Shown: one piece after another, positions 1 through 64,000 of the stretch
Layout of the letters: each line of letters starts with the position of its first letter
How positions within the stretch are numbered: position 1 is the stretch's first letter
From: Archaeoglobus sp. JdFR-24
GTDB lineage: Archaea; Halobacteriota; Archaeoglobi; Archaeoglobales; Archaeoglobaceae
Direction: 5' to 3'
Assembly (NCBI GenBank): GCA_002011215.1
Contig: MTML01000137.1
Location: forward strand, 41,182 to 105,181
DNA: 64,000 nt
Notes under the pieces: model-generated
What the model was told of the DNA's origin: nothing
What the model saw: only the letters and a program-made list of their open reading frames with translations
Databases searched by the model: none
Made by a program: the position numbers and the translations under genes

Positions 1-144
1 ATTAATCTGCTGCTCGGAATTCTTGATCCCGGGTTGCAGAGTTTGCGACTCCACTATGTGGAGCACTTTGTTAAGTTCTTTGAGGGTGGTGGAATAAGAT
101 ATATTCCGTTTGGAAAAATTAGAAAATTTACGAAGGAGGAGTGA
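1..144 (+). CDS. atpI: A-type ATP synthase subunit I, C-terminal end (partial)
   Basis: Only the last 47 codons are in the window, read from base 1 to the TGA at 142-144. The tail contains LRLHYVEHFVKFFEGGG, the typical C-terminus of the membrane-embedded a/I subunit of archaeal V/A-type ATPases. This subunit forms the proton or sodium half-channels against the K-subunit ring. It is followed immediately by the K, E, C, F, A, B and D subunit genes, so it is the upstream member of that operon. The assignment rests on the motif and the gene order. The rest of the gene lies outside the window. Confidence 0.9.
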   Translation: MNLLLGILDPGLQSLRLHYVEHFVKFFEGGGIRYIPFGKIRKFTKEE

Positions 145-149
145 GAAAA

Positions 150-365
150 ATGCCCGTGGAAGGTTTTGTAGCGATTGGAGCCGGTCTGGCAGTAGGATTG
201 GCAGGTATTGGTGCAGGTCTTGGTGAACAGGGAATTGGTGCGGCAGCTGTAGGAGCGATGGCCGAAGACCCAGACTTCTTTGGTAGGGGTCTTTTGATGA
301 CAGTTATCCCAGAGACTATCGTTATCTTTGGACTGGTCATTTCGTTCCTGCTGATGTTCATCTGA
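150..365 (+). CDS. atpK: A-type ATP synthase subunit K (proteolipid c ring)
   Basis: This 71-residue, very hydrophobic protein forms the rotor ring that carries the coupling ion. It is a two-helix hairpin: a glycine/alanine-rich first helix (about residues 5-37), a polar loop MAEDPDF (37-43), and a second helix with the conserved ion-binding glutamate E55 in PETIVIFG. I place the start at ATG 150 because the GGAGG at 134-138 is well spaced for it; the in-frame GTG at 141 lies almost on top of that ribosome site. It begins 5 bases after the atpI stop and is part of the ATP synthase operon. Confidence 0.93.
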   Translation: MPVEGFVAIGAGLAVGLAGIGAGLGEQGIGAAAVGAMAEDPDFFGRGLLMTVIPETIVIFGLVISFLLMFI

Positions 366-393
366 ACACCATTTAATTTTTCAGGTGAACTCA

Positions 394-945
394 ATGCCGC
401 TAGAACCAGTAATAGAAGAGATTACGCGAAAGGGATACCAGAGAGTTTCAGAGATCAGAAGTGAGGCTGAAAAAGAGGTAGAAAAAATACTTTCTGAAGC
501 AAAAGAGGCTGCTTCGGACATTCTCAAAAAATCCAGAGAATCTGCTGAGAGCGAAGCAGAGAGGTTGAGGAGACAGGAGATTTCAAGTATAAATCTCGAA
601 ATGAAAAGAGAAGAGCTGAACAGGAGGAAAGAGGTACTTGAAGAGGTGTATACAAAGCTAGTTGACAGGGTAAAATCGATGAGTGCTGATGAAAGAAAAA
701 GCTTGCTGGAGAAAATACTGAAACAAAATGAGATGGAGGGTTACAGAGTTTACTCTAACAAACAGGATGAAGAGATAGTAAAAAGTATAACAAAAATGCC
801 CTTTGCCGGCAACATAGATTGCATCGGTGGAGTAGTCATTGAAAGCGATGATGGACAGTTCAGAATAAATCTGACATTCGACGAAATGCTTGCATCGCTG
901 TTCGAAAGGAAGATGAAAGAGGTTTCGGAAATACTTTTTGGATGA
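394..945 (+). CDS. atpE: A-type ATP synthase subunit E (peripheral stalk)
   Basis: A 183-residue protein. The N-terminal two thirds (about residues 10-100) is a charged Glu/Lys/Arg-rich coiled coil that forms the peripheral stalk. The C-terminal globular part (IDCIGGVVIESDDGQFRINL) is the head that contacts the catalytic sector, and this phrase is typical of the E subunit family. GGTGA at 384-388 sits 5-6 bases before ATG 394, so I prefer this start over the in-frame GTG at 385. Position between K and C matches the standard archaeal order. No defects are seen. Confidence 0.93.
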   Translation: MPLEPVIEEITRKGYQRVSEIRSEAEKEVEKILSEAKEAASDILKKSRESAESEAERLRRQEISSINLEMKREELNRRKEVLEEVYTKLVDRVKSMSADERKSLLEKILKQNEMEGYRVYSNKQDEEIVKSITKMPFAGNIDCIGGVVIESDDGQFRINLTFDEMLASLFERKMKEVSEILFG

Positions 946-955
946 AGGGATTTGC

Positions 956-2005
956 ATGGTAGGCGTTTTCAAAAAACTAGTAGGGACGAGACCATCAGAG
1001 TGGGCTTACGTGGTTTCAAGAGTTAGGGTGATGAGCAGGAAGCTCATCCCTGCTGATGAATACAATAAGCTGCTCAACATGGAACTCGATGAAGTGATCA
1101 GATACCTCGAAGAGACAGAATACAAAAAGGAAATAGATGAACTTGGTTTCAAATATCAGGGTCTAACCTTGATCGATTATGCACTCTCTTTAAATCTTTC
1201 AAGAACCTATAATAAGCTTATAAGGATATCCAAGGGATTACCGAGGGAGCTTATTGCGGCTTATCTGAGAAGATGGGACATCTGGAACATCAAGAATGTA
1301 GTCAGAGGCAAGATGTTCAATTTTCCGACTGAGGAAATTGAGGGAACATTGATTATCGCAGGAGAATATAATGAAGAATTCTTTAAATCCCTTCTCCTTA
1401 AAGAGACTGTAGAGGAAATAGCCAAGGTCTTTGAGGGGACACAGTTCTACCCAGCACTGGAGAAAATGGCTAGGGTATGTCCGATGAGTGAGTTTGAGGA
1501 TGACATTGATAAAGCATATTACACGTCGCTTGCAGGTATAAAAGCAGAAACTTTGGACATGAAATACTTTATCGACTTCATCAAAATGGAAGTTGACATT
1601 AAAAACATCAAAACTATACTCAGATTGAAAACTGATGGGGCCAGTGCAGAGGAGATCATGACGAGGATCATCCCCAGGGGGCTTCAAATTAGTGAAGATG
1701 AAGCAAGAAAACTGGCTGCGTTAGAGTGGGATGAGCTGTTAAAATCCCTTGAAGGGTACTGGTTCTGGGAAGGAATTAAGGACTCAATAGAGGAAGCATC
1801 TCTCTCAAAGATCGAAGCTCTTTTGGACAAGCTGTGGGCCAAAAAAGTACTGTCGAAATCACACAGCTTCCCACTCTCAGTTCTTCCGGTGATGGCATTC
1901 ATACTGTTAAAGAAACTTGAAGTTGACAACCTCAGGATCATTGGCAGAGGTAAAGCGGCTGGTCTGGATGCTGAAAAGATTAAAGAACAGCTGGTGATAG
2001 TATGA
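956..2005 (+). CDS. atpC: A-type ATP synthase subunit C (d-like)
   Basis: A 349-residue, mostly helical, soluble protein of the V/A-ATPase C/AC39 (d) family. It caps the K ring and links it to the central stalk. Family-like features include YVVSRVRVMSRKLI near the start, LRRWDIWNIKNVVRGK in the middle, and DIKNIKTILRLK. I choose ATG 956, which has GAAGGGA at 944-950 as ribosome site. The upstream in-frame TTG at 938 would overlap atpE. Its stop overlaps the atpF start by four bases (ATGA), implying translational coupling. Confidence 0.9.
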   Translation: MVGVFKKLVGTRPSEWAYVVSRVRVMSRKLIPADEYNKLLNMELDEVIRYLEETEYKKEIDELGFKYQGLTLIDYALSLNLSRTYNKLIRISKGLPRELIAAYLRRWDIWNIKNVVRGKMFNFPTEEIEGTLIIAGEYNEEFFKSLLLKETVEEIAKVFEGTQFYPALEKMARVCPMSEFEDDIDKAYYTSLAGIKAETLDMKYFIDFIKMEVDIKNIKTILRLKTDGASAEEIMTRIIPRGLQISEDEARKLAALEWDELLKSLEGYWFWEGIKDSIEEASLSKIEALLDKLWAKKVLSKSHSFPLSVLPVMAFILLKKLEVDNLRIIGRGKAAGLDAEKIKEQLVIV

Positions 2006-2301
2006 GTGAGCTAACAGTTATTGGTGATCCGGAATTCAATATTGGCTTCAGATTGGCTGGTATCAGGAATGTTGTCGATGTAACTGATGAAAGCAAAGTA
2101 GTTGATGTGGTGGAGGACGTTCTGACAAAAAAAGGGATCGTAATAATCAAGTATGACTTTTATAAAAATTTACCGATACCAATAAAAATGAAAATTGAGG
2201 AGAGTATCGAGCCAACCTTCGTAAAGGTTGGTGGAGAAGGTGGAGTTGAGGAAGTTAGGGAGAAAATAAGGAAGGCGATAGGTGTTGACCTATGGAAATG
2301 A
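2002..2301 (+). CDS. atpF: A-type ATP synthase subunit F (central stalk)
   Basis: This 99-residue protein is the V/A-ATPase F subunit, a small Rossmann-like domain on the central rotor shaft that influences catalysis. Recognisable features are the N-terminal [16 protein letters not shown] and the C-terminal [13 protein letters not shown]. The start overlaps the end of atpC (ATGA) and the stop lies 10 bases inside atpA, so the operon is tightly packed here. The length is normal for the family. Confidence 0.93.
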
Positions 2302-4031
2302 AAACAGTAGGAATGATTGGTGAGGTTTATCGAGTCTCAGGACCCCTTGTGGTTGCTGAAGGTGTAAAGGCGAGAATGTACGACGTCTGCAGAGTAGGTG
2401 AAGAAGGACTGATGGGAGAAGTCGTTGGTTTAGTAGGTGAAAAAACACTCATTCAGGTTTACGAGGACACTTCAGGTATCAAACCAGGTGACAAGGTTGA
2501 GAACACTGGCGCACCTCTCAGTGTAGAACTTGGTCCGGGTCTGATCAGATCTTTCTATGATGGTATTCAGAGGCCATTGCCTGCGTTGAGAGATTTGAGT
2601 GGAGATTTTATCTCGAGAGGTATTCAGGCTCCTGGATTAAGCAGAAAGGCCGAATGGGAATTCAAACCAACTGTAAAGAAAGGAGACGCTTTGAAACCTG
2701 GAGACATCATTGGAACAGTCCAGGAGACTGAAGTGGTTGAACACAGGATTCTTGTCCCTCCGAAAGTTGAAGGGGTTGTAACTGAAATTTATGATGGTAA
2801 ATTCACGGTTGAGGATACGATTGCAGTTCTGGACAATGGAACTGAGCTGAAACTCTATCATAAGTGGCCGGTTCGAGAGGCAAGGCCATACCAGGAGAAA
2901 TTGCCTCCGGTTATACCTTTGATGACAGGTCAGAGAATTCTTGACACGTTCTTCCCGGTTGCCAAGGGAGGAACGGCTGCGATTCCTGGACCATTCGGGA
3001 GTGGAAAGACTGTTACACAGCACCAACTTGCAAAGTGGAGTGACACTGAAATCGTTGTTTACATAGGTTGTGGTGAAAGAGGAAACGAGATGACAGAGGT
3101 TCTTGAAGAGTTTCCAGAGCTCATTGATCCAAAGACAGGTAAACCGCTCATGGAGAGGACAGTTTTAATTGCAAACACATCAAACATGCCCGTTGCTGCA
3201 AGGGAAGCGTCAGTTTATACTGGAATTACAATTGCAGAATACTTCAGAGATATGGGTTATAATGTGGCGGTTCAGGCAGACTCAACAAGCAGATGGGCTG
3301 AGGCAATGAGAGAGATCTCGGGTAGACTTGAAGAAATGCCCGGTGAAGAAGGTTACCCAGCATATCTTGCTTCAAGACTTGCGGAGTTCTATGAAAGAGC
3401 TGGTAGAGTTAAGACGCTTGGTGGAACTATTGGTAGTGTTACGGTTGTTGGAGCAGTCTCGCCGCCTGGTGGAGACTTCAGTGAGCCTGTTACGCAGAAC
3501 ACTCTCCGTATTGTTAAGGTGTTCTGGGCACTGGATGCAAAGCTTGCTGCAAGAAGACACTTTCCGGCTATTAACTGGCTCCAGAGTTACAGCTTGTATC
3601 TTGATGCTCTCAAAGAATGGTTTGAGGAGAATGTATCTCCGGAATTTGTTGAACTGAGAAGGTGGGCTATGGAAATCCTTCAGGAAGAAGCAAACCTGCA
3701 GGAGATTGTTCAGCTGGTTGGAAGTGACGCTCTGCCGGACTCCCAGAGAGTCCTGCTTGAGGTCGCAAGATATATCAGAGAATTTTACCTCCAGCAGTAT
3801 GCATATCATCCAGTTGATACCTTCTGCAGCTTCCAGAAGCAGTATGACATGCTAAAGGCGATCAAGGAGCTGAATGACATATTCTACAAGGCACTTGAAG
3901 CAGGAAGACTTGTGAACGAAATTGAAGAAGTTGAGGGAAAGGAAGACTTCGAGAGAGCAAAGCTCGAAGAGGATTACAAACCAAAGCTTGAGGCTGCCAT
4001 AGATAAAATTAGGTCAGCTTTGCTGGGGTGA
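2292..4031 (+). CDS. atpA: A-type ATP synthase catalytic subunit A
   Basis: The 579-residue catalytic subunit of the A1 head hydrolyses or makes ATP. It has an N-terminal beta barrel (about 5-75), the subunit-A-specific bulge region (about 110-190), the P-loop GPFGSGKT at residues 233-240, the [11 protein letters not shown] motif and [22 protein letters not shown]. The reading frame is continuous through the P-loop, so the intein found at this site in some archaea is absent. It overlaps atpF by 10 bases. ATG 2298 is a possible alternative start. Length matches the family. Confidence 0.96.
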
Positions 4032-4036
4032 TTCAA

Positions 4037-5446
4037 ATGAAGGAGTATAAAACAATAAAACAGGTTGCAGGTCCGCTTATATTTGTCGAAAAGACCGAAC
4101 CTGTGGGTTATGGAGAACTTGTCAACATAACGCTTCCTGACGGCTCAACCAAGAGAGGTCAGGTTCTTGACACTTCAAGAGATGTAGTTGTTGTTCAGGT
4201 TTTCGAAGGTACAAGAGGTATCGATACATCTTCTGCAGTGAGGTTCACCGGTGATATTGTCAGGCTTGCATGCTCACAGGACATGCTTGGAAGAATCCTC
4301 TCAGGATCGGGAGATCCGATTGATGGAGGACCAAAGATAATTCCTGAAGAAAGAAGAGAAATTATTGGTGCTGCCATAAACCCCTATGCAAGAACGTATC
4401 CGAGAGAATTCATCCAGACTGGAATTTCAGCTATTGACGGGATGAACACGCTTGTTAGAGGTCAGAAATTGCCCATTTTTAGCGGTAGTGGTTTACCCCA
4501 CAATGACATAGCCCTTCAGGTTGCAAGGCAGGCAAAGGTTAGAGGTTCCGGAGAAGAATTTGCAGTTATTTTCGCTGCTATGGGTATTACAAACGAAGAG
4601 GCATTCCAGTTCATGAAGGACTTTGAGAGAACTGGAGCTCTTGAGAGAGCGGTCGTTTTCCTGAACCTTGCTGACGACCCTGCTATCGAGAGATTACTCA
4701 CGCCCCGTATGGCGCTTACTGCAGCAGAATTCCTCGCTTACGAATACGACCTCCACATTCTTGTTATCCTTACTGACATGACCAATTACTGTGAAGCTTT
4801 GAGAGAAATCTCGGCTGCGAGAGAAGAAGTTCCCGGAAGAAGAGGATATCCCGGTTATATGTACACTGACCTTGCAACGATCTATGAGAGAGCAGGGAGA
4901 ATTCAGGGTAGAAAAGGTACAATCACTCAGATGCCTATCCTTACAATGCCTGGTGATGACATAACCCATCCAATTCCAGACCTGACAGGATATATTACTG
5001 AGGGGCAGGTTGTTTTGAGCAGAGAGCTTCATGCAAAGGGTATTTATCCGCCAATAGATGTTCTGCCATCTCTCAGCAGGTTGATGAAAGAGGGTATTGG
5101 AGAAGGACTTACAAGAGATGACCATGTGCAGTGGAATGACCAGATGTATGCTGCTTATGCAGAAGGTGTCGATCTGAGAGGTCTTGTCGCTATCGTCGGT
5201 GAGGAAGCTCTCAGTCCAAGAGACAGGAGATTCCTCAAGTTTGCTGATGAATTCGAGAGAAGATTTGTGCAGCAGGATAGATACGAAGACAGATCAATTG
5301 AAGAAACACTGGATCTTGGTTGGGAACTTCTTTCAATGCTGAGAGAGGCTGAGCTTACAAAAATTGAGACAAAATATATCCAGAAATACCATCCCAGCTA
5401 CAAGAAAAAAGCATCAGCAGAAGAAGCTGCAGCAGAAGAGGCCTGA
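4037..5446 (+). CDS. atpB: A-type ATP synthase regulatory subunit B
   Basis: A 469-residue non-catalytic B subunit that alternates with A in the head ring. It has the B-subunit phrase [21 protein letters not shown] where a P-loop would be (no GxxGxGKT), and [32 protein letters not shown] in pieces typical of the family. The C-terminus is Ala/Glu-rich. I favour ATG 4037, which follows a GGGTGA site, over GTG 4028; the difference is three residues. The gene follows atpA directly. Confidence 0.95.
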
Positions 5447-5491
5447 GCACAATTCAATTTCTAATTTTTTACAATAAATACAGGTGAAACC

Positions 5492-6121
5492 ATGGCAGAA
5501 GTTAAGCCAACCAGAATGGAGCTTATCAAGCTCAGAAGAAGAATCAAACTATCGAAGAGAGGACATGCTCTGCTTAAAATGAAAAGAGATGGGCTTATCG
5601 TTGAGTTCAGAGAAATTCTTGAACAGGCCAAAGAGGCTATTGGGGGGATGGTGGAGAAGTACGAGAAAGCTCAGGAGAAACTCGCGATTGCAATGGCTGT
5701 TGAAGGTGTCGTGGGCATAAAATCAATAGCTCTATCTTGTGCTACTGAGCCTGAGTTCTCAATTAAGAAAAAGAACATCATGGGTGTTGTTGTTCCGGTT
5801 GTTAAGAGAGAGAAAGTAAGAAAGCCGGTTTTTGAGAGGAACTACGGTGTAATTGGAACAACGGCAAGGATTGATGAAGTTGTGACTGCCTATGAAGAAC
5901 TTGTAGATGCTGTACTTGAAGTAGCAGAAATCGAAACCACACTCAAAAGGTTAATTGATGAAATTGATAAGACAAAAAGAAGAGTTAACGCTCTTGAATA
6001 CAGAGTAATACCTGGAATGGAAGAGGCTGCAAGGTATATATCCTTCAGACTTGAAGAGATGGACAGAGAAAATATAGTCAGACTTAAGAAGATTAAAGCC
6101 AAAATGGCTGCCAAAGCCTGA
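5492..6121 (+). CDS. atpD: A-type ATP synthase subunit D (central shaft)
   Basis: A 209-residue rotor-shaft subunit. It begins with the family-typical PTRMELIKLRRRIKLSKRGH and ends in a long C-terminal helix rich in Lys/Arg/Glu, consistent with the antiparallel coiled coil that inserts into the A3B3 head. AGGTGA at 5481-5486 precedes ATG 5492. The 45-base spacer after atpB has a T-rich run (CTAATTTTTTAC near 5461), but D is normally the last gene of the operon, so I read this as an internal spacer rather than a terminator. Confidence 0.94.
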   Translation: MAEVKPTRMELIKLRRRIKLSKRGHALLKMKRDGLIVEFREILEQAKEAIGGMVEKYEKAQEKLAIAMAVEGVVGIKSIALSCATEPEFSIKKKNIMGVVVPVVKREKVRKPVFERNYGVIGTTARIDEVVTAYEELVDAVLEVAEIETTLKRLIDEIDKTKRRVNALEYRVIPGMEEAARYISFRLEEMDRENIVRLKKIKAKMAAKA

Positions 6122-6229
6122 GTTGAAATCGGATACAAATAACAATTCCATTAAATCTCTATCCGTATCTATCTGCAACCCAAATGACAAATTCAAACTT
6201 TAACTCTAAACTCGATGGCTCATGAGAGG

Positions 6230-6237
6230 TTAAATAA
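6230..6237 (+). promoter_or_regulatory. TATA box for the small membrane protein
   Basis: TTAAATAA preceded by purine-rich GAGAGG (possible BRE). Its centre is about 26 bases before ATG 6260, the spacing expected for a leaderless archaeal transcript. Confidence 0.4.
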
Positions 6238-6259
6238 AACTGAAAAAATTTCATTTTTT

Positions 6260-6442
6260 ATGATCGAAACTGAACGGAATACACTGTCGGAGAGGATACT
6301 CAGATGGGTTTTTTCTGAAAAGAATAGAGAACGGTATCTCAAGTACTGGTGGATAATTTCCACGATACGAATAGTTGTTGGTATCAGTCTCCTATTGTTG
6401 ATGATTCTTGGTGGATACAAATTTACACATCACCCGTGGTAA
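6260..6442 (+). CDS. small single-span membrane protein, unknown function
   Basis: A 60-residue protein that I do not recognise. The first 30 residues are charged (ERILRWVFSEKNRERYLKYWW). They are followed by one hydrophobic segment (STIRIVVGISLLLLMILGGY), predicted to be a transmembrane helix, and a short tail ending HHPW. The start ATG 6260 is chosen because a TATA-like TTAAATAA lies about 26 bases upstream; an in-frame ATG at 6215 would add 15 residues. It ends 11 bases before the next small gene, so the two may be co-transcribed. Whether it is a real gene depends on conservation. Confidence 0.5.
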   Translation: MIETERNTLSERILRWVFSEKNRERYLKYWWIISTIRIVVGISLLLLMILGGYKFTHHPW

Positions 6443-6453
6443 TATGGTGCATT

Positions 6454-6645
6454 ATGGCCTATTATGAAATATGGATCGATAAGAAAAAGGAAGAAAAAGC
6501 TCTCAAACACTTAAAAAAATTCGCAAAAGAGTTACACAGTGTATTCTGGGATTACAATTATATTGTGGAACTCGATCCGGAAAACGAAGAAGATGTAAAG
6601 AAGATTGATGGTATAAAGAGAATCAGAAGACATTATGGCTGTTGA
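6454..6645 (+). CDS. small charged protein, unknown function
   Basis: A 63-residue soluble protein of no family I recognise. It has a Lys/Glu-rich helical part (DKKKEEKALKHLKKFAKEL) followed by an acidic stretch (ELDPENEEDVKKIDGIKRIRR) and ends in a cysteine. ATG 6454 follows a weak GGTG site. The amino-acid composition and balanced charge look coding. It lies just downstream of the small membrane protein and upstream of the MazG-like gene. Confidence 0.5.
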   Translation: MAYYEIWIDKKKEEKALKHLKKFAKELHSVFWDYNYIVELDPENEEDVKKIDGIKRIRRHYGC

Positions 6646-6729
6646 ATCAGCTGTATTTGAATCAGATTTAATCAATACCGCTTTTTCGAAACAATAAATG
6701 TTAAATGCTAGGTAGGGAGCTGAAATATC

Positions 6730-7074
6730 TTGGAGCTGGAACATCTTAGAAAACTTGTTGCTGCTTTCAGGGATGAAAGGGATTGGAAAAAATTTCACAA
6801 TCCAAAAGATCTTGCAATATCTATCATAATTGAGTCAGCTGAGCTTCTCGAACATTTCCAGTGGAAGAATGTTGAGGAGATCGAAAACCTTGTTAGGCTA
6901 AATAAAGAGGAAATAGCTGAAGAAATGGCAGATATTGCAATATATTTGCTTTCACTTGCCGATATCCTTGACTTAGACCTGTCAAAAGCAATAGTAGATA
7001 AAATGGAGAAAAATTCTTTGAAGTATCCAGTTGAAAAGACAAAAGGAGTTACGAAAAAGTACAGTGAACTCTAA
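6730..7074 (+). CDS. MazG-like nucleotide pyrophosphohydrolase
   Basis: A 114-residue protein of the MazG/RS21-C6 all-alpha NTP pyrophosphohydrolase group, which hydrolyses nucleoside triphosphates (often modified dNTPs) to monophosphate and pyrophosphate. Evidence is FRDERDWKKFHNPKDLA near the start, then the metal-binding pattern IESAELLEHFQW and EEIAEEMADIAIYLL (the E-x-x-E and E-x-x-D sites). The start is a TTG at 6730, because no ATG gives a complete N-terminus; GGGAGC at 6715-6720 may be its ribosome site. Substrate is not determinable. Confidence 0.78.
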   Translation: MELEHLRKLVAAFRDERDWKKFHNPKDLAISIIIESAELLEHFQWKNVEEIENLVRLNKEEIAEEMADIAIYLLSLADILDLDLSKAIVDKMEKNSLKYPVEKTKGVTKKYSEL

Positions 7075-7107
7075 AACTCGTCTCTAAATCCCGAACTCAC
7101 ACTTGTG

Positions 7108-7575
7108 TTATAGATACATGGAATTTGGTTCAGAGAACTTGTCGAATTCGTACTGGACATTCCAGATAATGTAGAGCTTGCACTTAAATATCTCTCTTAA
7201 ACCCTCAATCAAAGTGCTTTTTTTGAGTTCATCCTCGAATATTGGAAGTGAAAATTCAATTCTTTGCAGGTTCACGGCATCGGGGAGCATTCTGAAATCT
7301 ACCCTTCTGAATATAAGATCCATTTTCCATCTGTGGATGAGATTTTTCTTTTTTTCAAGGGTAAGTGAATTAAAGGCTCTGTAATGTTGTTCTGACAGAA
7401 CGATCCCGCTCAAAAGAAGTATCATGTTCTTTCCTTTTGGTTTGATTATATCTGCCACCTGATTTGATTTGGCGGGAAATTCAACGACATAATGCCAGTC
7501 TGCCGCATCATCAGGCACCTCTGATTTGAGTATCTCCTCTTCTAATAACCATTTTTTCACTTCTGAAAGTGTCAT
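7108..7575 (-). CDS. DUF2299-like protein
   Basis: A 155-residue protein with the overall look of the DUF2299 family (an archaeal family with a type III secretion chaperone-like fold). It opens TLSEVKKWLLEEEI, then DWHYVVEFP, a hydrophobic MILLLSGIVLSEQHY strand/helix, and an aromatic C-terminus. Function is unknown. Family membership is from memory of the pattern and is moderate; the gene itself is convincing. It is divergent from the AGPS-like gene, with 53 bases between the two starts. Confidence 0.65.
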   Translation of the reverse strand: MTLSEVKKWLLEEEILKSEVPDDAADWHYVVEFPAKSNQVADIIKPKGKNMILLLSGIVLSEQHYRAFNSLTLEKKKNLIHRWKMDLIFRRVDFRMLPDAVNLQRIEFSLPIFEDELKKSTLIEGLREIFKCKLYIIWNVQYEFDKFSEPNSMYL

Positions 7576-7584
7576 TAATCTCGG

Positions 7585-7608
7585 TTTAAATACAGAAGAA
7601 TAAAATAG
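7585..7608. promoter_or_regulatory. AT-rich divergent promoter region
   Basis: TTTAAATA (7585-7592) and AATAAAAT (7599-7606) lie between two divergent genes. The second is about 26 bases from each of ATG 7575 (minus) and ATG 7629 (plus), so both transcripts could be leaderless. This is inference from spacing only. Confidence 0.35.
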
Positions 7609-7628
7609 TTTTCCATATCTTTTCTATT

Positions 7629-9017
7629 ATGCTTCATGTGTTACATGAGTCAAGGTATTCTCAAAAATCAAAAGAACTTGCAGAGGAACTTAAAAATCAA
7701 CTTGGAAAAAGAAAAGTGTCCGAAGAACTCTCCGATAGAATAGCCTATTCGAAAGATTTCAATCCAGTTTATCTCAGACATCTTCTGAAGGGAACTCTTC
7801 CAGCGCTCCCTGATGTTGTTGTATTTCCTGAGAACGCTGAAGAAGTATCAATGATTTTAAGCCTTGCAAATAGTCATGGAATCCCCGTCTATGTTTTCGG
7901 TGGAGGAAGTGGAGTAATCAATGGAAGCACACCTTTTTCGGGCGGGATAGCTCTCTCAACACTTTCAATGAACGGTGTTGAGATAGACGAGGAGAATCTG
8001 TTTGTCAGGGCTGGAGCAGGGGTTGTTGGGGGAAAGCTTGAATATGAACTCAACCACCGCGGCTATACGCTGAGGCACATTCCTCAGAGTCTCTATTGTT
8101 CGACTGTTGGTGGATGGGTGGCAACGAAAGCGAGCGGGCAGTTTTCGACGAAATATGGGAATATTGAAGATGTTCTTGTAAATTTGAAGGTTGTAATGCC
8201 GGATGGAGAGATTCTGGAATCAAAAACACTGCCAAGAAAAGCCTCTTTCGATCTGAAAGGTATTTTCATTGGTAGTGAAGGCATATTTGGAGTTGTTTCC
8301 GAGGTGGTTTTAAAAATCTGGAAAATTCCTGAGAAACAGCATAAACTTGCTTTTAAGTATGAATCAATGGATGAAGCAGTTGAAGATGCAAAAAAGATTA
8401 TGATGGCATTCAAGCCGGCTCTTATAAGGATTTTTGATAGGCTCGAATCACTGAAAAACTTTGGAATTGAAGGGGTTGTGACTATTTTCATCGTTGAAGG
8501 AGATATGGCTGATGAAGAAAGGAAATTTATTCTTGAGAACTCAAATGGGGAGTATATTGGTGATAATCCGGTTGATATATGGTTAAAAGAGAGGTTCAAC
8601 GTCTCTGATATCTCGAAATTCGTTCCTCTTGGAATAATTTTTGACACGATAGAGATTTCCTGTTTCTGGAAAGATGCTATGAGAGTCTATAGAAATGTTT
8701 TGAAAGCCATCAGGGATGTAGAGGGAGTTCTAATGGCATCATGTCATGCATCCCATTTTTACTATGAAGGGCTGTGTTTCTATTTCACTTTCGCAGGAGT
8801 TTCCAGAGATTTCGAAAAGTTATACAGGCAGGTGTGGGAGAGTGCTATGAGAGCAGCAATTCAAAATGGAGCATCATTGAGTCATCATCACGGTATAGGT
8901 TCTCTCAGGTCAGACTGGCTTTCAGAGGAAATGAAGAGCTATTATAATCTTTTGAGGGATTTAAAGCGCGTTTTTGATAGAAGAAACATTATGAATCCTG
9001 GTAAAGTCATTAAATGA
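7629..9017 (+). CDS. FAD-linked oxidase, AGPS/GlcD type
   Basis: A 462-residue flavoprotein of the VAO/PCMH superfamily. The FAD domain is at about residues 55-230 (VYVFGGGSGVINGS, STVGGWVATKASGQ, SEGIFGVVSEVVLK), and a C-terminal substrate domain contains SLSHHHGIGSLRSDWL, the histidine-rich signature of alkyldihydroxyacetone-phosphate synthase-type enzymes. GlcD-type glycolate and D-lactate dehydrogenases share the fold. Archaea do not make alkyl-DHAP ether lipids, so I infer an oxidase or dehydrogenase of a small hydroxyacid or glycerol phosphate. It probably passes electrons to the iron-sulfur protein encoded 48 bases downstream. The substrate is uncertain. Confidence 0.85.
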   Translation: MLHVLHESRYSQKSKELAEELKNQLGKRKVSEELSDRIAYSKDFNPVYLRHLLKGTLPALPDVVVFPENAEEVSMILSLANSHGIPVYVFGGGSGVINGSTPFSGGIALSTLSMNGVEIDEENLFVRAGAGVVGGKLEYELNHRGYTLRHIPQSLYCSTVGGWVATKASGQFSTKYGNIEDVLVNLKVVMPDGEILESKTLPRKASFDLKGIFIGSEGIFGVVSEVVLKIWKIPEKQHKLAFKYESMDEAVEDAKKIMMAFKPALIRIFDRLESLKNFGIEGVVTIFIVEGDMADEERKFILENSNGEYIGDNPVDIWLKERFNVSDISKFVPLGIIFDTIEISCFWKDAMRVYRNVLKAIRDVEGVLMASCHASHFYYEGLCFYFTFAGVSRDFEKLYRQVWESAMRAAIQNGASLSHHHGIGSLRSDWLSEEMKSYYNLLRDLKRVFDRRNIMNPGKVIK

Positions 9018-9065
9018 TGTGGGTGTTTGAATGGGACTTAAACCAATCAGAGTGGGGGTGGTAAG

Positions 9066-10166
9066 ATGAACATTAAATGGCTCCTCCAGGCAACCTCATC
9101 CTCAGATCTTAAAACAAAATTGTCACTTTTAAGGGAGGCAATTCCTAAAATTGGTAGGTCTGATGATATCGTGAAATGTATGCTCTGTCCGAACATGTGC
9201 CTCCATGTCTGTCCGGTTTTTGATGCTGAAAGGAGATTAACCGTTTCACCATCAACCAAATCCAGACTTGCCTTTTTCAGCAAGGAAGGTGAGAATGTTG
9301 GTGATGCTATCTGGCGATGTGTTCCCTGTGATGCCTGCAAGGAAGTCTGTCCCATGGACATTAGTGTTAATGAATCTCTGAAGAGTGTGAGAGAAGATGT
9401 ATGTGCTGCAGACGATGAACCTGAACATGTAAAATTCACCTTTGTATCCTTCGAGAGCAGGATGAAGAGAGATGTTAAACTCATACCTGAGCGAACGGGA
9501 AGAATCCTTTATTTCCCGGGATGCAGAACGTTTGACACTCCTGAAGTTATCAGGTCAACTTACAGGCTATTTGATTATCTGAACATTGATTTTTCATTCA
9601 AAAACGAGATTCTCTGCTGTGGAGCATACCTGAGTGAACTCGGTTATAAATCACAGTTCGAGGAGCATACTCTCAGAATTGCCAGTTATCTGAAAAAATT
9701 TGATGGTGTTGTGAGTAACTGTCCCCACTGTGTACTGACCTTTAGGAATCATTACGGTGTTGAGGCAATGCATACTGTCGAGTTAATATATACGTTCGTT
9801 GATAGATTTGAGCACCTATCCAATAGCCATCCTGACAGGTATGTATATCACGATCCGTGTATCCTGGCAAGAAAACTTGGAGTTGTAGAAGAACCCAGAA
9901 AGATTCTTCAGAAAGCTGGTGTTCAGCTTGGAGAACCAATATATTCTGGTAAAGACACATATTGCTGTGGATTTGGCGGTATATATCCGTATATTGATGC
10001 CACCATGGCGACAAAAATCGCTTCTGAGAGAGAAAAACATCTAAAAGAAGTCTCAGACAGATTGCTGACCTCATGCTCTGTATGCAAAAGAGCTCTTAAC
10101 GCTCTGGATATAACCGAATTACTGGCCCGATTAGTTGAAGAGCTCAACCAGCCGGAAAAGAAATGA
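9066..10166 (+). CDS. iron-sulfur protein with CCG domains (GlpC/HdrD type)
   Basis: A 366-residue electron carrier. Two [4Fe-4S] motifs are visible: C38-C41-C45-C49 in CMLCPNMCLHVCP and C85-C88-C91-C95 in CVPCDACKEVCP. Two cysteine-rich CCG domains follow (FPGC...ILCCG and HDPC...YCCGFGG). This is the architecture of GlpC, GlcF and heterodisulfide reductase subunit D. No membrane helices are seen. With the flavoprotein directly upstream it forms a GlcD-GlcF-like pair that would feed electrons to the quinone pool or a disulfide. A strong GGGGTGGT site precedes ATG 9066. Confidence 0.88.
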   Translation: MNIKWLLQATSSSDLKTKLSLLREAIPKIGRSDDIVKCMLCPNMCLHVCPVFDAERRLTVSPSTKSRLAFFSKEGENVGDAIWRCVPCDACKEVCPMDISVNESLKSVREDVCAADDEPEHVKFTFVSFESRMKRDVKLIPERTGRILYFPGCRTFDTPEVIRSTYRLFDYLNIDFSFKNEILCCGAYLSELGYKSQFEEHTLRIASYLKKFDGVVSNCPHCVLTFRNHYGVEAMHTVELIYTFVDRFEHLSNSHPDRYVYHDPCILARKLGVVEEPRKILQKAGVQLGEPIYSGKDTYCCGFGGIYPYIDATMATKIASEREKHLKEVSDRLLTSCSVCKRALNALDITELLARLVEELNQPEKK

Positions 10167-10393
10167 TAACTGGGGGATAGGCAGGAGGTGTATAATTGGA
10201 AAAACATGTACAAAAAATACGGTAAATCAGGTTGTGGACAACTTTAAACAGGAGTGAACCTGAGAGAACGTCTTCATTGGTGTTTGGGTTTGGTGTAGAG
10301 GTGCCTAAGTAAACAGCCATAGATATTATAGGGTAGAACAGTCTTAAATACTCGATAAATAGTTATTTATTCTTTAAAAAATACAATAACTTA
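10167..10393 (+). other. intergenic region with a ribosome site and gene-start remnant
   Basis: A strong AGGAGGTG (10184-10191 region) is followed by TTG 10196 and only nine codons before TAA 10223-10225. Continued reading in neighbouring frames gives short coding-like pieces with several stops. This may be the decayed start of a third gene of the upstream operon. Further on, CTTAAATAC (about 10344) and TTTAAAAAATA (about 10372) are candidate TATA boxes for the glycerol kinase gene. Confidence 0.3.
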
Positions 10394-11881
10394 ATGCGTA
10401 CATGTGTAATTGATACCGGTACCACGAGCATAAGGACTGTTGTTTATGAAGATCAAAAACAGCTCGATTTTCAAAGCGAACCTCTGACAAGATTTTATCC
10501 TCAACCGGGATTTGTGGAACTCGATCCTCAGGAAATCACGTTCAAAGTTAAGAAATTGCTGGACTTATCAATTGATAAATGGGATGTTGATGCAATTGCA
10601 ATCACAAATCAGAGAACGACATCAATTCTGTGGGATGCAAAGACCTCAAAGAATCTCTTTCCAGCCTTAACCTGGCAGGATGTCAGAGCCAGGCCGGTAG
10701 CAGACTCACTCAACAGGTTGTGGCTTATCCGATTTGGTAAGATTATTGGAAAACTTGCGATCGGAGTTTATAAGACCCTTCCATCTCTCAGGAATTCTCG
10801 AAGAATAAGGTATATGGTTACCATATCAAAACTCTCCTTCAAACCCAATCATGCAAGCGTCCATCTGATGTGGATGCTTCAGAACCTCAGGAACAGAGAG
10901 AAATATGACTTAAAATTTGGAACTATCGACACATGGATTCTGTGGAATCTCTGCGGAGAATATGCCACTGATTACACGAATGCCAGTGCCACAGGCATAT
11001 ATGATATATTTTTCAAAAAGTGGAGTGAAAACATCCTTAAAATAATCGGCTTTCCACCGGAGAGTCTGGCAGAGGTGAAAAACTCAGATTCCATCTTTGG
11101 AGAATATAAAGGAATTCCGATAGCATCTATAATTGCCGATCAGCAGGCATCCCTTTTTGCTCAGGACTGTTTTGAATTTGGAGACATAAAATGCACAAAC
11201 GGAACTGGAAGTTTCATTGACGTTAACGTAGGAGATGCCCCAACAGCCTCTCTGGGCGGTCTTATTCCTATGATGGCGTGGAAAACTGGTAGTGATGAAA
11301 AATACATGCTTGAAGGCTATGTCAGTTTTAGCGGTTCTGCTATGGACTGGATAAGGGAGATAGGCCTCCTAAACAGGGTAGAGGAGTCTTCAAAGCTTGC
11401 CTTTAGTTCGGTAGATGAAAAACTCCTTTTTGTACCATCCTTTGCAGGGCTTGGAACTCCCCATTATATAGAAGTGCCAGGAACTTTATGGGGCATTTCA
11501 AACAAAACCAGAAAAGAGGACATTGTAAAATCGCTGTTGGAAGCTCTATCCTTCAGAATAGCCGAGATAATAGGAATCATAAGAAGGGAGTTGAAAATAA
11601 CTTCTGAATCTATCAGAATGGACGGCAAGTTCTCATCAAATGATTTCCTTCTTCAGAGGGTGGCCGATGTCACAGGATTGAATGTGGAAAGAAGCAGATT
11701 TCTCGAAGGATCATCATTTGGAGCACATCTTATGGCAGGGGTAGCAATGAAGGAATGGGAAATGGGAGATCTTGTCTTTACACCTGAAAAAATATTTGAA
11801 CCCTCAAAAGACCTCAAAGAGAAATTTGAAAAATGGTCAAAACTGGTAGATGAGGTGAAAAGAATAGGCTGGCCTGATTGA
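10394..11881 (+). CDS. glpK: glycerol kinase-like FGGY kinase
   Basis: A 495-residue sugar/polyol kinase of the FGGY family. The N-terminal domain opens with CVIDTGTTSIRTVVYE (phosphate loop 1), then PQPGFVELDPQEI, ITNQRTTSILWD and TWQDVRA, phrases typical of glycerol kinase. The C-terminal domain has NGTGSFIDVNVG and GLGTPHY. It would phosphorylate glycerol to sn-glycerol-3-phosphate. The region near residues 110-155 is a basic insert unlike bacterial GlpK. The GlpA and GlpB-like genes on the opposite strand downstream support glycerol as substrate. Confidence 0.82.
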   Translation: MRTCVIDTGTTSIRTVVYEDQKQLDFQSEPLTRFYPQPGFVELDPQEITFKVKKLLDLSIDKWDVDAIAITNQRTTSILWDAKTSKNLFPALTWQDVRARPVADSLNRLWLIRFGKIIGKLAIGVYKTLPSLRNSRRIRYMVTISKLSFKPNHASVHLMWMLQNLRNREKYDLKFGTIDTWILWNLCGEYATDYTNASATGIYDIFFKKWSENILKIIGFPPESLAEVKNSDSIFGEYKGIPIASIIADQQASLFAQDCFEFGDIKCTNGTGSFIDVNVGDAPTASLGGLIPMMAWKTGSDEKYMLEGYVSFSGSAMDWIREIGLLNRVEESSKLAFSSVDEKLLFVPSFAGLGTPHYIEVPGTLWGISNKTRKEDIVKSLLEALSFRIAEIIGIIRRELKITSESIRMDGKFSSNDFLLQRVADVTGLNVERSRFLEGSSFGAHLMAGVAMKEWEMGDLVFTPEKIFEPSKDLKEKFEKWSKLVDEVKRIGWPD

Positions 11882-11942
11882 TGTACCTCAGAAGGAGAAC
11901 CTTGTGTTTCAAACAAATCAAATTTAAATCTCTAAAACCAAC

Positions 11943-12653
11943 TCAAATAATCAAATCCTTTATCCCCCTCACCGTGTCTTTCCTGACCTTTCTGTAATCG
12001 TAGGTTTTTGCATTTATATTTCCCAGTTTAATACCATTAAGATCAAACGGATTGAATTCAGACCTTCCACAAAAGTATATAAGAGTATCGCAATTAAAAT
12101 ATTCTCCATCAACCCGGACTTTTTCAACCCTCTCTCTACCCTCAACAAAAACTTCCTTCCCTCTCATGAGTAGAATTTCATATCCTCGCCTGTACATGAG
12201 TCTTTCAACTATCTCCAGGACAGGATCATCTCCCACAACAAGGACTTTTTTTCCAATCGTAAAACCCATTGAAATTAATTTTAGAGCAGTCTGGAGCGAG
12301 AATATCCCTGCGGGTCTGCTACCCAGAATATTGCAATTAAATGGTTGGTTATCGAAACATCCCGTACATATAAGCAACTCAGAATGATATTTTTTAACAC
12401 GTCCCACCATAACCAGAACATCGCCCAGTACCGTTCCCTTATGGATGGTAATCTCTTTTGTCAGTTCATCATATTCCTCAATATATTCTGCATAATATTC
12501 TCTCAGATCGGGAAGTTTTTTGAAAACTCCAAGCTCTCCACCTTCACATTTTGAATCAAATACTGTTGCGTTTATCCCGTTATCCCTGAGTAGCTTCGCT
12601 GTTAGAACTCCTGAATAACCACCACCTGCAATCAGAAAATCTGTATCACTCAT
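11943..12653 (-). CDS. compact GlpB-like FAD/NAD oxidoreductase
   Basis: A 236-residue flavoprotein of the pyridine-nucleotide-disulfide oxidoreductase superfamily. The N-terminal FAD motif is LIAGGGYSGVLTAKLL, followed by FDSKCEGGELGVFKKLPDL, and a second nucleotide-binding motif VLVVGDDPVLEIVERLM lies near residue 140. RPAGIFSLQTALKL is shared with the GlpB-like/HcnA-type partners found beside BFD-containing GlpA proteins. It is about 180 residues shorter than those partners usually are. ATG 12653 (with GAAGTGA upstream) starts 4 bases after the glpA stop, so the two are one operon. It probably shuttles electrons from GlpA. Confidence 0.75.
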   Translation of the reverse strand: MSDTDFLIAGGGYSGVLTAKLLRDNGINATVFDSKCEGGELGVFKKLPDLREYYAEYIEEYDELTKEITIHKGTVLGDVLVMVGRVKKYHSELLICTGCFDNQPFNCNILGSRPAGIFSLQTALKLISMGFTIGKKVLVVGDDPVLEIVERLMYRRGYEILLMRGKEVFVEGRERVEKVRVDGEYFNCDTLIYFCGRSEFNPFDLNGIKLGNINAKTYDYRKVRKDTVRGIKDLII

Positions 12654-12657
12654 AATT

Positions 12658-14043
12658 TCACTTCCACACAATATAGCTATTTTTGAAGTCTTTTCTTAAC
12701 TTCAAACCCCTTTTATGCATAATCTCAATTACATCTGGCATGCATTTTCTACAGCCCATTGAACAACCTGTCAGGTGTTTAATCTCATCAAAGGTTGATG
12801 CTCCATCATCGATAGTGTCGTTTATCTCCTGGAAAGTTACCAGATTGCAGTGGCAGACGAGTTCATCTTCAATGAAGTAGGGAATTTCCCTTTCACCGGT
12901 AAAGATCACTTTTTTAAAGATATTAACGTCTTTTTTAGCATCAGACTTGTAAGGCTTATTTTTGAGTTCAAGTCCAGAATTCCTTAGAATTCTCAAAACG
13001 AGCTTTGCTATGGCAGGAGCGGCAGTCAGTCCAGGTGACTGTATTCCTGCTACATTGATAAAATTTTTTACAGGTGAATTAATTATGAAATCTTTCCCGG
13101 CCATGGCCCTTACACCGGAATAAACTGCAATTGGCTTTTTTGGCATCTCCTTAAAGACCTTAGAGTGTTTCTCAATCAATCTCTTAACATCTTCGACATT
13201 TACGCTTCGATCCTCCTTATCTGATGCATCTACAAGGCTGGGCCCCCAAATAATGTTTCCATCAATCGTTACAAGTGCACCGCCCCCTTTGGTTTTTCTG
13301 TCAGGCTTTAACGGGATAGCAGCCATTATATGGTATGTGAAATCCCTGTCATCAAAAATAACATGCGCACCCTTCCCCGGTTCAATTTTGAAGGAGAAAT
13401 CTCCTATCATTCCTGCGATTTCGTCAGCATACAATCCTGCACAGTTTATCACGTATCGGGAGGTTATGGTTTCTCTGCCATCCGTTTCGGACGTTATTTT
13501 AAAAAAATCGCGCTCCCTCTCAATACCTGTAACCTCTCTCTCAAATCTGAATTCCACACCATTCAACTCGGCAAATCTTCTCGCCCTGAAGGTCATCTCC
13601 ACAGGATTCACAACTCCTGCATCCGGGAAAAAAAGTCCACCACAAACCTCCTCAGTGACATTTGGTTCCATGGAAATTATCTTTGATCTTGGAAGGTATT
13701 CAACTCTCAGGTATCTTGAGAAATAAAATTTTATAAGTCTGATAATAATGTTGGAAATACGGTTTCTGGCAATAAGAATCAAACCAACTCGCTTGAATTT
13801 GAATCCAAGCTCTTTTGCCTCATCATCCATCATCTTATTACCTTCTAAACAAAGTTTACCTTTAAGGGAATTGAAAGGAAGCTGAAATGGATGAATTATG
13901 CCTGAACAACCCTTTGTCGGGCCCATACCAACCGAAGGTTCCCTCTCCAGAACTACGACTTTTAAATCGTATTTAGAAAGCTCTTTTGCTATGAAACAAC
14001 CGATAACACCTGCACCAATAACGGCAACATCATAATCCTTCAT
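12658..14043 (-). CDS. glpA: glycerol-3-phosphate dehydrogenase GlpA type with BFD domain
   Basis: A 461-residue FAD-dependent oxidoreductase. The N-terminal GxGxxG motif is VAVIGAGVIGCFIAKEL, then GCSGIIHP, and a DAO fold runs to about residue 370 (YVINCAGLYADEIA, GIQSPGLTAAPAIA). The C-terminus carries a BFD-like [2Fe-2S] domain with CHC (LVCHCNLVTF) and GCSMGCRKC. This is the form found in anaerobes where GlpA works with a GlpB-like flavoprotein. It would oxidise glycerol-3-phosphate to dihydroxyacetone phosphate. Confidence 0.85.
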   Translation of the reverse strand: MKDYDVAVIGAGVIGCFIAKELSKYDLKVVVLEREPSVGMGPTKGCSGIIHPFQLPFNSLKGKLCLEGNKMMDDEAKELGFKFKRVGLILIARNRISNIIIRLIKFYFSRYLRVEYLPRSKIISMEPNVTEEVCGGLFFPDAGVVNPVEMTFRARRFAELNGVEFRFEREVTGIERERDFFKITSETDGRETITSRYVINCAGLYADEIAGMIGDFSFKIEPGKGAHVIFDDRDFTYHIMAAIPLKPDRKTKGGGALVTIDGNIIWGPSLVDASDKEDRSVNVEDVKRLIEKHSKVFKEMPKKPIAVYSGVRAMAGKDFIINSPVKNFINVAGIQSPGLTAAPAIAKLVLRILRNSGLELKNKPYKSDAKKDVNIFKKVIFTGEREIPYFIEDELVCHCNLVTFQEINDTIDDGASTFDEIKHLTGCSMGCRKCMPDVIEIMHKRGLKLRKDFKNSYIVWK

Positions 14044-14133
14044 TGGTTTGAGTATCTTACTTTGAAAGATAACTCTTCCGATCTTCTGCTTGTATCCGAT
14101 AACAATAAAAATGTTTGATGCAATTTATTGATC

Positions 14134-14376
14134 ATGGAAGAAGTGGGTAAGGTCACACATTATTTTTCAAAAATAGGTGTTGCAGCTGTCGTTCTGTCTA
14201 AGCCCCTGAAGAAAGGTGACAGGATAAGGGTAAAGGGACATACGACTGATTTTGAACAGTTGGTCGATTCTATGGAAATTGACAAAAAGCAGGTGGAAAG
14301 TGCAATGCCCGGAGATCTCGTGGGAATAAAAGTCATTGAGAGGGTTAGAAAGAAGGATGTTATCTATCGTGTTTAA
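14134..14376 (+). CDS. EF-Tu domain II-like small protein
   Basis: An 80-residue protein with the beta-barrel pattern of translation-factor domain II: VGKVTHYFSKIGVAAVVL, KPLKKGDRIRVKGHTTDF, and MPGDLVGIKV. Small stand-alone proteins of this type occur across archaea and are annotated as translation-elongation-factor-like, with no known role. ATG 14134 is chosen; an in-frame TTG at 14128 would add two residues. There is no GTPase domain nearby. Confidence 0.75.
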   Translation: MEEVGKVTHYFSKIGVAAVVLSKPLKKGDRIRVKGHTTDFEQLVDSMEIDKKQVESAMPGDLVGIKVIERVRKKDVIYRV

Positions 14377-14425
14377 AGTATGTGAAATAATTTAACAGTA
14401 GTAAAATAAAGCCTGGATGGAGGTG

Positions 14426-14441
14426 CTTTCAGTCCTGAAAG
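14426..14441. terminator. inverted repeat between convergent genes
   Basis: CTTTCAG-TC-CTGAAAG is a perfect 7-base inverted repeat lying between the EF-Tu-like gene and the converging coiled-coil gene, overlapping the stop of the latter. It could end both transcripts, but there is no long T-run, so this is weak. Confidence 0.25.
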
Positions 14442-15568
14442 GAGATTTCATATCTTTCCTTTTCGAATGTTTCCCTTATCAGCCCTTCTATCTCTTTTTT
14501 GATAACTTCAAATCTGATCTTATCATTTTCTATTGATTTCTCAATCTGGGTCATCTCTTTCTGTATGGTTTCTTTTCTCTTTTCAGAATCTGGTCTGGCT
14601 TTCTGTTCAGCTTCAAGAACTTTTATTTTAAATCTAACTTCGTTGATTTCTTTTTTCAATTTTTCAAGCTCATCAATCGAATCTTTTATTTTTTGTGAAT
14701 GTATGGCCTCAAGAGAGTTTAGAACTTCCCTCCTCTGAGAATCCTTTATTCTGATGCTTCCTTTGATTATTTCTGAAAAAGTTTTTGATGCGAGTTCGTT
14801 TATCTCCCCATCAAGAAGATCATATATACTTGAAATCTGAACTCTCTCTCCAACCATGTGTGCATAAAGTTTCAAGGGTTTTCTGACTATTCCAATTATT
14901 TTTTGCAGTTCATTTTCGATCTCGGTTATTTTCTGAGAAAGAATCTTCTCGGATTTTTTGCAGTCATTTAATTCTCTGTCATCAAAATCAGACTTCTCCG
15001 ATTCATTCATTCTATTCAGCGTTGATTTGAGCTTCTCGATTTTATTCTCTTTTTCATTAATTTTTATTCTCAGCTCCTTTAGCTCCTGCAGTTTTTTGTG
15101 TATTTCTTTTAACGAGAGTAATTTTCTGTCTGTTTTCAGCTTTTCATAATCCGAAATTATCTTTCCAATTCTCTTAATCGCGTTGTTTATTCCCTCGAGT
15201 TCTGGAGGGTTTACAGCAAAAAGAAGTCTGAAATTTTTACCCATTGCAATAACAAGCTTCGCTGCACGGGAGCGGACCTCCTCAAAATAATTTTGTTCAT
15301 CAGTTGAGGGTATTTTCCACTGCTTTTTGGTGGTCGAGATGAAGTTGGTGGCAACCCCCCTCAGTTTTGGATGCAAAAAATTGACATCGAAGGATTCAAG
15401 TTCAACTTTGAGGTATGAAACAGCATCCTGCAATTCGGAAATGTTATTAGCAATAAAATCATCAATGGTTTTTTCGTGTTCATCAATTTTTTCCTGGATC
15501 AGTCTTTCCAGACCCTCCAAGGTTATTTTCCTTTTTTCATATCGTTTTTTGAAAAAATTCAGCCCCAT
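14429..15568 (-). CDS. long coiled-coil protein, unknown function
   Basis: A 379-residue protein that is mostly predicted coiled coil: Lys/Glu/Ile/Leu-rich heptads over about residues 135-220 and again 290-375. A more globular part lies between (KPLKLYAHMVGERVQISSIYDLL). The N-terminal 120 residues contain KLRGVATNFISTTKKQWKIP and RSRAAKLVIAMGKNFRLLFA. There is no signal peptide or membrane span, so it is cytoplasmic. I do not recognise the family. A scaffold, SMC-like or cell-shape role would be guesswork. It lies 94 bases downstream of the DUF166 gene. Confidence 0.75.
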   Translation of the reverse strand: MGLNFFKKRYEKRKITLEGLERLIQEKIDEHEKTIDDFIANNISELQDAVSYLKVELESFDVNFLHPKLRGVATNFISTTKKQWKIPSTDEQNYFEEVRSRAAKLVIAMGKNFRLLFAVNPPELEGINNAIKRIGKIISDYEKLKTDRKLLSLKEIHKKLQELKELRIKINEKENKIEKLKSTLNRMNESEKSDFDDRELNDCKKSEKILSQKITEIENELQKIIGIVRKPLKLYAHMVGERVQISSIYDLLDGEINELASKTFSEIIKGSIRIKDSQRREVLNSLEAIHSQKIKDSIDELEKLKKEINEVRFKIKVLEAEQKARPDSEKRKETIQKEMTQIEKSIENDKIRFEVIKKEIEGLIRETFEKERYEISFQD

Positions 15569-15662
15569 CAAACTTACTCGTACCTTGAATCAAAAAAGTT
15601 TTCGAAAACACAACAACCAAATGCTTTTCAGAGATAATTTCTCATTCACCCTATTATAGTTT

Positions 15663-16325
15663 TTACTTTTCCTTTCTTTCAGCAACTCTGATTGCCTTTT
15701 CAACCGCTCTTTTGTGAACCCTCGCAGCTTTGTGAATTCCACCCTCAATTCCCCTGGTAGCGTAACATGGATATATTTGTGTGAAATAGCCCGCTTTTGA
15801 TGGTGCCTCATCAACAGGTAATCCCTTAATCTTTTCGGCAACAAAATATGTTGCACCACAAAAGGCCGCCCTAGTAACTTTAACATCTGCAATTTTGTTA
15901 TCTCTAATCTTGATTTCAAGTTCTGGTGTGCCGAAATGCTTGAAGAACTCAGAACAACGTCCATTCTTGATTGGCGGAGTTGCACAACAGATCTCTTCCC
16001 AGAGGACTGCAATACCATATTTTCTTCCTTCTTCTTTGAGCTGGGAGTATGAACCTGCCTTTGCTCCTCCAGAAAATATTATCAGCCCCACCTCTCTGTT
16101 CGCGGCAAGTTTCAAAAGTTCAAGGTTGATATCCGGGTGACCGGCGAAGGAAATAATCATATCCACGTCAAAAAAATCTTCAGGCATTTCAAGATATTTT
16201 CCGGGGTCCTCGATAAATTCGGGTAGATCCTCAGGAATTTTGTATGTTTTAACTTCAAAAAATCTTTTCATCAGATCCACATCTTTTTTTCTCGCGGGAT
16301 TTCTGAGCAAAATACCGACCTTCAT
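15663..16325 (-). CDS. DUF166 family protein
   Basis: A 220-residue protein matching the archaeal DUF166 family (PF02593), found in methanogens and Archaeoglobi and sometimes mislabelled thymidylate synthase. Visible hallmarks are SFAGHPDINLELLKLA, the cysteine pair EEICCATPP, TRAAFCGATYFVAEK and YPCYATRG. The repeated cysteines (ICC, FCG, YPC) suggest a metal or Fe-S site. Function is unknown. It is 31 bases downstream of the HemK2-like gene on the same strand. Confidence 0.8.
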   Translation of the reverse strand: MKVGILLRNPARKKDVDLMKRFFEVKTYKIPEDLPEFIEDPGKYLEMPEDFFDVDMIISFAGHPDINLELLKLAANREVGLIIFSGGAKAGSYSQLKEEGRKYGIAVLWEEICCATPPIKNGRCSEFFKHFGTPELEIKIRDNKIADVKVTRAAFCGATYFVAEKIKGLPVDEAPSKAGYFTQIYPCYATRGIEGGIHKAARVHKRAVEKAIRVAERKEK

Positions 16326-16356
16326 GGTATCTCCTTAACCTCACCTTCTTCGCTTA

Positions 16357-16890
16357 TTATCTTTTTGAAATTTTTATCGCGTACAGTTCTTCAAAGAAAA
16401 CCTTCTTTCTTTCAAGGATCTCACTTCTGAATCCATTTCTCTCCACTATATCATATATTTCAGGTATGTTAAAAGAGGAATGTATTAGGACACATCTCCC
16501 TCCATCAACAAGGACATCATCGAGCTCCTTAAGAAATCTTTTGATCACATCCAGTCCTTTTTTCCCTCCATCAAGAGCCCTCTCGATCCACTCATCTCTC
16601 TTTTCAAACTCTTCAAGCTCCAGATAGGGGGGGTTAAAGAGAACTAGTGAGAATTTTCTTTTAAAACATCTCACGAGGTCTGCTCTTACAACTCTTAAAC
16701 CTGCTTTATAGGCTGATTTTACAGAGAATGGTGAGATATCTGTTGCGACCAGATACTTACACCTATCCTTAATCCTTTCAGCAACAAAACCACTTCCAGT
16801 TCCCACTTCAAGAACGACATCATCTTCTTTAACCTCTTTTAATGCAGATCGCAAAAGTAGCACAGAGTCTTCAGAAACCGGATATATCAT
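16357..16890 (-). CDS. HemK2/PrmC-like protein methyltransferase
   Basis: A 177-residue class I SAM methyltransferase. The SAM motif is VVLEVGTGSGFVAERI (residues 25-40) and the catalytic NPPY is at residues 86-89. The short form without the N-terminal PrmC helical domain is the archaeal/eukaryotic HemK2 (Mtq2) type, which methylates the glutamine of the GGQ motif in release factor aRF1. It overlaps ksgA by 20 bases, indicating translational coupling. Substrate is inferred from the family. Confidence 0.85.
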   Translation of the reverse strand: MIYPVSEDSVLLLRSALKEVKEDDVVLEVGTGSGFVAERIKDRCKYLVATDISPFSVKSAYKAGLRVVRADLVRCFKRKFSLVLFNPPYLELEEFEKRDEWIERALDGGKKGLDVIKRFLKELDDVLVDGGRCVLIHSSFNIPEIYDIVERNGFRSEILERKKVFFEELYAIKISKR

Positions 16891-17656
16891 CCTCTATCAC
16901 CCTGTTTGCAATTTTTGCAAATACCTGTGGCTCTATCTCTTCAGGCCTTTTGTTAAATATCGGCTCGAATTCCTGAATCAACGACTGTTCAAGCCCTCTT
17001 TTTTTAAGCCACTGAGTCAGTAATTTCTCGATTTTTTTTCTTCTGCCTGAGAATACGAATCTGAGAAGTTCGTCAAACACCTCAAAATCTCTGACCTCGA
17101 TTTCTGGTTCAGGCAACAGCCTGACAACAGCAGAATCAACCTTTGGAGCAGGTTTAAATGCTTTTCTCGGAACAATTTCAAGAATTTCGGCTGTACAGAA
17201 TGCTCTGGAGCTTACACTTAATCTACCATATTTTTTATTTCCGGGTTTTGCAATCAGTCTCTCCGCAAATTCCTTTTGATACAGGAGTACAGCAGACTTG
17301 AAGTGACACTTTAGCAATTTGAAGGTGAGTGGAGAGGATATTTTGTAGGGTATATTGGAAACGAATCTATCAAATTCGGGAAAATCGATTTTCAGGACAT
17401 CTCTATGTATCAGCCTGAATTTTTTCTGCTTTATCTGCTCAGAAAACCTTTTTTTAAGGACCTCTACAAACCTTTTATCGATCTCTATACCAATTACTTT
17501 ATCTGCACGATTAATGAGCTCTTCTGTCAGATTCCCTGGCCCTGGGCCAACTTCAAGAACAGTCTCATCCTTTTGTATTTCAGCGTAATCTGCGATTTTT
17601 CTCAATAATTGCTTGCTGATGAGAATGTGCTGACCTTTCTCTTTCAACAACCTCAT
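16871..17656 (-). CDS. ksgA: rRNA adenine dimethyltransferase KsgA/Dim1
   Basis: A 261-residue enzyme that dimethylates two adjacent adenines near the 3' end of 16S rRNA during small-subunit assembly. SAM binding is in ETVLEVGPGPGNLTEEL (residues 31-47), and the catalytic NIPY motif follows (FVSNIPYKIS). The C-terminal domain has RAFCTAEILEIVPRKAF and PAPKVDSAVVRL. Length is standard. It lies 6 bases downstream of the DUF655 gene in the conserved archaeal rpl21e-rpoF-DUF655-ksgA-hemK order. Confidence 0.94.
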   Translation of the reverse strand: MRLLKEKGQHILISKQLLRKIADYAEIQKDETVLEVGPGPGNLTEELINRADKVIGIEIDKRFVEVLKKRFSEQIKQKKFRLIHRDVLKIDFPEFDRFVSNIPYKISSPLTFKLLKCHFKSAVLLYQKEFAERLIAKPGNKKYGRLSVSSRAFCTAEILEIVPRKAFKPAPKVDSAVVRLLPEPEIEVRDFEVFDELLRFVFSGRRKKIEKLLTQWLKKRGLEQSLIQEFEPIFNKRPEEIEPQVFAKIANRVIEDDISGF

Positions 17657-17662
17657 TTCAGT

Positions 17663-18319
17663 TCATGAGGTAAAGATTTTGTATTTTGTTCCTGGATTTT
17701 TGATTTCGAAAAGTATTCTGTTAACGATTAGCTTCTCCGGATGCTGTAGACCCTTTACTCTTTCTGCAAGGTCCTTAAAACTCTTAAAGGGTTCTTTCTT
17801 TCTTTCGTCAATTATTGCCCACATGGTCTTCTTTCCTACACCGGGCAGCAATTCAAGCTGATGGAATTTAGTTGTTATCGGTTCTGCTTTGTTGAATATC
17901 TCAATAAACCTTTCCTCATTTTCTTTTACAATGTATTCAATCACATAGGGTAGCTCTGATTTTGCTGCCGGGGTTAGCTCATCGTATCTCAACCTCTTTT
18001 TTATCTTGAAAACTATATCTCTATTACCTTTGCCAATAAATACTCTATCCATCACAAGAGGGTTTGAACCCTTCTTTATACTGACCTCAAGAAGAGTGAA
18101 ATTTTTCTCTCCTACAACCTGGGCGAGAGGTTCTCTTTTGTGGATTGGTCTCTTATCGTCAGGATGTCCATAGGGCATGAAATCGATTACGTAAGCGAAA
18201 TCCTCCATTTTACTTCTATCAATCTCCCTTCTCCTTTCAAATCTTTCTGGCTTTCTGTCTCTATCCCCTCTCTGCTCCCTTGAGATTCTTTGTCTACTCT
18301 CGTATTGCTTCTCCTCCAT
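17663..18319 (-). CDS. DUF655 RNA-binding family protein
   Basis: A 218-residue archaeal protein. It has a basic N-terminal leader (RQRISREQRGDRDRKPERFERR in two parts), an OB-like stretch (DFMPYGHPDD, PLAQVVGEKNFTLLEV) and a C-terminal helix-hairpin-helix (LELLPGVGKKTMWAIIDERK). DUF655 is thought to bind RNA or to act near the ribosome; its conserved place between rpoF and ksgA supports a translation-linked role. The Arg-rich leader is longer than the core family domain and is likely disordered. Confidence 0.88.
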   Translation of the reverse strand: MEEKQYESRQRISREQRGDRDRKPERFERRREIDRSKMEDFAYVIDFMPYGHPDDKRPIHKREPLAQVVGEKNFTLLEVSIKKGSNPLVMDRVFIGKGNRDIVFKIKKRLRYDELTPAAKSELPYVIEYIVKENEERFIEIFNKAEPITTKFHQLELLPGVGKKTMWAIIDERKKEPFKSFKDLAERVKGLQHPEKLIVNRILFEIKNPGTKYKIFTS

Positions 18320-18383
18320 AGTTTTCTCTCTCCCCTTTCTGATGGTATAAAATAGTGTAAAAACTATATAATTTTTTTCAAAA

Positions 18384-18734
18384 CTATCTGTATTTATCTA
18401 TAATCTCCAGAATCTCATCGATTTGTTCCTGTGTTAGACTGAATCTCTCTTTTGCGAAAATAGTTCTAACCTCATCGGCAATTCTTGGCATTATGTCGGC
18501 CATCTTAACCGCTAAATCTCTTCTACTAACTTGGGGTAACTTTTCAAGCTCCTCTACAAGTTCTTTTGCCTTATCTGATGGAATTTTTGAAAAATTTCTG
18601 AGATGTCTCAATCCCCTTCTAGTCTCAAAAAGTAATTCGGCCTTTTCCTGCCTTTTTTTTGCAATTTCTTCCATTATATCCTTTGCTTCGGAAATTGTAA
18701 TATAGTTAAATTCAATTATTTCCTTAAAAGTCAT
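18384..18734 (-). CDS. rpoF: RNA polymerase subunit Rpo4 (RpoF)
   Basis: A 116-residue Rpb4-type subunit that pairs with Rpo7 to form the RNA polymerase stalk. Family pattern: a first helix with SEAKDIMEEIAKKR, then RRGLRHLRNFSKI, and the C-terminal HRDC-like part DIMPRIADEVRTIFAKERF. It starts 13 bases after the L21e stop on the same strand, in the classic archaeal order. Confidence 0.93.
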   Translation of the reverse strand: MTFKEIIEFNYITISEAKDIMEEIAKKRQEKAELLFETRRGLRHLRNFSKIPSDKAKELVEELEKLPQVSRRDLAVKMADIMPRIADEVRTIFAKERFSLTQEQIDEILEIIDKYR

Positions 18735-18747
18735 ATTTATCGCCTGA

Positions 18748-19032
18748 TCATGCCTTTAAATGTTCAGGCCTGACTATTAGTGTCTTGAACATTCCACCGT
18801 CTCTTACCCTCACAAGATATGCTTTACCTCTTGTGCCGATTACTTCTCCAGTTCTTCCATGGAATCTGGGATGTGGCATCCCCTTCTGTACAGCTGAATC
18901 TATTTCGATGTGAACCTTATCTCCAATCTCAAATGATTGTAGAGTCTTTCTAATCTTTAAGCCTCTTTCCCTTACCCTCTTCCTCAGCTTGCTACCTGAT
19001 TTGAAACGAAAACCATGAGATTTCCAGCCCAT
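18748..19032 (-). CDS. rpl21e: 50S ribosomal protein L21e
   Basis: A 94-residue ribosomal protein. The N-terminus is SHGFRFKSGSKLRKR, followed by an SH3-like barrel with GMPHPRFHGRTGEVIGTRG, both diagnostic of L21e. A strong AAAGGAGGA site precedes ATG 19032. It is the first gene of the L21e-RpoF-DUF655-KsgA-HemK2 cluster, with a promoter candidate about 40 bases upstream. Confidence 0.97.
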   Translation of the reverse strand: MGWKSHGFRFKSGSKLRKRVRERGLKIRKTLQSFEIGDKVHIEIDSAVQKGMPHPRFHGRTGEVIGTRGKAYLVRVRDGGMFKTLIVRPEHLKA

Positions 19033-19074
19033 AATAATCCTCCTTTGACAGTTTCAGTTATCACTGTTCAACGA

Positions 19075-19082
19075 TATTTAAG
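19075..19082 (-). promoter_or_regulatory. TATA box for the L21e operon
   Basis: CTTAAATA on the minus strand, about 45 bases before ATG 19032. This leaves room for a roughly 18-base leader carrying the GGAGG site. Confidence 0.4.
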
Positions 19083-19143
19083 GCTTCCGATGGTATGTTA
19101 TAGATCACTCTCCAGTATCGAGAGAGTGCTTACATTTCGTTGC

Positions 19144-20286
19144 CTATTCAAAAACCCCAATGACGTCGAGCTTCTCTACCTTAGCATTCACACCTGTAAG
19201 CTCGGAAAGGCTGGGCTTTGTCCTTCCTTCATCTCCACTGACCAGTTCTTTTATGTAAAGTCCTGCATCGGATTCGATCTCAACGACTGCCAGATCCCCT
19301 CTGTGGAGGAGTAATTGTATCTCATGCGTTCTCTTTTTCCTCAAAAGGTCTGCTCTCCTGTGTTCAACTCTTTTAGGGGTCCTCTGCAGTATAACACGAC
19401 TCCTTAGATCATCAAGTGCTTTTTTCAACCTTTCAGGACTAATTTCTCTTTCGAAAACAATTTTAGCCCTGTATTTTTTCCTGAAGGGATGACTTTTGAT
19501 CAATTTGACTGCATCATCTCCAACCAACTTCAAATCAGTAACTTTTACTCTGAAATCACTGTTTATAAGTTCTTCAAGCATTTTGAGGTCAGGATTTCTT
19601 ATTTTTGGTTCTTTAATCTCCACAACAAAGGGTCTACCAGAGCCAAGCATTCTCGCATCAACATCCTCCCTCCCCGCTCCGTGAAGAACAGCATCACTAC
19701 CCTTTGCTATCTCTCTGCATGGTTCTGCAATTAATTCCTCTACAGATGTCAGGTATTTCTTACCAACGAAATTGCACTCTTCACACCCATTTCCGTTGCA
19801 TTTTGAGCAAACCCACCTAGTCTGAGATATGTTCCTCACTCTTTTAATATAACGCCCGTAAATAAAAAGAGGTTTGATTTCATAACTGAAACTCTCCTTT
19901 TCGGGATTGAAGATAATGTTTACATCAGGTTTTTTGAATTTTATGGTTTTTCCAGTTTTCAGAGATAGTTTAGTACCTATTTCGCGGTTAAAAAGGTATT
20001 TAATACTTTTTTCTTGTTTCATGCCAGCATTTTCAGAGAGGTATTCTTCGAAAGTCCTGATGCTTCCTTCAATCTTTGTTCCAATCAGGAAAGAATCGAA
20101 CTCAAAATCTCCGATATCCTGAATAATTTTATCCACGAGTTTGCCGATCTGCCACAGCAGACCATTGCAGTATATGCAATCCGAAGGATCTACGATGTGT
20201 ATTCCCGGAGCCTCGAGTTCACTCCACTCAGCACACTTGCTGCATATCTCAATATTTTCTACAACCTTTACTCTATGGTCGGACAT
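19144..20286 (-). CDS. pus10: tRNA pseudouridine synthase Pus10
   Basis: A 380-residue enzyme that makes pseudouridine 54 and 55 in archaeal tRNA. The N-terminal THUMP-containing part has zinc cysteines (CSKCAEW near 17-20 and CIYCNG near 37-40), and a second CxxC pair, CSKCNGNGCEECNF, sits mid-protein. The catalytic domain contains GREDVDARMLGSGRPFVVEI with the catalytic aspartate in DVDAR. Length and order fit archaeal Pus10. It ends 111 bases upstream of the L21e start. Confidence 0.92.
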   Translation of the reverse strand: MSDHRVKVVENIEICSKCAEWSELEAPGIHIVDPSDCIYCNGLLWQIGKLVDKIIQDIGDFEFDSFLIGTKIEGSIRTFEEYLSENAGMKQEKSIKYLFNREIGTKLSLKTGKTIKFKKPDVNIIFNPEKESFSYEIKPLFIYGRYIKRVRNISQTRWVCSKCNGNGCEECNFVGKKYLTSVEELIAEPCREIAKGSDAVLHGAGREDVDARMLGSGRPFVVEIKEPKIRNPDLKMLEELINSDFRVKVTDLKLVGDDAVKLIKSHPFRKKYRAKIVFEREISPERLKKALDDLRSRVILQRTPKRVEHRRADLLRKKRTHEIQLLLHRGDLAVVEIESDAGLYIKELVSGDEGRTKPSLSELTGVNAKVEKLDVIGVFE

Positions 20287-20349
20287 AATTTTATTCTCAC
20301 ACTGATTTTTTCGGGATCGGATTCATAAAGGATCCACATGTCTTCTACA

Positions 20350-22050
20350 TTAAAGAACCTCTCCGACGTCGAAAATATCTGAGAGGTCGATCTCAATCCC
20401 CACAACTGGGGTGAAAATCTGGAATTTTTCGAGAACTTCTGGATGCATTTCCCCAAATTTTCCGATTGATTTACCATTCACGAGTATCTCTGCGCACCTT
20501 CCAGGGATGAACGCCCTATCTTCATCATTTTCAGCTTCCCATTCTATTCCAAGCTCCTTGAGCAGTGTCTGAGCCACACTTCTGATCTCTGAGAAATTGG
20601 CTCTCGAATGTGTTGAGACTGCTGCAACCTTCAGTCTGTTCAGCCCTCCTATAACGACATCTCCGACCTCAAACAGACGCTGGGGCATTGGATGGTGTTT
20701 ATTCAGTGAAAGAACCTCAAGTAATGAGGGGAGGAGATGTGTTCTTATGATGGTATGTTCTTCCGTTAAGGGATGCTGAACGGGAACAAAATCTTTCCAT
20801 GGTGTTGCATCTCTTCTCATGTATTTGTACTGAACTTTCTCGTTCGTGAGTGTAAAGGTGATAACCTCGAGGAATCCCGTACCGATCATGATCTCCTTAA
20901 CAGAGTCCCTTATCTCGTTCCAGGGATGAGTCAGGCCCAGAGTGTTTGTTGCAGGGTATTCTGGCAGGATTCTATCATATCCGTAGCCTATGGCGACATC
21001 TTCAATTATGTCCCAGGGATGCATGATGTCTGCTCTGTAAGGGGGAACCTCAACGATAAGATATTCATCCTCCAGATTCTTCTTTTCTGTAATGTCTGCA
21101 TCCGGTTCTGCGGTTTTGGCATCAGTATAGGTGTTAGCGTCAAACCTCATCCTTCTGAGGGCTAAGATCGCCTCATCTGCCTTTATTTCAAAGCCCAGTA
21201 ACTCTCTGACTTCTCTCATTGGAACTTTCATCTCTTTTGGATTCAGATTCGGTGTGGTCTCGGTTCTATCAGGGTAGATCACATCGACAGCCAGAATTTC
21301 CCCACCTCTGTCTGAGAACATTGTAGCAACGATGTTGAGTGCCTTATCCACGTTATCATCGAATCCAGTCACATCTATGAAAAGATTTGAAGTGCCTTCG
21401 GTAACTCTTGTTTTCTCAGCATTGATAACTGGAGGGAAGCTAATCGCTTCATTCTTTGAATCGATTATCATTGGAAACGTGCTGTGATCTTTTAAAATAA
21501 ACCCATATTCAATTCCTTTTGGATGCTTTCTCAGTATCTCACCTACAGTCATTTCAGTATCGAAATCAAGTGGAACGAAGGAAAAGTCTTCACGGACAGC
21601 CGTGTACCTCAGTGGAAAGTTTACTCTACTCAAATCATGAACACCGATAGCCATCTTCCTTCTGTTCCTTCCAATAGTCCAGTGCAGATCTTCCTGAACC
21701 TGCATCAGAGACCTTATAACCTCATCTGTCATCTTCAGATTCTTCACGACACACCCGGTAATGTGTGGTCTGACATCAAGCACTTCTTTTTCAACAAATA
21801 TTTTAAAATCGGATTTGCTGACCGAATATCTTTTTTGACCATGTTCTATATCCAGAAATCCCCTAAGAGCTCTTGCTACCCCCTCAACACTGTAAAGATC
21901 AGGTCGGTTGGGGAAAAATTCAACATCCACATGATCATCTTCAACTCTTTCAATATCGCATCCAAGCATAGGGAGCTTCGAGAGGATGGTCTGCCTGTCT
22001 TTACCAACCATCCTTTCAAGCTCATCCCAGTAAAGTGTTACCACTGGCAT
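20350..22050 (-). CDS. pheT: phenylalanyl-tRNA synthetase beta subunit
   Basis: A 566-residue archaeal-type beta chain, shorter than bacterial PheT because it lacks the N-terminal tRNA-binding-like domain and the C-terminal anticodon domain. It has the B5 domain and core: VDVEFFPNRPDLYSVEGVAR, FIDVTGFD, VEVPPYRADIMHPWDIIEDV, VGIEIDLSDIF. It forms the alpha2-beta2 enzyme with PheS, which is encoded 9 bases upstream on the same strand. Confidence 0.95.
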   Translation of the reverse strand: MPVVTLYWDELERMVGKDRQTILSKLPMLGCDIERVEDDHVDVEFFPNRPDLYSVEGVARALRGFLDIEHGQKRYSVSKSDFKIFVEKEVLDVRPHITGCVVKNLKMTDEVIRSLMQVQEDLHWTIGRNRRKMAIGVHDLSRVNFPLRYTAVREDFSFVPLDFDTEMTVGEILRKHPKGIEYGFILKDHSTFPMIIDSKNEAISFPPVINAEKTRVTEGTSNLFIDVTGFDDNVDKALNIVATMFSDRGGEILAVDVIYPDRTETTPNLNPKEMKVPMREVRELLGFEIKADEAILALRRMRFDANTYTDAKTAEPDADITEKKNLEDEYLIVEVPPYRADIMHPWDIIEDVAIGYGYDRILPEYPATNTLGLTHPWNEIRDSVKEIMIGTGFLEVITFTLTNEKVQYKYMRRDATPWKDFVPVQHPLTEEHTIIRTHLLPSLLEVLSLNKHHPMPQRLFEVGDVVIGGLNRLKVAAVSTHSRANFSEIRSVAQTLLKELGIEWEAENDEDRAFIPGRCAEILVNGKSIGKFGEMHPEVLEKFQIFTPVVGIEIDLSDIFDVGEVL

Positions 22051-22059
22051 TTTATCACC

Positions 22060-23499
22060 TTATTTTATAATTGCTGGTAATTCTCTTAACCAGCTTATAT
22101 CTGGCTGGTATAGTCTTCTCAGATCTTTCATCCCGAGTCTTAACATTGCAAGCCTTCCCATGCCAAGCCCCCATGCAAGAACTTTACCCTTTATTCCAAG
22201 CGGTTCAGTTACCTCTTTTCTGAAAACTCCAGCCCCTCCAAGCTCAATCCAGCCCATGCCATCGACATAAACCTCCGGTTCAACACTAGGTTCGGTGTAG
22301 GGGAAGTATCCTGGTCTGAATCGAACGTCCTCAAACCCCATTTTCAGAAAGAACTCCTTTAACAGGCCAAGAAGGTGTCTGAAGCCCACATTTTTATCAA
22401 GCACAACCCCCTCAAGCTGTTCGAATTCGGGCAGGTGTGTGGCATCAATTGCCTCCCTTCTGTAAACCCTGTCTATTGTGAATGCCTTCACTGGCGGTTC
22501 AGGATTTCTTGCCAAGTAGTGTATTGTTATCGCAGTTGTATGCGTCCTCAGAACGAGTCTTTTTGCTGTATCAATGCTCCACGATCCTCCCCAGCCTGTT
22601 GAACCAGTTTTCCATCCGGTAAGGTGTGTTTGCTTAACTTTCTCTACAAACTCCTCCTCAAGGTCTGTGAACTTCTGGAGATAGAAAGTATCCTGCATGT
22701 CTCTTGCTGGATGATCCTGTGGCTGGAAAAGTGCATCAAAGTTCCAGAAAGATGATTGAACGTAATTTCCCTTTATCTCCGTGAAACCCATTTCAAGGAA
22801 TATTTTTCTGCATTCCCTGATTATTCTCTCATAGGGGTGTATTTTTGATGTGTAGATCGTCTTTGATGGTATTTTCACATCATATTTGAGGAATTCTTTA
22901 CCCCTCCAACCACCAGATAACAGAAGTTCTGGTGTGATATCCCTTAGAACCTCTTTTGAATCCGCAGCGGGTTTTTTGACGATCTTTATGCTTATCTCCT
23001 TTTCCTCATCAAAATCGACGAGTTTCCTGTTTAAAAGTTCTTTGAGATTGTTTTCAGGTATAAGAACAGCCTTACCTTCCTGAATGAGTTTGAGATAATC
23101 TCTCTCACTGAATGATGCGGACTTCTTTATTTTGATCAAACCATTCTCTATACTTATTATTCCTCTCTTCCTGAGCCAGCCAATAGCGATGTTTACTTTG
23201 TCTCTACCGATAATCTCTCTTGCTCTTTCAACAGAAATGGAGCCCTCTTTTTTAACAAGGTTGTAAAGCTGCTCTTCAGGAGTGCCTTTTTCAAGATAGA
23301 GTTTACCCTCTCCGGTTAAGGAAAATATCCTTTTCTTTTCTATCAGAACCTCAGCAAAACCTTTTTCCTGAAGCATGTATGCAGCTTTTAAAACCGCATC
23401 TCTACTTAACCCGCATCTGTCTGCGGCTGAATCAAGTGAATAAACAATTCCCTCATCGAGAGAGTTTATCAGAACAACTTCAATGGGTGACAGCATCAT
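22060..23499 (-). CDS. pheS: phenylalanyl-tRNA synthetase alpha subunit
   Basis: A 479-residue catalytic alpha chain. The N-terminal 140 residues hold winged-helix repeats typical of archaeal PheS. Class II catalytic motifs follow: QDHPARDMQDTFYL (motif 2 region), LRTHTTAITIHYLA, and GLGMGRLAMLRLGMKDLR (motif 3). It charges tRNA-Phe with phenylalanine. Two ATGs (23499 and 23496) are possible starts. A 6-base inverted repeat overlaps the ribosome site just upstream, which could affect translation. Confidence 0.95.
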   Translation of the reverse strand: MMLSPIEVVLINSLDEGIVYSLDSAADRCGLSRDAVLKAAYMLQEKGFAEVLIEKKRIFSLTGEGKLYLEKGTPEEQLYNLVKKEGSISVERAREIIGRDKVNIAIGWLRKRGIISIENGLIKIKKSASFSERDYLKLIQEGKAVLIPENNLKELLNRKLVDFDEEKEISIKIVKKPAADSKEVLRDITPELLLSGGWRGKEFLKYDVKIPSKTIYTSKIHPYERIIRECRKIFLEMGFTEIKGNYVQSSFWNFDALFQPQDHPARDMQDTFYLQKFTDLEEEFVEKVKQTHLTGWKTGSTGWGGSWSIDTAKRLVLRTHTTAITIHYLARNPEPPVKAFTIDRVYRREAIDATHLPEFEQLEGVVLDKNVGFRHLLGLLKEFFLKMGFEDVRFRPGYFPYTEPSVEPEVYVDGMGWIELGGAGVFRKEVTEPLGIKGKVLAWGLGMGRLAMLRLGMKDLRRLYQPDISWLRELPAIIK

Positions 23500-23502
23500 A
23501 GA

Positions 23503-23519
23503 CTCCAGGAAATCTGGAG
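23503..23519 (-). promoter_or_regulatory. inverted repeat covering the pheS ribosome site
   Basis: CTCCAG-GAAAT-CTGGAG on the plus strand is a perfect 6-base inverted repeat. On the mRNA strand its 3' arm contains GGAG three to four bases before the start codon. The AT-rich TATA candidate at about 23521-23535 lies directly upstream. It could be an RNA hairpin hiding the ribosome site, or a DNA operator. Confidence 0.4.
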
Positions 23520-23666
23520 GATATAAAATATTTAGGGTTTATCATGCGAAGGGTTTTAATCTGACGTGTGAAGCTGTGGTTTAATCGAGAGCCTCAATCC
23601 AGGGCCAAAAATACCTTGAATATAAGAAGGATGGCTGGTTTATAAGGTTGGTTTAAGCCACTCACA

Positions 23667-24626
23667 CTATAGTTTAATTTCACTTTCAGCGGCCCTCATC
23701 AACTCTATGGTCTTTCTCAGTCTCTCCGCATCCCTCTCATCGGCCAATCTGTACAGTCTGTCTCTCCATATTTCAAGATCTATTTTTTGATCTTGGCTCA
23801 TCTTCTCAACACAGGAATCGACAAATTCTCTGTAAAATTTTACGATATTTTTAATCAGGTTTGTTGAATACTCTCTTCCCTGTATCTTAAGACAATCTAC
23901 AACCTCTAAAAGTTCGGGAATCTCCTCTAAAAGCAAGAACATTGAGTTGGGCAGGTTGAACCCCTCTGCGAAAACTTTCTCTCCTGATAACCTCCACTTC
24001 ATGAGGCAGGGTCTGAAGCAAACACCACCTCTGTTTGGGCTTCCGATGAAGTAACTCTTTCCATCTATATCTTCTATTCTCAGGGCTTTGTAACTGCTCA
24101 TCCAGCATTTCCCGAGGTAGGTGAAATCCGTATTCGCATGAATTAATACCTCAATTCCAATGTCAGCCTTCTCTTTTATTTCTTTTAGCTCATCCACTGA
24201 AAGCTTGCAATCTGCAACAATCATCTTCGCTCCGGCCTTTTTGTAAAAAATTGCTTCCTGATAGTTCAAAATGTTACATCCAATGCTTGCGACAATATCC
24301 AGATCTGGAAATCTTTCATTAATAACCCTCATCAGGCCGATATCGTTCATTATTATCGCATCAACCTCAGCAGAATAGAGGAATTCCAGCTTTTTTATAA
24401 ACATATCAATTTCAGATGATTTTGGCATGGCATTTATCGCTGCCCTTAATTTTCCGTTGTAGTCGTGGGCGATTTTAGCTGCTCTAATCAACTCATCATC
24501 ATTCAGCTCGTATCTTGAGGCTCTTCTGCTCCACCCCTTGATACCAGCATAAATGCTGTCCGCTCCCGCTTCAAAAACAGCCTCTATCATCTCCAGGCTG
24601 CCTCCTGGAGCCAGAAGTTCAATCAT
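23667..24626 (-). CDS. U32 family protein, UbiU-like (copy 1)
   Basis: A 319-residue protein of the peptidase-U32 family. It opens with the family phrase IELLAPGGSLEMIEAVFEAGADSIYAG. Four cysteines (C174, C203, C207, C245), in GKCWMSSY, GGVCFRPCLMKW and VVDCLKIQGR, fit the [4Fe-4S] site of UbiU/RlhA-type members. Known relatives do oxygen-independent hydroxylation using prephenate-type donors; true protease activity is doubtful. It begins right after the stop of copy 2 (TAG-ATG with GGAGGTG upstream), so the three U32 genes are one operon. The substrate is unknown. Confidence 0.82.
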   Translation of the reverse strand: MIELLAPGGSLEMIEAVFEAGADSIYAGIKGWSRRASRYELNDDELIRAAKIAHDYNGKLRAAINAMPKSSEIDMFIKKLEFLYSAEVDAIIMNDIGLMRVINERFPDLDIVASIGCNILNYQEAIFYKKAGAKMIVADCKLSVDELKEIKEKADIGIEVLIHANTDFTYLGKCWMSSYKALRIEDIDGKSYFIGSPNRGGVCFRPCLMKWRLSGEKVFAEGFNLPNSMFLLLEEIPELLEVVDCLKIQGREYSTNLIKNIVKFYREFVDSCVEKMSQDQKIDLEIWRDRLYRLADERDAERLRKTIELMRAAESEIKL

Positions 24627-25508
24627 CTAAACACCTCCAACGTAAATTTGACCTGCTTTATTGAAATAGAAACCGTTACATATTCCGTATTTGGACAGGG
24701 ATATCAGTTCTTCAAAATCTTTCCTGTCGAATATTCCGGATATTCTTTTTCTGTAGATTTTTCCGACCCTTTCTCTGTAGCCGATTCTTTCGGAAATTGC
24801 TTCTATTCTACAGGCATCGATGTTTAATCCACTCAGTTTTTCCATGTGCTCATACATGCAAAGGTCTTTTCCACTCAGAGTTGCGTCTCCAAAGGGTTTT
24901 AGAACGAGATCTTCGTGTTTGTACCACAACTCCTGTTTGCAAAGTTGTGGACACTCAATTCCAATATCATCTTTGAACTGGAGCAGAAAACAGTTGTGGG
25001 AAATTCCCAGAGGAATTTTTCCATGAATCACCAATTCCAGTTCAATATTCACTTCCTTTAATCTCTCTATATCTTCAATGGAGAGTTCATAGGTGGGCAT
25101 TATTCTTTCAACACCTATGCTCGCCAGAAGTTCTGCGCTTGCTTTCGTATAGATATTCGTAAAGCCACCGGCATGAACTCTCACATCGTATTCCCTTTTT
25201 ATGTAGTTAATCACCCCGTAATTGGTGGATTCGATTGCATCAACGTTCAGTTCGATGGCCCTGTCAATCAGCCTGAAAATCCTCTCCAGATCTGCATTTC
25301 TCGGGGCGGCAAAGGTTGAGACGTAAACTTTTTTACCCATTTCACGTAGAATCTCAACAGCAGCCTCAAGATCATTGAAATTGCTCATCAAATTACCCTC
25401 GAAATCCCAGCAATAGGGATTTCCAAGATAAATAGCATCATACGGCTCAATGCTGCATTTGCTCATCATTTCAAGGGTTGGTATGTTCGTAACAAGTTCC
25501 ATGTTCAT
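24627..25508 (-). CDS. U32 family protein, UbiV-like (copy 2)
   Basis: A 293-residue U32 protein. Its cysteines C33, C173, C186 and C190 have almost the same spacing as the [4Fe-4S] ligands I recall for E. coli UbiV (C39, C180, C193, C197). Other family features are AIYLGNPYCWDFEGN, ELELVIHGKIPLGISHNC and CPQLCKQELWY. UbiU and UbiV act together as an iron-sulfur heterodimer in anaerobic quinone hydroxylation, so copies 1 and 2 may pair the same way. Archaea of this group use menaquinone, not ubiquinone, so the substrate must differ. It overlaps copy 3 by four bases. Confidence 0.8.
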   Translation of the reverse strand: MNMELVTNIPTLEMMSKCSIEPYDAIYLGNPYCWDFEGNLMSNFNDLEAAVEILREMGKKVYVSTFAAPRNADLERIFRLIDRAIELNVDAIESTNYGVINYIKREYDVRVHAGGFTNIYTKASAELLASIGVERIMPTYELSIEDIERLKEVNIELELVIHGKIPLGISHNCFLLQFKDDIGIECPQLCKQELWYKHEDLVLKPFGDATLSGKDLCMYEHMEKLSGLNIDACRIEAISERIGYRERVGKIYRKRISGIFDRKDFEELISLSKYGICNGFYFNKAGQIYVGGV

Positions 25509-26296
25509 ACCTCACTAACTTTTTTATTCCTGAATTTTTTAAATTGCCTACCTTCAATTTTTACAAAATCGGCCTTAACGTCGAATTTAGTTCCTTTCGG
25601 AGGAAATGATATATGGCCTTTGAAATCATCCCCTAAAATCACATCCCATTTTATTAAACACTTCTTGGTGCACGTTCCTTTTCTTTTTGTGCTAATCCCA
25701 TCAAAGTATGCAGATAGCAAACATTTTCCCTTGTAAAACATCTCTACTAGTGCAAACCCAAACGACTCAATTTGCACACCCCTACCCCTCAATCTGGGTA
25801 ATTCATCATATAATTCTGGTGGTACCACTACAATATCGACTCCCACTTCTTTAAAAAACTCCAGATCTAAACTATTTACTGGATTAAGCCCAACACTTGA
25901 CGTGATCCTCTTATCGGGATTATCTTTACACTTCTTTAATTTCCATATAGTTCCAAGGTCGTTTATTATGAATCCTTCACAGTTCAGCTTTTCGATAATC
26001 TCACGAACTTTCTCGAACTCAACAACCCTGTTAAGTGCTACATAAACTCTCTTAGAATTACATAATTCTTTTATCTCATCCAGAGTCATTGCATTTTCAT
26101 CAGAATACCTGCTGAATCCTTTTAATCCAACATATATGACCTTATCTTCGATATCTGGGGAAACCAATTGCATTAGATCTATTTTCATATTGTTGATATT
26201 TAAGCGTGTTGATTTTATTCCACCTCTGAGATCATTGAAATTTTCGGATATGTTATAGGAATTGTGAGGTTTTTGAAAGCTGAAAATCTTAGCCAT
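25505..26296 (-). CDS. U32 family protein, short paralogue (copy 3)
   Basis: A 263-residue paralogue, first gene of the U32 operon. It keeps VIYVGLKGFSRYSDENAMTL, similar to copy 1, and three cysteines (C192, C209, C213) in KGKCLLSAYF and GTCTKKCLIKW that align with C174/C203/C207 of copy 1. The fourth cysteine is not evident, and the N-terminal 36 residues are not U32-like, so the true start may be the internal ATG for MKIDLM. It may be a partner or a partly degenerate copy. A TATA box 31 bases upstream supports transcription from here. Confidence 0.72.
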   Translation of the reverse strand: MAKIFSFQKPHNSYNISENFNDLRGGIKSTRLNINNMKIDLMQLVSPDIEDKVIYVGLKGFSRYSDENAMTLDEIKELCNSKRVYVALNRVVEFEKVREIIEKLNCEGFIINDLGTIWKLKKCKDNPDKRITSSVGLNPVNSLDLEFFKEVGVDIVVVPPELYDELPRLRGRGVQIESFGFALVEMFYKGKCLLSAYFDGISTKRKGTCTKKCLIKWDVILGDDFKGHISFPPKGTKFDVKADFVKIEGRQFKKFRNKKVSEV

Positions 26297-26326
26297 AGGA
26301 TTATTTATTGAAACAAAATAAAAAAA

Positions 26327-26334
26327 TTTATAAA
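26327..26334. promoter_or_regulatory. palindromic TATA box shared by divergent genes
   Basis: TTTATAAA lies midway between the U32 operon (minus, ATG 26296) and the PGF-CTERM gene (plus, ATG 26358). Its centre is about 27 bases from ATG 26358 and 34 bases from ATG 26296, suitable for transcription in either direction. Confidence 0.4.
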
Positions 26335-26357
26335 CTAATTTCTATCATGTTTCAGGC

Positions 26358-27329
26358 ATGAAAGGTTATCTTATTGTTACGCTCGCAGCCCTTTTTGTCA
26401 TCTCTCTTACAATTCCTTTTATATTTGAAAATGTGCTGGTAGAAGAAAAGGCTCCTGAAGGATATATGCGTCTGAAAAGTATTGATTATTCTTTGAGTAT
26501 GGTCAATGATTCTCACGCAGTTCTGAATTTTTCGATTCTCGTTCAGAGAAGTAAAACTCTTGAAAATGTAACACTTGCAGTGTATCTTTATGATAGTAAA
26601 ACCAGCATCCTCCTGGAAAAAATGAAAATTCCCGTGGAGAATGAATTTGAAAATGAATTACAGGAGATCAATGCAAGAATATCACTTGAAAGAGATAGGG
26701 ACTACACCATAAAATTCGAAGCAATGCGGCAGTCTGATCAGCTTTTCTCTAAATCCTTCAACATTCGTGGTCTCTCCTCTTTAATACCCGATTACAAGAA
26801 ACTGAAGGTGAACATGAATGATGTTGACTTTCTGGTGCTTGAAGAAAACAACAGCAGGGTTAAAATACTTGCAAGGTTTTATCTCTATTCCCTTGATGAC
26901 TACAGTGATGTTACTTTCCACCTTAAAGCAGTTCAGTTAGAGTCCAACCTGCTTGCTGACGAGAGCTGGAAGGAAGTAGATCAGATAAACTCGGGTCAGA
27001 CACTGCTTCTCGAATCAAATCTGACAATACCCAGAAATTACAATTATCTTGTGAAACTTGAAGCTTGGAGGAATGGAATTCTTCTTAAAAAGTGGAGTGC
27101 CCCATTAAAGCTCTCACCAACCCGCACCATTCCTGAAAATGTAAGTGAAAAGGAAGTTGAACTGGACATTTCAGAATTTGTACAGAAAGGTTATCAAGCT
27201 CCAGTGCCAGCTCCAACTCCCACTCCGGTCCCCTATCCAGCATATCGAGAGCCTGCACCAGGTTTTGAGGTCTGGTTAGCCATCCTGTCAGTTTCTATAG
27301 TAGCCCTGTTAAGAAAAAAGCTTAAGTGA
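26358..27329 (+). CDS. PGF-CTERM surface protein, unknown function
   Basis: A 323-residue exported protein. It has an N-terminal signal or anchor helix (LIVTLAALFVISLTIPFIF), an extracellular body of predicted beta strands with several N-glycosylation sequons (NDS, NFS, NVT, NNS, NLT), a Pro/Thr-rich stalk (APVPAPTPTPVPYP) and a C-terminal PGFEVWLAILSVSIVALL followed by RKKLK. The last is the PGF-CTERM sorting signal cleaved by archaeosortase A with lipid attachment. The body looks like two repeats of a beta domain (about 35-145 and 155-260). Role unknown. The AglJ-type gene elsewhere in the window fits glycosylated surface proteins. Confidence 0.85.
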   Translation: MKGYLIVTLAALFVISLTIPFIFENVLVEEKAPEGYMRLKSIDYSLSMVNDSHAVLNFSILVQRSKTLENVTLAVYLYDSKTSILLEKMKIPVENEFENELQEINARISLERDRDYTIKFEAMRQSDQLFSKSFNIRGLSSLIPDYKKLKVNMNDVDFLVLEENNSRVKILARFYLYSLDDYSDVTFHLKAVQLESNLLADESWKEVDQINSGQTLLLESNLTIPRNYNYLVKLEAWRNGILLKKWSAPLKLSPTRTIPENVSEKEVELDISEFVQKGYQAPVPAPTPTPVPYPAYREPAPGFEVWLAILSVSIVALLRKKLK

Positions 27330-27339
27330 GGTGTTTAGA

Positions 27340-27594
27340 ATGGAAGAATCTTTGGAGGTTAAAAAAAGTAAGGATATTGATGTGGCAGATCTTTTAAAAA
27401 AAGCATTCATCGTGTTCGTATTTTTCCTGCTTATTGTAAGTGTGTGGGGACTTTACAGCTCTTTCAATCAACTCATATCGATCTGGATCGAATACAAGTA
27501 TGCTCCGATTTACAGAGTGATATTGAATTTTGCGGTAGTTCTGGTGTCCCTTTATACTCTTCAGATACTTCTGAGGGAATATAGGAGTAAATGA
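27340..27594 (+). CDS. small two-span membrane protein
   Basis: An 84-residue protein with a charged N-terminus (EESLEVKKSKDIDV) and two predicted membrane helices (AFIVFVFFLLIVSVWGLY and VILNFAVVLVSLYTLQIL), ending in a basic tail. AGGTG at 27328-27332 precedes ATG 27340. It starts 10 bases after the PGF-CTERM gene, so the two are probably co-transcribed and may work together at the membrane. I do not recognise a family. Confidence 0.68.
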   Translation: MEESLEVKKSKDIDVADLLKKAFIVFVFFLLIVSVWGLYSSFNQLISIWIEYKYAPIYRVILNFAVVLVSLYTLQILLREYRSK

Positions 27595-27766
27595 ATAGAT
27601 TAACGGAGTGAACTATCTCAATTTTTAATTTTATTCGTTAGTATGGTTTTATCGGCTTCGTCACATCAAGTATGCATCAAAATCGAAAATTCACTTTCAC
27701 CACACCCATCACAACAACTTTCACCAAAACCAAAATTCTTTTGAATACCTTATCAGATTGAAGTTT

Positions 27767-29866
27767 ATGTTCAGTAGCCCCCAGGTGTGGAGAGAATTTT
27801 TTGAGACCTACTATCAGAACGAACTCAACAGGCTTGCAGATGCGATTCTCTCCCGTGATGGGGCGGAAAGATCAATTTATGTCGATTTTTTGAAGGATCT
27901 CGTCATATTCCGGGAAGGTAAACTTGCCGAAGAACTTCTCGATTCACCTGACAGGGTAATAGAGGATGCGTGCAAAGGTATCGAGTTATCATACAACATC
28001 CACGATGTAAAGCTTGAAAACTGCCATGCAAGGTTCACAAACATCCCGATTACCAAAAGAATTCTGATCAGGGATTTGAGGAGTGAACACGTCTCCAAAT
28101 TTATCTCGATAGAGGGGATTGTAAGGAAGGTTACTGAGGTAAGACCAAAGATCGTTAAAGCTGCTTTCATGTGTGGTGTTTGCGGGAACGAGATTGAACT
28201 TGAGCAGGATGAGAGCATCATCAAACAACCATATGAATGCAAAAACTGTCAGTCGAGGGGCAAGTTCATTCTTTTGCCTGAAAAAAGTGAATGTGTTGAC
28301 AGCCAGAGGATCAGAATTCAGGAGTATCCTGAAAATCTGAGGGGTGGTGAGCAGCCTCAGACAATAGATGTTTATCTGGAAGGAGATCTCACAGGGATGA
28401 TAAATCCTGGCGATAGAGTTATTATAAATGGTGTTGTCAGGGCAAAGCCAAGAAACGTGGCGGGAAAGAAAATAGCGCACATGGATATTCATCTGGAGGG
28501 TAACTCCCTTGAAATCCTTCAACAGGAGTACGAGGAATTCGAGATCACGGATGAAGACATCAAGAAAATCCTTGAGCTCGGAGAAGATCCGGAGATCTAC
28601 CAGAAGATTACAAGTTCGATAGCCCCCGTGATATATGGTTATGATCTCATAAAGCTGGCGATAGCCCTCCAGCTCTTTGGTGGAGTTCCAAAGAAACTTC
28701 CCGATGGCACAGAGATACGAGGGGACATCCATATCCTGCTTGTAGGAGATCCTGGAGTTGCCAAATCTCAGATGCTCAGATACGTCCACAGGGTAGCTCC
28801 GAGAAGCGTTTATACAACTGGTAAGGGAACAACGTCTGCCGGTTTAACGGCGACAGCAACAAGGGATGAGATCGATGGGCGCTGGACGCTCGAGGCAGGG
28901 GCTCTTGTTCTGGCTGACAAAGGTGTTGCACTCGTAGATGAGATAGATAAAATGCGTGCTGAGGATCGATCTGCTTTGCATGAGGCGATGGAACAGCAGA
29001 CAATAAGTGTCGCTAAAGCCGGTATAAATGCGATGCTCAGATCGAGATGTGCCCTCCTGGGTGCAGCAAACCCGAAGTATGGAAGATTCGATATGTATTC
29101 TCCGATTGCAGAGCAGATAGATCTCTCTCCAACTCTTCTTTCCAGATTTGACCTCATATTTGTAATGACCGATGAGCCCGATACCGAAAAGGACAGATTG
29201 CTTGCCACACACATTCTTGACACTCATGAGCTTGGTGAAAAACTTGAAATGATAAAAAATCTGGTTTCAGCGGATTTTAAGAGGGGTGCAATTGAAGAAG
29301 AAATCAAAAAAATTGAGCCAGCAATAGACCCCGAACTTTTGAGGAAGTATATTGCCTACTCAAAGCGAACAGTTTTTCCCATTCTTACCAGAGATGCTAA
29401 AGATCGTATAATAGATTTTTACCTGTCTCTCAGAAGCAGAGCAAAGGATTCTGCTGTCCCGGTTACAGCAAGACAGCTTGAAGCATTGGTAAGACTTGCA
29501 GAAGCATCAGCAAGACTTCGACTTTCCGATAAAGTAACGGTTGAAGACGTTGACAGGGTTATAGAGATCGTAAGAAAAAGTCTGGAGCAGATTGCACTCA
29601 ATCCTGAAACCGGCGAGATAGACATTGATTATGCGATGACTGGAACATCCAAAACCCAGAGAGACAGAATTATCACAATCAAGAAGATAATTGAGACACT
29701 TGAAGCGGATTACCAGAAGGGTGCCCCGGAGGAATTGATAATTCAAAAAGCAGAGGAGGGTGGAATACCTCCAGCAAAGGCGAAGGATGTCCTGCATAAG
29801 ATGAGGGAGAAGGGGGAGATCTATTCTCCAAGATCTGGTTACTACAGAGTGGTTCATAATTATTGA
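27767..29866 (+). CDS. mcm: replicative DNA helicase MCM
   Basis: A 699-residue MCM hexamer subunit. The N-terminal domain has a zinc-binding site (CGVCGNE...CKNC), the AAA+ core has Walker A GDPGVAKSQML near residue 327, Walker B LVDEIDKM, and the arginine finger LSRFDLIF. A C-terminal winged helix follows (KAEEGGIPPAKAKDVL). It unwinds DNA at replication forks. No intein interrupts the P-loop. The start is ATG 27767 or TTG 27758 (three extra residues). Confidence 0.97.
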   Translation: MFSSPQVWREFFETYYQNELNRLADAILSRDGAERSIYVDFLKDLVIFREGKLAEELLDSPDRVIEDACKGIELSYNIHDVKLENCHARFTNIPITKRILIRDLRSEHVSKFISIEGIVRKVTEVRPKIVKAAFMCGVCGNEIELEQDESIIKQPYECKNCQSRGKFILLPEKSECVDSQRIRIQEYPENLRGGEQPQTIDVYLEGDLTGMINPGDRVIINGVVRAKPRNVAGKKIAHMDIHLEGNSLEILQQEYEEFEITDEDIKKILELGEDPEIYQKITSSIAPVIYGYDLIKLAIALQLFGGVPKKLPDGTEIRGDIHILLVGDPGVAKSQMLRYVHRVAPRSVYTTGKGTTSAGLTATATRDEIDGRWTLEAGALVLADKGVALVDEIDKMRAEDRSALHEAMEQQTISVAKAGINAMLRSRCALLGAANPKYGRFDMYSPIAEQIDLSPTLLSRFDLIFVMTDEPDTEKDRLLATHILDTHELGEKLEMIKNLVSADFKRGAIEEEIKKIEPAIDPELLRKYIAYSKRTVFPILTRDAKDRIIDFYLSLRSRAKDSAVPVTARQLEALVRLAEASARLRLSDKVTVEDVDRVIEIVRKSLEQIALNPETGEIDIDYAMTGTSKTQRDRIITIKKIIETLEADYQKGAPEELIIQKAEEGGIPPAKAKDVLHKMREKGEIYSPRSGYYRVVHNY

Positions 29867-29947
29867 ACTCTCTGTATTTTGCATAATATCTTTCCTCATC
29901 TGGTTCTGGAAGTTAAATCTTTTAAATCCATCATCTCTCTTTGAGCT

Positions 29948-30865
29948 ATGGATAAGAAGAGAATCCGAGCGATAGATTTTCACAGGAATCTGAGCATTTC
30001 CGAACTCGTGGAGGGTATGGGTTATACTGCCTTTAATGCTCGCAGGTTAGGTGATGCTGCCAGGATTTACGAGAAAATGGTTAGAAATGATTATTTTGTC
30101 TTTCTCACACTCTCAGGAGCGATGATACCTGCTGGAATGCGAAGTGTTGTATCCGGGATGCTGGAAAACGGTTTTGTAAACTGTCTTGTGACCACAGGGG
30201 CTAACATTGTTCATGAAATTGTTGAGGCTCTCGACTTGGGACACGAGATGGGGAGTGATGAAGTTGACGATCTCAAATTAGCGGAAAAGAGTATTAACAG
30301 GATTTATGATGTTTTTGTATCTCAGAATGCCTTTGAAGAGGTGGAAAACTTTCTCGCTCCGATCATATCTGAGCTTGAGGGAGTTTTTTCAACTCCTGAG
30401 TTGCTCTGGAAAATAGGAGAAAAAATAAAGGATGAGAAATCCTTTCTGAGACTGGCTTACAAAAAGAAAGTGCCTGTTTTCAGCCCCACCCTTCATGATT
30501 CAATCTTTGGACTCCACTTGAGCATTTACAGAAAAAAGGGATTTGTTCTTGATTTCGTCAGGGACATAAATCAGATACTTGATCTCTGTTTCCAGAAAAT
30601 ACCGCTTGGGGTTGTGATTGTGGGTGGAGGAGTCCCGAAAAATTTCACACTTCAGGCGATGTTACTTGCAGAAGGCTTTGATTCAGCAATACAGATCACA
30701 ACTGATTCACCTCAATGGGGTGGGCTGAGTGGTGCAACGCTGAGCGAGGCGAAAAGCTGGTGCAAGCTCAAAGGGGATGCAGAGGCTGTTACTGTTTACT
30801 GTGATGCTACCATCGCTCTTCCGCTCATTTACTCCTACCTTCTGGAAAAAACGTCTAACGGCTAA
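29948..30865 (+). CDS. dys: deoxyhypusine synthase or DHS-like enzyme
   Basis: A 305-residue NAD-dependent enzyme of the deoxyhypusine synthase family, which transfers the aminobutyl group of spermidine to a lysine of aIF5A. Family features: FLTLSGAMIPAGMRSVV, VTTGANIVHE, VFSPTLHDSIFG and the lysine loop SGATLSEAKSWCKLK. The lysine at residue 273 aligns with the human catalytic K329. The human H288 position appears to be asparagine (GGGVPKNF), a pattern shared with DHS-like paralogues. So it is either a true DHS or a paralogue acting on another amine. Confidence 0.82.
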   Translation: MDKKRIRAIDFHRNLSISELVEGMGYTAFNARRLGDAARIYEKMVRNDYFVFLTLSGAMIPAGMRSVVSGMLENGFVNCLVTTGANIVHEIVEALDLGHEMGSDEVDDLKLAEKSINRIYDVFVSQNAFEEVENFLAPIISELEGVFSTPELLWKIGEKIKDEKSFLRLAYKKKVPVFSPTLHDSIFGLHLSIYRKKGFVLDFVRDINQILDLCFQKIPLGVVIVGGGVPKNFTLQAMLLAEGFDSAIQITTDSPQWGGLSGATLSEAKSWCKLKGDAEAVTVYCDATIALPLIYSYLLEKTSNG

Positions 30866-30930
30866 CTTTATAGATATCTTTAACCCAAGACTCTCACTGG
30901 AAAAATTCATAAATAGGTTTCTTGTATCGT

Positions 30931-31236
30931 ATGCTCGTGAAAAGGAAGATTGGCGGGAATCACACCACAATTATCGGTGGGAGGAGAGGAAGAAAGCTCG
31001 TTTTGGAAATTGCAAGAAACGAGATGGTTAAAAAGATAATTCCTGGTATTATAAAAGTTAGCATGTCTCCTGGAGTTGGTTTCAGAGCAAAAATCTTAAG
31101 ACCGGATTCAAGGGGAAATCTCAGGTTGTTGTTGCGAGAGGGTTCTACTGTTCAAGAGATTTTCATCGTAACCAGAGCCTCAACTTATAATGAGGGTCTG
31201 GATCTTGCAAGGGATCTTGAGAAGAGTTTTAAATGA
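30931..31236 (+). CDS. DUF2103-like putative metal-binding protein
   Basis: A 101-residue protein that resembles the DUF2103 family (predicted metal-binding). It has KRKIGGNHTTIIGG near the N-terminus, then KKIIPGIIKVSMSPGVGFRAKIL and VQEIFIVTRASTYNEGLDLA. The histidine in GGNHTT is a likely ligand. ATG 30931 gives a compact N-terminus; TTG 30922 is an alternative. Function unknown. It starts 65 bases after the DHS-like gene on the same strand. Confidence 0.68.
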   Translation: MLVKRKIGGNHTTIIGGRRGRKLVLEIARNEMVKKIIPGIIKVSMSPGVGFRAKILRPDSRGNLRLLLREGSTVQEIFIVTRASTYNEGLDLARDLEKSFK

Positions 31237-31468
31237 TATCGAATCCGGTTCTGGCATTGTACCATTCTATTAAGTCCTCATTCCCTGCAAGGTTTAAAGG
31301 TTGTTTAAGATAAATTTAAAGGTTTTTTTACCTCTTGAAGTCAGTAGAAATTGTTGTGAGCACTAACAGTAATATTTTAGAAACGACGGGATAACAACCT
31401 TAAAATCAGAACTCCGGGAAAATTTAAAAACAAAAGGGTTAAGATTGCTTTACCCGGGATGTGTTATA

Positions 31469-32377
31469 ATGGTCGAGAATTGGGATGAATTCAGGATAAT
31501 CAATAAGGCTCTGGATGAGCTCGTAGAAAATTCAGGATCAGTTTCTAAGATCAAAAAAGCGCTTAAATATATTATTTCGGCTGGTGGGAAAAGGACAAGA
31601 CCAATAATCGTTCTGCTCAGCGGTAAAATAAGCGGGGGGAGTTACAGTGATGTTCTCAATGCTGCCCTGGCTGTTGAGCTCATTCACACTGCATCACTTG
31701 CGCATGATGATGTTATTGATAGAGGTTCATTGAGGCGTAATGTTAAAACTCTCCATTTGCAGTATGACACCTCTGTAGCGATACTTGTTGGAGACTGGTT
31801 AATCTCGAAATCTGTTGAACTCACATCGATATATGGTGAGGACATAGTTAAAGAGTTTGCAGAAGTTGGCAAAATGATGTCTGAAGGTGAGGTAATGGAT
31901 ATTTTCAGTACACAGGAACCCTTTGATGAGGAAGATTATTTCAGGTGTATACAGAGTAAAACTGCCGCACTCTTCGCATTTAGTGCTAAAAATGCATGCA
32001 GGATAGTATCAGATGACAGAAAGGCTGCCGAAAATCTTTTTGGTTACGGTCACAATCTCGGGATGGCATATCAGCTTGTTGATGACCTCCTTGAGTATCT
32101 TGAGATTTTTGATGATAAGCGATCTGAATATGAATCCCGGACGCTACCAATGATCTACGAGAAGGAATTTGGTTTTGAGGAGGCTATCGCAAGAACACTG
32201 GATCACATCAGGAAACATGCATCAAAGAGTGAAAAAGCCCTGGATTATTTCGATCTTACTGCTGAAAGGGAAAAACTCTCCACTCTAATAGAGTACATGA
32301 CAGCTTATCAGATAAGAAATTATGTTAGTAAAAACCGGACAACTTATGAACTTCTGGAAGCATACCAGGAGATTTAA
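31469..32377 (+). CDS. polyprenyl diphosphate synthase (probably long-chain)
   Basis: A 302-residue trans-isoprenyl diphosphate synthase. The first aspartate-rich motif is HDDVIDRG and the second is YQLVDDLLEYL; GGKRTRP binds isopentenyl diphosphate. The residue five places before the first DDxxD is alanine (TASLAHDD), the small side chain that allows products longer than C20. I therefore infer a menaquinone side-chain (heptaprenyl-like) synthase rather than the C20 lipid enzyme. ATG 31469 is the likely start. A TATA-like AATTTAAAAAC lies near 31423. Confidence 0.85.
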   Translation: MVENWDEFRIINKALDELVENSGSVSKIKKALKYIISAGGKRTRPIIVLLSGKISGGSYSDVLNAALAVELIHTASLAHDDVIDRGSLRRNVKTLHLQYDTSVAILVGDWLISKSVELTSIYGEDIVKEFAEVGKMMSEGEVMDIFSTQEPFDEEDYFRCIQSKTAALFAFSAKNACRIVSDDRKAAENLFGYGHNLGMAYQLVDDLLEYLEIFDDKRSEYESRTLPMIYEKEFGFEEAIARTLDHIRKHASKSEKALDYFDLTAEREKLSTLIEYMTAYQIRNYVSKNRTTYELLEAYQEI

Positions 32378-32393
32378 GCGATGGTTACGGTTA

Positions 32394-32458
32394 AGTTATA
32401 ATAAGTGTGTGAGTTATAATAAATGTGTGAGGTTGATTGACTACCTGACTGAAGTCAG
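32394..32458 (+). repeat. 18-bp tandem repeat followed by a hairpin
   Basis: AGTTATAATAAGTGTGTG (32394-32411) is repeated with one mismatch at 32412-32429. A perfect inverted repeat CTGACT-GA-AGTCAG follows at 32445-32458, and outer arms ACCTG/CAGGT (32443-32447, 32476-32480) may extend it. It lies between two convergent genes and may end transcription. Confidence 0.5.
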
Positions 32459-32505
32459 TCCTTCGGCTGATCGCCAGGTTATAATCGTTACTTTTGTTCC
32501 GATCT

Positions 32506-33153
32506 TTATTTCTTCTTCCATTTTCTGTGAAATAGTTTTATAGAGTTGTTCAGCACTCTATCCACATCATCTATACCCGCTCCTTTAGCAACGATTTTCG
32601 CTTCTTCAGTCCCCAGGAAATCGGATGGTGAATGGCTATCGGTGTTTAGAACAAGTTCACATCTATATTCCTGTGCCATTCTCGCAACATGGCCGTTTGT
32701 GAGACAGTGTCCCTTTCTGGAAGTTATCTCAAGATAAATTCCATTCTCTTTTGCAAGTTCCAAGGAGTTCTTATCAATCAATCCGGGATGTGCAAGAATA
32801 TCTATCTCTTCATTGAGAGCGGCATAATTGGTTCCAGGTTTCACAGGCTCAGCAACGGTCTCTCCATGCACGACGATTATTTCCGCCCCCTCTTTATACG
32901 AGAGTTCGACGGCTCTTCCGATTAACTCTGGAGGTACGTGTGTTATCTCGACTCCAAAAAGCATTTTAACCTCATAATCGTCTCTAAAATCCTGAAGTCT
33001 CCTTAATTTTTTCATTAGGGACTCTATATTTGAGAAATCTGCATGGTCTGTCATTGCAAATCCTTCATTTCCAATGTTTGCCATTCTTCGGGCGATCTCG
33101 GAAGGTATGAGTTCACCATCACTGAAAACAGAATGCACGTGGAGGTCAATCAT
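32506..33153 (-). CDS. PHP-domain phosphoesterase
   Basis: A 215-residue protein with the PHP metal-binding motifs in order: DLHVHSVFSDGE at the N-terminus, FAMTDHADF, GVEI, VVHGE, DILAHPGLI and NTDSHS. PHP proteins of this size include histidinol phosphatases and other trinuclear-metal phosphatases. The start ATG 33153 places the DLHVH motif at residue 3, as expected; longer readings upstream have no domain features. Substrate unknown. It is divergent from the DUF211 gene. Confidence 0.85.
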   Translation of the reverse strand: MIDLHVHSVFSDGELIPSEIARRMANIGNEGFAMTDHADFSNIESLMKKLRRLQDFRDDYEVKMLFGVEITHVPPELIGRAVELSYKEGAEIIVVHGETVAEPVKPGTNYAALNEEIDILAHPGLIDKNSLELAKENGIYLEITSRKGHCLTNGHVARMAQEYRCELVLNTDSHSPSDFLGTEEAKIVAKGAGIDDVDRVLNNSIKLFHRKWKKK

Positions 33154-33162
33154 ACAAAAATG

Positions 33163-33170
33163 TTTAAATA
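33163..33170 (+). promoter_or_regulatory. TATA box for the DUF211 gene
   Basis: TTTAAATA centred about 26 bases before GTG 33193, consistent with a leaderless transcript that starts at or near the GTG. It is too close to ATG 33153 to serve the PHP gene. Confidence 0.4.
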
Positions 33171-33192
33171 ATGACATGAAAAAGTTTTCCAT

Positions 33193-33483
33193 GTGGCAGG
33201 ATTTAAAAGACTGGTTCTGGATGTTTTGAAACCCCATGAGCCCAGCAATTTGATCTTGGCAAAGAGACTCAGCGAGCTTGACAATATTGAAGGAGTAAAT
33301 GTAAGCCTTTATGAAATTGATCAGAATACTGAGAATGTCAAAATTACCATCGTGGGAGACGATATGAGTTTTGAAGACATTAAAATGGTGATTGAAGATC
33401 TTGGAGCTGTTATACATAGTATTGATGAAATTGTAGCAGGGAAGAAGCTGATTGAAACGGTTAAAACAGAGCAGGACAGATAA
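33193..33483 (+). CDS. DUF211 family protein
   Basis: A 96-residue archaeal protein of the DUF211 family: [20 protein letters not shown], then [17 protein letters not shown] and [14 protein letters not shown]. The fold is ferredoxin-like (ACT-like). Function is not established, although a small regulatory or metal-sensing role has been proposed for relatives. The GTG at 33193 is chosen because the family begins [14 protein letters not shown] and a TATA box lies about 26 bases upstream. Confidence 0.87.
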
Positions 33484-33561
33484 CACTTTTTAGTTTATAA
33501 TCCCGTATTGCAGAATTTCAATTTACGAAAGAATTATTAGTTATAGGAAAGTGTAAAATGC

Positions 33562-35196
33562 ATGGATAGGTGTGATTTTTTAGACCTGAATGTGGCAATT
33601 TCCGGAAGGGCAGGCGATGGTATAAAAGAAGCTGGAGCAATTCTGGCAAAGCTCTTTGCCACTCTCGGATATCGTGTGTTTGTTTATCAGGAATACCAGT
33701 CATTGATAAGGGGCGGGTATAATATAAGTGCTGTCAGGATATCCAGTAAAAAAATCCACTCCCACAGGTTTTATTTTGATTTTGCGGTATGTCTTGAGGA
33801 CTACACGTACGAAATCATTAGGGAAAGAATAAGGGGACCTGTTGTGCATGATGACAGGTTCAAATGTGATGCTTCCCAAAGTCTGGGAATTCTAGTTTCA
33901 CGTTTTATTAAGGAAGAAAGTGCAAGGAATACACTGAAAAATGCTGTTACCACCGGTGCAATGGCCTTCCTGTTCGGACTGTCTTTTGATATTGTCTCTG
34001 AATTGATGAAAAGACTTTTTGGAGAAAAATCAGCAATTGATATCAGACTTGCCAGGAAAGGCTATGATTACGCAAAAAGATATGAGCCATTTATGAATAT
34101 TGAAAAAACTGGTGAAAAAAAGCCGGTTCTTTCAGGAAACGAAATGATCGCACTCGGTATGAGTAAGGCAGGGTTAAAAACATATTTTGCATACCCCATG
34201 ACACCGACCTCTCCAATTCTTCATTTTCTGGCTTCAAAACCCATTGGAGTCAAAACTTTTCAGCCAGAAAGCGAGATTGCCGCGATAATGATGGCGATAG
34301 GTAGTGCCTTTGCGGGAATGAGATCTGCAGTAGGAACCTCTGGAGGCGGTTTGGCTCTTATGTCTGAGAGTATAAGTCTGTCTGCAATGAGTGAAACTCC
34401 TGTTCTTATTGTTGAAGGTCAAAGAAGCGCACCATCTACAGGAATGGCAACATTTACTGCACAGGAGGATCTTGAATTTGCTCTAAATCCTGCTCACGGA
34501 GAGTTTCCTTTAATAGTCGCATCTCCCTGTTCTGTTGAGGATTCTTACTATCTTTCGGGTGAACTTCTCAATCTTGCATGGGAATTTCAAACACCGGCAA
34601 TTCTCCTGACTGATAAGCATCTTGTTGAAAGCTACGAAACAGTTGAAGTGGACTTTGAAAGGGTGAATGAAAGTCAAATAAATTATTATCAGCAATCTGA
34701 TTCATATTGTTCAGTTGTTAAGCGATATGAACTTACTGACAGTGGAATCTCTAAAATCGCCTTCCCGCCAGAACTTGTAAAAGGGAATAGCAACGAACAT
34801 GATGAATATGGTTTCACCACAGATAGCCCGGAGATAGCCACATCTATGTACTCTAAGCGAATGAGAAAAGAAAAGAAAATCCGTGAGAAAGTGAAAAACC
34901 TCGATCCTTACTTTATTTTTGGAGAAGGTAAAGAAACGGTTATTACCTGGGGCTCAACTTTCGGTGCAGTCATCGAACCAGCTCTGGAACTTGGCTTCAG
35001 GGTTATTGTTTTCAGGTATCTGAGGCCCCTTGTGGTTCCTGAGATTGATGGTAGAGTTATTTCAGTGGAATGTAATTACAGTGGTCTTCTTGCAAAAAGA
35101 ATTGAAAATGAGGTCGGGATAAAGATTGAAAGAATAACCAGAGTGGATGGGCGTCCCTTCACACCTGAAGAAATTAGAAAAAGACTTGAGAGGTGA
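33562..35196 (+). CDS. 2-oxoacid:ferredoxin oxidoreductase, gamma-alpha fusion
   Basis: A 544-residue subunit. The N-terminal gamma domain (about 1-180) has ISGRAGDGIKEAGAILAK and FVYQEYQSLIRGG. The alpha (pyrimidine-binding) domain follows (about 195-420) with YPMTPTSPILHFLA, TFQPESEIAAIMMAIGSA and GTSGGGLALMSE, and then a C-terminal domain II. With the beta subunit it oxidatively decarboxylates a 2-oxoacid with CoA to acyl-CoA, reducing ferredoxin. The architecture is that of 2-oxoglutarate/2-ketoacid (Kor/Sulfolobus) types. There is no ferredoxin-like delta gene beside it. The exact substrate is not readable. Confidence 0.9.
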   Translation: MDRCDFLDLNVAISGRAGDGIKEAGAILAKLFATLGYRVFVYQEYQSLIRGGYNISAVRISSKKIHSHRFYFDFAVCLEDYTYEIIRERIRGPVVHDDRFKCDASQSLGILVSRFIKEESARNTLKNAVTTGAMAFLFGLSFDIVSELMKRLFGEKSAIDIRLARKGYDYAKRYEPFMNIEKTGEKKPVLSGNEMIALGMSKAGLKTYFAYPMTPTSPILHFLASKPIGVKTFQPESEIAAIMMAIGSAFAGMRSAVGTSGGGLALMSESISLSAMSETPVLIVEGQRSAPSTGMATFTAQEDLEFALNPAHGEFPLIVASPCSVEDSYYLSGELLNLAWEFQTPAILLTDKHLVESYETVEVDFERVNESQINYYQQSDSYCSVVKRYELTDSGISKIAFPPELVKGNSNEHDEYGFTTDSPEIATSMYSKRMRKEKKIREKVKNLDPYFIFGEGKETVITWGSTFGAVIEPALELGFRVIVFRYLRPLVVPEIDGRVISVECNYSGLLAKRIENEVGIKIERITRVDGRPFTPEEIRKRLER

Positions 35197-35200
35197 TCTC

Positions 35201-36034
35201 ATGAAAAAAGAAGGTAGTCTGGTACTTGAAACTAATGTTAAAAATACTTGGTGTCCTGGTTGCGGTAATTTTGGCATTCTAAGGGCTTTTAAAAAAGCAG
35301 TCAAAATGCTCGAGGAAGAGAACATAAACCCGAGAAAAATAGTTGTTGTTTCAGGAATTGGGTGTCATGGTAAGATATCGGATTATCTGAACCTGTCTTC
35401 CTTTCACTCGATACATGGGCGTGTTCTTCCTTTTCTTACAGGTCTTAAGCTTGCGAATCCTGAACTTTTTGCGGTTGGATTTTCGGGAGATGGTGATGCT
35501 CTGAATGAGGGAATTGCACATTTAATTCACTCTGCAAGGAGAAATATCGATGTAACTCTCTTTGTTCACAACAATGGTGTCTTTGGTCTCACAACCGGGC
35601 AGGCCACAGCAACAAGCCCCCATGGATTTAAAAGCAAATCAACACCAGCTGGAAATCCAGAGTTTCCTTTAAACTCTGCAGCTCTCTCTCTTGTCTCTGG
35701 AGCCACATTTGTTGCAAGAGCGTTCTCTGGAGACATAGACCATCTCTCGCATATAATGAAGGAAGCCATAAAGCACAGAGGTTTCTCATTTGTCGAGATT
35801 TTGCAACCCTGTGTAAGCTTTAATGACACATGGGATTATTACCGTGAGAACATCGATAGATTAGATAATTATTCTCGAGATGAATTCAATTTTGAAGAAT
35901 CACTGAAGCTTTGTTATCAGGAAAATCCCATTTTGACGGGCATACTTTACAGAGAAGAAAAAGAAACACTTGATAGCGTTCTTAAATCTGTGAATGCACA
36001 GGACATACATGAGCTGATCGAAAGAATTGGTTGA
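35201..36034 (+). CDS. 2-oxoacid:ferredoxin oxidoreductase beta subunit
   Basis: A 277-residue thiamine diphosphate-binding subunit. The WCPGCGNFG motif gives cysteines for the proximal [4Fe-4S] cluster, VVSGIGCHGK follows, and the TPP/Mg motif is GFSGDGDALNEG. GLTTGQATATSPHG matches the family. GGTGA at 35193-35197 lies four bases before ATG 35201, and the start is 4 bases after the alpha stop, so the two are coupled. Confidence 0.92.
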   Translation: MKKEGSLVLETNVKNTWCPGCGNFGILRAFKKAVKMLEEENINPRKIVVVSGIGCHGKISDYLNLSSFHSIHGRVLPFLTGLKLANPELFAVGFSGDGDALNEGIAHLIHSARRNIDVTLFVHNNGVFGLTTGQATATSPHGFKSKSTPAGNPEFPLNSAALSLVSGATFVARAFSGDIDHLSHIMKEAIKHRGFSFVEILQPCVSFNDTWDYYRENIDRLDNYSRDEFNFEESLKLCYQENPILTGILYREEKETLDSVLKSVNAQDIHELIERIG

Positions 36035-36422
36035 CTGTATGACTGGTTAACGGATAAAAAATAGGAAAAAAACAAAAATAGGGAGGGGGAACCTGACTCT
36101 AATTTATAATGATTGTATATTAACTTTTCGGTTTTTTTGCAGATTTAGTTAGAATTAGGTACCACCAGAGATGTTATTACCACTCAAAGTCTACCACTCA
36201 AAGTCTCAAACAAAAAAGTTCAACAGTCTGAATATTGCCCTGTGGGGAAACGAATTTCCGAATATATACAGTAGAATTGAAATATTATCTTTAGAGCTAT
36301 ACACGAATTATTTTTTGGTTCTGATTACACCAGGTCAGTTTTGCTCAATGGGAGATCATTCCGCAATCTAATGTCATTAAACAATTATTGGGTTGACAAT
36401 AAGAAAATAAATAATTGAAAAA
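36035..36422. other. intergenic region, no gene seen
   Basis: AT-rich spacer between convergent genes. It holds a perfect 14-bp tandem duplication, TACCACTCAAAGTC, at 36178-36191 and 36192-36205. A 66-codon open frame at 36171-36371 has no ribosome site and a non-coding-like composition, so I do not call it. No RNA gene is recognisable. Confidence 0.5.
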
Positions 36423-37436
36423 CTATAACCCGATTTCGAGAGATCTGTTGGTTTCTCTTATGCTCTCTTCCTTGTCTTTCAGATCAAGCATCGCTCTTAT
36501 TGCATCGATGTTCTCGGGCACGACTATTGATTCCTGATTTATTGCCTGTGTAATATAGACTTCTCCATCCACCACACCTATTGAGTCAGCCCATACAGCG
36601 TTCTCGTATAGATCATATCTCATTCTGAGTTCCCTTGCATATTCGATTATTTTGGTAGTTGATGTGAAGCCATTATTGGAATCTATCAGCATGATCCTCG
36701 GTTCAGCTGATAGCACATCCAGGATATCGGATTCGGAAGCAGAAGCCTCGAGTTCGATAGCCACAGAATGAACATGCATGAGGGTGGTCGGAACTTTAAA
36801 GGCTGTTGTTACTATATTTACCTCAGGAAGGACTGATTGTACATCCGGTCCGTGATGGGAGGGCAGTTTAATAGGGTTTGGTGCAATTCCATTGACAAGT
36901 CCTTTTTTGTCCTCCTTGGGGTCGACAACCCTCCTGATCATCGTGGCCCTCACCTTTTTGATCGGGAAGTTTTTCATGATCGTGTAGATCAACCTTGTCA
37001 ATCCGGTCGTATTGCAGCTAACAACCCTCACGAATTGCTTTCCCACAGCCTTTTCGTAATTGGCAATAGCGTTGAATGAAACCTCAGCAACATCTTTTTT
37101 CTCTCCACCCTGAAATATTGCTTTAACCCCCATTTTTTCGTAGAGTTTTTTGTTCTCTGCACCAACCTTGTTCGGAGAACAGTCAATTACAATGTCAGCA
37201 TCCTTGAGGAGATCTTCAATGCTGCCCTCTACTTGCACACCCGCCTCCTCAAAAGCCTTTAATCTTTCAGGTATTGCGGCATACAGTTTATATCCTTTTT
37301 TAACTGCCATTTTCGCATCAAAATCCGGCTTTGTTTTTGTAACTCCCACGACTTTCATATCTGATTGCAAACTGATAGCATCAGCAACTCTCTTTCCGAT
37401 CGTTCCATATCCATTTATAGCAACCTTTACAACCAT
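36423..37436 (-). CDS. gap: type II glyceraldehyde-3-phosphate dehydrogenase
   Basis: A 337-residue archaeal-type GAPDH (NAD(P)-dependent, phosphorylating). VKVAINGYGTIGKRVADAI is the Rossmann motif and C141 in VVSCNTTGLTR is the catalytic cysteine. It acts in gluconeogenesis or glycolysis. Two ATGs are in frame (37442 and 37436); GGAGGG lies six bases before 37436, so I take that one. It follows the CooT-like gene by two bases, so the pair is co-translated. Confidence 0.95.
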   Translation of the reverse strand: MVVKVAINGYGTIGKRVADAISLQSDMKVVGVTKTKPDFDAKMAVKKGYKLYAAIPERLKAFEEAGVQVEGSIEDLLKDADIVIDCSPNKVGAENKKLYEKMGVKAIFQGGEKKDVAEVSFNAIANYEKAVGKQFVRVVSCNTTGLTRLIYTIMKNFPIKKVRATMIRRVVDPKEDKKGLVNGIAPNPIKLPSHHGPDVQSVLPEVNIVTTAFKVPTTLMHVHSVAIELEASASESDILDVLSAEPRIMLIDSNNGFTSTTKIIEYARELRMRYDLYENAVWADSIGVVDGEVYITQAINQESIVVPENIDAIRAMLDLKDKEESIRETNRSLEIGL

Positions 37437-37438
37437 AA

Positions 37439-37624
37439 TCATCCCTCCACTACGATTCTGTGTTCTTTCATGTCCATCAGGGTTATTTTACCCTCAACCT
37501 CGGAACTCTCACCAAGAATACCATAAAGTTTGATTTTTTCACCGTCAATTTCGATTCTTACAACGTCCTCCATTACAACAGTTTCTCTACCATTTTTGAG
37601 CAAAACCACCTTCGACTCACACAT
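37439..37624 (-). CDS. CooT-like small nickel-binding protein
   Basis: A 61-residue protein matching the CooT family: MCESKV at the N-terminus, VVMEDVVRIEIDG, KLYGILGESSEVEGKI and a C-terminal HRIVVEG. In bacterial CooT the Cys2 residues of a homodimer bind Ni(II), and the protein works in carbon monoxide dehydrogenase maturation. Here Cys2 is conserved. No CO dehydrogenase gene is in the window, and the gene is fused in an operon with GAPDH, so the partner is unclear. Confidence 0.82.
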   Translation of the reverse strand: MCESKVVLLKNGRETVVMEDVVRIEIDGEKIKLYGILGESSEVEGKITLMDMKEHRIVVEG

Positions 37625-37703
37625 ACTATCACCAGTTCTATCATATATAGTAAGTTAAAAAGTTTTTTCGATTAAGTCAATATTTAATCATGATATTGAG
37701 TGA

Positions 37704-39014
37704 TTAAACTCGCATCTGAAGCGCCTTTATCAGCTCAGGGATATTGTTTTCTTCAGCATACTTTCTGAGATCTTCACCTTTAACTGCAGCATCAATTGCA
37801 GCTCTAAAGGCTCTTGCTCCTGCAGCAGGACCGTCAGGATGGGCGTGAATTCCACCCCCAGCAGCCACAACCACATCTTTACCAAGCGTCTGGATTAATT
37901 TTGGAACAGTCGAAGGCACTATCCCTCCTGATGGCATTGGGAATACTGGTTTGATATCGTAAAACGAATATATGAGTGATTTTGCAACGGCCAGATATTT
38001 CTCCTCAGGAAATATCGCTTTCCCGTAGGGAGCGGGATAAACAACTATATCCGCTCCGGCAAGCCTCGGCAGTTTTCCGAGTATGAGATCTGATCTGATT
38101 CCGGAGAATGGAGATTCATAGTAAATTCCAGCACAGTCCATGTGGGCCATTATTGGAACTTTGATGCTTGGGTCCTCAGCAAGCTTTCTCAGCACAGGAA
38201 GCCCTGTGGCAAGATAATTCACAAGAAGACAGTTGGCACCCAGTTCAACAGCCCTGTCAGCATTCTCAAACACATCCGGGATATCATCGGAGATATTCAC
38301 AGCATAAAGTGTCTTCTCACCTTTTTCCTCGTTTGCTTTATCTATTGCTTCCATATATTTTGTCACTCTTTCCTCGACTGAGTTGAACGGTCTATTGCCC
38401 AACAGCTCATCATCCTTCACTATATCAACACCCCCTCTTGCAACCTCGTATGTGAGTTTTGCACCCAGGTCTGGCGGAAAGCCTGTACATGGTTTGATCA
38501 TGTTGTTAAGCAGAGGTCTATCATAAACACCAAGTACCTTTCTTACACCTTCAATTCCGAATTTCGGCCCTTTGAATCCTTTAACGTACTTTTCAGGGAA
38601 TTTTAAGTCGAGTAACTTGACCTTCCCTGCCATGGATATGTTTCCAATAACGGCGGTGAAGAGCATTGATATAGTGCTACCGATGTTATCGAAAGGAAAG
38701 GCGATCTGGACTATGTATTCTCTCCATCTAACCTCGTCGGGTATCATGAACTCGTAATCCGGTACTTCATAGATACCTATGACTTTGGCAACGTGCTTTT
38801 TCCTCACATCCGGTGACTCTCCTGGCACGGGAATCCAGGTGCCTGTACTCTGCTCTATTGCCATTATCTGTGAAATATCGTTTATGCTCAGCATTTTCGG
38901 GAATGACATGTAGTAGGTTGCGATTATGTAATCTTTACCTATTCCTTCAGGTAGTGCTTCTGGATTCGCCTCCAGATCTTCAAATCTTCTAAAAGTCAGT
39001 TTTGGTATCTCCAT
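37704..39014 (-). CDS. RuBisCO-like protein (large-subunit homologue, form IV-like)
   Basis: A 436-residue RuBisCO large-subunit fold protein. Metal-site residues are kept: K174 (K175 in spinach numbering), the carbamylated-lysine motif GVDIVKDDE with K200, D202, E203, K332 (K334), SGG at 362-364 and GGG at 386-388. E54, T59, W60 and N125 are kept too. However, C176 replaces K177, M292 replaces R295, A295 replaces H298 and V325 replaces H327. These changes and phrases such as VPIMAHMDCAG and YPAPYGK are closer to the RuBisCO-like proteins (for example MtnW) than to form III. Carbon fixation is therefore unlikely; an enolase/isomerase-type reaction on a sugar phosphate analogue is inferred. 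It sits 9 bases downstream of a saccharopine-dehydrogenase-like gene. Confidence 0.88.
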   Translation of the reverse strand: MEIPKLTFRRFEDLEANPEALPEGIGKDYIIATYYMSFPKMLSINDISQIMAIEQSTGTWIPVPGESPDVRKKHVAKVIGIYEVPDYEFMIPDEVRWREYIVQIAFPFDNIGSTISMLFTAVIGNISMAGKVKLLDLKFPEKYVKGFKGPKFGIEGVRKVLGVYDRPLLNNMIKPCTGFPPDLGAKLTYEVARGGVDIVKDDELLGNRPFNSVEERVTKYMEAIDKANEEKGEKTLYAVNISDDIPDVFENADRAVELGANCLLVNYLATGLPVLRKLAEDPSIKVPIMAHMDCAGIYYESPFSGIRSDLILGKLPRLAGADIVVYPAPYGKAIFPEEKYLAVAKSLIYSFYDIKPVFPMPSGGIVPSTVPKLIQTLGKDVVVAAGGGIHAHPDGPAAGARAFRAAIDAAVKGEDLRKYAEENNIPELIKALQMRV

Positions 39015-39023
39015 ATAACCACC

Positions 39024-40238
39024 TCATAACGGGAATATTTTTCCAGGATCGATCAATTTTTTGTTTCCGGCTTCATCGAAATATTCTATTATAAGGGGTA
39101 AATCCCCTCTACCACTGGATTTTAATACCTTTTGAGCGAGCATTAGTACATCTAATGGATTTAAGCAAGCTTCTGGTGGTAAAACTCCCTTTTCCGTTAT
39201 TTTTCCCTCTCCCATCAGCATCACTCCAATGGCAGCCGGAATCCCCGTCCCCTCTCCCATTCCCTGACCTTTAGAGCTGAGAGAGAAGGAATATTTTTCC
39301 CTCTCTCCATCTCTTTCTCCTTTAACAACCACCTTCAAACAGCCTACAGGCTCTTTAAAACCGGTCTTTTCAAGTAATTTTTCTCTTTGGGAAAGGATGA
39401 AAGCAACAGCAAATTCTAATGGAGGGATTTCAGCATCACCAACCTTGATGGGTTCAGTGTTCGTAATTCCAAGTCTGACGATGCCCTTGATAAGTTCTGC
39501 ATATTCTGGGGGAAGTACAAGCCCGAGATTGGTCACTCTTTTAACACCTTTTATGTACCTCGGCAGGGTAATGGTCTCCGGATGTGGATATGCGTACACT
39601 CTGTAAGTCCCGATTCCGGGAAACTCAACATCCTCTTCGAGCATTTTGCCGCTTTCCTCAAATAGTTTAACAGTTCTGAATTCACCATCCAGGTAAACGG
39701 GTATATCCATCTCCATTGAATGTATTCTGTGCTTTACGACAGCTGCTCCTTCTGTTGGTTCTCCACCATGGGCATGATAAATATCGACAGATTCTATTTT
39801 CATAAAACTCTCACAAAACTTAACAAGAACATTTGCAAGGCCTGGAGAACTTCCCATTCCTATCAGTGCAGAAACACCCTTTTCCCTTGCCACATCATGC
39901 AGTTTAAACTGTTCAATAGTTGCATCGAGGTCATCACAGACATCAACATAGTTCACGCCCTCATCAATCGAGATTTTAAGGATTGTAGGGCCATATTCAT
40001 AGAAAGGGCCGATGCAGTTAAGAACGACATCAGAATTTTTTATAACATCTCTTAATTGCTCGGAATCTTTTGCGTTGCATTTAACCGCACGCGCACTACA
40101 AGTGCATGAGGAGGCAACACCTTCAGCATAACTTATATTTATATCTCCAATTATGATCCTATCGAACTCACCGCTTGCATCAAGAACCTGCACTGCTGTG
40201 CTTCCGACTGTACCACACCCAAGAACAGTCACACGCAT
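39024..40238 (-). CDS. saccharopine dehydrogenase-like reductase
   Basis: A 404-residue protein of the saccharopine dehydrogenase/homospermidine synthase fold. It opens with a Rossmann motif (VTVLGCGTVGSTAVQVL), then VVLNCIGPFYEYGP, NYVDVCDD and IGMGSSPGLANVLVK. The C-terminal domain has GQGMGEGTGIPAAIGV and EACLNPLDVLML. Relatives make or split secondary amines of amino acids with NAD(P)H. There is no lysine pathway beside it, so the substrate is unknown. It is the first gene of a two-gene operon with the RuBisCO-like protein, and the pairing suggests a common pathway. Confidence 0.85.
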   Translation of the reverse strand: MRVTVLGCGTVGSTAVQVLDASGEFDRIIIGDINISYAEGVASSCTCSARAVKCNAKDSEQLRDVIKNSDVVLNCIGPFYEYGPTILKISIDEGVNYVDVCDDLDATIEQFKLHDVAREKGVSALIGMGSSPGLANVLVKFCESFMKIESVDIYHAHGGEPTEGAAVVKHRIHSMEMDIPVYLDGEFRTVKLFEESGKMLEEDVEFPGIGTYRVYAYPHPETITLPRYIKGVKRVTNLGLVLPPEYAELIKGIVRLGITNTEPIKVGDAEIPPLEFAVAFILSQREKLLEKTGFKEPVGCLKVVVKGERDGEREKYSFSLSSKGQGMGEGTGIPAAIGVMLMGEGKITEKGVLPPEACLNPLDVLMLAQKVLKSSGRGDLPLIIEYFDEAGNKKLIDPGKIFPL

Positions 40239-40315
40239 TTTATCACCATAATAAATTAAAGATTAAAAAGATATAAAATTTGTTATCTAATCTTCAAATC
40301 AAACCACATATAAAA

Positions 40316-41158
40316 TTAAACCATTTCTGAGGTGAAAATCCTCCCAAATCGCTTTACAACTTCATATCCACTTTTAATTTCTTCATTAAAATCAATTTCA
40401 AGGAAAGCAGCTTTATTGAGTCCATAGGGTTTCATACATGAGCCAACTGTCAAAACCATTCCATCCTGTTCTACTTTAAGAACCTTATATGGTTGGTGGG
40501 ATCTGACTATCACCTCTACTCCGACTTCATTGAGAAACGCCTTTGTTGTTCTTTTCCCAAAAAAGTACATCACACCTCTCTTGAAATTCTCACCGTTCTC
40601 ATCTTTCTCCCATGGATCATTCCAGAGCATCTCAATGACCATTTCATCTGACGGATTTAAAAAATCCTCTTTTTTGAACTCAGGTGGATCCTCTCTTCCC
40701 TTTGTAGGAATTCCAGCGTGTATGAACCAGTATTTCTCCTTTGCAATAGCCGATACTGGCAGCTTCTCCCATAATTTATTTAGTCTTCTGTGAACTTCAT
40801 TGCTCCCATAATATTCTTTAATCTGGGAAGGCAGCTCATGGGGAACCACGGCATCGCTTTCATGATTGCCGCGAAGAAGGATAACATTCTGGTTTTCGTT
40901 AAACTTTTTCAGAATTTGGTAATAGCTCTCAACAGGCTCGTCCCCTCTATCTGCGTAATCTCCTAAAAATATGGCTCCATCCTTTATTCTGTTTAAAATG
41001 TAGCTTAAAGACTTTAAATCAGCATGAATATCGCCAATAACCAGACCCCTGTTGAACTCAACTACCATACATCTCTCCCCGGATAACTTAGAAATAGCTC
41101 TGTCGAGTTCCTCAAGAAAGTACTCTTCAGGAATTCTATGATTTGATGCCATTGACAT
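40316..41158 (-). CDS. PPP-family Ser/Thr protein phosphatase-like protein
   Basis: A 280-residue calcineurin-like metallophosphoesterase with the full PPP signature order: GDIHADLKSL, GDYADRGDE, LRGNHES, then a C-terminal HAGIPTKG and RSHQPY. These residues bind two metals and the phosphate. The order and spacing match the eukaryote-like PPP phosphatases that are scattered through archaea. ATG 41158 or 41152 are possible starts. Substrates are unknown. It is monocistronic, divergent from the FGGY kinase. Confidence 0.88.
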   Translation of the reverse strand: MSMASNHRIPEEYFLEELDRAISKLSGERCMVVEFNRGLVIGDIHADLKSLSYILNRIKDGAIFLGDYADRGDEPVESYYQILKKFNENQNVILLRGNHESDAVVPHELPSQIKEYYGSNEVHRRLNKLWEKLPVSAIAKEKYWFIHAGIPTKGREDPPEFKKEDFLNPSDEMVIEMLWNDPWEKDENGENFKRGVMYFFGKRTTKAFLNEVGVEVIVRSHQPYKVLKVEQDGMVLTVGSCMKPYGLNKAAFLEIDFNEEIKSGYEVVKRFGRIFTSEMV

Positions 41159-41246
41159 TATCTTTCATTTACAATTTTTAAATTTTAATTCTCTGGAATC
41201 GGTTAAAGAGTAATGATTAAATATTTTAGTTATTTAAATTGGCTTT

Positions 41247-42785
41247 ATGAAATATATCCTCGCCCATGATGTGGGGACGAGCGGTAGCAAGGGCACACTC
41301 ATAGATATGAACTGCAATATAATCGCTTCAGAATCCGCTGAATATGAAATCATTTTTCCTGAGAAAGGGTATGCTGAGCAGAATCCTGATGATTGGTGGA
41401 ATGCTGTGATCAAAACTACAAACATAATCCTTGAAAAATCGGGAGTTAAAGGGGTAGAAATTGCTGGCATCGTTTTTTCCGCTCAGATGGCTGGCACTAT
41501 CCCTGTAAATAAAGAGGGAACGCCTCTGATGAATTGCTTAACATGGCTTGATACAAGGGCGGCAAAGCAGGCCAAAAAAATTGTTGGGAGTGGTCTTCTG
41601 AAAATATCAGGTTATACGTTGATACCTCTGATACAATTTCTGAGGATTACTGGTGGTGCTCCAGGACTTGCAGGGAAAGATGCAATCTCGAAGATCCTCT
41701 GGTTAAAAGAGGAAGAGCCGGAAATCTACAGAGATGCTTTTAAGTTTCTTGATGTTAAGGATTATTTGATTTACAGGTGTACTGGGAATTTTGTCACCAG
41801 CAGAGACTGCGCAAACATCACCTGGATGATGGATACAAGACCGGGAAAATTCTGCTGGTCTCAGAGCATTCTGAAAAGATACGGTATAGACAGATCTAAG
41901 CTTCCAGAGATTATGAAATCAACTGATATTGCTGGAAAGCTTACGAAAAAAGCTTCAGAGGAGCTTGGAATTCCTGAAGGCATCCCGGTGGTGAATGGAG
42001 CTGGAGACATGACATCTGCAGCCATTGGGTCGGGAGCTGTTCTTGATGGTGAAACCCATGTTTATGTTGGCACGAGTAGCTGGTTGGCAGCTCATCTCAA
42101 ATCGAGAAAAAAAGACCTGACCCATTATATGGGTAGCATATGCAGTGCAAATCCAGAGATGTATCTCTGTGTTGCAGAGCAGGAAACAGCCTCGGGTTGT
42201 TTGGAATGGATTAAAAGCAACATTGTCCGGGAACTCAGCTACAAGGAGCTTGATGAATTTGTGGAGAGTGTTGAACCTGGGGCAGGAGGAGTTGTGTTCA
42301 CACCATGGTTATTCGGTGAAAGAAGTCCGCTTGACGATCCGGATGTGAGGGGTGGTTTTTACAACTTAAGCCTTGAGCATGATCGAAGTCATCTGGCAAG
42401 GGCCGTTTATGAAGGTGTTGCAGTCAATATTAAATGGGCACTTGAGTACTTTGAAAAACTTGTTAGGGCTGGTGCGAATAGAGTTGATAAGATCTTTATA
42501 ATTGGGGGCGGTGCAAAATCTGAGGTATGGTGTCAGATTTTTGCAGATGCTCTTGCCAGACCGGTTATAAGAGTTGAAAAACCACTTGAAGCGGGTGCAC
42601 GGGGTGCAGCTATAATTGCCATGGTTGGTTTAGGATATTTGAAGGATTTTGAAGCGGTTAAAGAGTTAATCCATACTGAAAAAACTTTCTCTCCAAATAA
42701 AGAACATGTAGAAATTTACGAGGACATTCTCAGTGAATTCAAAAGAATATATAGCAAAAAAGTTTCGAGGAGGAAAAGGTACTAA
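41247..42785 (+). CDS. xylulokinase-like FGGY sugar kinase
   Basis: A 512-residue FGGY kinase. ILAHDVGTSGSKGTLID is the N-terminal phosphate loop, PEKGYAEQNPDDWWNA and CLTWLDTRA are substrate-domain motifs, and NGAGDMTSAAIGSGAV, EQETASGCLEW and FIIGGGAKSEVW belong to the C-terminal domain. It is closest in look to xylulose kinases but could phosphorylate another polyol or sugar. A second, different FGGY kinase (glycerol kinase-like) is at 10394. The start ATG 41247 has an AT-rich, TATA-like region 25-30 bases upstream. Confidence 0.85.
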   Translation: MKYILAHDVGTSGSKGTLIDMNCNIIASESAEYEIIFPEKGYAEQNPDDWWNAVIKTTNIILEKSGVKGVEIAGIVFSAQMAGTIPVNKEGTPLMNCLTWLDTRAAKQAKKIVGSGLLKISGYTLIPLIQFLRITGGAPGLAGKDAISKILWLKEEEPEIYRDAFKFLDVKDYLIYRCTGNFVTSRDCANITWMMDTRPGKFCWSQSILKRYGIDRSKLPEIMKSTDIAGKLTKKASEELGIPEGIPVVNGAGDMTSAAIGSGAVLDGETHVYVGTSSWLAAHLKSRKKDLTHYMGSICSANPEMYLCVAEQETASGCLEWIKSNIVRELSYKELDEFVESVEPGAGGVVFTPWLFGERSPLDDPDVRGGFYNLSLEHDRSHLARAVYEGVAVNIKWALEYFEKLVRAGANRVDKIFIIGGGAKSEVWCQIFADALARPVIRVEKPLEAGARGAAIIAMVGLGYLKDFEAVKELIHTEKTFSPNKEHVEIYEDILSEFKRIYSKKVSRRKRY

Positions 42786-42846
42786 ATTAAAAGGTAATAT
42801 ATTAAATTATATTTAATAAACAACATAAATAACCCATATTACCAAA

Positions 42847-43140
42847 TCACAGAGTAACCATCTGGGCGTGCCAGCAATCTCCAATTTTCAGGACATTTCT
42901 GCTGTCAACGATTCCGATTCTTATTGCAAGATCTACTGCCTTTTTTCCTGTGATGTTTGCTATTGTTGCATTTTCAAGTGCTTTTTTGACAACGTCTTCA
43001 TCGAACTCTTCTTGCCCATAAAACTCCTCTTTAACCTCGATTCTGTAGCCTCCTTCGCTGTAGGTTTTACCGACTAATTCAGGATCGCAAACCGCTACCA
43101 GGACCTCTCCTTTAACTCTGTAAACTCTCATCCGGAACAT
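42847..43140 (-). CDS. DUF424 family protein
   Basis: A 97-residue archaeal protein: VYRVKGEVLVAVCDPELVGKT, EEFYGQEEFDE, NATIANITGKKAVDLAI, and GDCWHAQ at the end. These phrases are characteristic of DUF424, which is usually encoded beside aIF2-beta. The start ATG 43140 overlaps the aIF2-beta stop (TAATG), so translation is coupled. Function is unknown, but the link to initiation factor 2 suggests a translation role. Confidence 0.88.
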   Translation of the reverse strand: MFRMRVYRVKGEVLVAVCDPELVGKTYSEGGYRIEVKEEFYGQEEFDEDVVKKALENATIANITGKKAVDLAIRIGIVDSRNVLKIGDCWHAQMVTL

Positions 43141-43547
43141 TAAAAGTTCCTCACAGGGTGTTTCGCCCCACAGGCGAGGCATTTAACGAATAAAACCCTT
43201 TCCTCCTTCTTGAACTCAGTATCCGGTGAACGGCATTCTCTACAAATCACATATTCTTTAACATATCTGTCAAGCTCTTGCTGAACCTCCTCCTCGGTAA
43301 ATTTACCCTGAAGTATTATTCTCCCATTTTCTATGAAACCTGCAGTTCCCAGGGATTTTACCATGTATTTGAAAATATGGTTCTCTCCTCTATTCAGGAT
43401 TTTTGATATTTGAGACAGGTTCTTTATTATGGTTCTGCTCCCCTCTCTCTGTACCTTTACTCGAGGAATCTCAAATCTCTCTCTTCTGACAACTTCTTCT
43501 GGCATCTCCTCATAGGCTTTTTCAAGGAGTTCCTCGTAACTTCTCAA
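43140..43547 (-). CDS. eif2b: translation initiation factor aIF2 beta
   Basis: A 135-residue beta subunit of aIF2. It has RFEIPRVKVQREGSRTIIKN (binding domain), the central ILNRGENHIFKYMVKSLGTAG and a C-terminal zinc ribbon with CRECRSPD and CLACGAKH. The start is TTG 43547: AGGAGGTG lies at 43553-43560, 5 bases upstream, while an in-frame ATG further up (43580) adds 11 residues not found in the family. It is a clear non-ATG start. Confidence 0.92.
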   Translation of the reverse strand: MRSYEELLEKAYEEMPEEVVRRERFEIPRVKVQREGSRTIIKNLSQISKILNRGENHIFKYMVKSLGTAGFIENGRIILQGKFTEEEVQQELDRYVKEYVICRECRSPDTEFKKEERVLFVKCLACGAKHPVRNF

Positions 43548-43625
43548 TTTAACACCTCCTGAAACAGGGTTATTGTTCAAATTAAATAACTTTTTCTGAT
43601 GTCTAATATTACACTTAACCTACGC

Positions 43626-44090
43626 TTAATCAGTATTCTTCACTTGCTCTATTATGGGTACTGCCTTAATTAAATAATAATTCAATCGACAGCTTTTCAG
43701 AATTTTTTTAATTTTCTCTACAGGATCCTCACTCGAAAAGAAAAGGTGGGTTTTGCAATTGCAATCTGTTGAACCAAAATCATTCTTGGGATAAAAGTTT
43801 TCGGAAATAATTTTGGCAACATCACATTCTATTTTCTCGTCTGAAATTATAGCAAAAGCAATCTTTGGAGACATCTTAGTCGTTATATAGTCTATATGCC
43901 ATCTTAACTTCTTATTATTTGAAAAATGCCTTGCAATTCTTTTTTCCATGTTTTTCATTCCACTACCACAGTAAATGTAGAATCCTTTTTTAAAATCTCT
44001 GTTGTTTTTTCCGATTTTGATTTTGATATTCGAGTTATTTTCAACGATAAGCAGGTAAGCACCTCTGATCTCCTCTTTTTTACCATGCAT
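43626..44090 (-). CDS. DUF123 (GIY-YIG-related) protein
   Basis: A 154-residue protein of the DUF123/Nri-type family, related to GIY-YIG nucleases. GAYLLIVENN, KKGFYIYCGSGMKNMEKRIARHF and LRWHIDYITT fit. The catalytic pattern G-Y-x-x-C/V-G-S is present, and the C-terminus has FGSTDCNCKTHLFF. It could be a nuclease-fold protein, but activity is unproven. A few residues (C in the GS motif) differ from active GIY-YIG enzymes. Confidence 0.85.
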   Translation of the reverse strand: MHGKKEEIRGAYLLIVENNSNIKIKIGKNNRDFKKGFYIYCGSGMKNMEKRIARHFSNNKKLRWHIDYITTKMSPKIAFAIISDEKIECDVAKIISENFYPKNDFGSTDCNCKTHLFFSSEDPVEKIKKILKSCRLNYYLIKAVPIIEQVKNTD

Positions 44091-44109
44091 CACTGGATTT
44101 ACTGCGCAA

Positions 44110-44119
44110 AATATTTTAA
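44110..44119 (+). promoter_or_regulatory. TATA box for the Nob1-like gene
   Basis: AATATTTTAA is centred about 27 bases before GTG 44142, suggesting a leaderless start at the GTG. Confidence 0.4.
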
Positions 44120-44141
44120 GTTTAGTGGAAAAGCAAATATT

Positions 44142-44621
44142 GTGCGAGTTTATGTTATAGATTCAAGTGCCATATTTTTCCGAAAGAGATTTTATTCCAA
44201 CATGGTTACAGTTCCAGAGGTAATTCAAGAGATAAAGGACGAAAAATCGGTAGATTACCTATCTATAATGGAGCTGGAGGTTAAAATGCCTGATGATGAA
44301 TGTGTAAATGAAGTTCTTGAAGTTGCAAAGCAGACAGGGGACATTCATAAGCTTTCTAATACTGACATCAAATTGCTTGCTCTTGCTCTTACGTTAAAAA
44401 AGGAAGAAAAGAATCCCATAATTGTAACGGATGATTACTCAATACAGAATGTAGCAATCAATCTCCACATTGAGACAGATTCAATAGTTCAGACAGGGAT
44501 ATCCAAAGCATTTAAATGGGTGAAAGTTTGTAAAGGCTGTAGGAGGATAGTTAATGATGTCGGGAACGGGAATATATGTCCGATATGTGGTAGTGAGGTC
44601 CTGTTGAGCAGGGTTAAATAG
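44142..44621 (+). CDS. nob1: Nob1-like PIN-domain endonuclease
   Basis: A 159-residue protein with an N-terminal PIN nuclease domain (VYVIDSSAIFF with the catalytic aspartate, NTDIKLLALAL, PIIVTDDYSIQNVA) and a C-terminal zinc ribbon (CKGCRRI and CPICGSE). This is the archaeal Nob1, which trims the 3' end of 16S rRNA. The start GTG 44142 puts VIDSSA at residue 5, as usual, and a TATA box lies 27 bases upstream. It is divergent from the DUF123 gene. Confidence 0.9.
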   Translation: MRVYVIDSSAIFFRKRFYSNMVTVPEVIQEIKDEKSVDYLSIMELEVKMPDDECVNEVLEVAKQTGDIHKLSNTDIKLLALALTLKKEEKNPIIVTDDYSIQNVAINLHIETDSIVQTGISKAFKWVKVCKGCRRIVNDVGNGNICPICGSEVLLSRVK

Positions 44622-44685
44622 CCTCAGGCTCCTGTATTATGTATAAATTTCTACACTAAATAAAAATTTATAGGAGGTTATGGCC

Positions 44686-45285
44686 GTGAGCAGAATTGAA
44701 GGCCTGATTGAAAAAGCCAGGAAGATGAAAGAAAAGGGATTAACCACGGGTGAAATAGCTGATGAGCTGAACGTTTCAAGAGAAACTGCCCTATGGTTAC
44801 TTACGAAAGCAAGGGAAGATATGGCTCCACCATCTGATATTTACATTGAATGGAGAACTTTTGCTAAATCACCCTTCAGAATGAGAAATGTGGCAAAATC
44901 TCTTGCAGATATGATACTTGAAACTGTTGAAGAAGTTCCAGATATTGTTATCGGAATCGCAACAAGTGGGATTCCTGTTGCTACGATGGTTGCAGAAGAA
45001 ATCGACTCAGATCTTTCTATATACTATCCCAGAAAGCTGAAATGGGAGCGTGAAGATCAGCAGATAACCGGAGCAATGAGCGAAAATTATGCTAAAGTGG
45101 ATGGGAAGAAGTGTGTTGCGGTGGACGATATTATTACTACTGGAACAACAATCCGTGAAGTAGCTGAATATGTCAAAAAGAAAGAAGGAAAAATGTTGTG
45201 TGCGTCTGTAATAATCGATAAAAAAGGAATCGATGTGGTGGATGGATTTCCGGTGCTCAGTATGTTCAGGATTGTGAGAATTTAA
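44686..45285 (+). CDS. gfcR: GfcR-like PRTase-domain regulator
   Basis: A 199-residue protein with an N-terminal helix-turn-helix (KGLTTGEIADELNVSRETALWLL) and an orotate phosphoribosyltransferase-like domain with the PRPP motif VAVDDIITTGTTIRE. It matches archaeal GfcR/PyrE-like proteins, which act as transcription regulators (GfcR controls glycolysis genes in haloarchaea). PRPP or a nucleotide may be its ligand. GTG 44686 is better spaced from GGAGG (44672-44676) than ATG 44680. Target genes are unknown. Confidence 0.88.
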   Translation: MSRIEGLIEKARKMKEKGLTTGEIADELNVSRETALWLLTKAREDMAPPSDIYIEWRTFAKSPFRMRNVAKSLADMILETVEEVPDIVIGIATSGIPVATMVAEEIDSDLSIYYPRKLKWEREDQQITGAMSENYAKVDGKKCVAVDDIITTGTTIREVAEYVKKKEGKMLCASVIIDKKGIDVVDGFPVLSMFRIVRI

Positions 45286-45459
45286 TTGAATCCGGTTGAT
45301 CAAGCTTAATATGTTGATAAAGGATGAGAAGGTTGGTCGGTTGATAATATACGAACAGTTAGTTTAGCTTAACCAGCAGTAAAAATCATTCGATATCACT
45401 ACAGGATAAATCTTTGGCGTCATCAGGGGATAAACTGTTTGATTGGGGGTCATTGGAAT

Positions 45460-46413
45460 ATGGAAGTTTGTATTTTAATTCCTACGCTCAATGAGGAGAA
45501 AAATATAGGAAAAACCATAGAGGACTTTAAAAGACAGGGATTTACCAATATTTTCGTAATTGATGGTAACAGTACTGACAGAACAAGGGAGATAGCAGAA
45601 TCAAAGGGTGCGAAAGTGGCAATTCAGAGTGGGAAAGGGAAAGGTCAGGCGGTAGCAGAGGCTTTCGAGATGATCGACAGTGATGTCATCGTTCTGGTAG
45701 ATGGCGATGGAACATATATGGCTGAGGATGTACACAAGCTGCTTGAACCAATATTCAAAGGTGTTGCAGATCATGTTGTGGGAAACCGACTAATCAATTA
45801 TGAAAAAGGCGCCTTTACAAAACTGAACTTCATTGGAAATGTAGCGTTAAATTTTATTTTTCGAACGACCTATGGGGTTGAGCTTTTTGACATTCTTTCA
45901 GGATACAGAGCATTGAGGAAAGAAGTTTATAAAAATGTTAATTTGAAAAAACAGGGGTTTGAGATTGAAACCGAACTTACTGTAGAAACGATTGCGAAAG
46001 GATTCCGGATAATGGAGGTTCCGATAAATTACAGAAAAAGAAGTGGTAAAACGAAACTGAGCCCTATTAGAGATGGTTTGAAAATTGGATCTACAATTTA
46101 CAATTTACTGGCAAGATACAGTCCTGGAAGATACTTTTATTTCGTCGGTACTTTTTTAATCGCTTTAGGAGTGATTTTTGGAGTTTATGTTGTGTATGAT
46201 TGGTTCAGAGATATAACCCATTCTCTGATGGCTGTACTGACAGCTTTGCTTATAATTTCGGGTATGCAGATTATAATCTTTGGAGTTATAAGTGATTTTG
46301 TTTTTAGAGGAAACTCGGAGACCACGCGGGAACTGATCATGATCAGATCGGAGCTTCGAGAAATAAAGGAAAGTATGAGAAAGGAAAACCAGCCGGATGA
46401 GGGTAAAAGATGA
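45460..46413 (+). CDS. aglJ: AglJ-type dolichol phosphate glycosyltransferase
   Basis: A 317-residue family 2 glycosyltransferase. The N-terminal catalytic domain has ILIPTLNEEKNIGKT, DGNSTDRTREIAESKG and the DxD metal motif LVDGDGTYM. The C-terminus has two predicted membrane helices (about residues 225-245 and 258-282). The family (AglJ) loads the first sugar on dolichyl phosphate in the S-layer N-glycosylation pathway. ATG 45460 gives the standard N-terminus. No other agl genes are in the window. Confidence 0.86.
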   Translation: MEVCILIPTLNEEKNIGKTIEDFKRQGFTNIFVIDGNSTDRTREIAESKGAKVAIQSGKGKGQAVAEAFEMIDSDVIVLVDGDGTYMAEDVHKLLEPIFKGVADHVVGNRLINYEKGAFTKLNFIGNVALNFIFRTTYGVELFDILSGYRALRKEVYKNVNLKKQGFEIETELTVETIAKGFRIMEVPINYRKRSGKTKLSPIRDGLKIGSTIYNLLARYSPGRYFYFVGTFLIALGVIFGVYVVYDWFRDITHSLMAVLTALLIISGMQIIIFGVISDFVFRGNSETTRELIMIRSELREIKESMRKENQPDEGKR

Positions 46414-46663
46414 ATTGGGGGTTGTAGAAGAGACTTCAGACAGGTTGGGGTTTAATCAATGGCTTTTTAAACCACTTAACGATCTTCAGCTAAACTTCAC
46501 GAATTATTATAATTTGGCTATGGGCACCATTTAATGTAGGCGCTGAACTCACTTATGTTCATTAAGGATTCTAATTCAAAAATTTTTTTGAGTGTTTAAG
46601 ATAAGGGACAATTGATAATTGATATAACTGCTCTAATCGGGAAAGCCACTCTTCCACATCCTG
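46414..46663. other. intergenic region, no intact gene
   Basis: AT-rich spacer after the AglJ-like gene. I see no open frame of useful length, tRNA or repeat. It leads into a broken helix-turn-helix remnant, so the whole stretch from 46414 to 46842 looks decayed. Confidence 0.4.
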
Positions 46664-46798
46664 GTGGCTATTGTGGAGTTTGAAGAGGATTTAATAAAAG
46701 GGAGGGTAGAGAGATGGGAAAGTAGTGATACAACCGAGTAGATTGCCAGCAAGCTGGGAGTGAGTAAAGCTATAGTGTTTGGGAAGATTAGGATTTAG
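46664..46798 (+). pseudogene. remnant with helix-turn-helix motif
   Basis: From GTG 46664 the frame reads VAIVEFEEDLIKGRVERWESS and then, after an in-frame TAG at 46739-46741, IASKLGVSKAIVFGKIRI to TAG 46796-46798. The second part is a clear helix-turn-helix (EIASKLGVSKA-like) with the expected glutamate codon changed to TAG. It may be a fragment of a regulator, a resolvase or a transposase N-terminus. The fragment is too short to name. Internal stop and lack of a start with ribosome site support decay. Confidence 0.45.
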
Positions 46799-46842
46799 GA
46801 CTTGAACCTTATTTTTGCGAATATTTCCCTAATAAACTAGTC

Positions 46843-47520
46843 TCAGTCCAGTATTCTGATACCACTTTCATCTATCTCCAAGCCAAACTTTCCTTTTTGA
46901 TGGGACGTTCTTGTTGTTTTTGTGACCCGGAGGTAAATGTCCTCACCTTCCCTTTCAAGAAAGATTGCGTTTCCCAGAGCTTGTTGGACTGCTATCTCAA
47001 AAGTTTGGCTGTGCATACCCTTGACAGCATTGACTATTCCCACACTCTTCGTCTTCATAATCCATCCGTGAATTCTTTGGATAAGGTCGTAGGCCTTTGT
47101 TTCACCATGTAGGAATGCTATTGAAGAAATAGAATCCACAACGAATCTCTGGTTCTGCATGAAAAACTTCCTAATTGCCAACATAAGTTCATCAAAATCT
47201 CTCGGGTTTCCTTGATACTTTTCGTCTGAAGCTTCTTCCCTACCAACGAAAAGGTCAACAAACTTTATCAATCTCTCATTTTCCAGATTTTCAGGATTCA
47301 GACCTAAGCTAGTCATGTTTAATCTCACATCGTAAGGAGAGTTATCGATGCAGAAATAGGTGCATTTAAATCCTTTTTTTGCCTGAGAATAAATAAACTG
47401 CTGGCAAAGCACACTCTTTCCGGTACCAACCTCACCAAGTATGAGTAAAGCTGATGGAATTGGGAGACCACCTTTTAGAATTCTATCCAGTTCTTTTATT
47501 CCCATTGAGGCTCGATGCAT
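46843..47520 (-). CDS. KaiC-like RecA-superfamily ATPase
   Basis: A 225-residue single-domain KaiC/GvpD-like ATPase. HRASMGIKELDRILKGGLP is the typical N-terminus, GEVGTGKSVLC the Walker A, and RFVVDSISSIAFL the Walker B region. Archaea have many such proteins with regulatory or motility roles; this one has no receiver or second KaiC domain. ATG 47520 aligns with the family start. The surrounding DNA is gene-poor. Function is unknown. Confidence 0.8.
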   Translation of the reverse strand: MHRASMGIKELDRILKGGLPIPSALLILGEVGTGKSVLCQQFIYSQAKKGFKCTYFCIDNSPYDVRLNMTSLGLNPENLENERLIKFVDLFVGREEASDEKYQGNPRDFDELMLAIRKFFMQNQRFVVDSISSIAFLHGETKAYDLIQRIHGWIMKTKSVGIVNAVKGMHSQTFEIAVQQALGNAIFLEREGEDIYLRVTKTTRTSHQKGKFGLEIDESGIRILD

Positions 47521-47856
47521 AATTCCTGTTATTCTTCTCAGATTTAATATTTTTGATCTTAGATTTTTCTTATGATATACTGCAAAGTTCAGCCTGAAGA
47601 ATTTCAGTAAGTGGATAATTCTTCATGGTTGCATCAACTTTGTTGAGTGGTTTTTCATAAGCGATCTGAATTATGTTGAGAAAAGGTTGAGAGAGGTTAT
47701 AATCAGGTTATAATCAGGAGGCTGAATAGAGATTATAATTTCTTTTGCTTTTGAGTCCTTTCTTTTAACACATCTGCAAATCGTCAACTATCTCTTTTTG
47801 CCTCATGAACCCTTTCTACATCTCGGCAAAATTTGATTGTGAAGTCAATTACATTC
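47521..47856. other. intergenic region with short repeats
   Basis: AT-rich stretch without an intact gene. It contains a tandem duplication of GTTATAATCAG (about 47696-47718) and T-rich segments. No tRNA or coding frame of useful length is seen. Confidence 0.4.
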
Positions 47857-48003
47857 TCACTTTACTTTTCCCCCCCATCTCCCATACAGCAAAACCTCCT
47901 TTGGAAACCTCCCGATATATTCGGCATCCTCCCGAAACTCTTTTTTAATGCGAAGGAGAACTTTATCTAAGGAGTTGGCTATGGTACCACAACTCTCAAC
48001 ATA
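47857..48003 (-). pseudogene. short coding remnant, unidentified
   Basis: A 48-codon open stretch without start codon. It includes LDKVLLRIKKEFREDAEYI and GRFPKEVLLYGRW, which look coding in composition, and is closed by TGA at 47857-47859 after a run of seven G. A TGA lies directly upstream of the frame. I do not recognise it. It may be what is left of a gene next to the tRNA. Confidence 0.3.
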
Positions 48004-48024
48004 TCAAGACAAATTTAGTTGATA

Positions 48025-48116
48025 GTGTGGAGTGAAAGTGGTGGTAGGTGTGGAGTGAAAGTGGTGGTAGGTGTGGAGTGAAAGTGGTGGTAGGTGTGGA
48101 GTGAAAGTGGTGGTAG
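48025..48116 (+). repeat. four perfect 23-bp tandem repeats
   Basis: GTGTGGAGTGAAAGTGGTGG plus TAG, 23 bases, is present four times without a mismatch (48025-48047, 48048-48070, 48071-48093, 48094-48116). There are no spacers, so it is not a CRISPR array. It ends 24 bases before tRNA-Arg. The perfect identity points to recent slippage or expansion. Confidence 0.9.
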
Positions 48117-48140
48117 GGCAACAGACATCAACAAAAGTTT

Positions 48141-48212
48141 GCCCCCGTAGGGTAGTGGATATCCTTGAGGTCTCCGGAACCTCAGATCCGGGTTCAATTC
48201 CCGGCGGGGGCG
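48141..48212 (+). tRNA. tRNA-Arg (CCG anticodon)
   Basis: A 72-base cloverleaf. The acceptor stem GCCCCCG pairs with CGGGGGC, with discriminator G. The D arm is GGGT/ATCC. The anticodon stem GAGGT/ACCTC encloses loop CTCCGGA, giving anticodon CCG (reads CGG). The T arm is CCGGG-TTCAATT-CCCGG. There is no intron and no encoded CCA. Confidence 0.93.
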
Positions 48213-48791
48213 CTAGTACCGACAGTTTAAATCCCCGCTATTTTTTGGCAAGATCACGGCAATCCAAGCAATAACATCGTGATAATCCAAGCAACGAATC
48301 CATTCAATATCTATTTTTTTGAACCTATTATAGGCGTGGGAATAACCAAGACTCTATACGCCAAAGAGTCCATCATTGGTGTTAGGCCGTACAAGCATGT
48401 GAGAGGTTTGCGTGTGGCAGAGGAGTCCATCTATCCGAAAAATACAACCTCATCAGAACAGACGCCTCGGACCTCGAGATCCACTAAACGATCTTCTTGC
48501 CTGCATGATGGGACATGAAGTAATCTCAGTATTCACCCCAGCTCCCGGAAAATACGTAAGATTATCAGAGCCTCAAAGACAGTCCAGGCCGGGAAGGTCG
48601 AGGGGTGGATCCCAGAACGGTTCCGGCCAGCGGAGTAGATAAAGAGGTGTCTAAAATGCTGGCTGAAAAGGCAAAATCACCTCAGTTTTTAGTGGATTAT
48701 TTGTAATTTTAACGATTTATATGTTTTGTTTCAGAAGTGTTAAAATAATAACAAAAGATAATAACAAAAGATAATAATGATAATATAGATC
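48213..48791. other. decayed region downstream of the tRNA
   Basis: No intact gene. Short open pieces in different frames (for example IGVRPYKHVRGLRVAEES near 48378-48432 and VDKEVSKMLAEKAKSPQFL near 48638-48700) look like parts of one or two broken genes joined by frameshifts. The stretch 48480-48640 is richer in G and C than its surroundings. The last 80 bases are AT-rich with repeated AATAACAAAAGAT. The position after a tRNA suggests an old insertion, but I cannot identify an integrase. Confidence 0.4.
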
Positions 48792-48938
48792 ATGAAACCT
48801 ATATTCAATCAGATGATGGAGGAAATAAAAGTAAAGGAAGCATTCAAGAGAAGCAAGATTGATGTGAGAATATATTATGAGTTTCTCGATTTTTTGTTTA
48901 ATCCCTGTATCCTCGACCCCCCTTATGAAAACCTCTAA
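48792..48938 (+). CDS. possible small protein, unknown
   Basis: A 48-codon open frame, MKPIFNQMMEEIKVKEAF and so on, containing KRSKIDVRIYYEFLDFLFN. Composition is coding-like, but there is no clear ribosome site and it sits in a decayed region. It may be a gene fragment rather than a functional gene. Confidence 0.25.
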   Translation: MKPIFNQMMEEIKVKEAFKRSKIDVRIYYEFLDFLFNPCILDPPYENL

Positions 48939-48956
48939 CAACACAAGCCAAAAGTC

Positions 48957-50684
48957 TTATGTCCCATCATCAAACGCATCCAGAATCCTTCTCAAAATCT
49001 CCTTCCTTTTCCCCCTGCTCAGTCTGAATACTCTTTCAACAACAAGCTCGGGTGTACTTCTCCCGATAACTCCAAACTTTGGCTGTCTGTTAACGATGAG
49101 ATTAAGATTATCATCCAGACCTGAAGCTTCAATCCCATCAACTCTGACGAAATCAAGCTTAAGTTCTTTCCCCATGTGGGAAACGACAACCATATAAAAA
49201 TCCTTCTCATTACCTATCCTCAAAAACTCAGACAACATCTTTACAGCGGCCCCGGGCTCAGTTATCGCTTCGAACTCGTCTATCAGGATCAGTTTTTTAC
49301 TGTCTCTCACCAGAGCAGATGTGAAATTCTTTAAAGCGGATTCAAAAGCTCCTGCCCCATAGGATAGTTTTTTCCTCTTGAAAAAGTAAATTTCATCCAG
49401 AACATCAATTGAAGCATTTTTTGCCGGTACTGGCAAACCCATTTGAGTTAATATCTGAATTTGAACGATCAATTCCAAGAGTGAGGTTTTTCCACCGCTG
49501 TTGGCTCCTGTTAAAACTACTACATTTCTGTTGGCTTCTTCTTTTGTATTAATATTGCTGGTGAAGGTGTTTAAATTGCCAATAAAGTAGCTTATTGGCT
49601 GAGGATCTTGAATGAACATGTTCTCTGCCAATTCGAATGCGATAAAACCCTCTTTCAGTTTGGGAAAATTCCAGCCCTTACAAACCTCTCTTAACCCTCT
49701 GATAAACTCAACCTCATACAGAAGATTTATTTCTTCTTCGAGTTTTGGCAGTAGCGTCTTAATTCTCCTCAGAATATCTCTTGATTTTAAATAGGTTTCA
49801 GCGATCAATTCTTTCTCGAACTCGTTTTTTAACCTCTCTACCTCTTCAATATTAATTTCCGGGAATATCTCCTTTGAAAAGATCTCAGCATTAATGCCAA
49901 GAATTTCACAGATCTCCCTTTCAGCAGCCAGCACCTCATCAACAACATACTCCTCAAATTTATAAAATTTAGATTTGAATGATTCATGGCTGCCCCTCTT
50001 TAACTCGGAAAGATATTCAAGAATCTCTCTTCCGCTTAAAACCAGCTTTTCATCCTTAATTTTGTCCTCTATCGATTTATTGATTTGTGCAAGCTTCGAA
50101 TATATCAGCTCATCAATACGGTCTAAGAATGCAGCTTTCCTGTAAACCTCCTCAATTTTAGCAACTTCACTCAATATGGTGGAAATTATGCTTTCATGAC
50201 CTATTGCATCCATTACTCTGGCTATCTCCTCCAGAACTCTCTTATTTTCGAATAGGGGTGTGATGTAAATCTCTGGAGTTATCTCGAATGTGTTTATCTC
50301 CTCAATCTCTATTCCCACACCCTGCGTACTCAAAACCAGGGGATATCCACCACTCGGCCGTGTATCCACATCGCAAACATTCAGCTTCAATGCCTTATCG
50401 TATTCCTCCTCACTCACAACAAGCAATCTGTCATTAAATCGTTTGACATTAAATTTGATTGGGTTTATTTCACCAATACTTACATTATTTACCCTGTTAA
50501 ACATCTCTTTGAAGTAATTCTGCCTCCTAGTAATTTCTTCTCTATTATTGGTTGGATAAAATCTCTGAATGAGCTGTTTACTCTCATTAAATTTGATTTT
50601 ACTGATAATTCTGTTACAGATTTTTCTGTAAATTTCAAGAACATCAGAATTCATTCTCAGTTTCATATTTCTGGTTTTGGTCAT
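48957..50684 (-). CDS. MutS-family ATPase (archaeal MutS-like)
   Basis: A 575-residue protein. The N-terminal 370 residues are helical core/lever-like. The C-terminal ATPase has Walker A GANSGGKTS near residue 395, KLSYGAGAFESALKNF, Walker B KLILIDEFEAITEPGAA and the switch VVVSHMGKEL. This is the MutS ATPase without the mismatch-recognition domain I, as in archaeal MutS-like and MutS5/MutS2-like proteins. Which DNA structure it acts on is unknown. AGGGG lies upstream of ATG 50684. Confidence 0.85.
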   Translation of the reverse strand: MTKTRNMKLRMNSDVLEIYRKICNRIISKIKFNESKQLIQRFYPTNNREEITRRQNYFKEMFNRVNNVSIGEINPIKFNVKRFNDRLLVVSEEEYDKALKLNVCDVDTRPSGGYPLVLSTQGVGIEIEEINTFEITPEIYITPLFENKRVLEEIARVMDAIGHESIISTILSEVAKIEEVYRKAAFLDRIDELIYSKLAQINKSIEDKIKDEKLVLSGREILEYLSELKRGSHESFKSKFYKFEEYVVDEVLAAEREICEILGINAEIFSKEIFPEINIEEVERLKNEFEKELIAETYLKSRDILRRIKTLLPKLEEEINLLYEVEFIRGLREVCKGWNFPKLKEGFIAFELAENMFIQDPQPISYFIGNLNTFTSNINTKEEANRNVVVLTGANSGGKTSLLELIVQIQILTQMGLPVPAKNASIDVLDEIYFFKRKKLSYGAGAFESALKNFTSALVRDSKKLILIDEFEAITEPGAAVKMLSEFLRIGNEKDFYMVVVSHMGKELKLDFVRVDGIEASGLDDNLNLIVNRQPKFGVIGRSTPELVVERVFRLSRGKRKEILRRILDAFDDGT

Positions 50685-50865
50685 CTGAACCCCTTAAATC
50701 TTTTACTTTATTTTCTTAAAGCTATCTCACTTCAGAATTTCGAAATTGAATGCTCGATGTACTTTGTTGTATCTCTTACTGTATGGTCTAAAAGCAAGAG
50801 AATTCCTGCAATTTTGAGTCTGGGCAAATTGTCTCTCATCTCCTCTGAAATTCATATTAAAACCC

Positions 50866-51636
50866 TTAACTTTCCACCTTCTTTCCGAAAATCGCAGCCC
50901 CTATGGCTCCGATTATCTGTGGCTCTTCTGGAGTTTTAATCTCCATTCCCAGTCTATCCTCAAGAGCCTTTTTTACACCGATATTTTTGGCAACGCCTCC
51001 AGTCAAAACGATATCTTTTTTAATGGGGATACGGTGGGCCAAGGAAACGATTCTCGATGCAATTGCTTCATGAATACCAGCGATTATCTCTTCAGCAGAG
51101 ATGTTGTTTGCAATATGGCTTATAACCTCGGATTCAGCAAAAACAGTGCATGTACTCGAAATCTTTACTTTCCTCTTTGCTTTTAATGAAAGCTCTCCGA
51201 GCTTTTCAAGCTTCACTCCGAGAGCATTTGCCATCACTTCAAGAAATCTTCCTGTTCCGGCAGCGCATTTGTCGTTCATAACGAAATCAGCAACACCTCC
51301 TCTCTCGTTCAGGGCTATTGCTTTGCTATCCTGTCCACCAATATCTATTACCGTTCTGGCTGTCGGCATAACAAAAATAGCTCCTCTGGCATGGCAGCTT
51401 ATCTCGGTAATCTGTTTGCTGGCAAAATCAACGTTGTTTCTTCCATAACCAGTTGCGACAATCGCGTCTATATCTTCTTCAGTCAAACCCGCCAATCTCA
51501 ATGTCTCATCAAAAACTCTTTCAGCAGTCTCATTAAGGTTGGGAGATACCTTAATCACCTTATATGCCAGTATATCGGTATCCATAATCACACACTTGGC
51601 TGTTAGGGAACCAACGTCTATTCCTGCAGTAATCAT
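50866..51636 (-). CDS. 2-hydroxyacyl-CoA dehydratase activator (HgdC/BadG type)
   Basis: A 256-residue ASKHA-fold ATPase. GIDVGSLTAKCVIM is the phosphate loop; C124 (NDKCAAGTGRF) and C163 (SSTCTVFAESE) hold the [4Fe-4S] cluster that bridges the two subunits of the homodimer. It uses ATP to inject a low-potential electron into the dehydratase/reductase. The length is that of HgdC rather than BcrA/BcrD (which come as two different subunits), so one activator serves the system. It is the third gene of the operon, 125 bases after the larger subunit. Confidence 0.92.
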   Translation of the reverse strand: MITAGIDVGSLTAKCVIMDTDILAYKVIKVSPNLNETAERVFDETLRLAGLTEEDIDAIVATGYGRNNVDFASKQITEISCHARGAIFVMPTARTVIDIGGQDSKAIALNERGGVADFVMNDKCAAGTGRFLEVMANALGVKLEKLGELSLKAKRKVKISSTCTVFAESEVISHIANNISAEEIIAGIHEAIASRIVSLAHRIPIKKDIVLTGGVAKNIGVKKALEDRLGMEIKTPEEPQIIGAIGAAIFGKKVES

Positions 51637-51761
51637 GAAATCCTCCTCTCCATTTGTTAATTTAACTTTTAAGCCTCCAATCTTTTAACTTTCAAACTTT
51701 TTATCTCATCTGTTCTCATTTTTTATCTCATCTGTTCTTATCGATCTTTATTTCCACTTCT

Positions 51762-52946
51762 TCACTTTTCTCTCAGCATCTCAAGAAACGCCTCAAGTCT
51801 GGTTTGAACCTGTGCTCTGGAAAATACCCTTGAGTCTGTCATATCAGCTTCTATAATGACAGAAGGAACTTCGAGCATTTTTTGAATCTCATACTGACCA
51901 AAAGAATAGGGCTTGCAGCTCCTGTTGCTGTGTATCACAACACCATCAATATTATATGTGTCTATAAGTCTGTTTATTGCATCTACCATCAACTCTAAAC
52001 CTATGTTGAGGTAGATGAACGTATAAGTTTCAGCCATATTCCTGATGGGATCGGATTTTCCTAAGTTCAAGAAACCTGTCCAGGCATTGGTATAGGTGTC
52101 TGCTACAAGACAGGTATTGTGATCTATGAAAAATTCCGAAAGCCATTTTAATTCATACCATACAGGTATGTTATCCCAGAGAAGCCTGGATTCCTCATTG
52201 TCAACAGCGCTAATTTCGTTTTTTACCCTTTCCTCAAGTTCCTGGTACATTTCCATATAAAAATCAACAGGCACCTCCGTACCTCTGAGACAAACAATCG
52301 GAGCCATGTTAAGAAAAGCATCGAAACAAGTGAGGGGTGAAGGTTTGTGCCTGCCCATCAAAAGAACGTTCTCATAGGCCTTTACACCCTGAGTTGAAAG
52401 TGAGACGACTTCTCTGAATTTTGTATCACTAAAATCATTTCCTGTAAGCTTTTCAAGGAAATCTATAAAGTCATAAAGCTGTGATTCCACGTAGTCTATG
52501 TAGCTCTCTTTAACTTCTTTTCTTATGAAGGGTATATCCAGAATGAATAAAGGCACCTTGAACATTCTGCTGAGCACCTCATACCATTTGACAACAGTAT
52601 TGCAGATATTGTTACAACAGAACAGAAAATCCGGTTTGGGAAGTCCACCTACTGGGCTCGTCCCAGCAATAATAGATCCTATATCACACCTGGCATAGGA
52701 GCAGAGATCCTGTGAAAATCCCTCATTTTCTGCAATCTGTGAAAAATGAGGTCCAATTTTTGAGGCTCCAATCAGGGCCCCATGGTTTTCCGGATACACA
52801 GGATATATGTCCATAGTATATAAAAACTCGACGGGGGCTCCGCTGGTCACCCATGAAACGAACTCTGATTGCTTCCCCTGCATGTAGTAGCCAAGCATGA
52901 TCTCTCTCATCTTTGATGTTGATCTGAGCTTCTTTATCTTACTCAT
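51762..52946 (-). CDS. 2-hydroxyacyl-CoA dehydratase/benzoyl-CoA reductase-type subunit (larger)
   Basis: A 394-residue member of the HgdA/HgdB/BcrB/BcrC family (PF06050-like). Likely cluster cysteines are C82 (LCSYARCD), C110/C111/C115 (FCCNNIC) and C344 (HSNRSCKPYSFGQ). The ends of this and the partner subunit match (QTRLEAFLEML). The pair would bind a [4Fe-4S] cluster each and remove water from a 2-hydroxyacyl-CoA, or reduce an aromatic CoA ester, by a ketyl-radical mechanism. The substrate cannot be read from sequence. Its start overlaps the stop of the smaller subunit (ATGA). Confidence 0.88.
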   Translation of the reverse strand: MSKIKKLRSTSKMREIMLGYYMQGKQSEFVSWVTSGAPVEFLYTMDIYPVYPENHGALIGASKIGPHFSQIAENEGFSQDLCSYARCDIGSIIAGTSPVGGLPKPDFLFCCNNICNTVVKWYEVLSRMFKVPLFILDIPFIRKEVKESYIDYVESQLYDFIDFLEKLTGNDFSDTKFREVVSLSTQGVKAYENVLLMGRHKPSPLTCFDAFLNMAPIVCLRGTEVPVDFYMEMYQELEERVKNEISAVDNEESRLLWDNIPVWYELKWLSEFFIDHNTCLVADTYTNAWTGFLNLGKSDPIRNMAETYTFIYLNIGLELMVDAINRLIDTYNIDGVVIHSNRSCKPYSFGQYEIQKMLEVPSVIIEADMTDSRVFSRAQVQTRLEAFLEMLREK

Positions 52947-53947
52947 TCAACCATCACCATCTCATAAAAAGCTTCAAGTCTTGTTCTGAGCTGTTCACGG
53001 GAGGCAAGTGGGAATTCGATCTCAAGCAACAAAGTTTTTTTGCCCATGCTTTCAAGCTCCTTTTTGAGCTGAGGATAATCGAAGAAATGTGGTTCACAAA
53101 ACTTTAGAAGAAGGAATATGACTGCATCAACTTCTTCAGCTCTCTTGAGTATATATTTTATCCTCCGGTCATTTTCGTAATCCTTGGTTGGACAGGGCGC
53201 CTTCAGAAAGTATTTATCCGCCAGAAATTCTATGGCATCATTCATGTTTTTCAGTTCTCTCTCTTTTACCTCTGATTTAAAAAACCTTGTTCCACTACAC
53301 AAATCATCTACTATGAAAAAACCAGCCTCCTCAATAAGTCTGTAGATGTCGATAAAAGGACATACACTTCCAGTGACAAGTACTTTTTTCCCATTGGATC
53401 TTAAATTTCTGTATTCTTTCAGCTTTCTATTTGCTTCTGGAATAACAATCTCTGGATCCTCAACTTCTGTTTTGAGGATTAGTTCATAATCTGGCTTTAT
53501 ATTGAAGATGTTATCTAGGAGTTTCTCGAGCTGGCTGTATAATTTTATGCTGGTCTCCAGATCCTCGAAGGTTATCTCTTTTCCACTCCACTCTTCAAGT
53601 TTCGTTTTAAAATCAAAGAGCTCTTTGATGAAATATCTCTTGCTTTTATCATCTATTCTGGTGGGAAATTCGATATTGTAGACTGGCATGTTCGAATTTC
53701 TTTCCCATATGTCTGCAAGCCTCATGAGTGAATCACAGCTTCTTGTGAAAACAGCAGCCTCTACGTCAAGCTCACCTTTTAAAAGTCTCTCAAGACTACC
53801 CCTTACCTGAGAGCAGCAGTAACTTTGTATGTGTGCATTTGCAAGACTAATTGAGTCATCTGAAGATAAAATTCTAACTGGTGTGAACCCTGCAGCTTTT
53901 ATAATCTCCTTTGGAGTAAGAGTACAGAAATATCCAACTTTTTTCAT
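52943..53947 (-). CDS. 2-hydroxyacyl-CoA dehydratase/benzoyl-CoA reductase-type subunit (smaller)
   Basis: A 334-residue family member, first gene of the operon. Cluster-ligand candidates are C44 or C45 (QSYCCSQVRG), C71 (TRSCDSLMRL) and C284 (LLKFCEPHFFDYP), the three-cysteine pattern of the HgdB/HgdD group. KKTLLLEIEFPLASREQLRTRLEAF at the end (in two pieces) is also typical. It is shorter than HgdB (about 380) and lacks no core motif. It works with the larger subunit encoded next, in the same operon. Confidence 0.88.
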   Translation of the reverse strand: MKKVGYFCTLTPKEIIKAAGFTPVRILSSDDSISLANAHIQSYCCSQVRGSLERLLKGELDVEAAVFTRSCDSLMRLADIWERNSNMPVYNIEFPTRIDDKSKRYFIKELFDFKTKLEEWSGKEITFEDLETSIKLYSQLEKLLDNIFNIKPDYELILKTEVEDPEIVIPEANRKLKEYRNLRSNGKKVLVTGSVCPFIDIYRLIEEAGFFIVDDLCSGTRFFKSEVKERELKNMNDAIEFLADKYFLKAPCPTKDYENDRRIKYILKRAEEVDAVIFLLLKFCEPHFFDYPQLKKELESMGKKTLLLEIEFPLASREQLRTRLEAFYEMVMVE

Positions 53948-54194
53948 ATTATCCCTCTGTAGAATTTTCTGTCTTAAATGTTTTCTTAAAATCTTTTCTG
54001 TTATCTCTTTATGGATATGAATTTGGTAATTAATTTCATGTTGGATTGAAGTATGCTGTCATTTGCAAGTTATAGGAACGTTGGAGAAACAGCAATCTGG
54101 ATATTCAACAGTTCCTGTTTTTATGGAATTGGTACTGGAATGGAGGTACGTCGGAAGAATTAATATTTTAAAGCATAAGGTGAAATTTTTGGTT

Positions 54195-54887
54195 ATGAAA
54201 ACCATAGGTTTACTCGGGGGAATGAGCTGGGAATCGACAGTTGAATATTATCGTGTTATAAATGAGCTGACATCTCGAAAACTTGGAAAGCTTCATTCGG
54301 CTAAATGTGTCCTATATAGCTTTGATTTTGAAGAAATTGCCGAGAAGCAGAGGGAAGGGAAGTGGAAAGAGCTTGCTAAAATGCTCGCTGATGCTGCAAA
54401 ATCACTGGAAAAGGCTGGAGCTGAATTGATGCTCATCTGCACAAATACCATGCATAAGGTGGCTGATGAGGTGGCTAATGCAATTGAAATACCATTGATC
54501 AATATAATCGATGTTACTGCAGTGGAAATAAAAAATAAGGGTCTGGGGACTGTAGGCCTTCTTGGAACAAAATTCACGATGGAAGATCAATTTTATAGAA
54601 ATAGGCTTGAGGAACATGAGATTAAGACTTTAATTCCGGATGAACACGAAAGGGATCTTGTACATAAAGTGATTTTTGATGAACTTTGCAAGGGCATAAT
54701 TAAATCGGAATCCAGAAATGCATACATCAGAATAATAAATAATCTTGTGAATATCGGGGCTGAAGGCATAATTTTGGGATGTACTGAGATACCATTGCTG
54801 ATAAAAGATGGAGATGTTGACACTGTGCTGTTTAATACCACAGAAATACACGCAAGAAGTGCAGTCGAGTTTGCCCTTAACCTTTAA
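54195..54887 (+). CDS. aspartate/glutamate racemase family protein
   Basis: A 230-residue enzyme of the PLP-independent Asp/Glu racemase family. KTIGLLGGMSWESTVEYYRVIN is the characteristic N-terminus. The two catalytic cysteines are C82 in ICTNTMHK and C196 in LGCTEIPLL. It should racemise aspartate or a related acid. ATG 54195 is used because the family begins at MKTIGLLGGM; longer upstream readings add a non-family segment. AAGGTGA lies 12-18 bases upstream. It is divergent from the dehydratase operon, so a shared pathway is only suggested. Confidence 0.88.
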   Translation: MKTIGLLGGMSWESTVEYYRVINELTSRKLGKLHSAKCVLYSFDFEEIAEKQREGKWKELAKMLADAAKSLEKAGAELMLICTNTMHKVADEVANAIEIPLINIIDVTAVEIKNKGLGTVGLLGTKFTMEDQFYRNRLEEHEIKTLIPDEHERDLVHKVIFDELCKGIIKSESRNAYIRIINNLVNIGAEGIILGCTEIPLLIKDGDVDTVLFNTTEIHARSAVEFALNL

Positions 54888-55015
54888 GTAGTGAGTATAT
54901 GGTCAAATTATTTGGCTCCGTATTGTTTCATAATCCCAACATTCATCATTTCCGTTTCGAAAATATATTATATTATAAACTGAATTCTATCTTAATAATC
55001 CCAGGGGGCGAAATT

Positions 55016-55396
55016 ATGACTGTTAAGATTCTTGTTGCAGAAGATGATTTGGCTATGGTTGAACTTTTTAGACTTATGCTGTCAGATTTCGAATTAATTG
55101 AAGCTTATAATGGTGAAGAAGCGGTAAGGAAATATAACGAGACAAATCCGGACATAGTGTTAATGGATATAATGATGCCAGTGATGGACGGGATAGATGC
55201 AACAAGGTTAATTCTTAAAGATAGCCCAGATGCAAAAATAATTGCAGTTACGGCATTTGCCAGAAGTAAAGGGAAAAACATGCTTGAGGCTGGAGCTGTA
55301 GATATTCTTGAAAAACCATTTACAAAGAAAAAACTTCTGGAATTATTGGGGAAGTATATTACAATAAGGGATAAATCACAATGTACGCGTGAATGA
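55016..55396 (+). CDS. stand-alone response regulator receiver protein
   Basis: A 126-residue CheY-like receiver domain with no output domain. D10/D11 form the acidic pocket, D51 (IVLMDIMMPVMDG) is the phospho-acceptor, T79 (AVTAFA) and K100 (LEKPFTKKK) complete the switch. ATG 55016 has GGGGGCG upstream and gives the exact domain; longer readings add an unrelated hydrophobic leader. No histidine kinase lies in the window, so its partner is elsewhere. An AT-rich TATA-like ATATTATATTATAAAC lies about 40 bases upstream. Confidence 0.88.
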   Translation: MTVKILVAEDDLAMVELFRLMLSDFELIEAYNGEEAVRKYNETNPDIVLMDIMMPVMDGIDATRLILKDSPDAKIIAVTAFARSKGKNMLEAGAVDILEKPFTKKKLLELLGKYITIRDKSQCTRE

Positions 55397-55514
55397 GCCA
55401 GATATTTGAGCTATCAGTATTCTCTAATCATTAAAAGGCTGTTTGAAATCTTATTGTCTTGAAATTGTGTGTATAAAATGGCTACTGTAGAGCTTAAGAA
55501 ATAAAAAAGACAGT

Positions 55515-55982
55515 TCAAAAATCACCCCTTAAAAGTTTTTGTATGCCCTTTATAGATAGCAGGCTTCCCGTGAACATTAATAGAAAAGATAAAACACCTA
55601 AGAACTGAAATGGTGCTTCAACAACAGTAATTGAATATATAATATTGACCGAACCTCCTGAAACATATATTTTTTCAGGTGTTGCATCCAAAAGGACAGT
55701 TCTACGCTCACCTTCGATGGTGTAGGTTGCATTTTTCGTATGTATTATCAGGGACGATTCTGTATCTCCACCGGAAATTGCGATTTTTCTGTGAATTATT
55801 TCCTTATTACTTTCAACATCCGCAAGATTCAGATTATTGCTTCCAGGGTTTAACTGTATTTCGTATGAGCTGTCAATTTTGATTGGATAAATTGCTGCAA
55901 GTGATAGCAATAATGCTATTAAAAGAAGTATGATGCCGTATTTCAATTCTCTAATTTTGGATATTCTTGATAAAAGTCTCAT
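55515..55982 (-). CDS. two-span membrane protein, unknown
   Basis: A 155-residue protein with an N-terminal helix (GIILLLIALLLSLAAIYP), an outside region of predicted beta strands (residues 40-115: ISGGDTESSLIIHTKNATYTI in part) with one N-x-T site, and a second helix (FQFLGVLSFLLMFTGSLLSI). No known family comes to mind. It starts 8 bases after the stop of the dppF-like gene, so it may belong to the transporter operon. An alternative start at 56015 would overlap that gene by 25 bases. Confidence 0.65.
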   Translation of the reverse strand: MRLLSRISKIRELKYGIILLLIALLLSLAAIYPIKIDSSYEIQLNPGSNNLNLADVESNKEIIHRKIAISGGDTESSLIIHTKNATYTIEGERRTVLLDATPEKIYVSGGSVNIIYSITVVEAPFQFLGVLSFLLMFTGSLLSIKGIQKLLRGDF

Positions 55983-55990
55983 GTGTCTGG

Positions 55991-56998
55991 TTATATCTCT
56001 CCCGCAAAGTGACATTCAGCAAAATGATCCCTTTCTATTTCATTGAGAGCTGGTTCACGGTCATCACACAATCCTAGCTTTGCATACAAACACCTGGGAT
56101 GGAATCTACAGCCTGGAGGTATATTGGCAGCGCTTGAAATCTCACCTTTTATGGGAACTTCCTTTATTAGATACCTTCTTTCTGGTTCTGGCTCGGGAAC
56201 TGCAGCTACAAGTGCTTTTGTGTAGGGGTGTAGAGGTCTTTCGATAACATTATCAACAGGGCCCATTTCAACAATTCTGCCCAGATACATAACTGCTATC
56301 CAGTCTGCAAAGTATCTGGCAGTTGACATATCATGAGTAATGTATAGGTATGTCAGTTTCATTTCTTTTCTTAAATTTTTCATGAGTTCAAGAATCTCTG
56401 CTCTAATAGAAACATCTAACATCGAAACAGGTTCATCAGCAACAATGAATTCTGGGTTCAGAATCAAAGCTCTTGCAATGGCCACTCTCTGTCTTTGACC
56501 CCCACTTAACATATGTGGGTGTCTACCTAAGAATTCTTCAGGAGGAGTAAGCCTTACAAGTTCCATTGCACGATAAATGAGTTCTTCTCTTTCTGATCTG
56601 GTATCTCCAATTTCGTGAATTAAGAGCGGTTCCTCAAGTACACTATAAATTCTAAATCTTGGGTTGATGGAGGAAAAAGGATCCTGGAATATCATCTGAA
56701 CTTTCCTTCGGTACTCTTTGACTTTCGAAGTCTTTTTTATTGATGCTATCTCCTCATCTCTCAGCCAGATTTTTCCCTCAGTTGGTTCAAGAAGTTTCAT
56801 GATTAGTTTTCCAGTAGTGGTCTTTCCACAGCCAGATTCTCCAACGAGAGCGAATATCTGGTTCTTTCTTACCTGGAAAGAGATGTTATCGACTGCCTTC
56901 ACGTATTTCTGAGACTCCTTTCGGAGTGAAGATAGAAATCCTGTTTTAATTGGAAAATATTTCTTCAAATTTTCAACCTTAAGCTCGATGTCTGCCAT
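55991..56998 (-). CDS. dppF: oligopeptide/dipeptide ABC transporter ATP-binding protein (DppF type)
   Basis: A 335-residue ATPase: Walker A GESGCGKTTTGKL, signature MLSGGQRQRVAIARAL, Walker B FIVADEPVSML, H-loop YITHDMS. The C-terminal oligopeptide-transporter extension has a cysteine motif, CRFHPRCLYAKLGLC, probably an Fe-S or zinc site of this subfamily. It pairs with DppD. ATG 56998 has GAGGTAG upstream and starts 5 bases after the dppD stop. Confidence 0.93.
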   Translation of the reverse strand: MADIELKVENLKKYFPIKTGFLSSLRKESQKYVKAVDNISFQVRKNQIFALVGESGCGKTTTGKLIMKLLEPTEGKIWLRDEEIASIKKTSKVKEYRRKVQMIFQDPFSSINPRFRIYSVLEEPLLIHEIGDTRSEREELIYRAMELVRLTPPEEFLGRHPHMLSGGQRQRVAIARALILNPEFIVADEPVSMLDVSIRAEILELMKNLRKEMKLTYLYITHDMSTARYFADWIAVMYLGRIVEMGPVDNVIERPLHPYTKALVAAVPEPEPERRYLIKEVPIKGEISSAANIPPGCRFHPRCLYAKLGLCDDREPALNEIERDHFAECHFAGEI

Positions 56999-57003
56999 AC
57001 TAT

Positions 57004-57957
57004 CTACCTCTGCCAGCATGCAGTATAGTGATCTTTTCCAACCTTAACAGGTTCTGGTTCCTCCCTACTGCACCTTTCCGTTGCCTGGGGACATCTTGGG
57101 TGAAATCGGCAGCCTGATGGTGGATTCAGAAGATTCGGAGGCGCCCCAGGTATAAATTCAAGCTTATCTATTTTTTCATGCAGTTTGGGTATTGCTGCGA
57201 GAAGTTTTCTGGTATACGGGTGTGCTGGTCTTTTATAGACATCTATGCTATCCCCTATTTCCATAATTTTACCTGCGTACATTATTGCAACTTTGTCTGA
57301 AATCTCGGCGAGAATGCTTAGGTCATGTGTTATAAATATAAGTGAAAGGTTAAGATCTGCTCTGAGTCTTTTGAGGAGGTTGATTATTTGAGCCTGTACG
57401 TTTACGTCAAGTGCTGTAGTTGGCTCATCAGCTATCAAGACATCCGGCTCTAAAAGCAAAGACATGGCGATCATGACTCTCTGTTTCATCCCACCACTTA
57501 ACTCGTGAGGGTATCTTGAAACGATTTCAGGATTGAGTCCGACCAGCTCAAGGTAATCGGATATTTTGGCCATCGCTTCATCTTCACTAATGTCGGTATG
57601 ATACTTAAATGGCTCCATGAGCTGGAAACCTATGGTATATACTGGATTCAGAGCGTTCATGGCCCCTTGAAATATCATCGAAATTTTGCTCCATCTGACT
57701 TCTTTCCTGACCGTATCTTCCGGTAAATTCACGATTTCCTGACCGTTGATTTTAATACTGCCTCCTACTATTCGCCCTGGTGGTGGAATGAGTTTGATGA
57801 GGGAAAAGCCCAGGGTTGACTTTCCACAACCACTCTCTCCAGCAAGACCCAGTACTTCACCTTTTTTGAGTGTAAAGCTGACATCATCCACGCTTCTTAC
57901 AGCTCCTCGGGTTGTGAAAAAGTATGTTTTCAGATTTTCCACCTCTAAAACGTTCAT
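57004..57957 (-). CDS. dppD: oligopeptide/dipeptide ABC transporter ATP-binding protein (DppD type)
   Basis: A 317-residue ATPase: Walker A GESGCGKSTLGFSL, signature LSGGMKQRVMIAMSLLL, Walker B VLIADEPTTALDVNVQ, H-loop FITHDLS. The C-terminal cysteine motif CRFHPRCPQATERC is present, as in DppF. Encoded 10 bases after dppC. Together with DppF it would power peptide uptake. Confidence 0.93.
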   Translation of the reverse strand: MNVLEVENLKTYFFTTRGAVRSVDDVSFTLKKGEVLGLAGESGCGKSTLGFSLIKLIPPPGRIVGGSIKINGQEIVNLPEDTVRKEVRWSKISMIFQGAMNALNPVYTIGFQLMEPFKYHTDISEDEAMAKISDYLELVGLNPEIVSRYPHELSGGMKQRVMIAMSLLLEPDVLIADEPTTALDVNVQAQIINLLKRLRADLNLSLIFITHDLSILAEISDKVAIMYAGKIMEIGDSIDVYKRPAHPYTRKLLAAIPKLHEKIDKLEFIPGAPPNLLNPPSGCRFHPRCPQATERCSREEPEPVKVGKDHYTACWQR

Positions 57958-57967
57958 TTATGGCACC

Positions 57968-59389
57968 TCACAGATGTTTAAGTCTTGGATTCAGTATTCT
58001 ATCAAGTGCAACCCCTATCAGCACGAATGAAAGTCCAACTAATGCAATGGCCAGTCCAGGTGGAACGACCCACCACCAGTAACCATTAACTACTGCTCCA
58101 GCTCTTTGAGCATCATAAAGTATCTGTCCCCATGTAACTGCTGTGGGATCGCCAAGTCCGAGAAAACTTAGTGCCGCTTCTGTCATAACCGCTCCGGGAA
58201 CACTTAAAGCCATCTGAGAGAAGGCATATGGCATTATCTGGGGGATGATGTGCTTAAGGACTATTCTCCATGAACTAGCACCCATGGCTCTTGCAGCTTC
58301 AACAAAAGCCTGTTCTTTTATCTGTAAGGCCATACTCCTCGCTACCTTTGCAATCCCAACCCAGCCAAATACCACCAGCAATATAACGATGGTCAGAATG
58401 GTTGTATGGCCCTTGAAATAAGCGCCAAGGAGAATCAAAATTGGTAAGACAGGGAGCGAGTACATAAAATCATTAAAACGCTGGAGCCCCTCATCAACCC
58501 AACCGCCAAAATAACCGCTCGTCACACCATAGAAAATCCCGATGAGCACACTAAAAACAGCCACACTAACACCAATAATAAGACTAACTCTCGTACCCCA
58601 TACCAGACCAGCCCAGAGGTCTCTGCCCTTATCGTCAGTTCCCATCAGACCGAAACTTCTACCGTTAAACAGGACTATCCCATTGGATTTATCAACGCTG
58701 GCATCTTCACTGGGTAGTTTTATCTGTATCAAAAGCTTGTATTCTCCCTTCAGTGGGATGGGGTTATCAAATATTTCTGGATTAAGCTGGGAAAAAGCTA
58801 TCTCAATAACATCAGCAATTGCTCTAAGTTGAAACTCCTCTATTGGCGAAATCTCAGCACCGGAATTTTTTACTGCCCATGTTATGATATTTTTCCTTGC
58901 CTCAGGATTATTTTCAATCTGGATTATTGTCTCGTTTTTGAGCTTTTTATCTTTGAGCAATGTTATTTTTTGACCATCTGGTCTTAATAGCTCTATTGAA
59001 ATTTTAACATAATCCTTACCACTCGTTGAAGGACTCAAATCTCTGATTATGATGTCTTTTGGTGGCATATCATAGATGTATTCATATGTTAAAGTGTACG
59101 TTTCGCGATCTCCATTTTTCTCAAAATTTAGCTCAGATATTTTATAAACCTCCTGCGGGGCCAGAGATTTATCTGTAATGTAATTTATCCAGACTGGAGG
59201 AGCAGTTATCGGATTTTCAATCCATACTTCTTTCCATCTTTCCTGTGTATCGGGGTATGTTATATACGGTGCAGCTACAGCACCGAAAACGAGAAAAGTG
59301 AGAATCAATAGACCTAGAATCCCTCCTTTTTGAAGTTTGAATTCGAACATGAAGTTTTTCAGGCTGTCTTTCAGGTCCTCCCATCTCAT
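57968..59389 (-). CDS. dppC: ABC transporter permease, DppC type with large insert
   Basis: A 473-residue permease, well above the usual 290-320. The first membrane helix is ILGLLILTFLVFGAVAAPYI (about residues 24-43). An insert of roughly 200 residues follows outside the membrane (KDYVKISIELLRPDGQKITL, SPIEEFQLRAIADVIEIAF). The usual BPD_transp core of five helices comes next, with the EAA loop EAARAMGASSWRIVLKHIIPQ. The insert is seen in some archaeal DppC proteins and may aid binding or docking of the substrate-binding protein. Confidence 0.92.
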   Translation of the reverse strand: MRWEDLKDSLKNFMFEFKLQKGGILGLLILTFLVFGAVAAPYITYPDTQERWKEVWIENPITAPPVWINYITDKSLAPQEVYKISELNFEKNGDRETYTLTYEYIYDMPPKDIIIRDLSPSTSGKDYVKISIELLRPDGQKITLLKDKKLKNETIIQIENNPEARKNIITWAVKNSGAEISPIEEFQLRAIADVIEIAFSQLNPEIFDNPIPLKGEYKLLIQIKLPSEDASVDKSNGIVLFNGRSFGLMGTDDKGRDLWAGLVWGTRVSLIIGVSVAVFSVLIGIFYGVTSGYFGGWVDEGLQRFNDFMYSLPVLPILILLGAYFKGHTTILTIVILLVVFGWVGIAKVARSMALQIKEQAFVEAARAMGASSWRIVLKHIIPQIMPYAFSQMALSVPGAVMTEAALSFLGLGDPTAVTWGQILYDAQRAGAVVNGYWWWVVPPGLAIALVGLSFVLIGVALDRILNPRLKHL

Positions 59390-59398
59390 GCTAACACC

Positions 59399-60442
59399 TC
59401 AGGTTCCAACTTTAACTCTCGGATCAAGGTATGCGTAGGCGAGATCTGCAAGAATCATTGAAATCAGGAACAGAGCAACTGTCACATATGTGACTCCCAT
59501 CAGCAGATTGGTCTCGCTTTGCTGCAATGCAACCCAGTACAGTCTACCCATTCCGGGCCAGTTAAATACTGCTTCAGTTATAATAGCACCGCTAAGTGAG
59601 AATACGAGTCCAATAATGATGTTTGTTAAGATGGGTGGGGAGGCTGCACGTAATGCATGACCGTATATTACCTTGTTCTCCGGAACCCCCTTTGCCCTTG
59701 CAACTGTTATGAAATCTTCCTGCATCGTTCCGATCATAATGTTTCGGGTTGTGTATGCCCAGCCACCAAAGGATACAAAAACAACTGTTGTCAGAGGTAA
59801 AATCATTCTCCAGAGCAAATCTTTAATGTATGCAAATCCGGTAAGCTCTGGGCCCGGTAAACTCGAGGCTGGAAACAGCTTTAACTGGAAGGAGAAGAAC
59901 AGAATAAAAAGCATTCCCACCCACCACATGGGCAGACTGCTCGTCAGCATTGCCAGTACAGAAAGGATTTTATCCAGAAATTTACCTGCCTGCTGAGCAG
60001 CCTTAACACCCAAAAGTATACCAAAAACGGTGATAATTATCTGGGCTGTGGTGAAAAGAAGCACAGTTCTTGGAATTGCTTTACCAATGATGGCGCTCAC
60101 TTCGATCTCTCCAAAAACTGGTGAACGTGCCTTCCCGAAATTCAGAGTGATTGTGTTATATGTTTTGGAAATTACTCTCTGCCAGAACGGTTTATCAAGC
60201 TCAAACTGCCTTTTTAGCTGGGCTTCTCTCTCTGATTTCCACTTTTCAAATTCTTCAGGGTTGTTCAGCTTCAACCTTAATATTGCAGGATTTCTTGCTT
60301 CATTGTTCATTACCTCAGCAATCCTCGTTACAGCCTCATCCTCGGATACTTTTACGAAAAGGATCGAGACGACAAATGTGACAAATGTTAGCACTAAAAG
60401 TGCGTTAATCAGTCTTATTGTGAGGTATTTGCTATAACCCAT
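59399..60442 (-). CDS. dppB: ABC transporter permease, DppB type
   Basis: A 347-residue permease with six predicted helices. The first is ALLVLTFVTFVVSILFV; a roughly 65-residue charged extracytoplasmic loop follows (residues 40-100, ERILR-free, EEFEKWKSEREAQLKRQF), then the BPD core with the EAA loop TVARAKGVPENKVIYGHALR. It is the first gene of the dppBCDF operon. I choose ATG 60442; TTG 60487 would add 15 residues and lies about 26 bases from a TATA-like TTATATAC. Confidence 0.9.
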   Translation of the reverse strand: MGYSKYLTIRLINALLVLTFVTFVVSILFVKVSEDEAVTRIAEVMNNEARNPAILRLKLNNPEEFEKWKSEREAQLKRQFELDKPFWQRVISKTYNTITLNFGKARSPVFGEIEVSAIIGKAIPRTVLLFTTAQIIITVFGILLGVKAAQQAGKFLDKILSVLAMLTSSLPMWWVGMLFILFFSFQLKLFPASSLPGPELTGFAYIKDLLWRMILPLTTVVFVSFGGWAYTTRNIMIGTMQEDFITVARAKGVPENKVIYGHALRAASPPILTNIIIGLVFSLSGAIITEAVFNWPGMGRLYWVALQQSETNLLMGVTYVTVALFLISMILADLAYAYLDPRVKVGT

Positions 60443-60651
60443 GATATGTGGGCATTTACCAGAGTTTAAATCATTTTTGATAACCAATTGTTGACACTCT
60501 CTCAGGGAGTATATAACATCTTTAATATATAATGTTAGGATATGTCATCTAAATCATTTTATAAATTTGTAGAAGGACATGCCTGTTATTTCTTAACATA
60601 CGACATACAGTATATTTTTTATTCTCACAGGATCTGACCAGAGTTGATTCC

Positions 60652-62064
60652 ATGCCACAAAACATTTCGGGTGAACAAAACAACTGGATTCTCGAGGAAA
60701 GTGTTCTTAAAGTAATGGTGAAACTCGGAATACCTATTGCTGTTGGAGAGACTTTAAACCTCCTTTACAGTATGGCAGACATCTACTGGCTCGGTAGAGT
60801 TGGAAGGGAAGCTCTTGCTTCTGTCAGCGCATCATGGCCAGTGGTCTGGTTAATAGTTTCAATTGCTGCAGGTATGTTTGCCGCAGGTATTTCAATTGTC
60901 TCACAGTACTGGGGTATGAACAATCAGAAAAAGGCGATAGATGCTGGGGGACAGGTTTTACTTCTTGCTATGTTGCTGGGAACACCCCTTGCATTAGTTG
61001 GTTTCTATTTTTCTGGAAATTTTATGGTTATTTTAGGAGTGCCAGAAAGCACACTTCCTACTGCTGTTGTTTATGTGAGGTTTCTATCTCTCGGAATCCC
61101 TTTCATTGCAGTATATGAAAGCTTTTCTGCAATTTTCAGCGCAACGGGTGATACCATTACCCCTCTGAAAATGAGGGCGCTTGGAGTATTGCTCAATATT
61201 GTTCTGGATCCGTTGCTGATATTCGGATATTTTTCCTTTCCACAACTTGGAGTTCTGGGTGCCGCAATAGCCACTGTGCTGAGTCAGATGGCCGTGGTTC
61301 TTGTATGGGCCGCCATCATAGTAATTCGCGGGATAAATGGGCAATACATAACTTTTGACAGTTTAAAACCTGATTTTGAGATAATCAGGAAGATAGTACG
61401 GATCGGATATCCTCTCTCAGCACTCATGTTTGGTGAAGCAAGTGGTTTTGCTGTCCTTGTGTATGTAATAAGTCTTCTCGGTTCAACTCCCCTTGCAGCA
61501 TGGGGTATGGCAGACAGAATACTGGGTTTGTTTCATGTATTCATTGCAGGTATGCTTGGCGCGACCTCAACCATGATTGGACAGAGTTTGGGGGCTGGAT
61601 TGACTGAAAGAGCAAAATTGATAGCTAAACGAGCCTCTGCTTACAGTTCGTTGATCATGGCTGTTGGAGTGGCAATATTGATCCCCTTCAGATATCAGAT
61701 CTCCGCATTTTTTGCTCCGGGAGATACCACGTTAATAAAACAGGCAGGGGACTTTATTTTGATAATGGGACCATCAATCATATTCTTTATGATATATCTC
61801 GCCTCAAGGGCCGTGGCACAGGGATCGGGCCATACGAAACCTGTTATGTTTCTGGGTCTTTTGAGACTCTGGGTTTTGAGGAATGTGCTGGCCTATCTCT
61901 TTGGACCCGGTCCGATTGGAATGGGTGTAGATGGTCTCTGGCTGGGAATGGCAATAAGCAACTATATTACTGGAACTCTGGCGCTATGGTGGATTGTTTT
62001 TGGTAGATGGAACACTCCTGTAGTTGAGAGATCGCCAGAGCGGATAATTGAAAATTCAGGATAG
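60652..62064 (+). CDS. MATE family efflux transporter
   Basis: A 470-residue protein with 12 predicted membrane helices. The family opens with LKVMVKLGIPIAVGETLNLLYSMADIYWLG, and each half repeats this pattern (second near residues 250-265). GATGDT- and GAGLTERAK-type loops fit MATE proteins, which export cationic or amphipathic compounds using Na+ or H+. It is transcribed opposite to the ABC genes on both sides and separates the binding protein from its permeases. Substrate unknown. Confidence 0.9.
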   Translation: MPQNISGEQNNWILEESVLKVMVKLGIPIAVGETLNLLYSMADIYWLGRVGREALASVSASWPVVWLIVSIAAGMFAAGISIVSQYWGMNNQKKAIDAGGQVLLLAMLLGTPLALVGFYFSGNFMVILGVPESTLPTAVVYVRFLSLGIPFIAVYESFSAIFSATGDTITPLKMRALGVLLNIVLDPLLIFGYFSFPQLGVLGAAIATVLSQMAVVLVWAAIIVIRGINGQYITFDSLKPDFEIIRKIVRIGYPLSALMFGEASGFAVLVYVISLLGSTPLAAWGMADRILGLFHVFIAGMLGATSTMIGQSLGAGLTERAKLIAKRASAYSSLIMAVGVAILIPFRYQISAFFAPGDTTLIKQAGDFILIMGPSIIFFMIYLASRAVAQGSGHTKPVMFLGLLRLWVLRNVLAYLFGPGPIGMGVDGLWLGMAISNYITGTLALWWIVFGRWNTPVVERSPERIIENSG

Positions 62065-62113
62065 ATCTGGAACTCAAATCTAAAAAACAAAAATAAAAAA
62101 GAAAAATTGTTCT

Positions 62114-64000
62114 TTATCGTCTCCTCAGCAGGTATGCAACTGCAAGGAGTCCTGCTACTGCGAAAATTGCTTCAAATCCAGGTGATGGTTTGGGTGTTGG
62201 TGTCGGAGTTGCAGTTGGAGCGGTCGTGGGTGTTGCAGTTGGAGTTGAAACTGGAGTTGGTGTGGGTGTTGGAGCTGGCTTCTCTTCAAATGTCTGGTAT
62301 TTCTTCAGAATCATGAAGAGAGACTCTGGGTTGTATTTCTCGACCATATATGGTCCGTTGCTTATTACAGCATGGTCGTATTTTTCAATGAAAGCAATAT
62401 CTGCATCGTATCTCTTAGCAGCATCTTCTGCTTTAACGCTGTCTGCAATGGCTGAAGGAACTTTTCCTTTCATTTCTGAAAGGGCACTTTTTATCTTTGC
62501 AACGTGATCTGAGAGCAATTCGTCGATCTGGTTAACTCCTTCAGATGCCTCGCTGAATGACCACTTCTCGCCACCATATCCGTTTGCAACCATCTCACCA
62601 AGCACATACCAGAGTTCCCATGGGTGTTCTGGGAAGAATGCATAATATTCTGCTGTGAGATCATCAGCAACTACGTGAGCGTAGTTTCCATAAACAGTGT
62701 ATCCGTCATCATTGAATTCAATTCCAACTATGTTATTCATGATCTCACCCTGATATTCGAGACTCTCGTCGTAGTAGGTGTCATTTTCGCCATCCTGTGT
62801 GCTCCATTCTTTCATGAATGCAAAGTAGTACTTTATGTCATTCATGTCTATTGGCTCGCCATTGTGCCATTTTCCGAACTTCTTGACGGTGTATGTGACC
62901 TTGGCAATTGCCTTAGATTCTTTTGCTGGCTCCCAGGTATCTGTTGTAGAGTTGTAGACCACAGCAGTATCAGGCACCGTAATATCTCCTCTCTCTACTT
63001 TATAATCATAAACCACTGGCTGGTAAACACCAGTTTCGTCAGGCCAGAGTGGTGGTTCTGTGATCATTCTCCACATGAGCATTGCATATATGTCGTCGCT
63101 GCCGATTGGGTTGAATGCCGACATGAAGAGAGCTCCAGTTGAGGAGAACTGGACTACTTTCAGGACTTTATCAGGTGTTTTTGCGGTGAGAAGGGCGTTC
63201 CTTGAATAGAGTCCACTTATCGGGTCAACCACCATATCCTCACTGACACGCTCTTTGTTGACCGGGAAGAACTCAACGTTTGAAACCAGAAATACTCTGA
63301 CAGAGTCCATTATTCCGAGACCCATTCCCAGTTTCTGGAGGTCCCAGTACTGATCTTCATTCTCGAGTGTAAAGGTTTTACCGTCCTTCTCATAGTTTGC
63401 ATTTACAAGCAATTTTGTTATGTCATCGACTGTGAAGTCCATGATTTCATTTAGCTTCTCTCCCTTGTAATAGTTGAGTTCAAGCTTGTCTGCCCCACCA
63501 ACGTAATCTAAGAGATCTTTAACAGTCACTGTTGGAGTGTGCTGCCATCCTACAACTGCTGGCAGTCCCCAGTACCATGAGGAGTAGAACTGTGGTATTT
63601 CGGTTTCTGGCCAAGCTTCAACAGCTTCTGAAACCCATCCACCGGTGTAGTAGTTCCATTCGTAGTTCAATGGGTCGGTCAGATATACTGCTTTGATCGC
63701 GGTCTTTCTGTCAACAATCTGGTTATCTACTGTGAATCCGGCCTTTTCGAGTACACTGGCAAAGTAAGTACCGATATCTTTTCTTTCATCTTCAACTCTG
63801 GAGATTCCTGTTATTACGACAGGCTCATCCTGGAAATACCATTTACCATCTTTCTTTTCAAGCTTGTATCCTGCATCTGCGAGTTTTTGAACCACATTGT
63901 TCATGGCTTCATCAATCATCTGTATTGCAAGCTGTTCATCTCCTTCTGGGCTGAGTCCAAGACCAGAGTAGATGTCTTGCATTTTTTCATTGAATGGATA
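62114..64000 (-). CDS. ABC transporter substrate-binding protein with PGF-CTERM (partial)
   Basis: The last 628 residues of an SBP_bac_5-type oligopeptide-binding protein, running off the right end of the window (5' end missing). It has VKKFGKWHNGEPIDMNDIKY and LMWRMITEPPLWPDETGVY. A Thr/Pro-rich stalk (PTPTPVSTPTATPTTAPTAT) precedes PSPGFEAIFAVAGLLAVAYL and RRR, the PGF-CTERM signal processed by archaeosortase. It is thus anchored on the cell surface and feeds the dppBCDF transporter. The missing N-terminus should carry a signal peptide. Confidence 0.92.
   Translation of the reverse strand, partial: YPFNEKMQDIYSGLGLSPEGDEQLAIQMIDEAMNNVVQKLADAGYKLEKKDGKWYFQDEPVVITGISRVEDERKDIGTYFASVLEKAGFTVDNQIVDRKTAIKAVYLTDPLNYEWNYYTGGWVSEAVEAWPETEIPQFYSSWYWGLPAVVGWQHTPTVTVKDLLDYVGGADKLELNYYKGEKLNEIMDFTVDDITKLLVNANYEKDGKTFTLENEDQYWDLQKLGMGLGIMDSVRVFLVSNVEFFPVNKERVSEDMVVDPISGLYSRNALLTAKTPDKVLKVVQFSSTGALFMSAFNPIGSDDIYAMLMWRMITEPPLWPDETGVYQPVVYDYKVERGDITVPDTAVVYNSTTDTWEPAKESKAIAKVTYTVKKFGKWHNGEPIDMNDIKYYFAFMKEWSTQDGENDTYYDESLEYQGEIMNNIVGIEFNDDGYTVYGNYAHVVADDLTAEYYAFFPEHPWELWYVLGEMVANGYGGEKWSFSEASEGVNQIDELLSDHVAKIKSALSEMKGKVPSAIADSVKAEDAAKRYDADIAFIEKYDHAVISNGPYMVEKYNPESLFMILKKYQTFEEKPAPTPTPTPVSTPTATPTTAPTATPTPTPKPSPGFEAIFAVAGLLAVAYLLRRR

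Follow-up and report, generated by a model that had tools for sequence, protein, structure and literature searches.

The gene at positions 37704-39014 on the minus strand of the window, that is, of the whole stretch of 64,000 nucleotides from the heat-loving archaeon Archaeoglobus sp. JdFR-24 analyzed here, encodes a RuBisCO-like protein (RLP) of 436 aa, which by its sequence is a form IV protein of a distinct, widespread clade outside forms I-III. Its pocket is, as far as the alignments tell, rebuilt and not decayed. Relatives of the gene stand in a conserved three-part cassette of RLP, FGGY sugar kinase and amine/carbonyl enzyme, which is new here. With moderate confidence, we propose that this form IV protein does not use ribulose 1,5-bisphosphate (RuBP), and that it enolizes or isomerizes a ketose monophosphate made by the kinase, as one step of a route on which an amine is gained or lost.

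The open reading frame is single and intact and is confirmed as real, its identity having been drawn from Pfam, trees, alignment and a fold model. The product matches the Pfam families RuBisCO_large (170.6 bits, cut-off 30.1) and RuBisCO_large_N (41.5 bits, cut-off 20.7). The fold model has a mean pLDDT of 80.5, and among solved structures it agrees best with two of Geobacillus MtnW, those of Chlorobium RLP and form III following closely. Comparison with four close relatives gives a dN of 0.08-0.19; dS is 4.1 in one case and not calculable in the other three, which is read as saturation.

The original prediction had described a RuBisCO homologue that keeps the metal-binding core and has lost several catalytic residues, and alignment with forms I, II and III agrees with it residue by residue. 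Kept are K174, K200, D202, E203 and K332 of the window protein (K175, K201, D203, E204 and K334 of RuBisCO) and the SGG and GGG loops; replaced are K177 by C176, R295 by M292, H298 by A295 and H327 by V325. The protein further retains E60, T65, W66, N123 and H294, which that prediction had not mentioned, nor had it mentioned the aspartate D293 that adjoins the lost R295 and occupies the position of A296 (presumably spinach numbering). Both of the stretches it had quoted were found in the protein and located from the sequence and the homologue alignment. The codons of VPIMAHMDCAG (residues 286-296) lie at 38127..38159 on the minus strand and hold H291, which is the kept H294, together with M292, D293 and A295 in place of R295, A296 and H298. 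Those of YPAPYGK (residues 326-332) lie at 38019..38039 on the minus strand; the stretch ends in K332, the kept lysine of loop 6, and V325 stands directly before it.

The same pattern runs through the best 120 of 3218 protein-search homologues, the window's own protein being among the 120. In this set, the R295 position is M in 119 and S in one, the A296 position is D in all 120, the K177 position is C in 116, D in three and N in one, and the positions of H298 and H327 are always A, S or T and V, I or L, respectively. E60, T65, N123, K175, K201, D203, H294 and K334 are constant in 120/120, and the kept residues vary only as W66 to F, E204 to K and G404 to A (one protein each) and S379 to G (three proteins). 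A scan of genome contigs gave 259 stretches encoding relatives of the RLP, and the best 80 loci were retained. These loci had been picked through the patterns EQSTGTW[VIL] and VPI[LM][AG]HMD, so that constancy in the locus residue table (80 rows, being the 81 loci including the window minus one whose ORF is without EQSTGTW; L087, with no usable ORF, is absent) is partly circular. The best-120 set, 23 Dehalococcoidia proteins and six Archaeoglobi proteins were chosen independently of both patterns, and the latter 29 match the signature except for D at K177 in four of the six Archaeoglobi; the fragments L193, L197 and L199 and the other RLPs L194-L196 (37-40% identity) were dropped from this survey.

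Chance or decay is an unlikely origin of these changes. A decaying or non-catalytic protein might be suspected from four replaced RuBisCO residues, and yet the replacements are near-constant across archaeal and bacterial phyla, the metal site is intact, dN is low and the neighbors are conserved, so that we give this explanation hardly any weight. A pseudogene was likewise rejected on the trees, the residues and the selection.

The phylogenetic position was taken from two unrooted trees, both drawn by midpoint. The first, a maximum-likelihood tree, has 51 rows, 32 of which are clade members, including the window's, hand-picked from the 80 loci and from genome G019; the second has 19 hand-picked clade members, two more MtnW-branch proteins and no form II sequence of Cereibacter, whose branch is long. 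IV-GOS, IV-AMC and IV-DeepYkr references are absent from both, and IV-Photo was compared by residues alone. The window protein and 31 clade members form one group in the first tree (93/98), and the clade has a support of 100/99 in the second. The clade and Priestia MtnW come together at 100/98 in the first tree, where the MtnW branch is long. Membership in form III had been set as the test against the original prediction, and both trees place the protein outside it, the sampled forms I-III being separated from the RLP clade plus MtnW at 100/98 in the first and 100/99 in the second. RuBisCO homology and fold, a tree position outside forms I-III and replaced RuBP-site residues are thus all present, as in the broad definition of form IV.

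Curated profile models do not name the protein. The two best are the MtnW NCBIfam models, which score 379.7 bits (cut-off 409) and 334.2 bits (cut-off 513.6), followed by the form III RuBisCO model TIGR03326 (268.7 against 497.45), a RuBisCO large-subunit subfamily model (250.2 against 438), the OiaX model NF042437 (200.2 against 700) and a further RuBisCO model (132.1 against 489); every score lies below its cut-off. Names listed for the homologues include "ribulose 1,5-bisphosphate carboxylase" and MtnW's "2,3-diketo-5-methylthiopentyl-1-phosphate enolase", which is equally doubtful.

Form III was rejected as an identification on the tree position, the replacement of K177, R295 and H327 and the missed TIGR03326 cut-off. 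The related explanation, that the RLP is a form III RuBisCO which still works despite its unusual residues, can draw on the kept K175, K201, D203, E204, H294 and K334, but the same three replacements, the tree position and the model score stand against it, and so does the gene content of the Archaeoglobi. A RuBisCO-family match is present in 52 of 59 Archaeoglobi genomes and a gene of the RLP clade in 10 of 59, and all 10 have, besides it, another RuBisCO-family gene with a higher score (272.7-299 bits); in the four that were aligned (L082-L085), this second gene is form III by its residues, with all tabulated residues intact. A working form III enzyme is therefore very improbable.

The clade itself is widespread. 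The genome closest to the window is that of Archaeoglobus sp. JdFR-27, whose RLP is 88% identical, and the best 80 loci from the 259 stretches belong to Archaeoglobi, Bathyarchaeota, Baldrarchaeota, Theionarchaea, Methanolliviera, Chloroflexota, Actinomycetota, Caldiserica, Bacillota and others. A match at E<=1e-60 was found in 27 of 393 Dehalococcoidia genomes, of which 22 have full-length clade members, two have fragments only and three have other RLPs (37-40% identity).

A cultivated organism is apparently included as well. Genome G019, which we take to be Archaeoglobus fulgidus, is a single contig of 2,178,400 bp with a clade gene at 1.425 Mb and a second RuBisCO-family gene at 1.469 Mb, which we take to be AF1587 and AF1638, respectively. 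The first of these genes (apparently AF1587, rbcL-1) encodes a protein of 437 aa that lies in the RLP clade and is 95% identical to that of L004, with the same dehydrogenase adjoining, so that the clade apparently reaches A. fulgidus through AF1587. In the excerpted text of a transcriptome paper, AF1587 is treated as a RuBisCO in the context of CO2 fixation and is highly up-regulated in cultures growing with thiosulfate and H2/CO2 (PMC3949148). An excerpt of another paper identifies AF1638 as RbcL2, a form III enzyme that has been studied (PMC4575112). The expectation that such a protein would easily be mistaken for a RuBisCO is borne out by the treatment of AF1587 in the former excerpt (PMC3949148) and by the homologue names given above.

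The nearest group in the tree is MtnW, the form IV-YkrW enolase of 2,3-diketo-5-methylthiopentyl-1-phosphate, with about 36-41% identity and the closest solved structures. R295 and H327 are lost in both MtnW and the RLP clade. However, Priestia MtnW has G at E60, K at N123, S at K334 and P at R295, whereas the clade keeps E60, N123 and K334, and two unannotated proteins of the MtnW branch also differ from the clade, with G, K, T and P at E60, N123, K334 and R295. The lysine at the N123 position, presumably the general base K98 of Geobacillus MtnW, is absent from the clade, where the residue is N in 120/120 of the best 120 of 3218 homologues. The earlier view that the protein is closer to form IV, such as MtnW, thus holds for the sequence and the tree; in the active site more of the RuBisCO residues survive than in MtnW, and there it does not hold. 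The residues at N123, E60 and K334, together with the two missed NCBIfam cut-offs, led us to reject MtnW as a name.

These data bear on a role in methylthioadenosine or 5'-deoxyadenosine salvage, in which the RLP would be an MtnW-like enolase or an isomerase of methylthioribulose-1-phosphate (MTRu-1P) like the Deep-Ykr enzyme of Rhodospirillum rubrum. Its grouping with MtnW-type proteins and its best solved relatives are consistent with such a role, and the loss of R295 would suit a neutral methyl or methylthio end. We take AF1587 to be classed in IV-DeepYkr, the group of the R. rubrum enzyme. That enzyme, compared here by its description in an excerpt, is an MTRu-1P 1,3-isomerase whose substrate, a ketose-1-phosphate, is neutral at its far end; it works also without O2, and its pathway, as described there, has no FGGY kinase (PMC4958253). 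The salvage role is nevertheless unlikely in our view, since MtnW's lysine is absent and its two models remain below their cut-offs. Further, no methionine-salvage (mtn) gene was found among the scanned neighbors of the window RLP or of its relatives, a subset of all neighbors; the Priestia mtnW gene is followed by a methionine-salvage phosphatase, in contrast to the FGGY kinase and amine enzyme near the RLP, which fit the known salvage routes poorly.

Other form IV groups differ from the clade in other marks. The Chlorobium RLP and R. palustris RLP2 (1ykw/1tel and 2qyg), presumably IV-Photo, share E60, W66 and K175 with it, but have Q at T65, E at N123, F at R295 and R at K334. Like the clade, OiaX and the RLPs that neighbor four-carbon acid sugar kinases (presumably of the DUF1537 type) keep K334, and in five records a sugar kinase adjoins the RLP; they differ from it in keeping R295, in having F for W66, in forming a separate branch and in the family of the kinase, as read from flanks of 300 bp and, once, of 4 kb. 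Since the marks of MtnW, IV-Photo and the OiaX type all differ from those of the clade, its residue set is unlike that of every group tested. Two sets of RLPs outside the clade were noted. Those of L111, L112, L115, L117 and L118 belong to another group, are plasmid-borne and lie beside four-carbon acid sugar kinases; they have S or N at K177 and W or F at H298, and one is in a haloarchaeon. The RLP at L200:3422-4714 (Dehalococcoidia genome G115) has E at N123 and keeps R295, E60 and K334; its tree group is that of the OiaX-type proteins, and its best sequence match is to IV-Photo structures.

In RuBisCO, the E60-K334 pair positions CO2, and both residues are intact in 120/120 of the best 120 of 3218 homologues. 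The RLP might hence handle CO2 by carboxylating or decarboxylating a different sugar acid with a single phosphate, in the manner of OiaX (3-oxo-isoapionate-4-phosphate decarboxylase). In OiaX, K334 is likewise kept and E60 is replaced by D, whereas both residues are lost in MtnW, which does not act on CO2. The up-regulation of AF1587 with thiosulfate and H2/CO2 points the same way, but it could stem from many causes. R295 is kept by OiaX and by the RLPs beside four-carbon acid sugar kinases and lost in the clade, the OiaX types stand on a separate branch, and the OiaX model falls far below its cut-off, all of which leaves this reading doubtful.

Immediately upstream of the RLP gene, on the same strand, lies a gene for a saccharopine-dehydrogenase-like oxidoreductase of 404 aa (39024..40238, minus strand) that ends 9 nt before the RLP start. 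It contains both saccharopine Pfam domains, Sacchrp_dh_NADP and Sacchrp_dh_C, its nearest solved relatives are 4ina, 4rl6, 8deb and 3abi, and it reaches 41.6 of the 800 bits of carboxynorspermidine synthase NF043000. Divergent from the RLP gene group, an FGGY sugar kinase of 512 aa (41247..42785, plus strand; Pfam FGGY_N and FGGY_C) scores 350.4 bits with the xylulokinase (XylB equivalog) model, under its cut-off of 380.25. Neither the kinase nor the RLP passes any equivalog cut-off.

The cassette was surveyed at 81 loci, the 80 fetched and the window, by tblastn on the DNA within 5 kb, at thresholds of 200 bits for the kinase and the dehydrogenase and 250 bits for aminotransferases; tblastn counts were preferred because gene calling had lost genes to shadow ORFs in GC-rich loci. 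An FGGY kinase is present at 62 of the 81 loci, upstream and on the same strand in 57, and directly adjacent upstream in 49. The two genes overlap by 4 bp in 11 of these 49, as is common in translationally coupled genes. An amine/carbonyl enzyme is present at 58 loci: the dehydrogenase at 35, a class III aminotransferase (c3) at 11 and a glutamate-semialdehyde-aminomutase-like aminotransferase (c5) at 12, of which two lie about 4 kb from the RLP in the opposite orientation and may be neighbors by chance. By this search, none of the 81 loci has two amine enzymes within 5 kb, with the possible exception, by gene calling, of L019, where a c3 gene accompanies the dehydrogenase. One type of amine enzyme is thus shown to stand where another stands elsewhere. 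Gene calling within 3 kb gave 60 kinases, 33 dehydrogenases and 10 aminotransferases of each type. The families of these neighbors were assigned from scanned representatives. At L015 and L018 (Baldrarchaeota), a further aminotransferase is inserted between the cassette aminotransferase and the kinase; that of L015 scores 345.2 bits with the HisC model, above its cut-off of 276.55.

Where the sequence extends at least 3.5 kb to either side of the RLP (51 loci), the kinase is present at 45, one amine enzyme at 41 and neither at two. Within 5 kb, no amine enzyme was found at 23 of the 81 loci (10 of these 51) and no FGGY kinase at 19 of the 81, and the Theionarchaea loci L017 and L028 have neither despite long enough flanks. 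Relatedness inflates the counts, as clustering at 75% identity reduces the 81 RLPs to 14 groups; in the 11 groups with full flanks, gene calling within 3 kb found the kinase in eight and the amine enzyme in nine. Kinase and RLP distances are correlated over 52 neighboring pairs (r = 0.85, with none of 2000 permutations as high), although shared genome ancestry would by itself account for part of this.

Within the Archaeoglobi, the ortholog of the dehydrogenase (at least 547 bits) is present in the 10 RLP-bearing genomes of the 59 and in no other; the best score in genomes without the RLP is 208.9 bits, and paralogues are never above 219. The link of the kinase to the RLP is loose in this group. 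Two RLP genomes have a relative of 62-65% identity, relatives of 43-49% occur in seven RLP genomes and nine non-RLP genomes, and RLP genome G027 has no kinase match. In open-licence PMC text we found no paper that joins an RLP to an FGGY kinase or to a saccharopine dehydrogenase.

Residues and neighbors together suggest how the proposed enolization or isomerization might proceed. The FGGY kinase would turn a ketose-like compound into a monophosphate. In RuBisCO, T65, W66, K334, G381, G403 and G404 serve the P1 phosphate, and R295 and H327 the P2 phosphate. The RLP would grip the phosphate of its substrate in the P1 site through the former six, the carbonyl and the enediolate would be coordinated by Mg2+ on carbamylated K201, D203 and E204, and K175, K201 and H294 would move protons to give an enolized or isomerized sugar monophosphate. 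As the P1, metal and proton-transfer residues are kept and the P2 site is lost, the simplest substrate would be ketose-like with one phosphate near the carbonyl. As R295 has become M and H327 V, and D293 has been added, its far end would be expected to be uncharged or positive, for example an amino group. Xylulokinase, the nearest model of the kinase, phosphorylates C5, so that the sugar might sit in the RLP in either direction. The amine/carbonyl step would fall to the saccharopine-dehydrogenase-like enzyme or, in other lineages, to unrelated PLP aminotransferases. The monophosphate substrate, the choice of an enolase or isomerase over a carboxylase, the part played by D293 and the order and direction of the pathway steps are our inferences. 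The carboxylate beside the lost arginine and the interchangeable non-homologous amine/carbonyl enzymes are no more than suggestive of amine chemistry. The simplest reaction, Mg-assisted enolization or isomerization, would resemble those of MtnW and the R. rubrum isomerase, as excerpts describe them (PMC4958253; PMC6302742).

A bolder and rather speculative version is an amino-ketose pathway, so far undescribed, of anaerobes in both domains, in which D293 would bind the cationic amine and the RLP would be the first enzyme of RuBisCO fold to act on an amino sugar phosphate. With E60 and K334 intact, it may even carboxylate or decarboxylate that compound.

Few RLP reactions are known to our knowledge, and the clade, spread over many uncultured archaea and bacteria, has been named both RuBisCO and MtnW. 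RuBisCO itself probably evolved from non-carboxylating relatives, according to an excerpt of a recent paper (PMC12663927). The clade adjoins MtnW and yet keeps RuBisCO residues that MtnW has lost, and its reaction therefore bears on the residues of the RuBisCO ancestor. The cassette, found in many anaerobic microbes, offers a concrete route to that reaction which can be tested with three proteins.

Two other genes flank the RLP group in the window. A gene for an archaeal type II glyceraldehyde-3-phosphate dehydrogenase (36423..37442, minus strand; cluster c34; NF003251 519.8 bits, cut-off 185) lies downstream of the RLP gene across a gap of 261 nt, and one for a calcineurin-like metallophosphoesterase (40316..41158, minus strand; cluster c31) lies upstream of the dehydrogenase. 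Both were set aside as pathway members, being RLP neighbors only in close Archaeoglobus relatives, and the metallophosphoesterase is probably lineage-specific in this place. In L017, L028, L055 and L067 (Theionarchaea and Aciduliprofundum-like), the RLP gene is followed after 12-13 nt by a gene for a c26 protein of 118-121 aa, which could be a partner subunit of the RLP; that of L055 matches HMG-CoA_red_N, with the C-glycoside deglycosidase beta subunit just below cut-off.

Farther off in the window, a second FGGY kinase, glycerol-kinase-like (10394-11881; 345.4 bits, below the cut-off of 590.35), adjoins a glycolate-oxidase-like protein (7629-9017), an iron-sulfur protein (9066-10166) and a glycerol-3-phosphate-oxidase-like protein (12658-14043), all below curated cut-offs. 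The stretch 7629-14043 is perhaps a group for the oxidation of glycerol or glycerol phosphate. At 50866-54887, a BadF/BcrA-type ATPase, two 2-hydroxyglutaryl-CoA dehydratase D-component proteins and an Asp/Glu racemase-family protein are encoded, which looks like a radical 2-hydroxyacyl-CoA dehydratase system.
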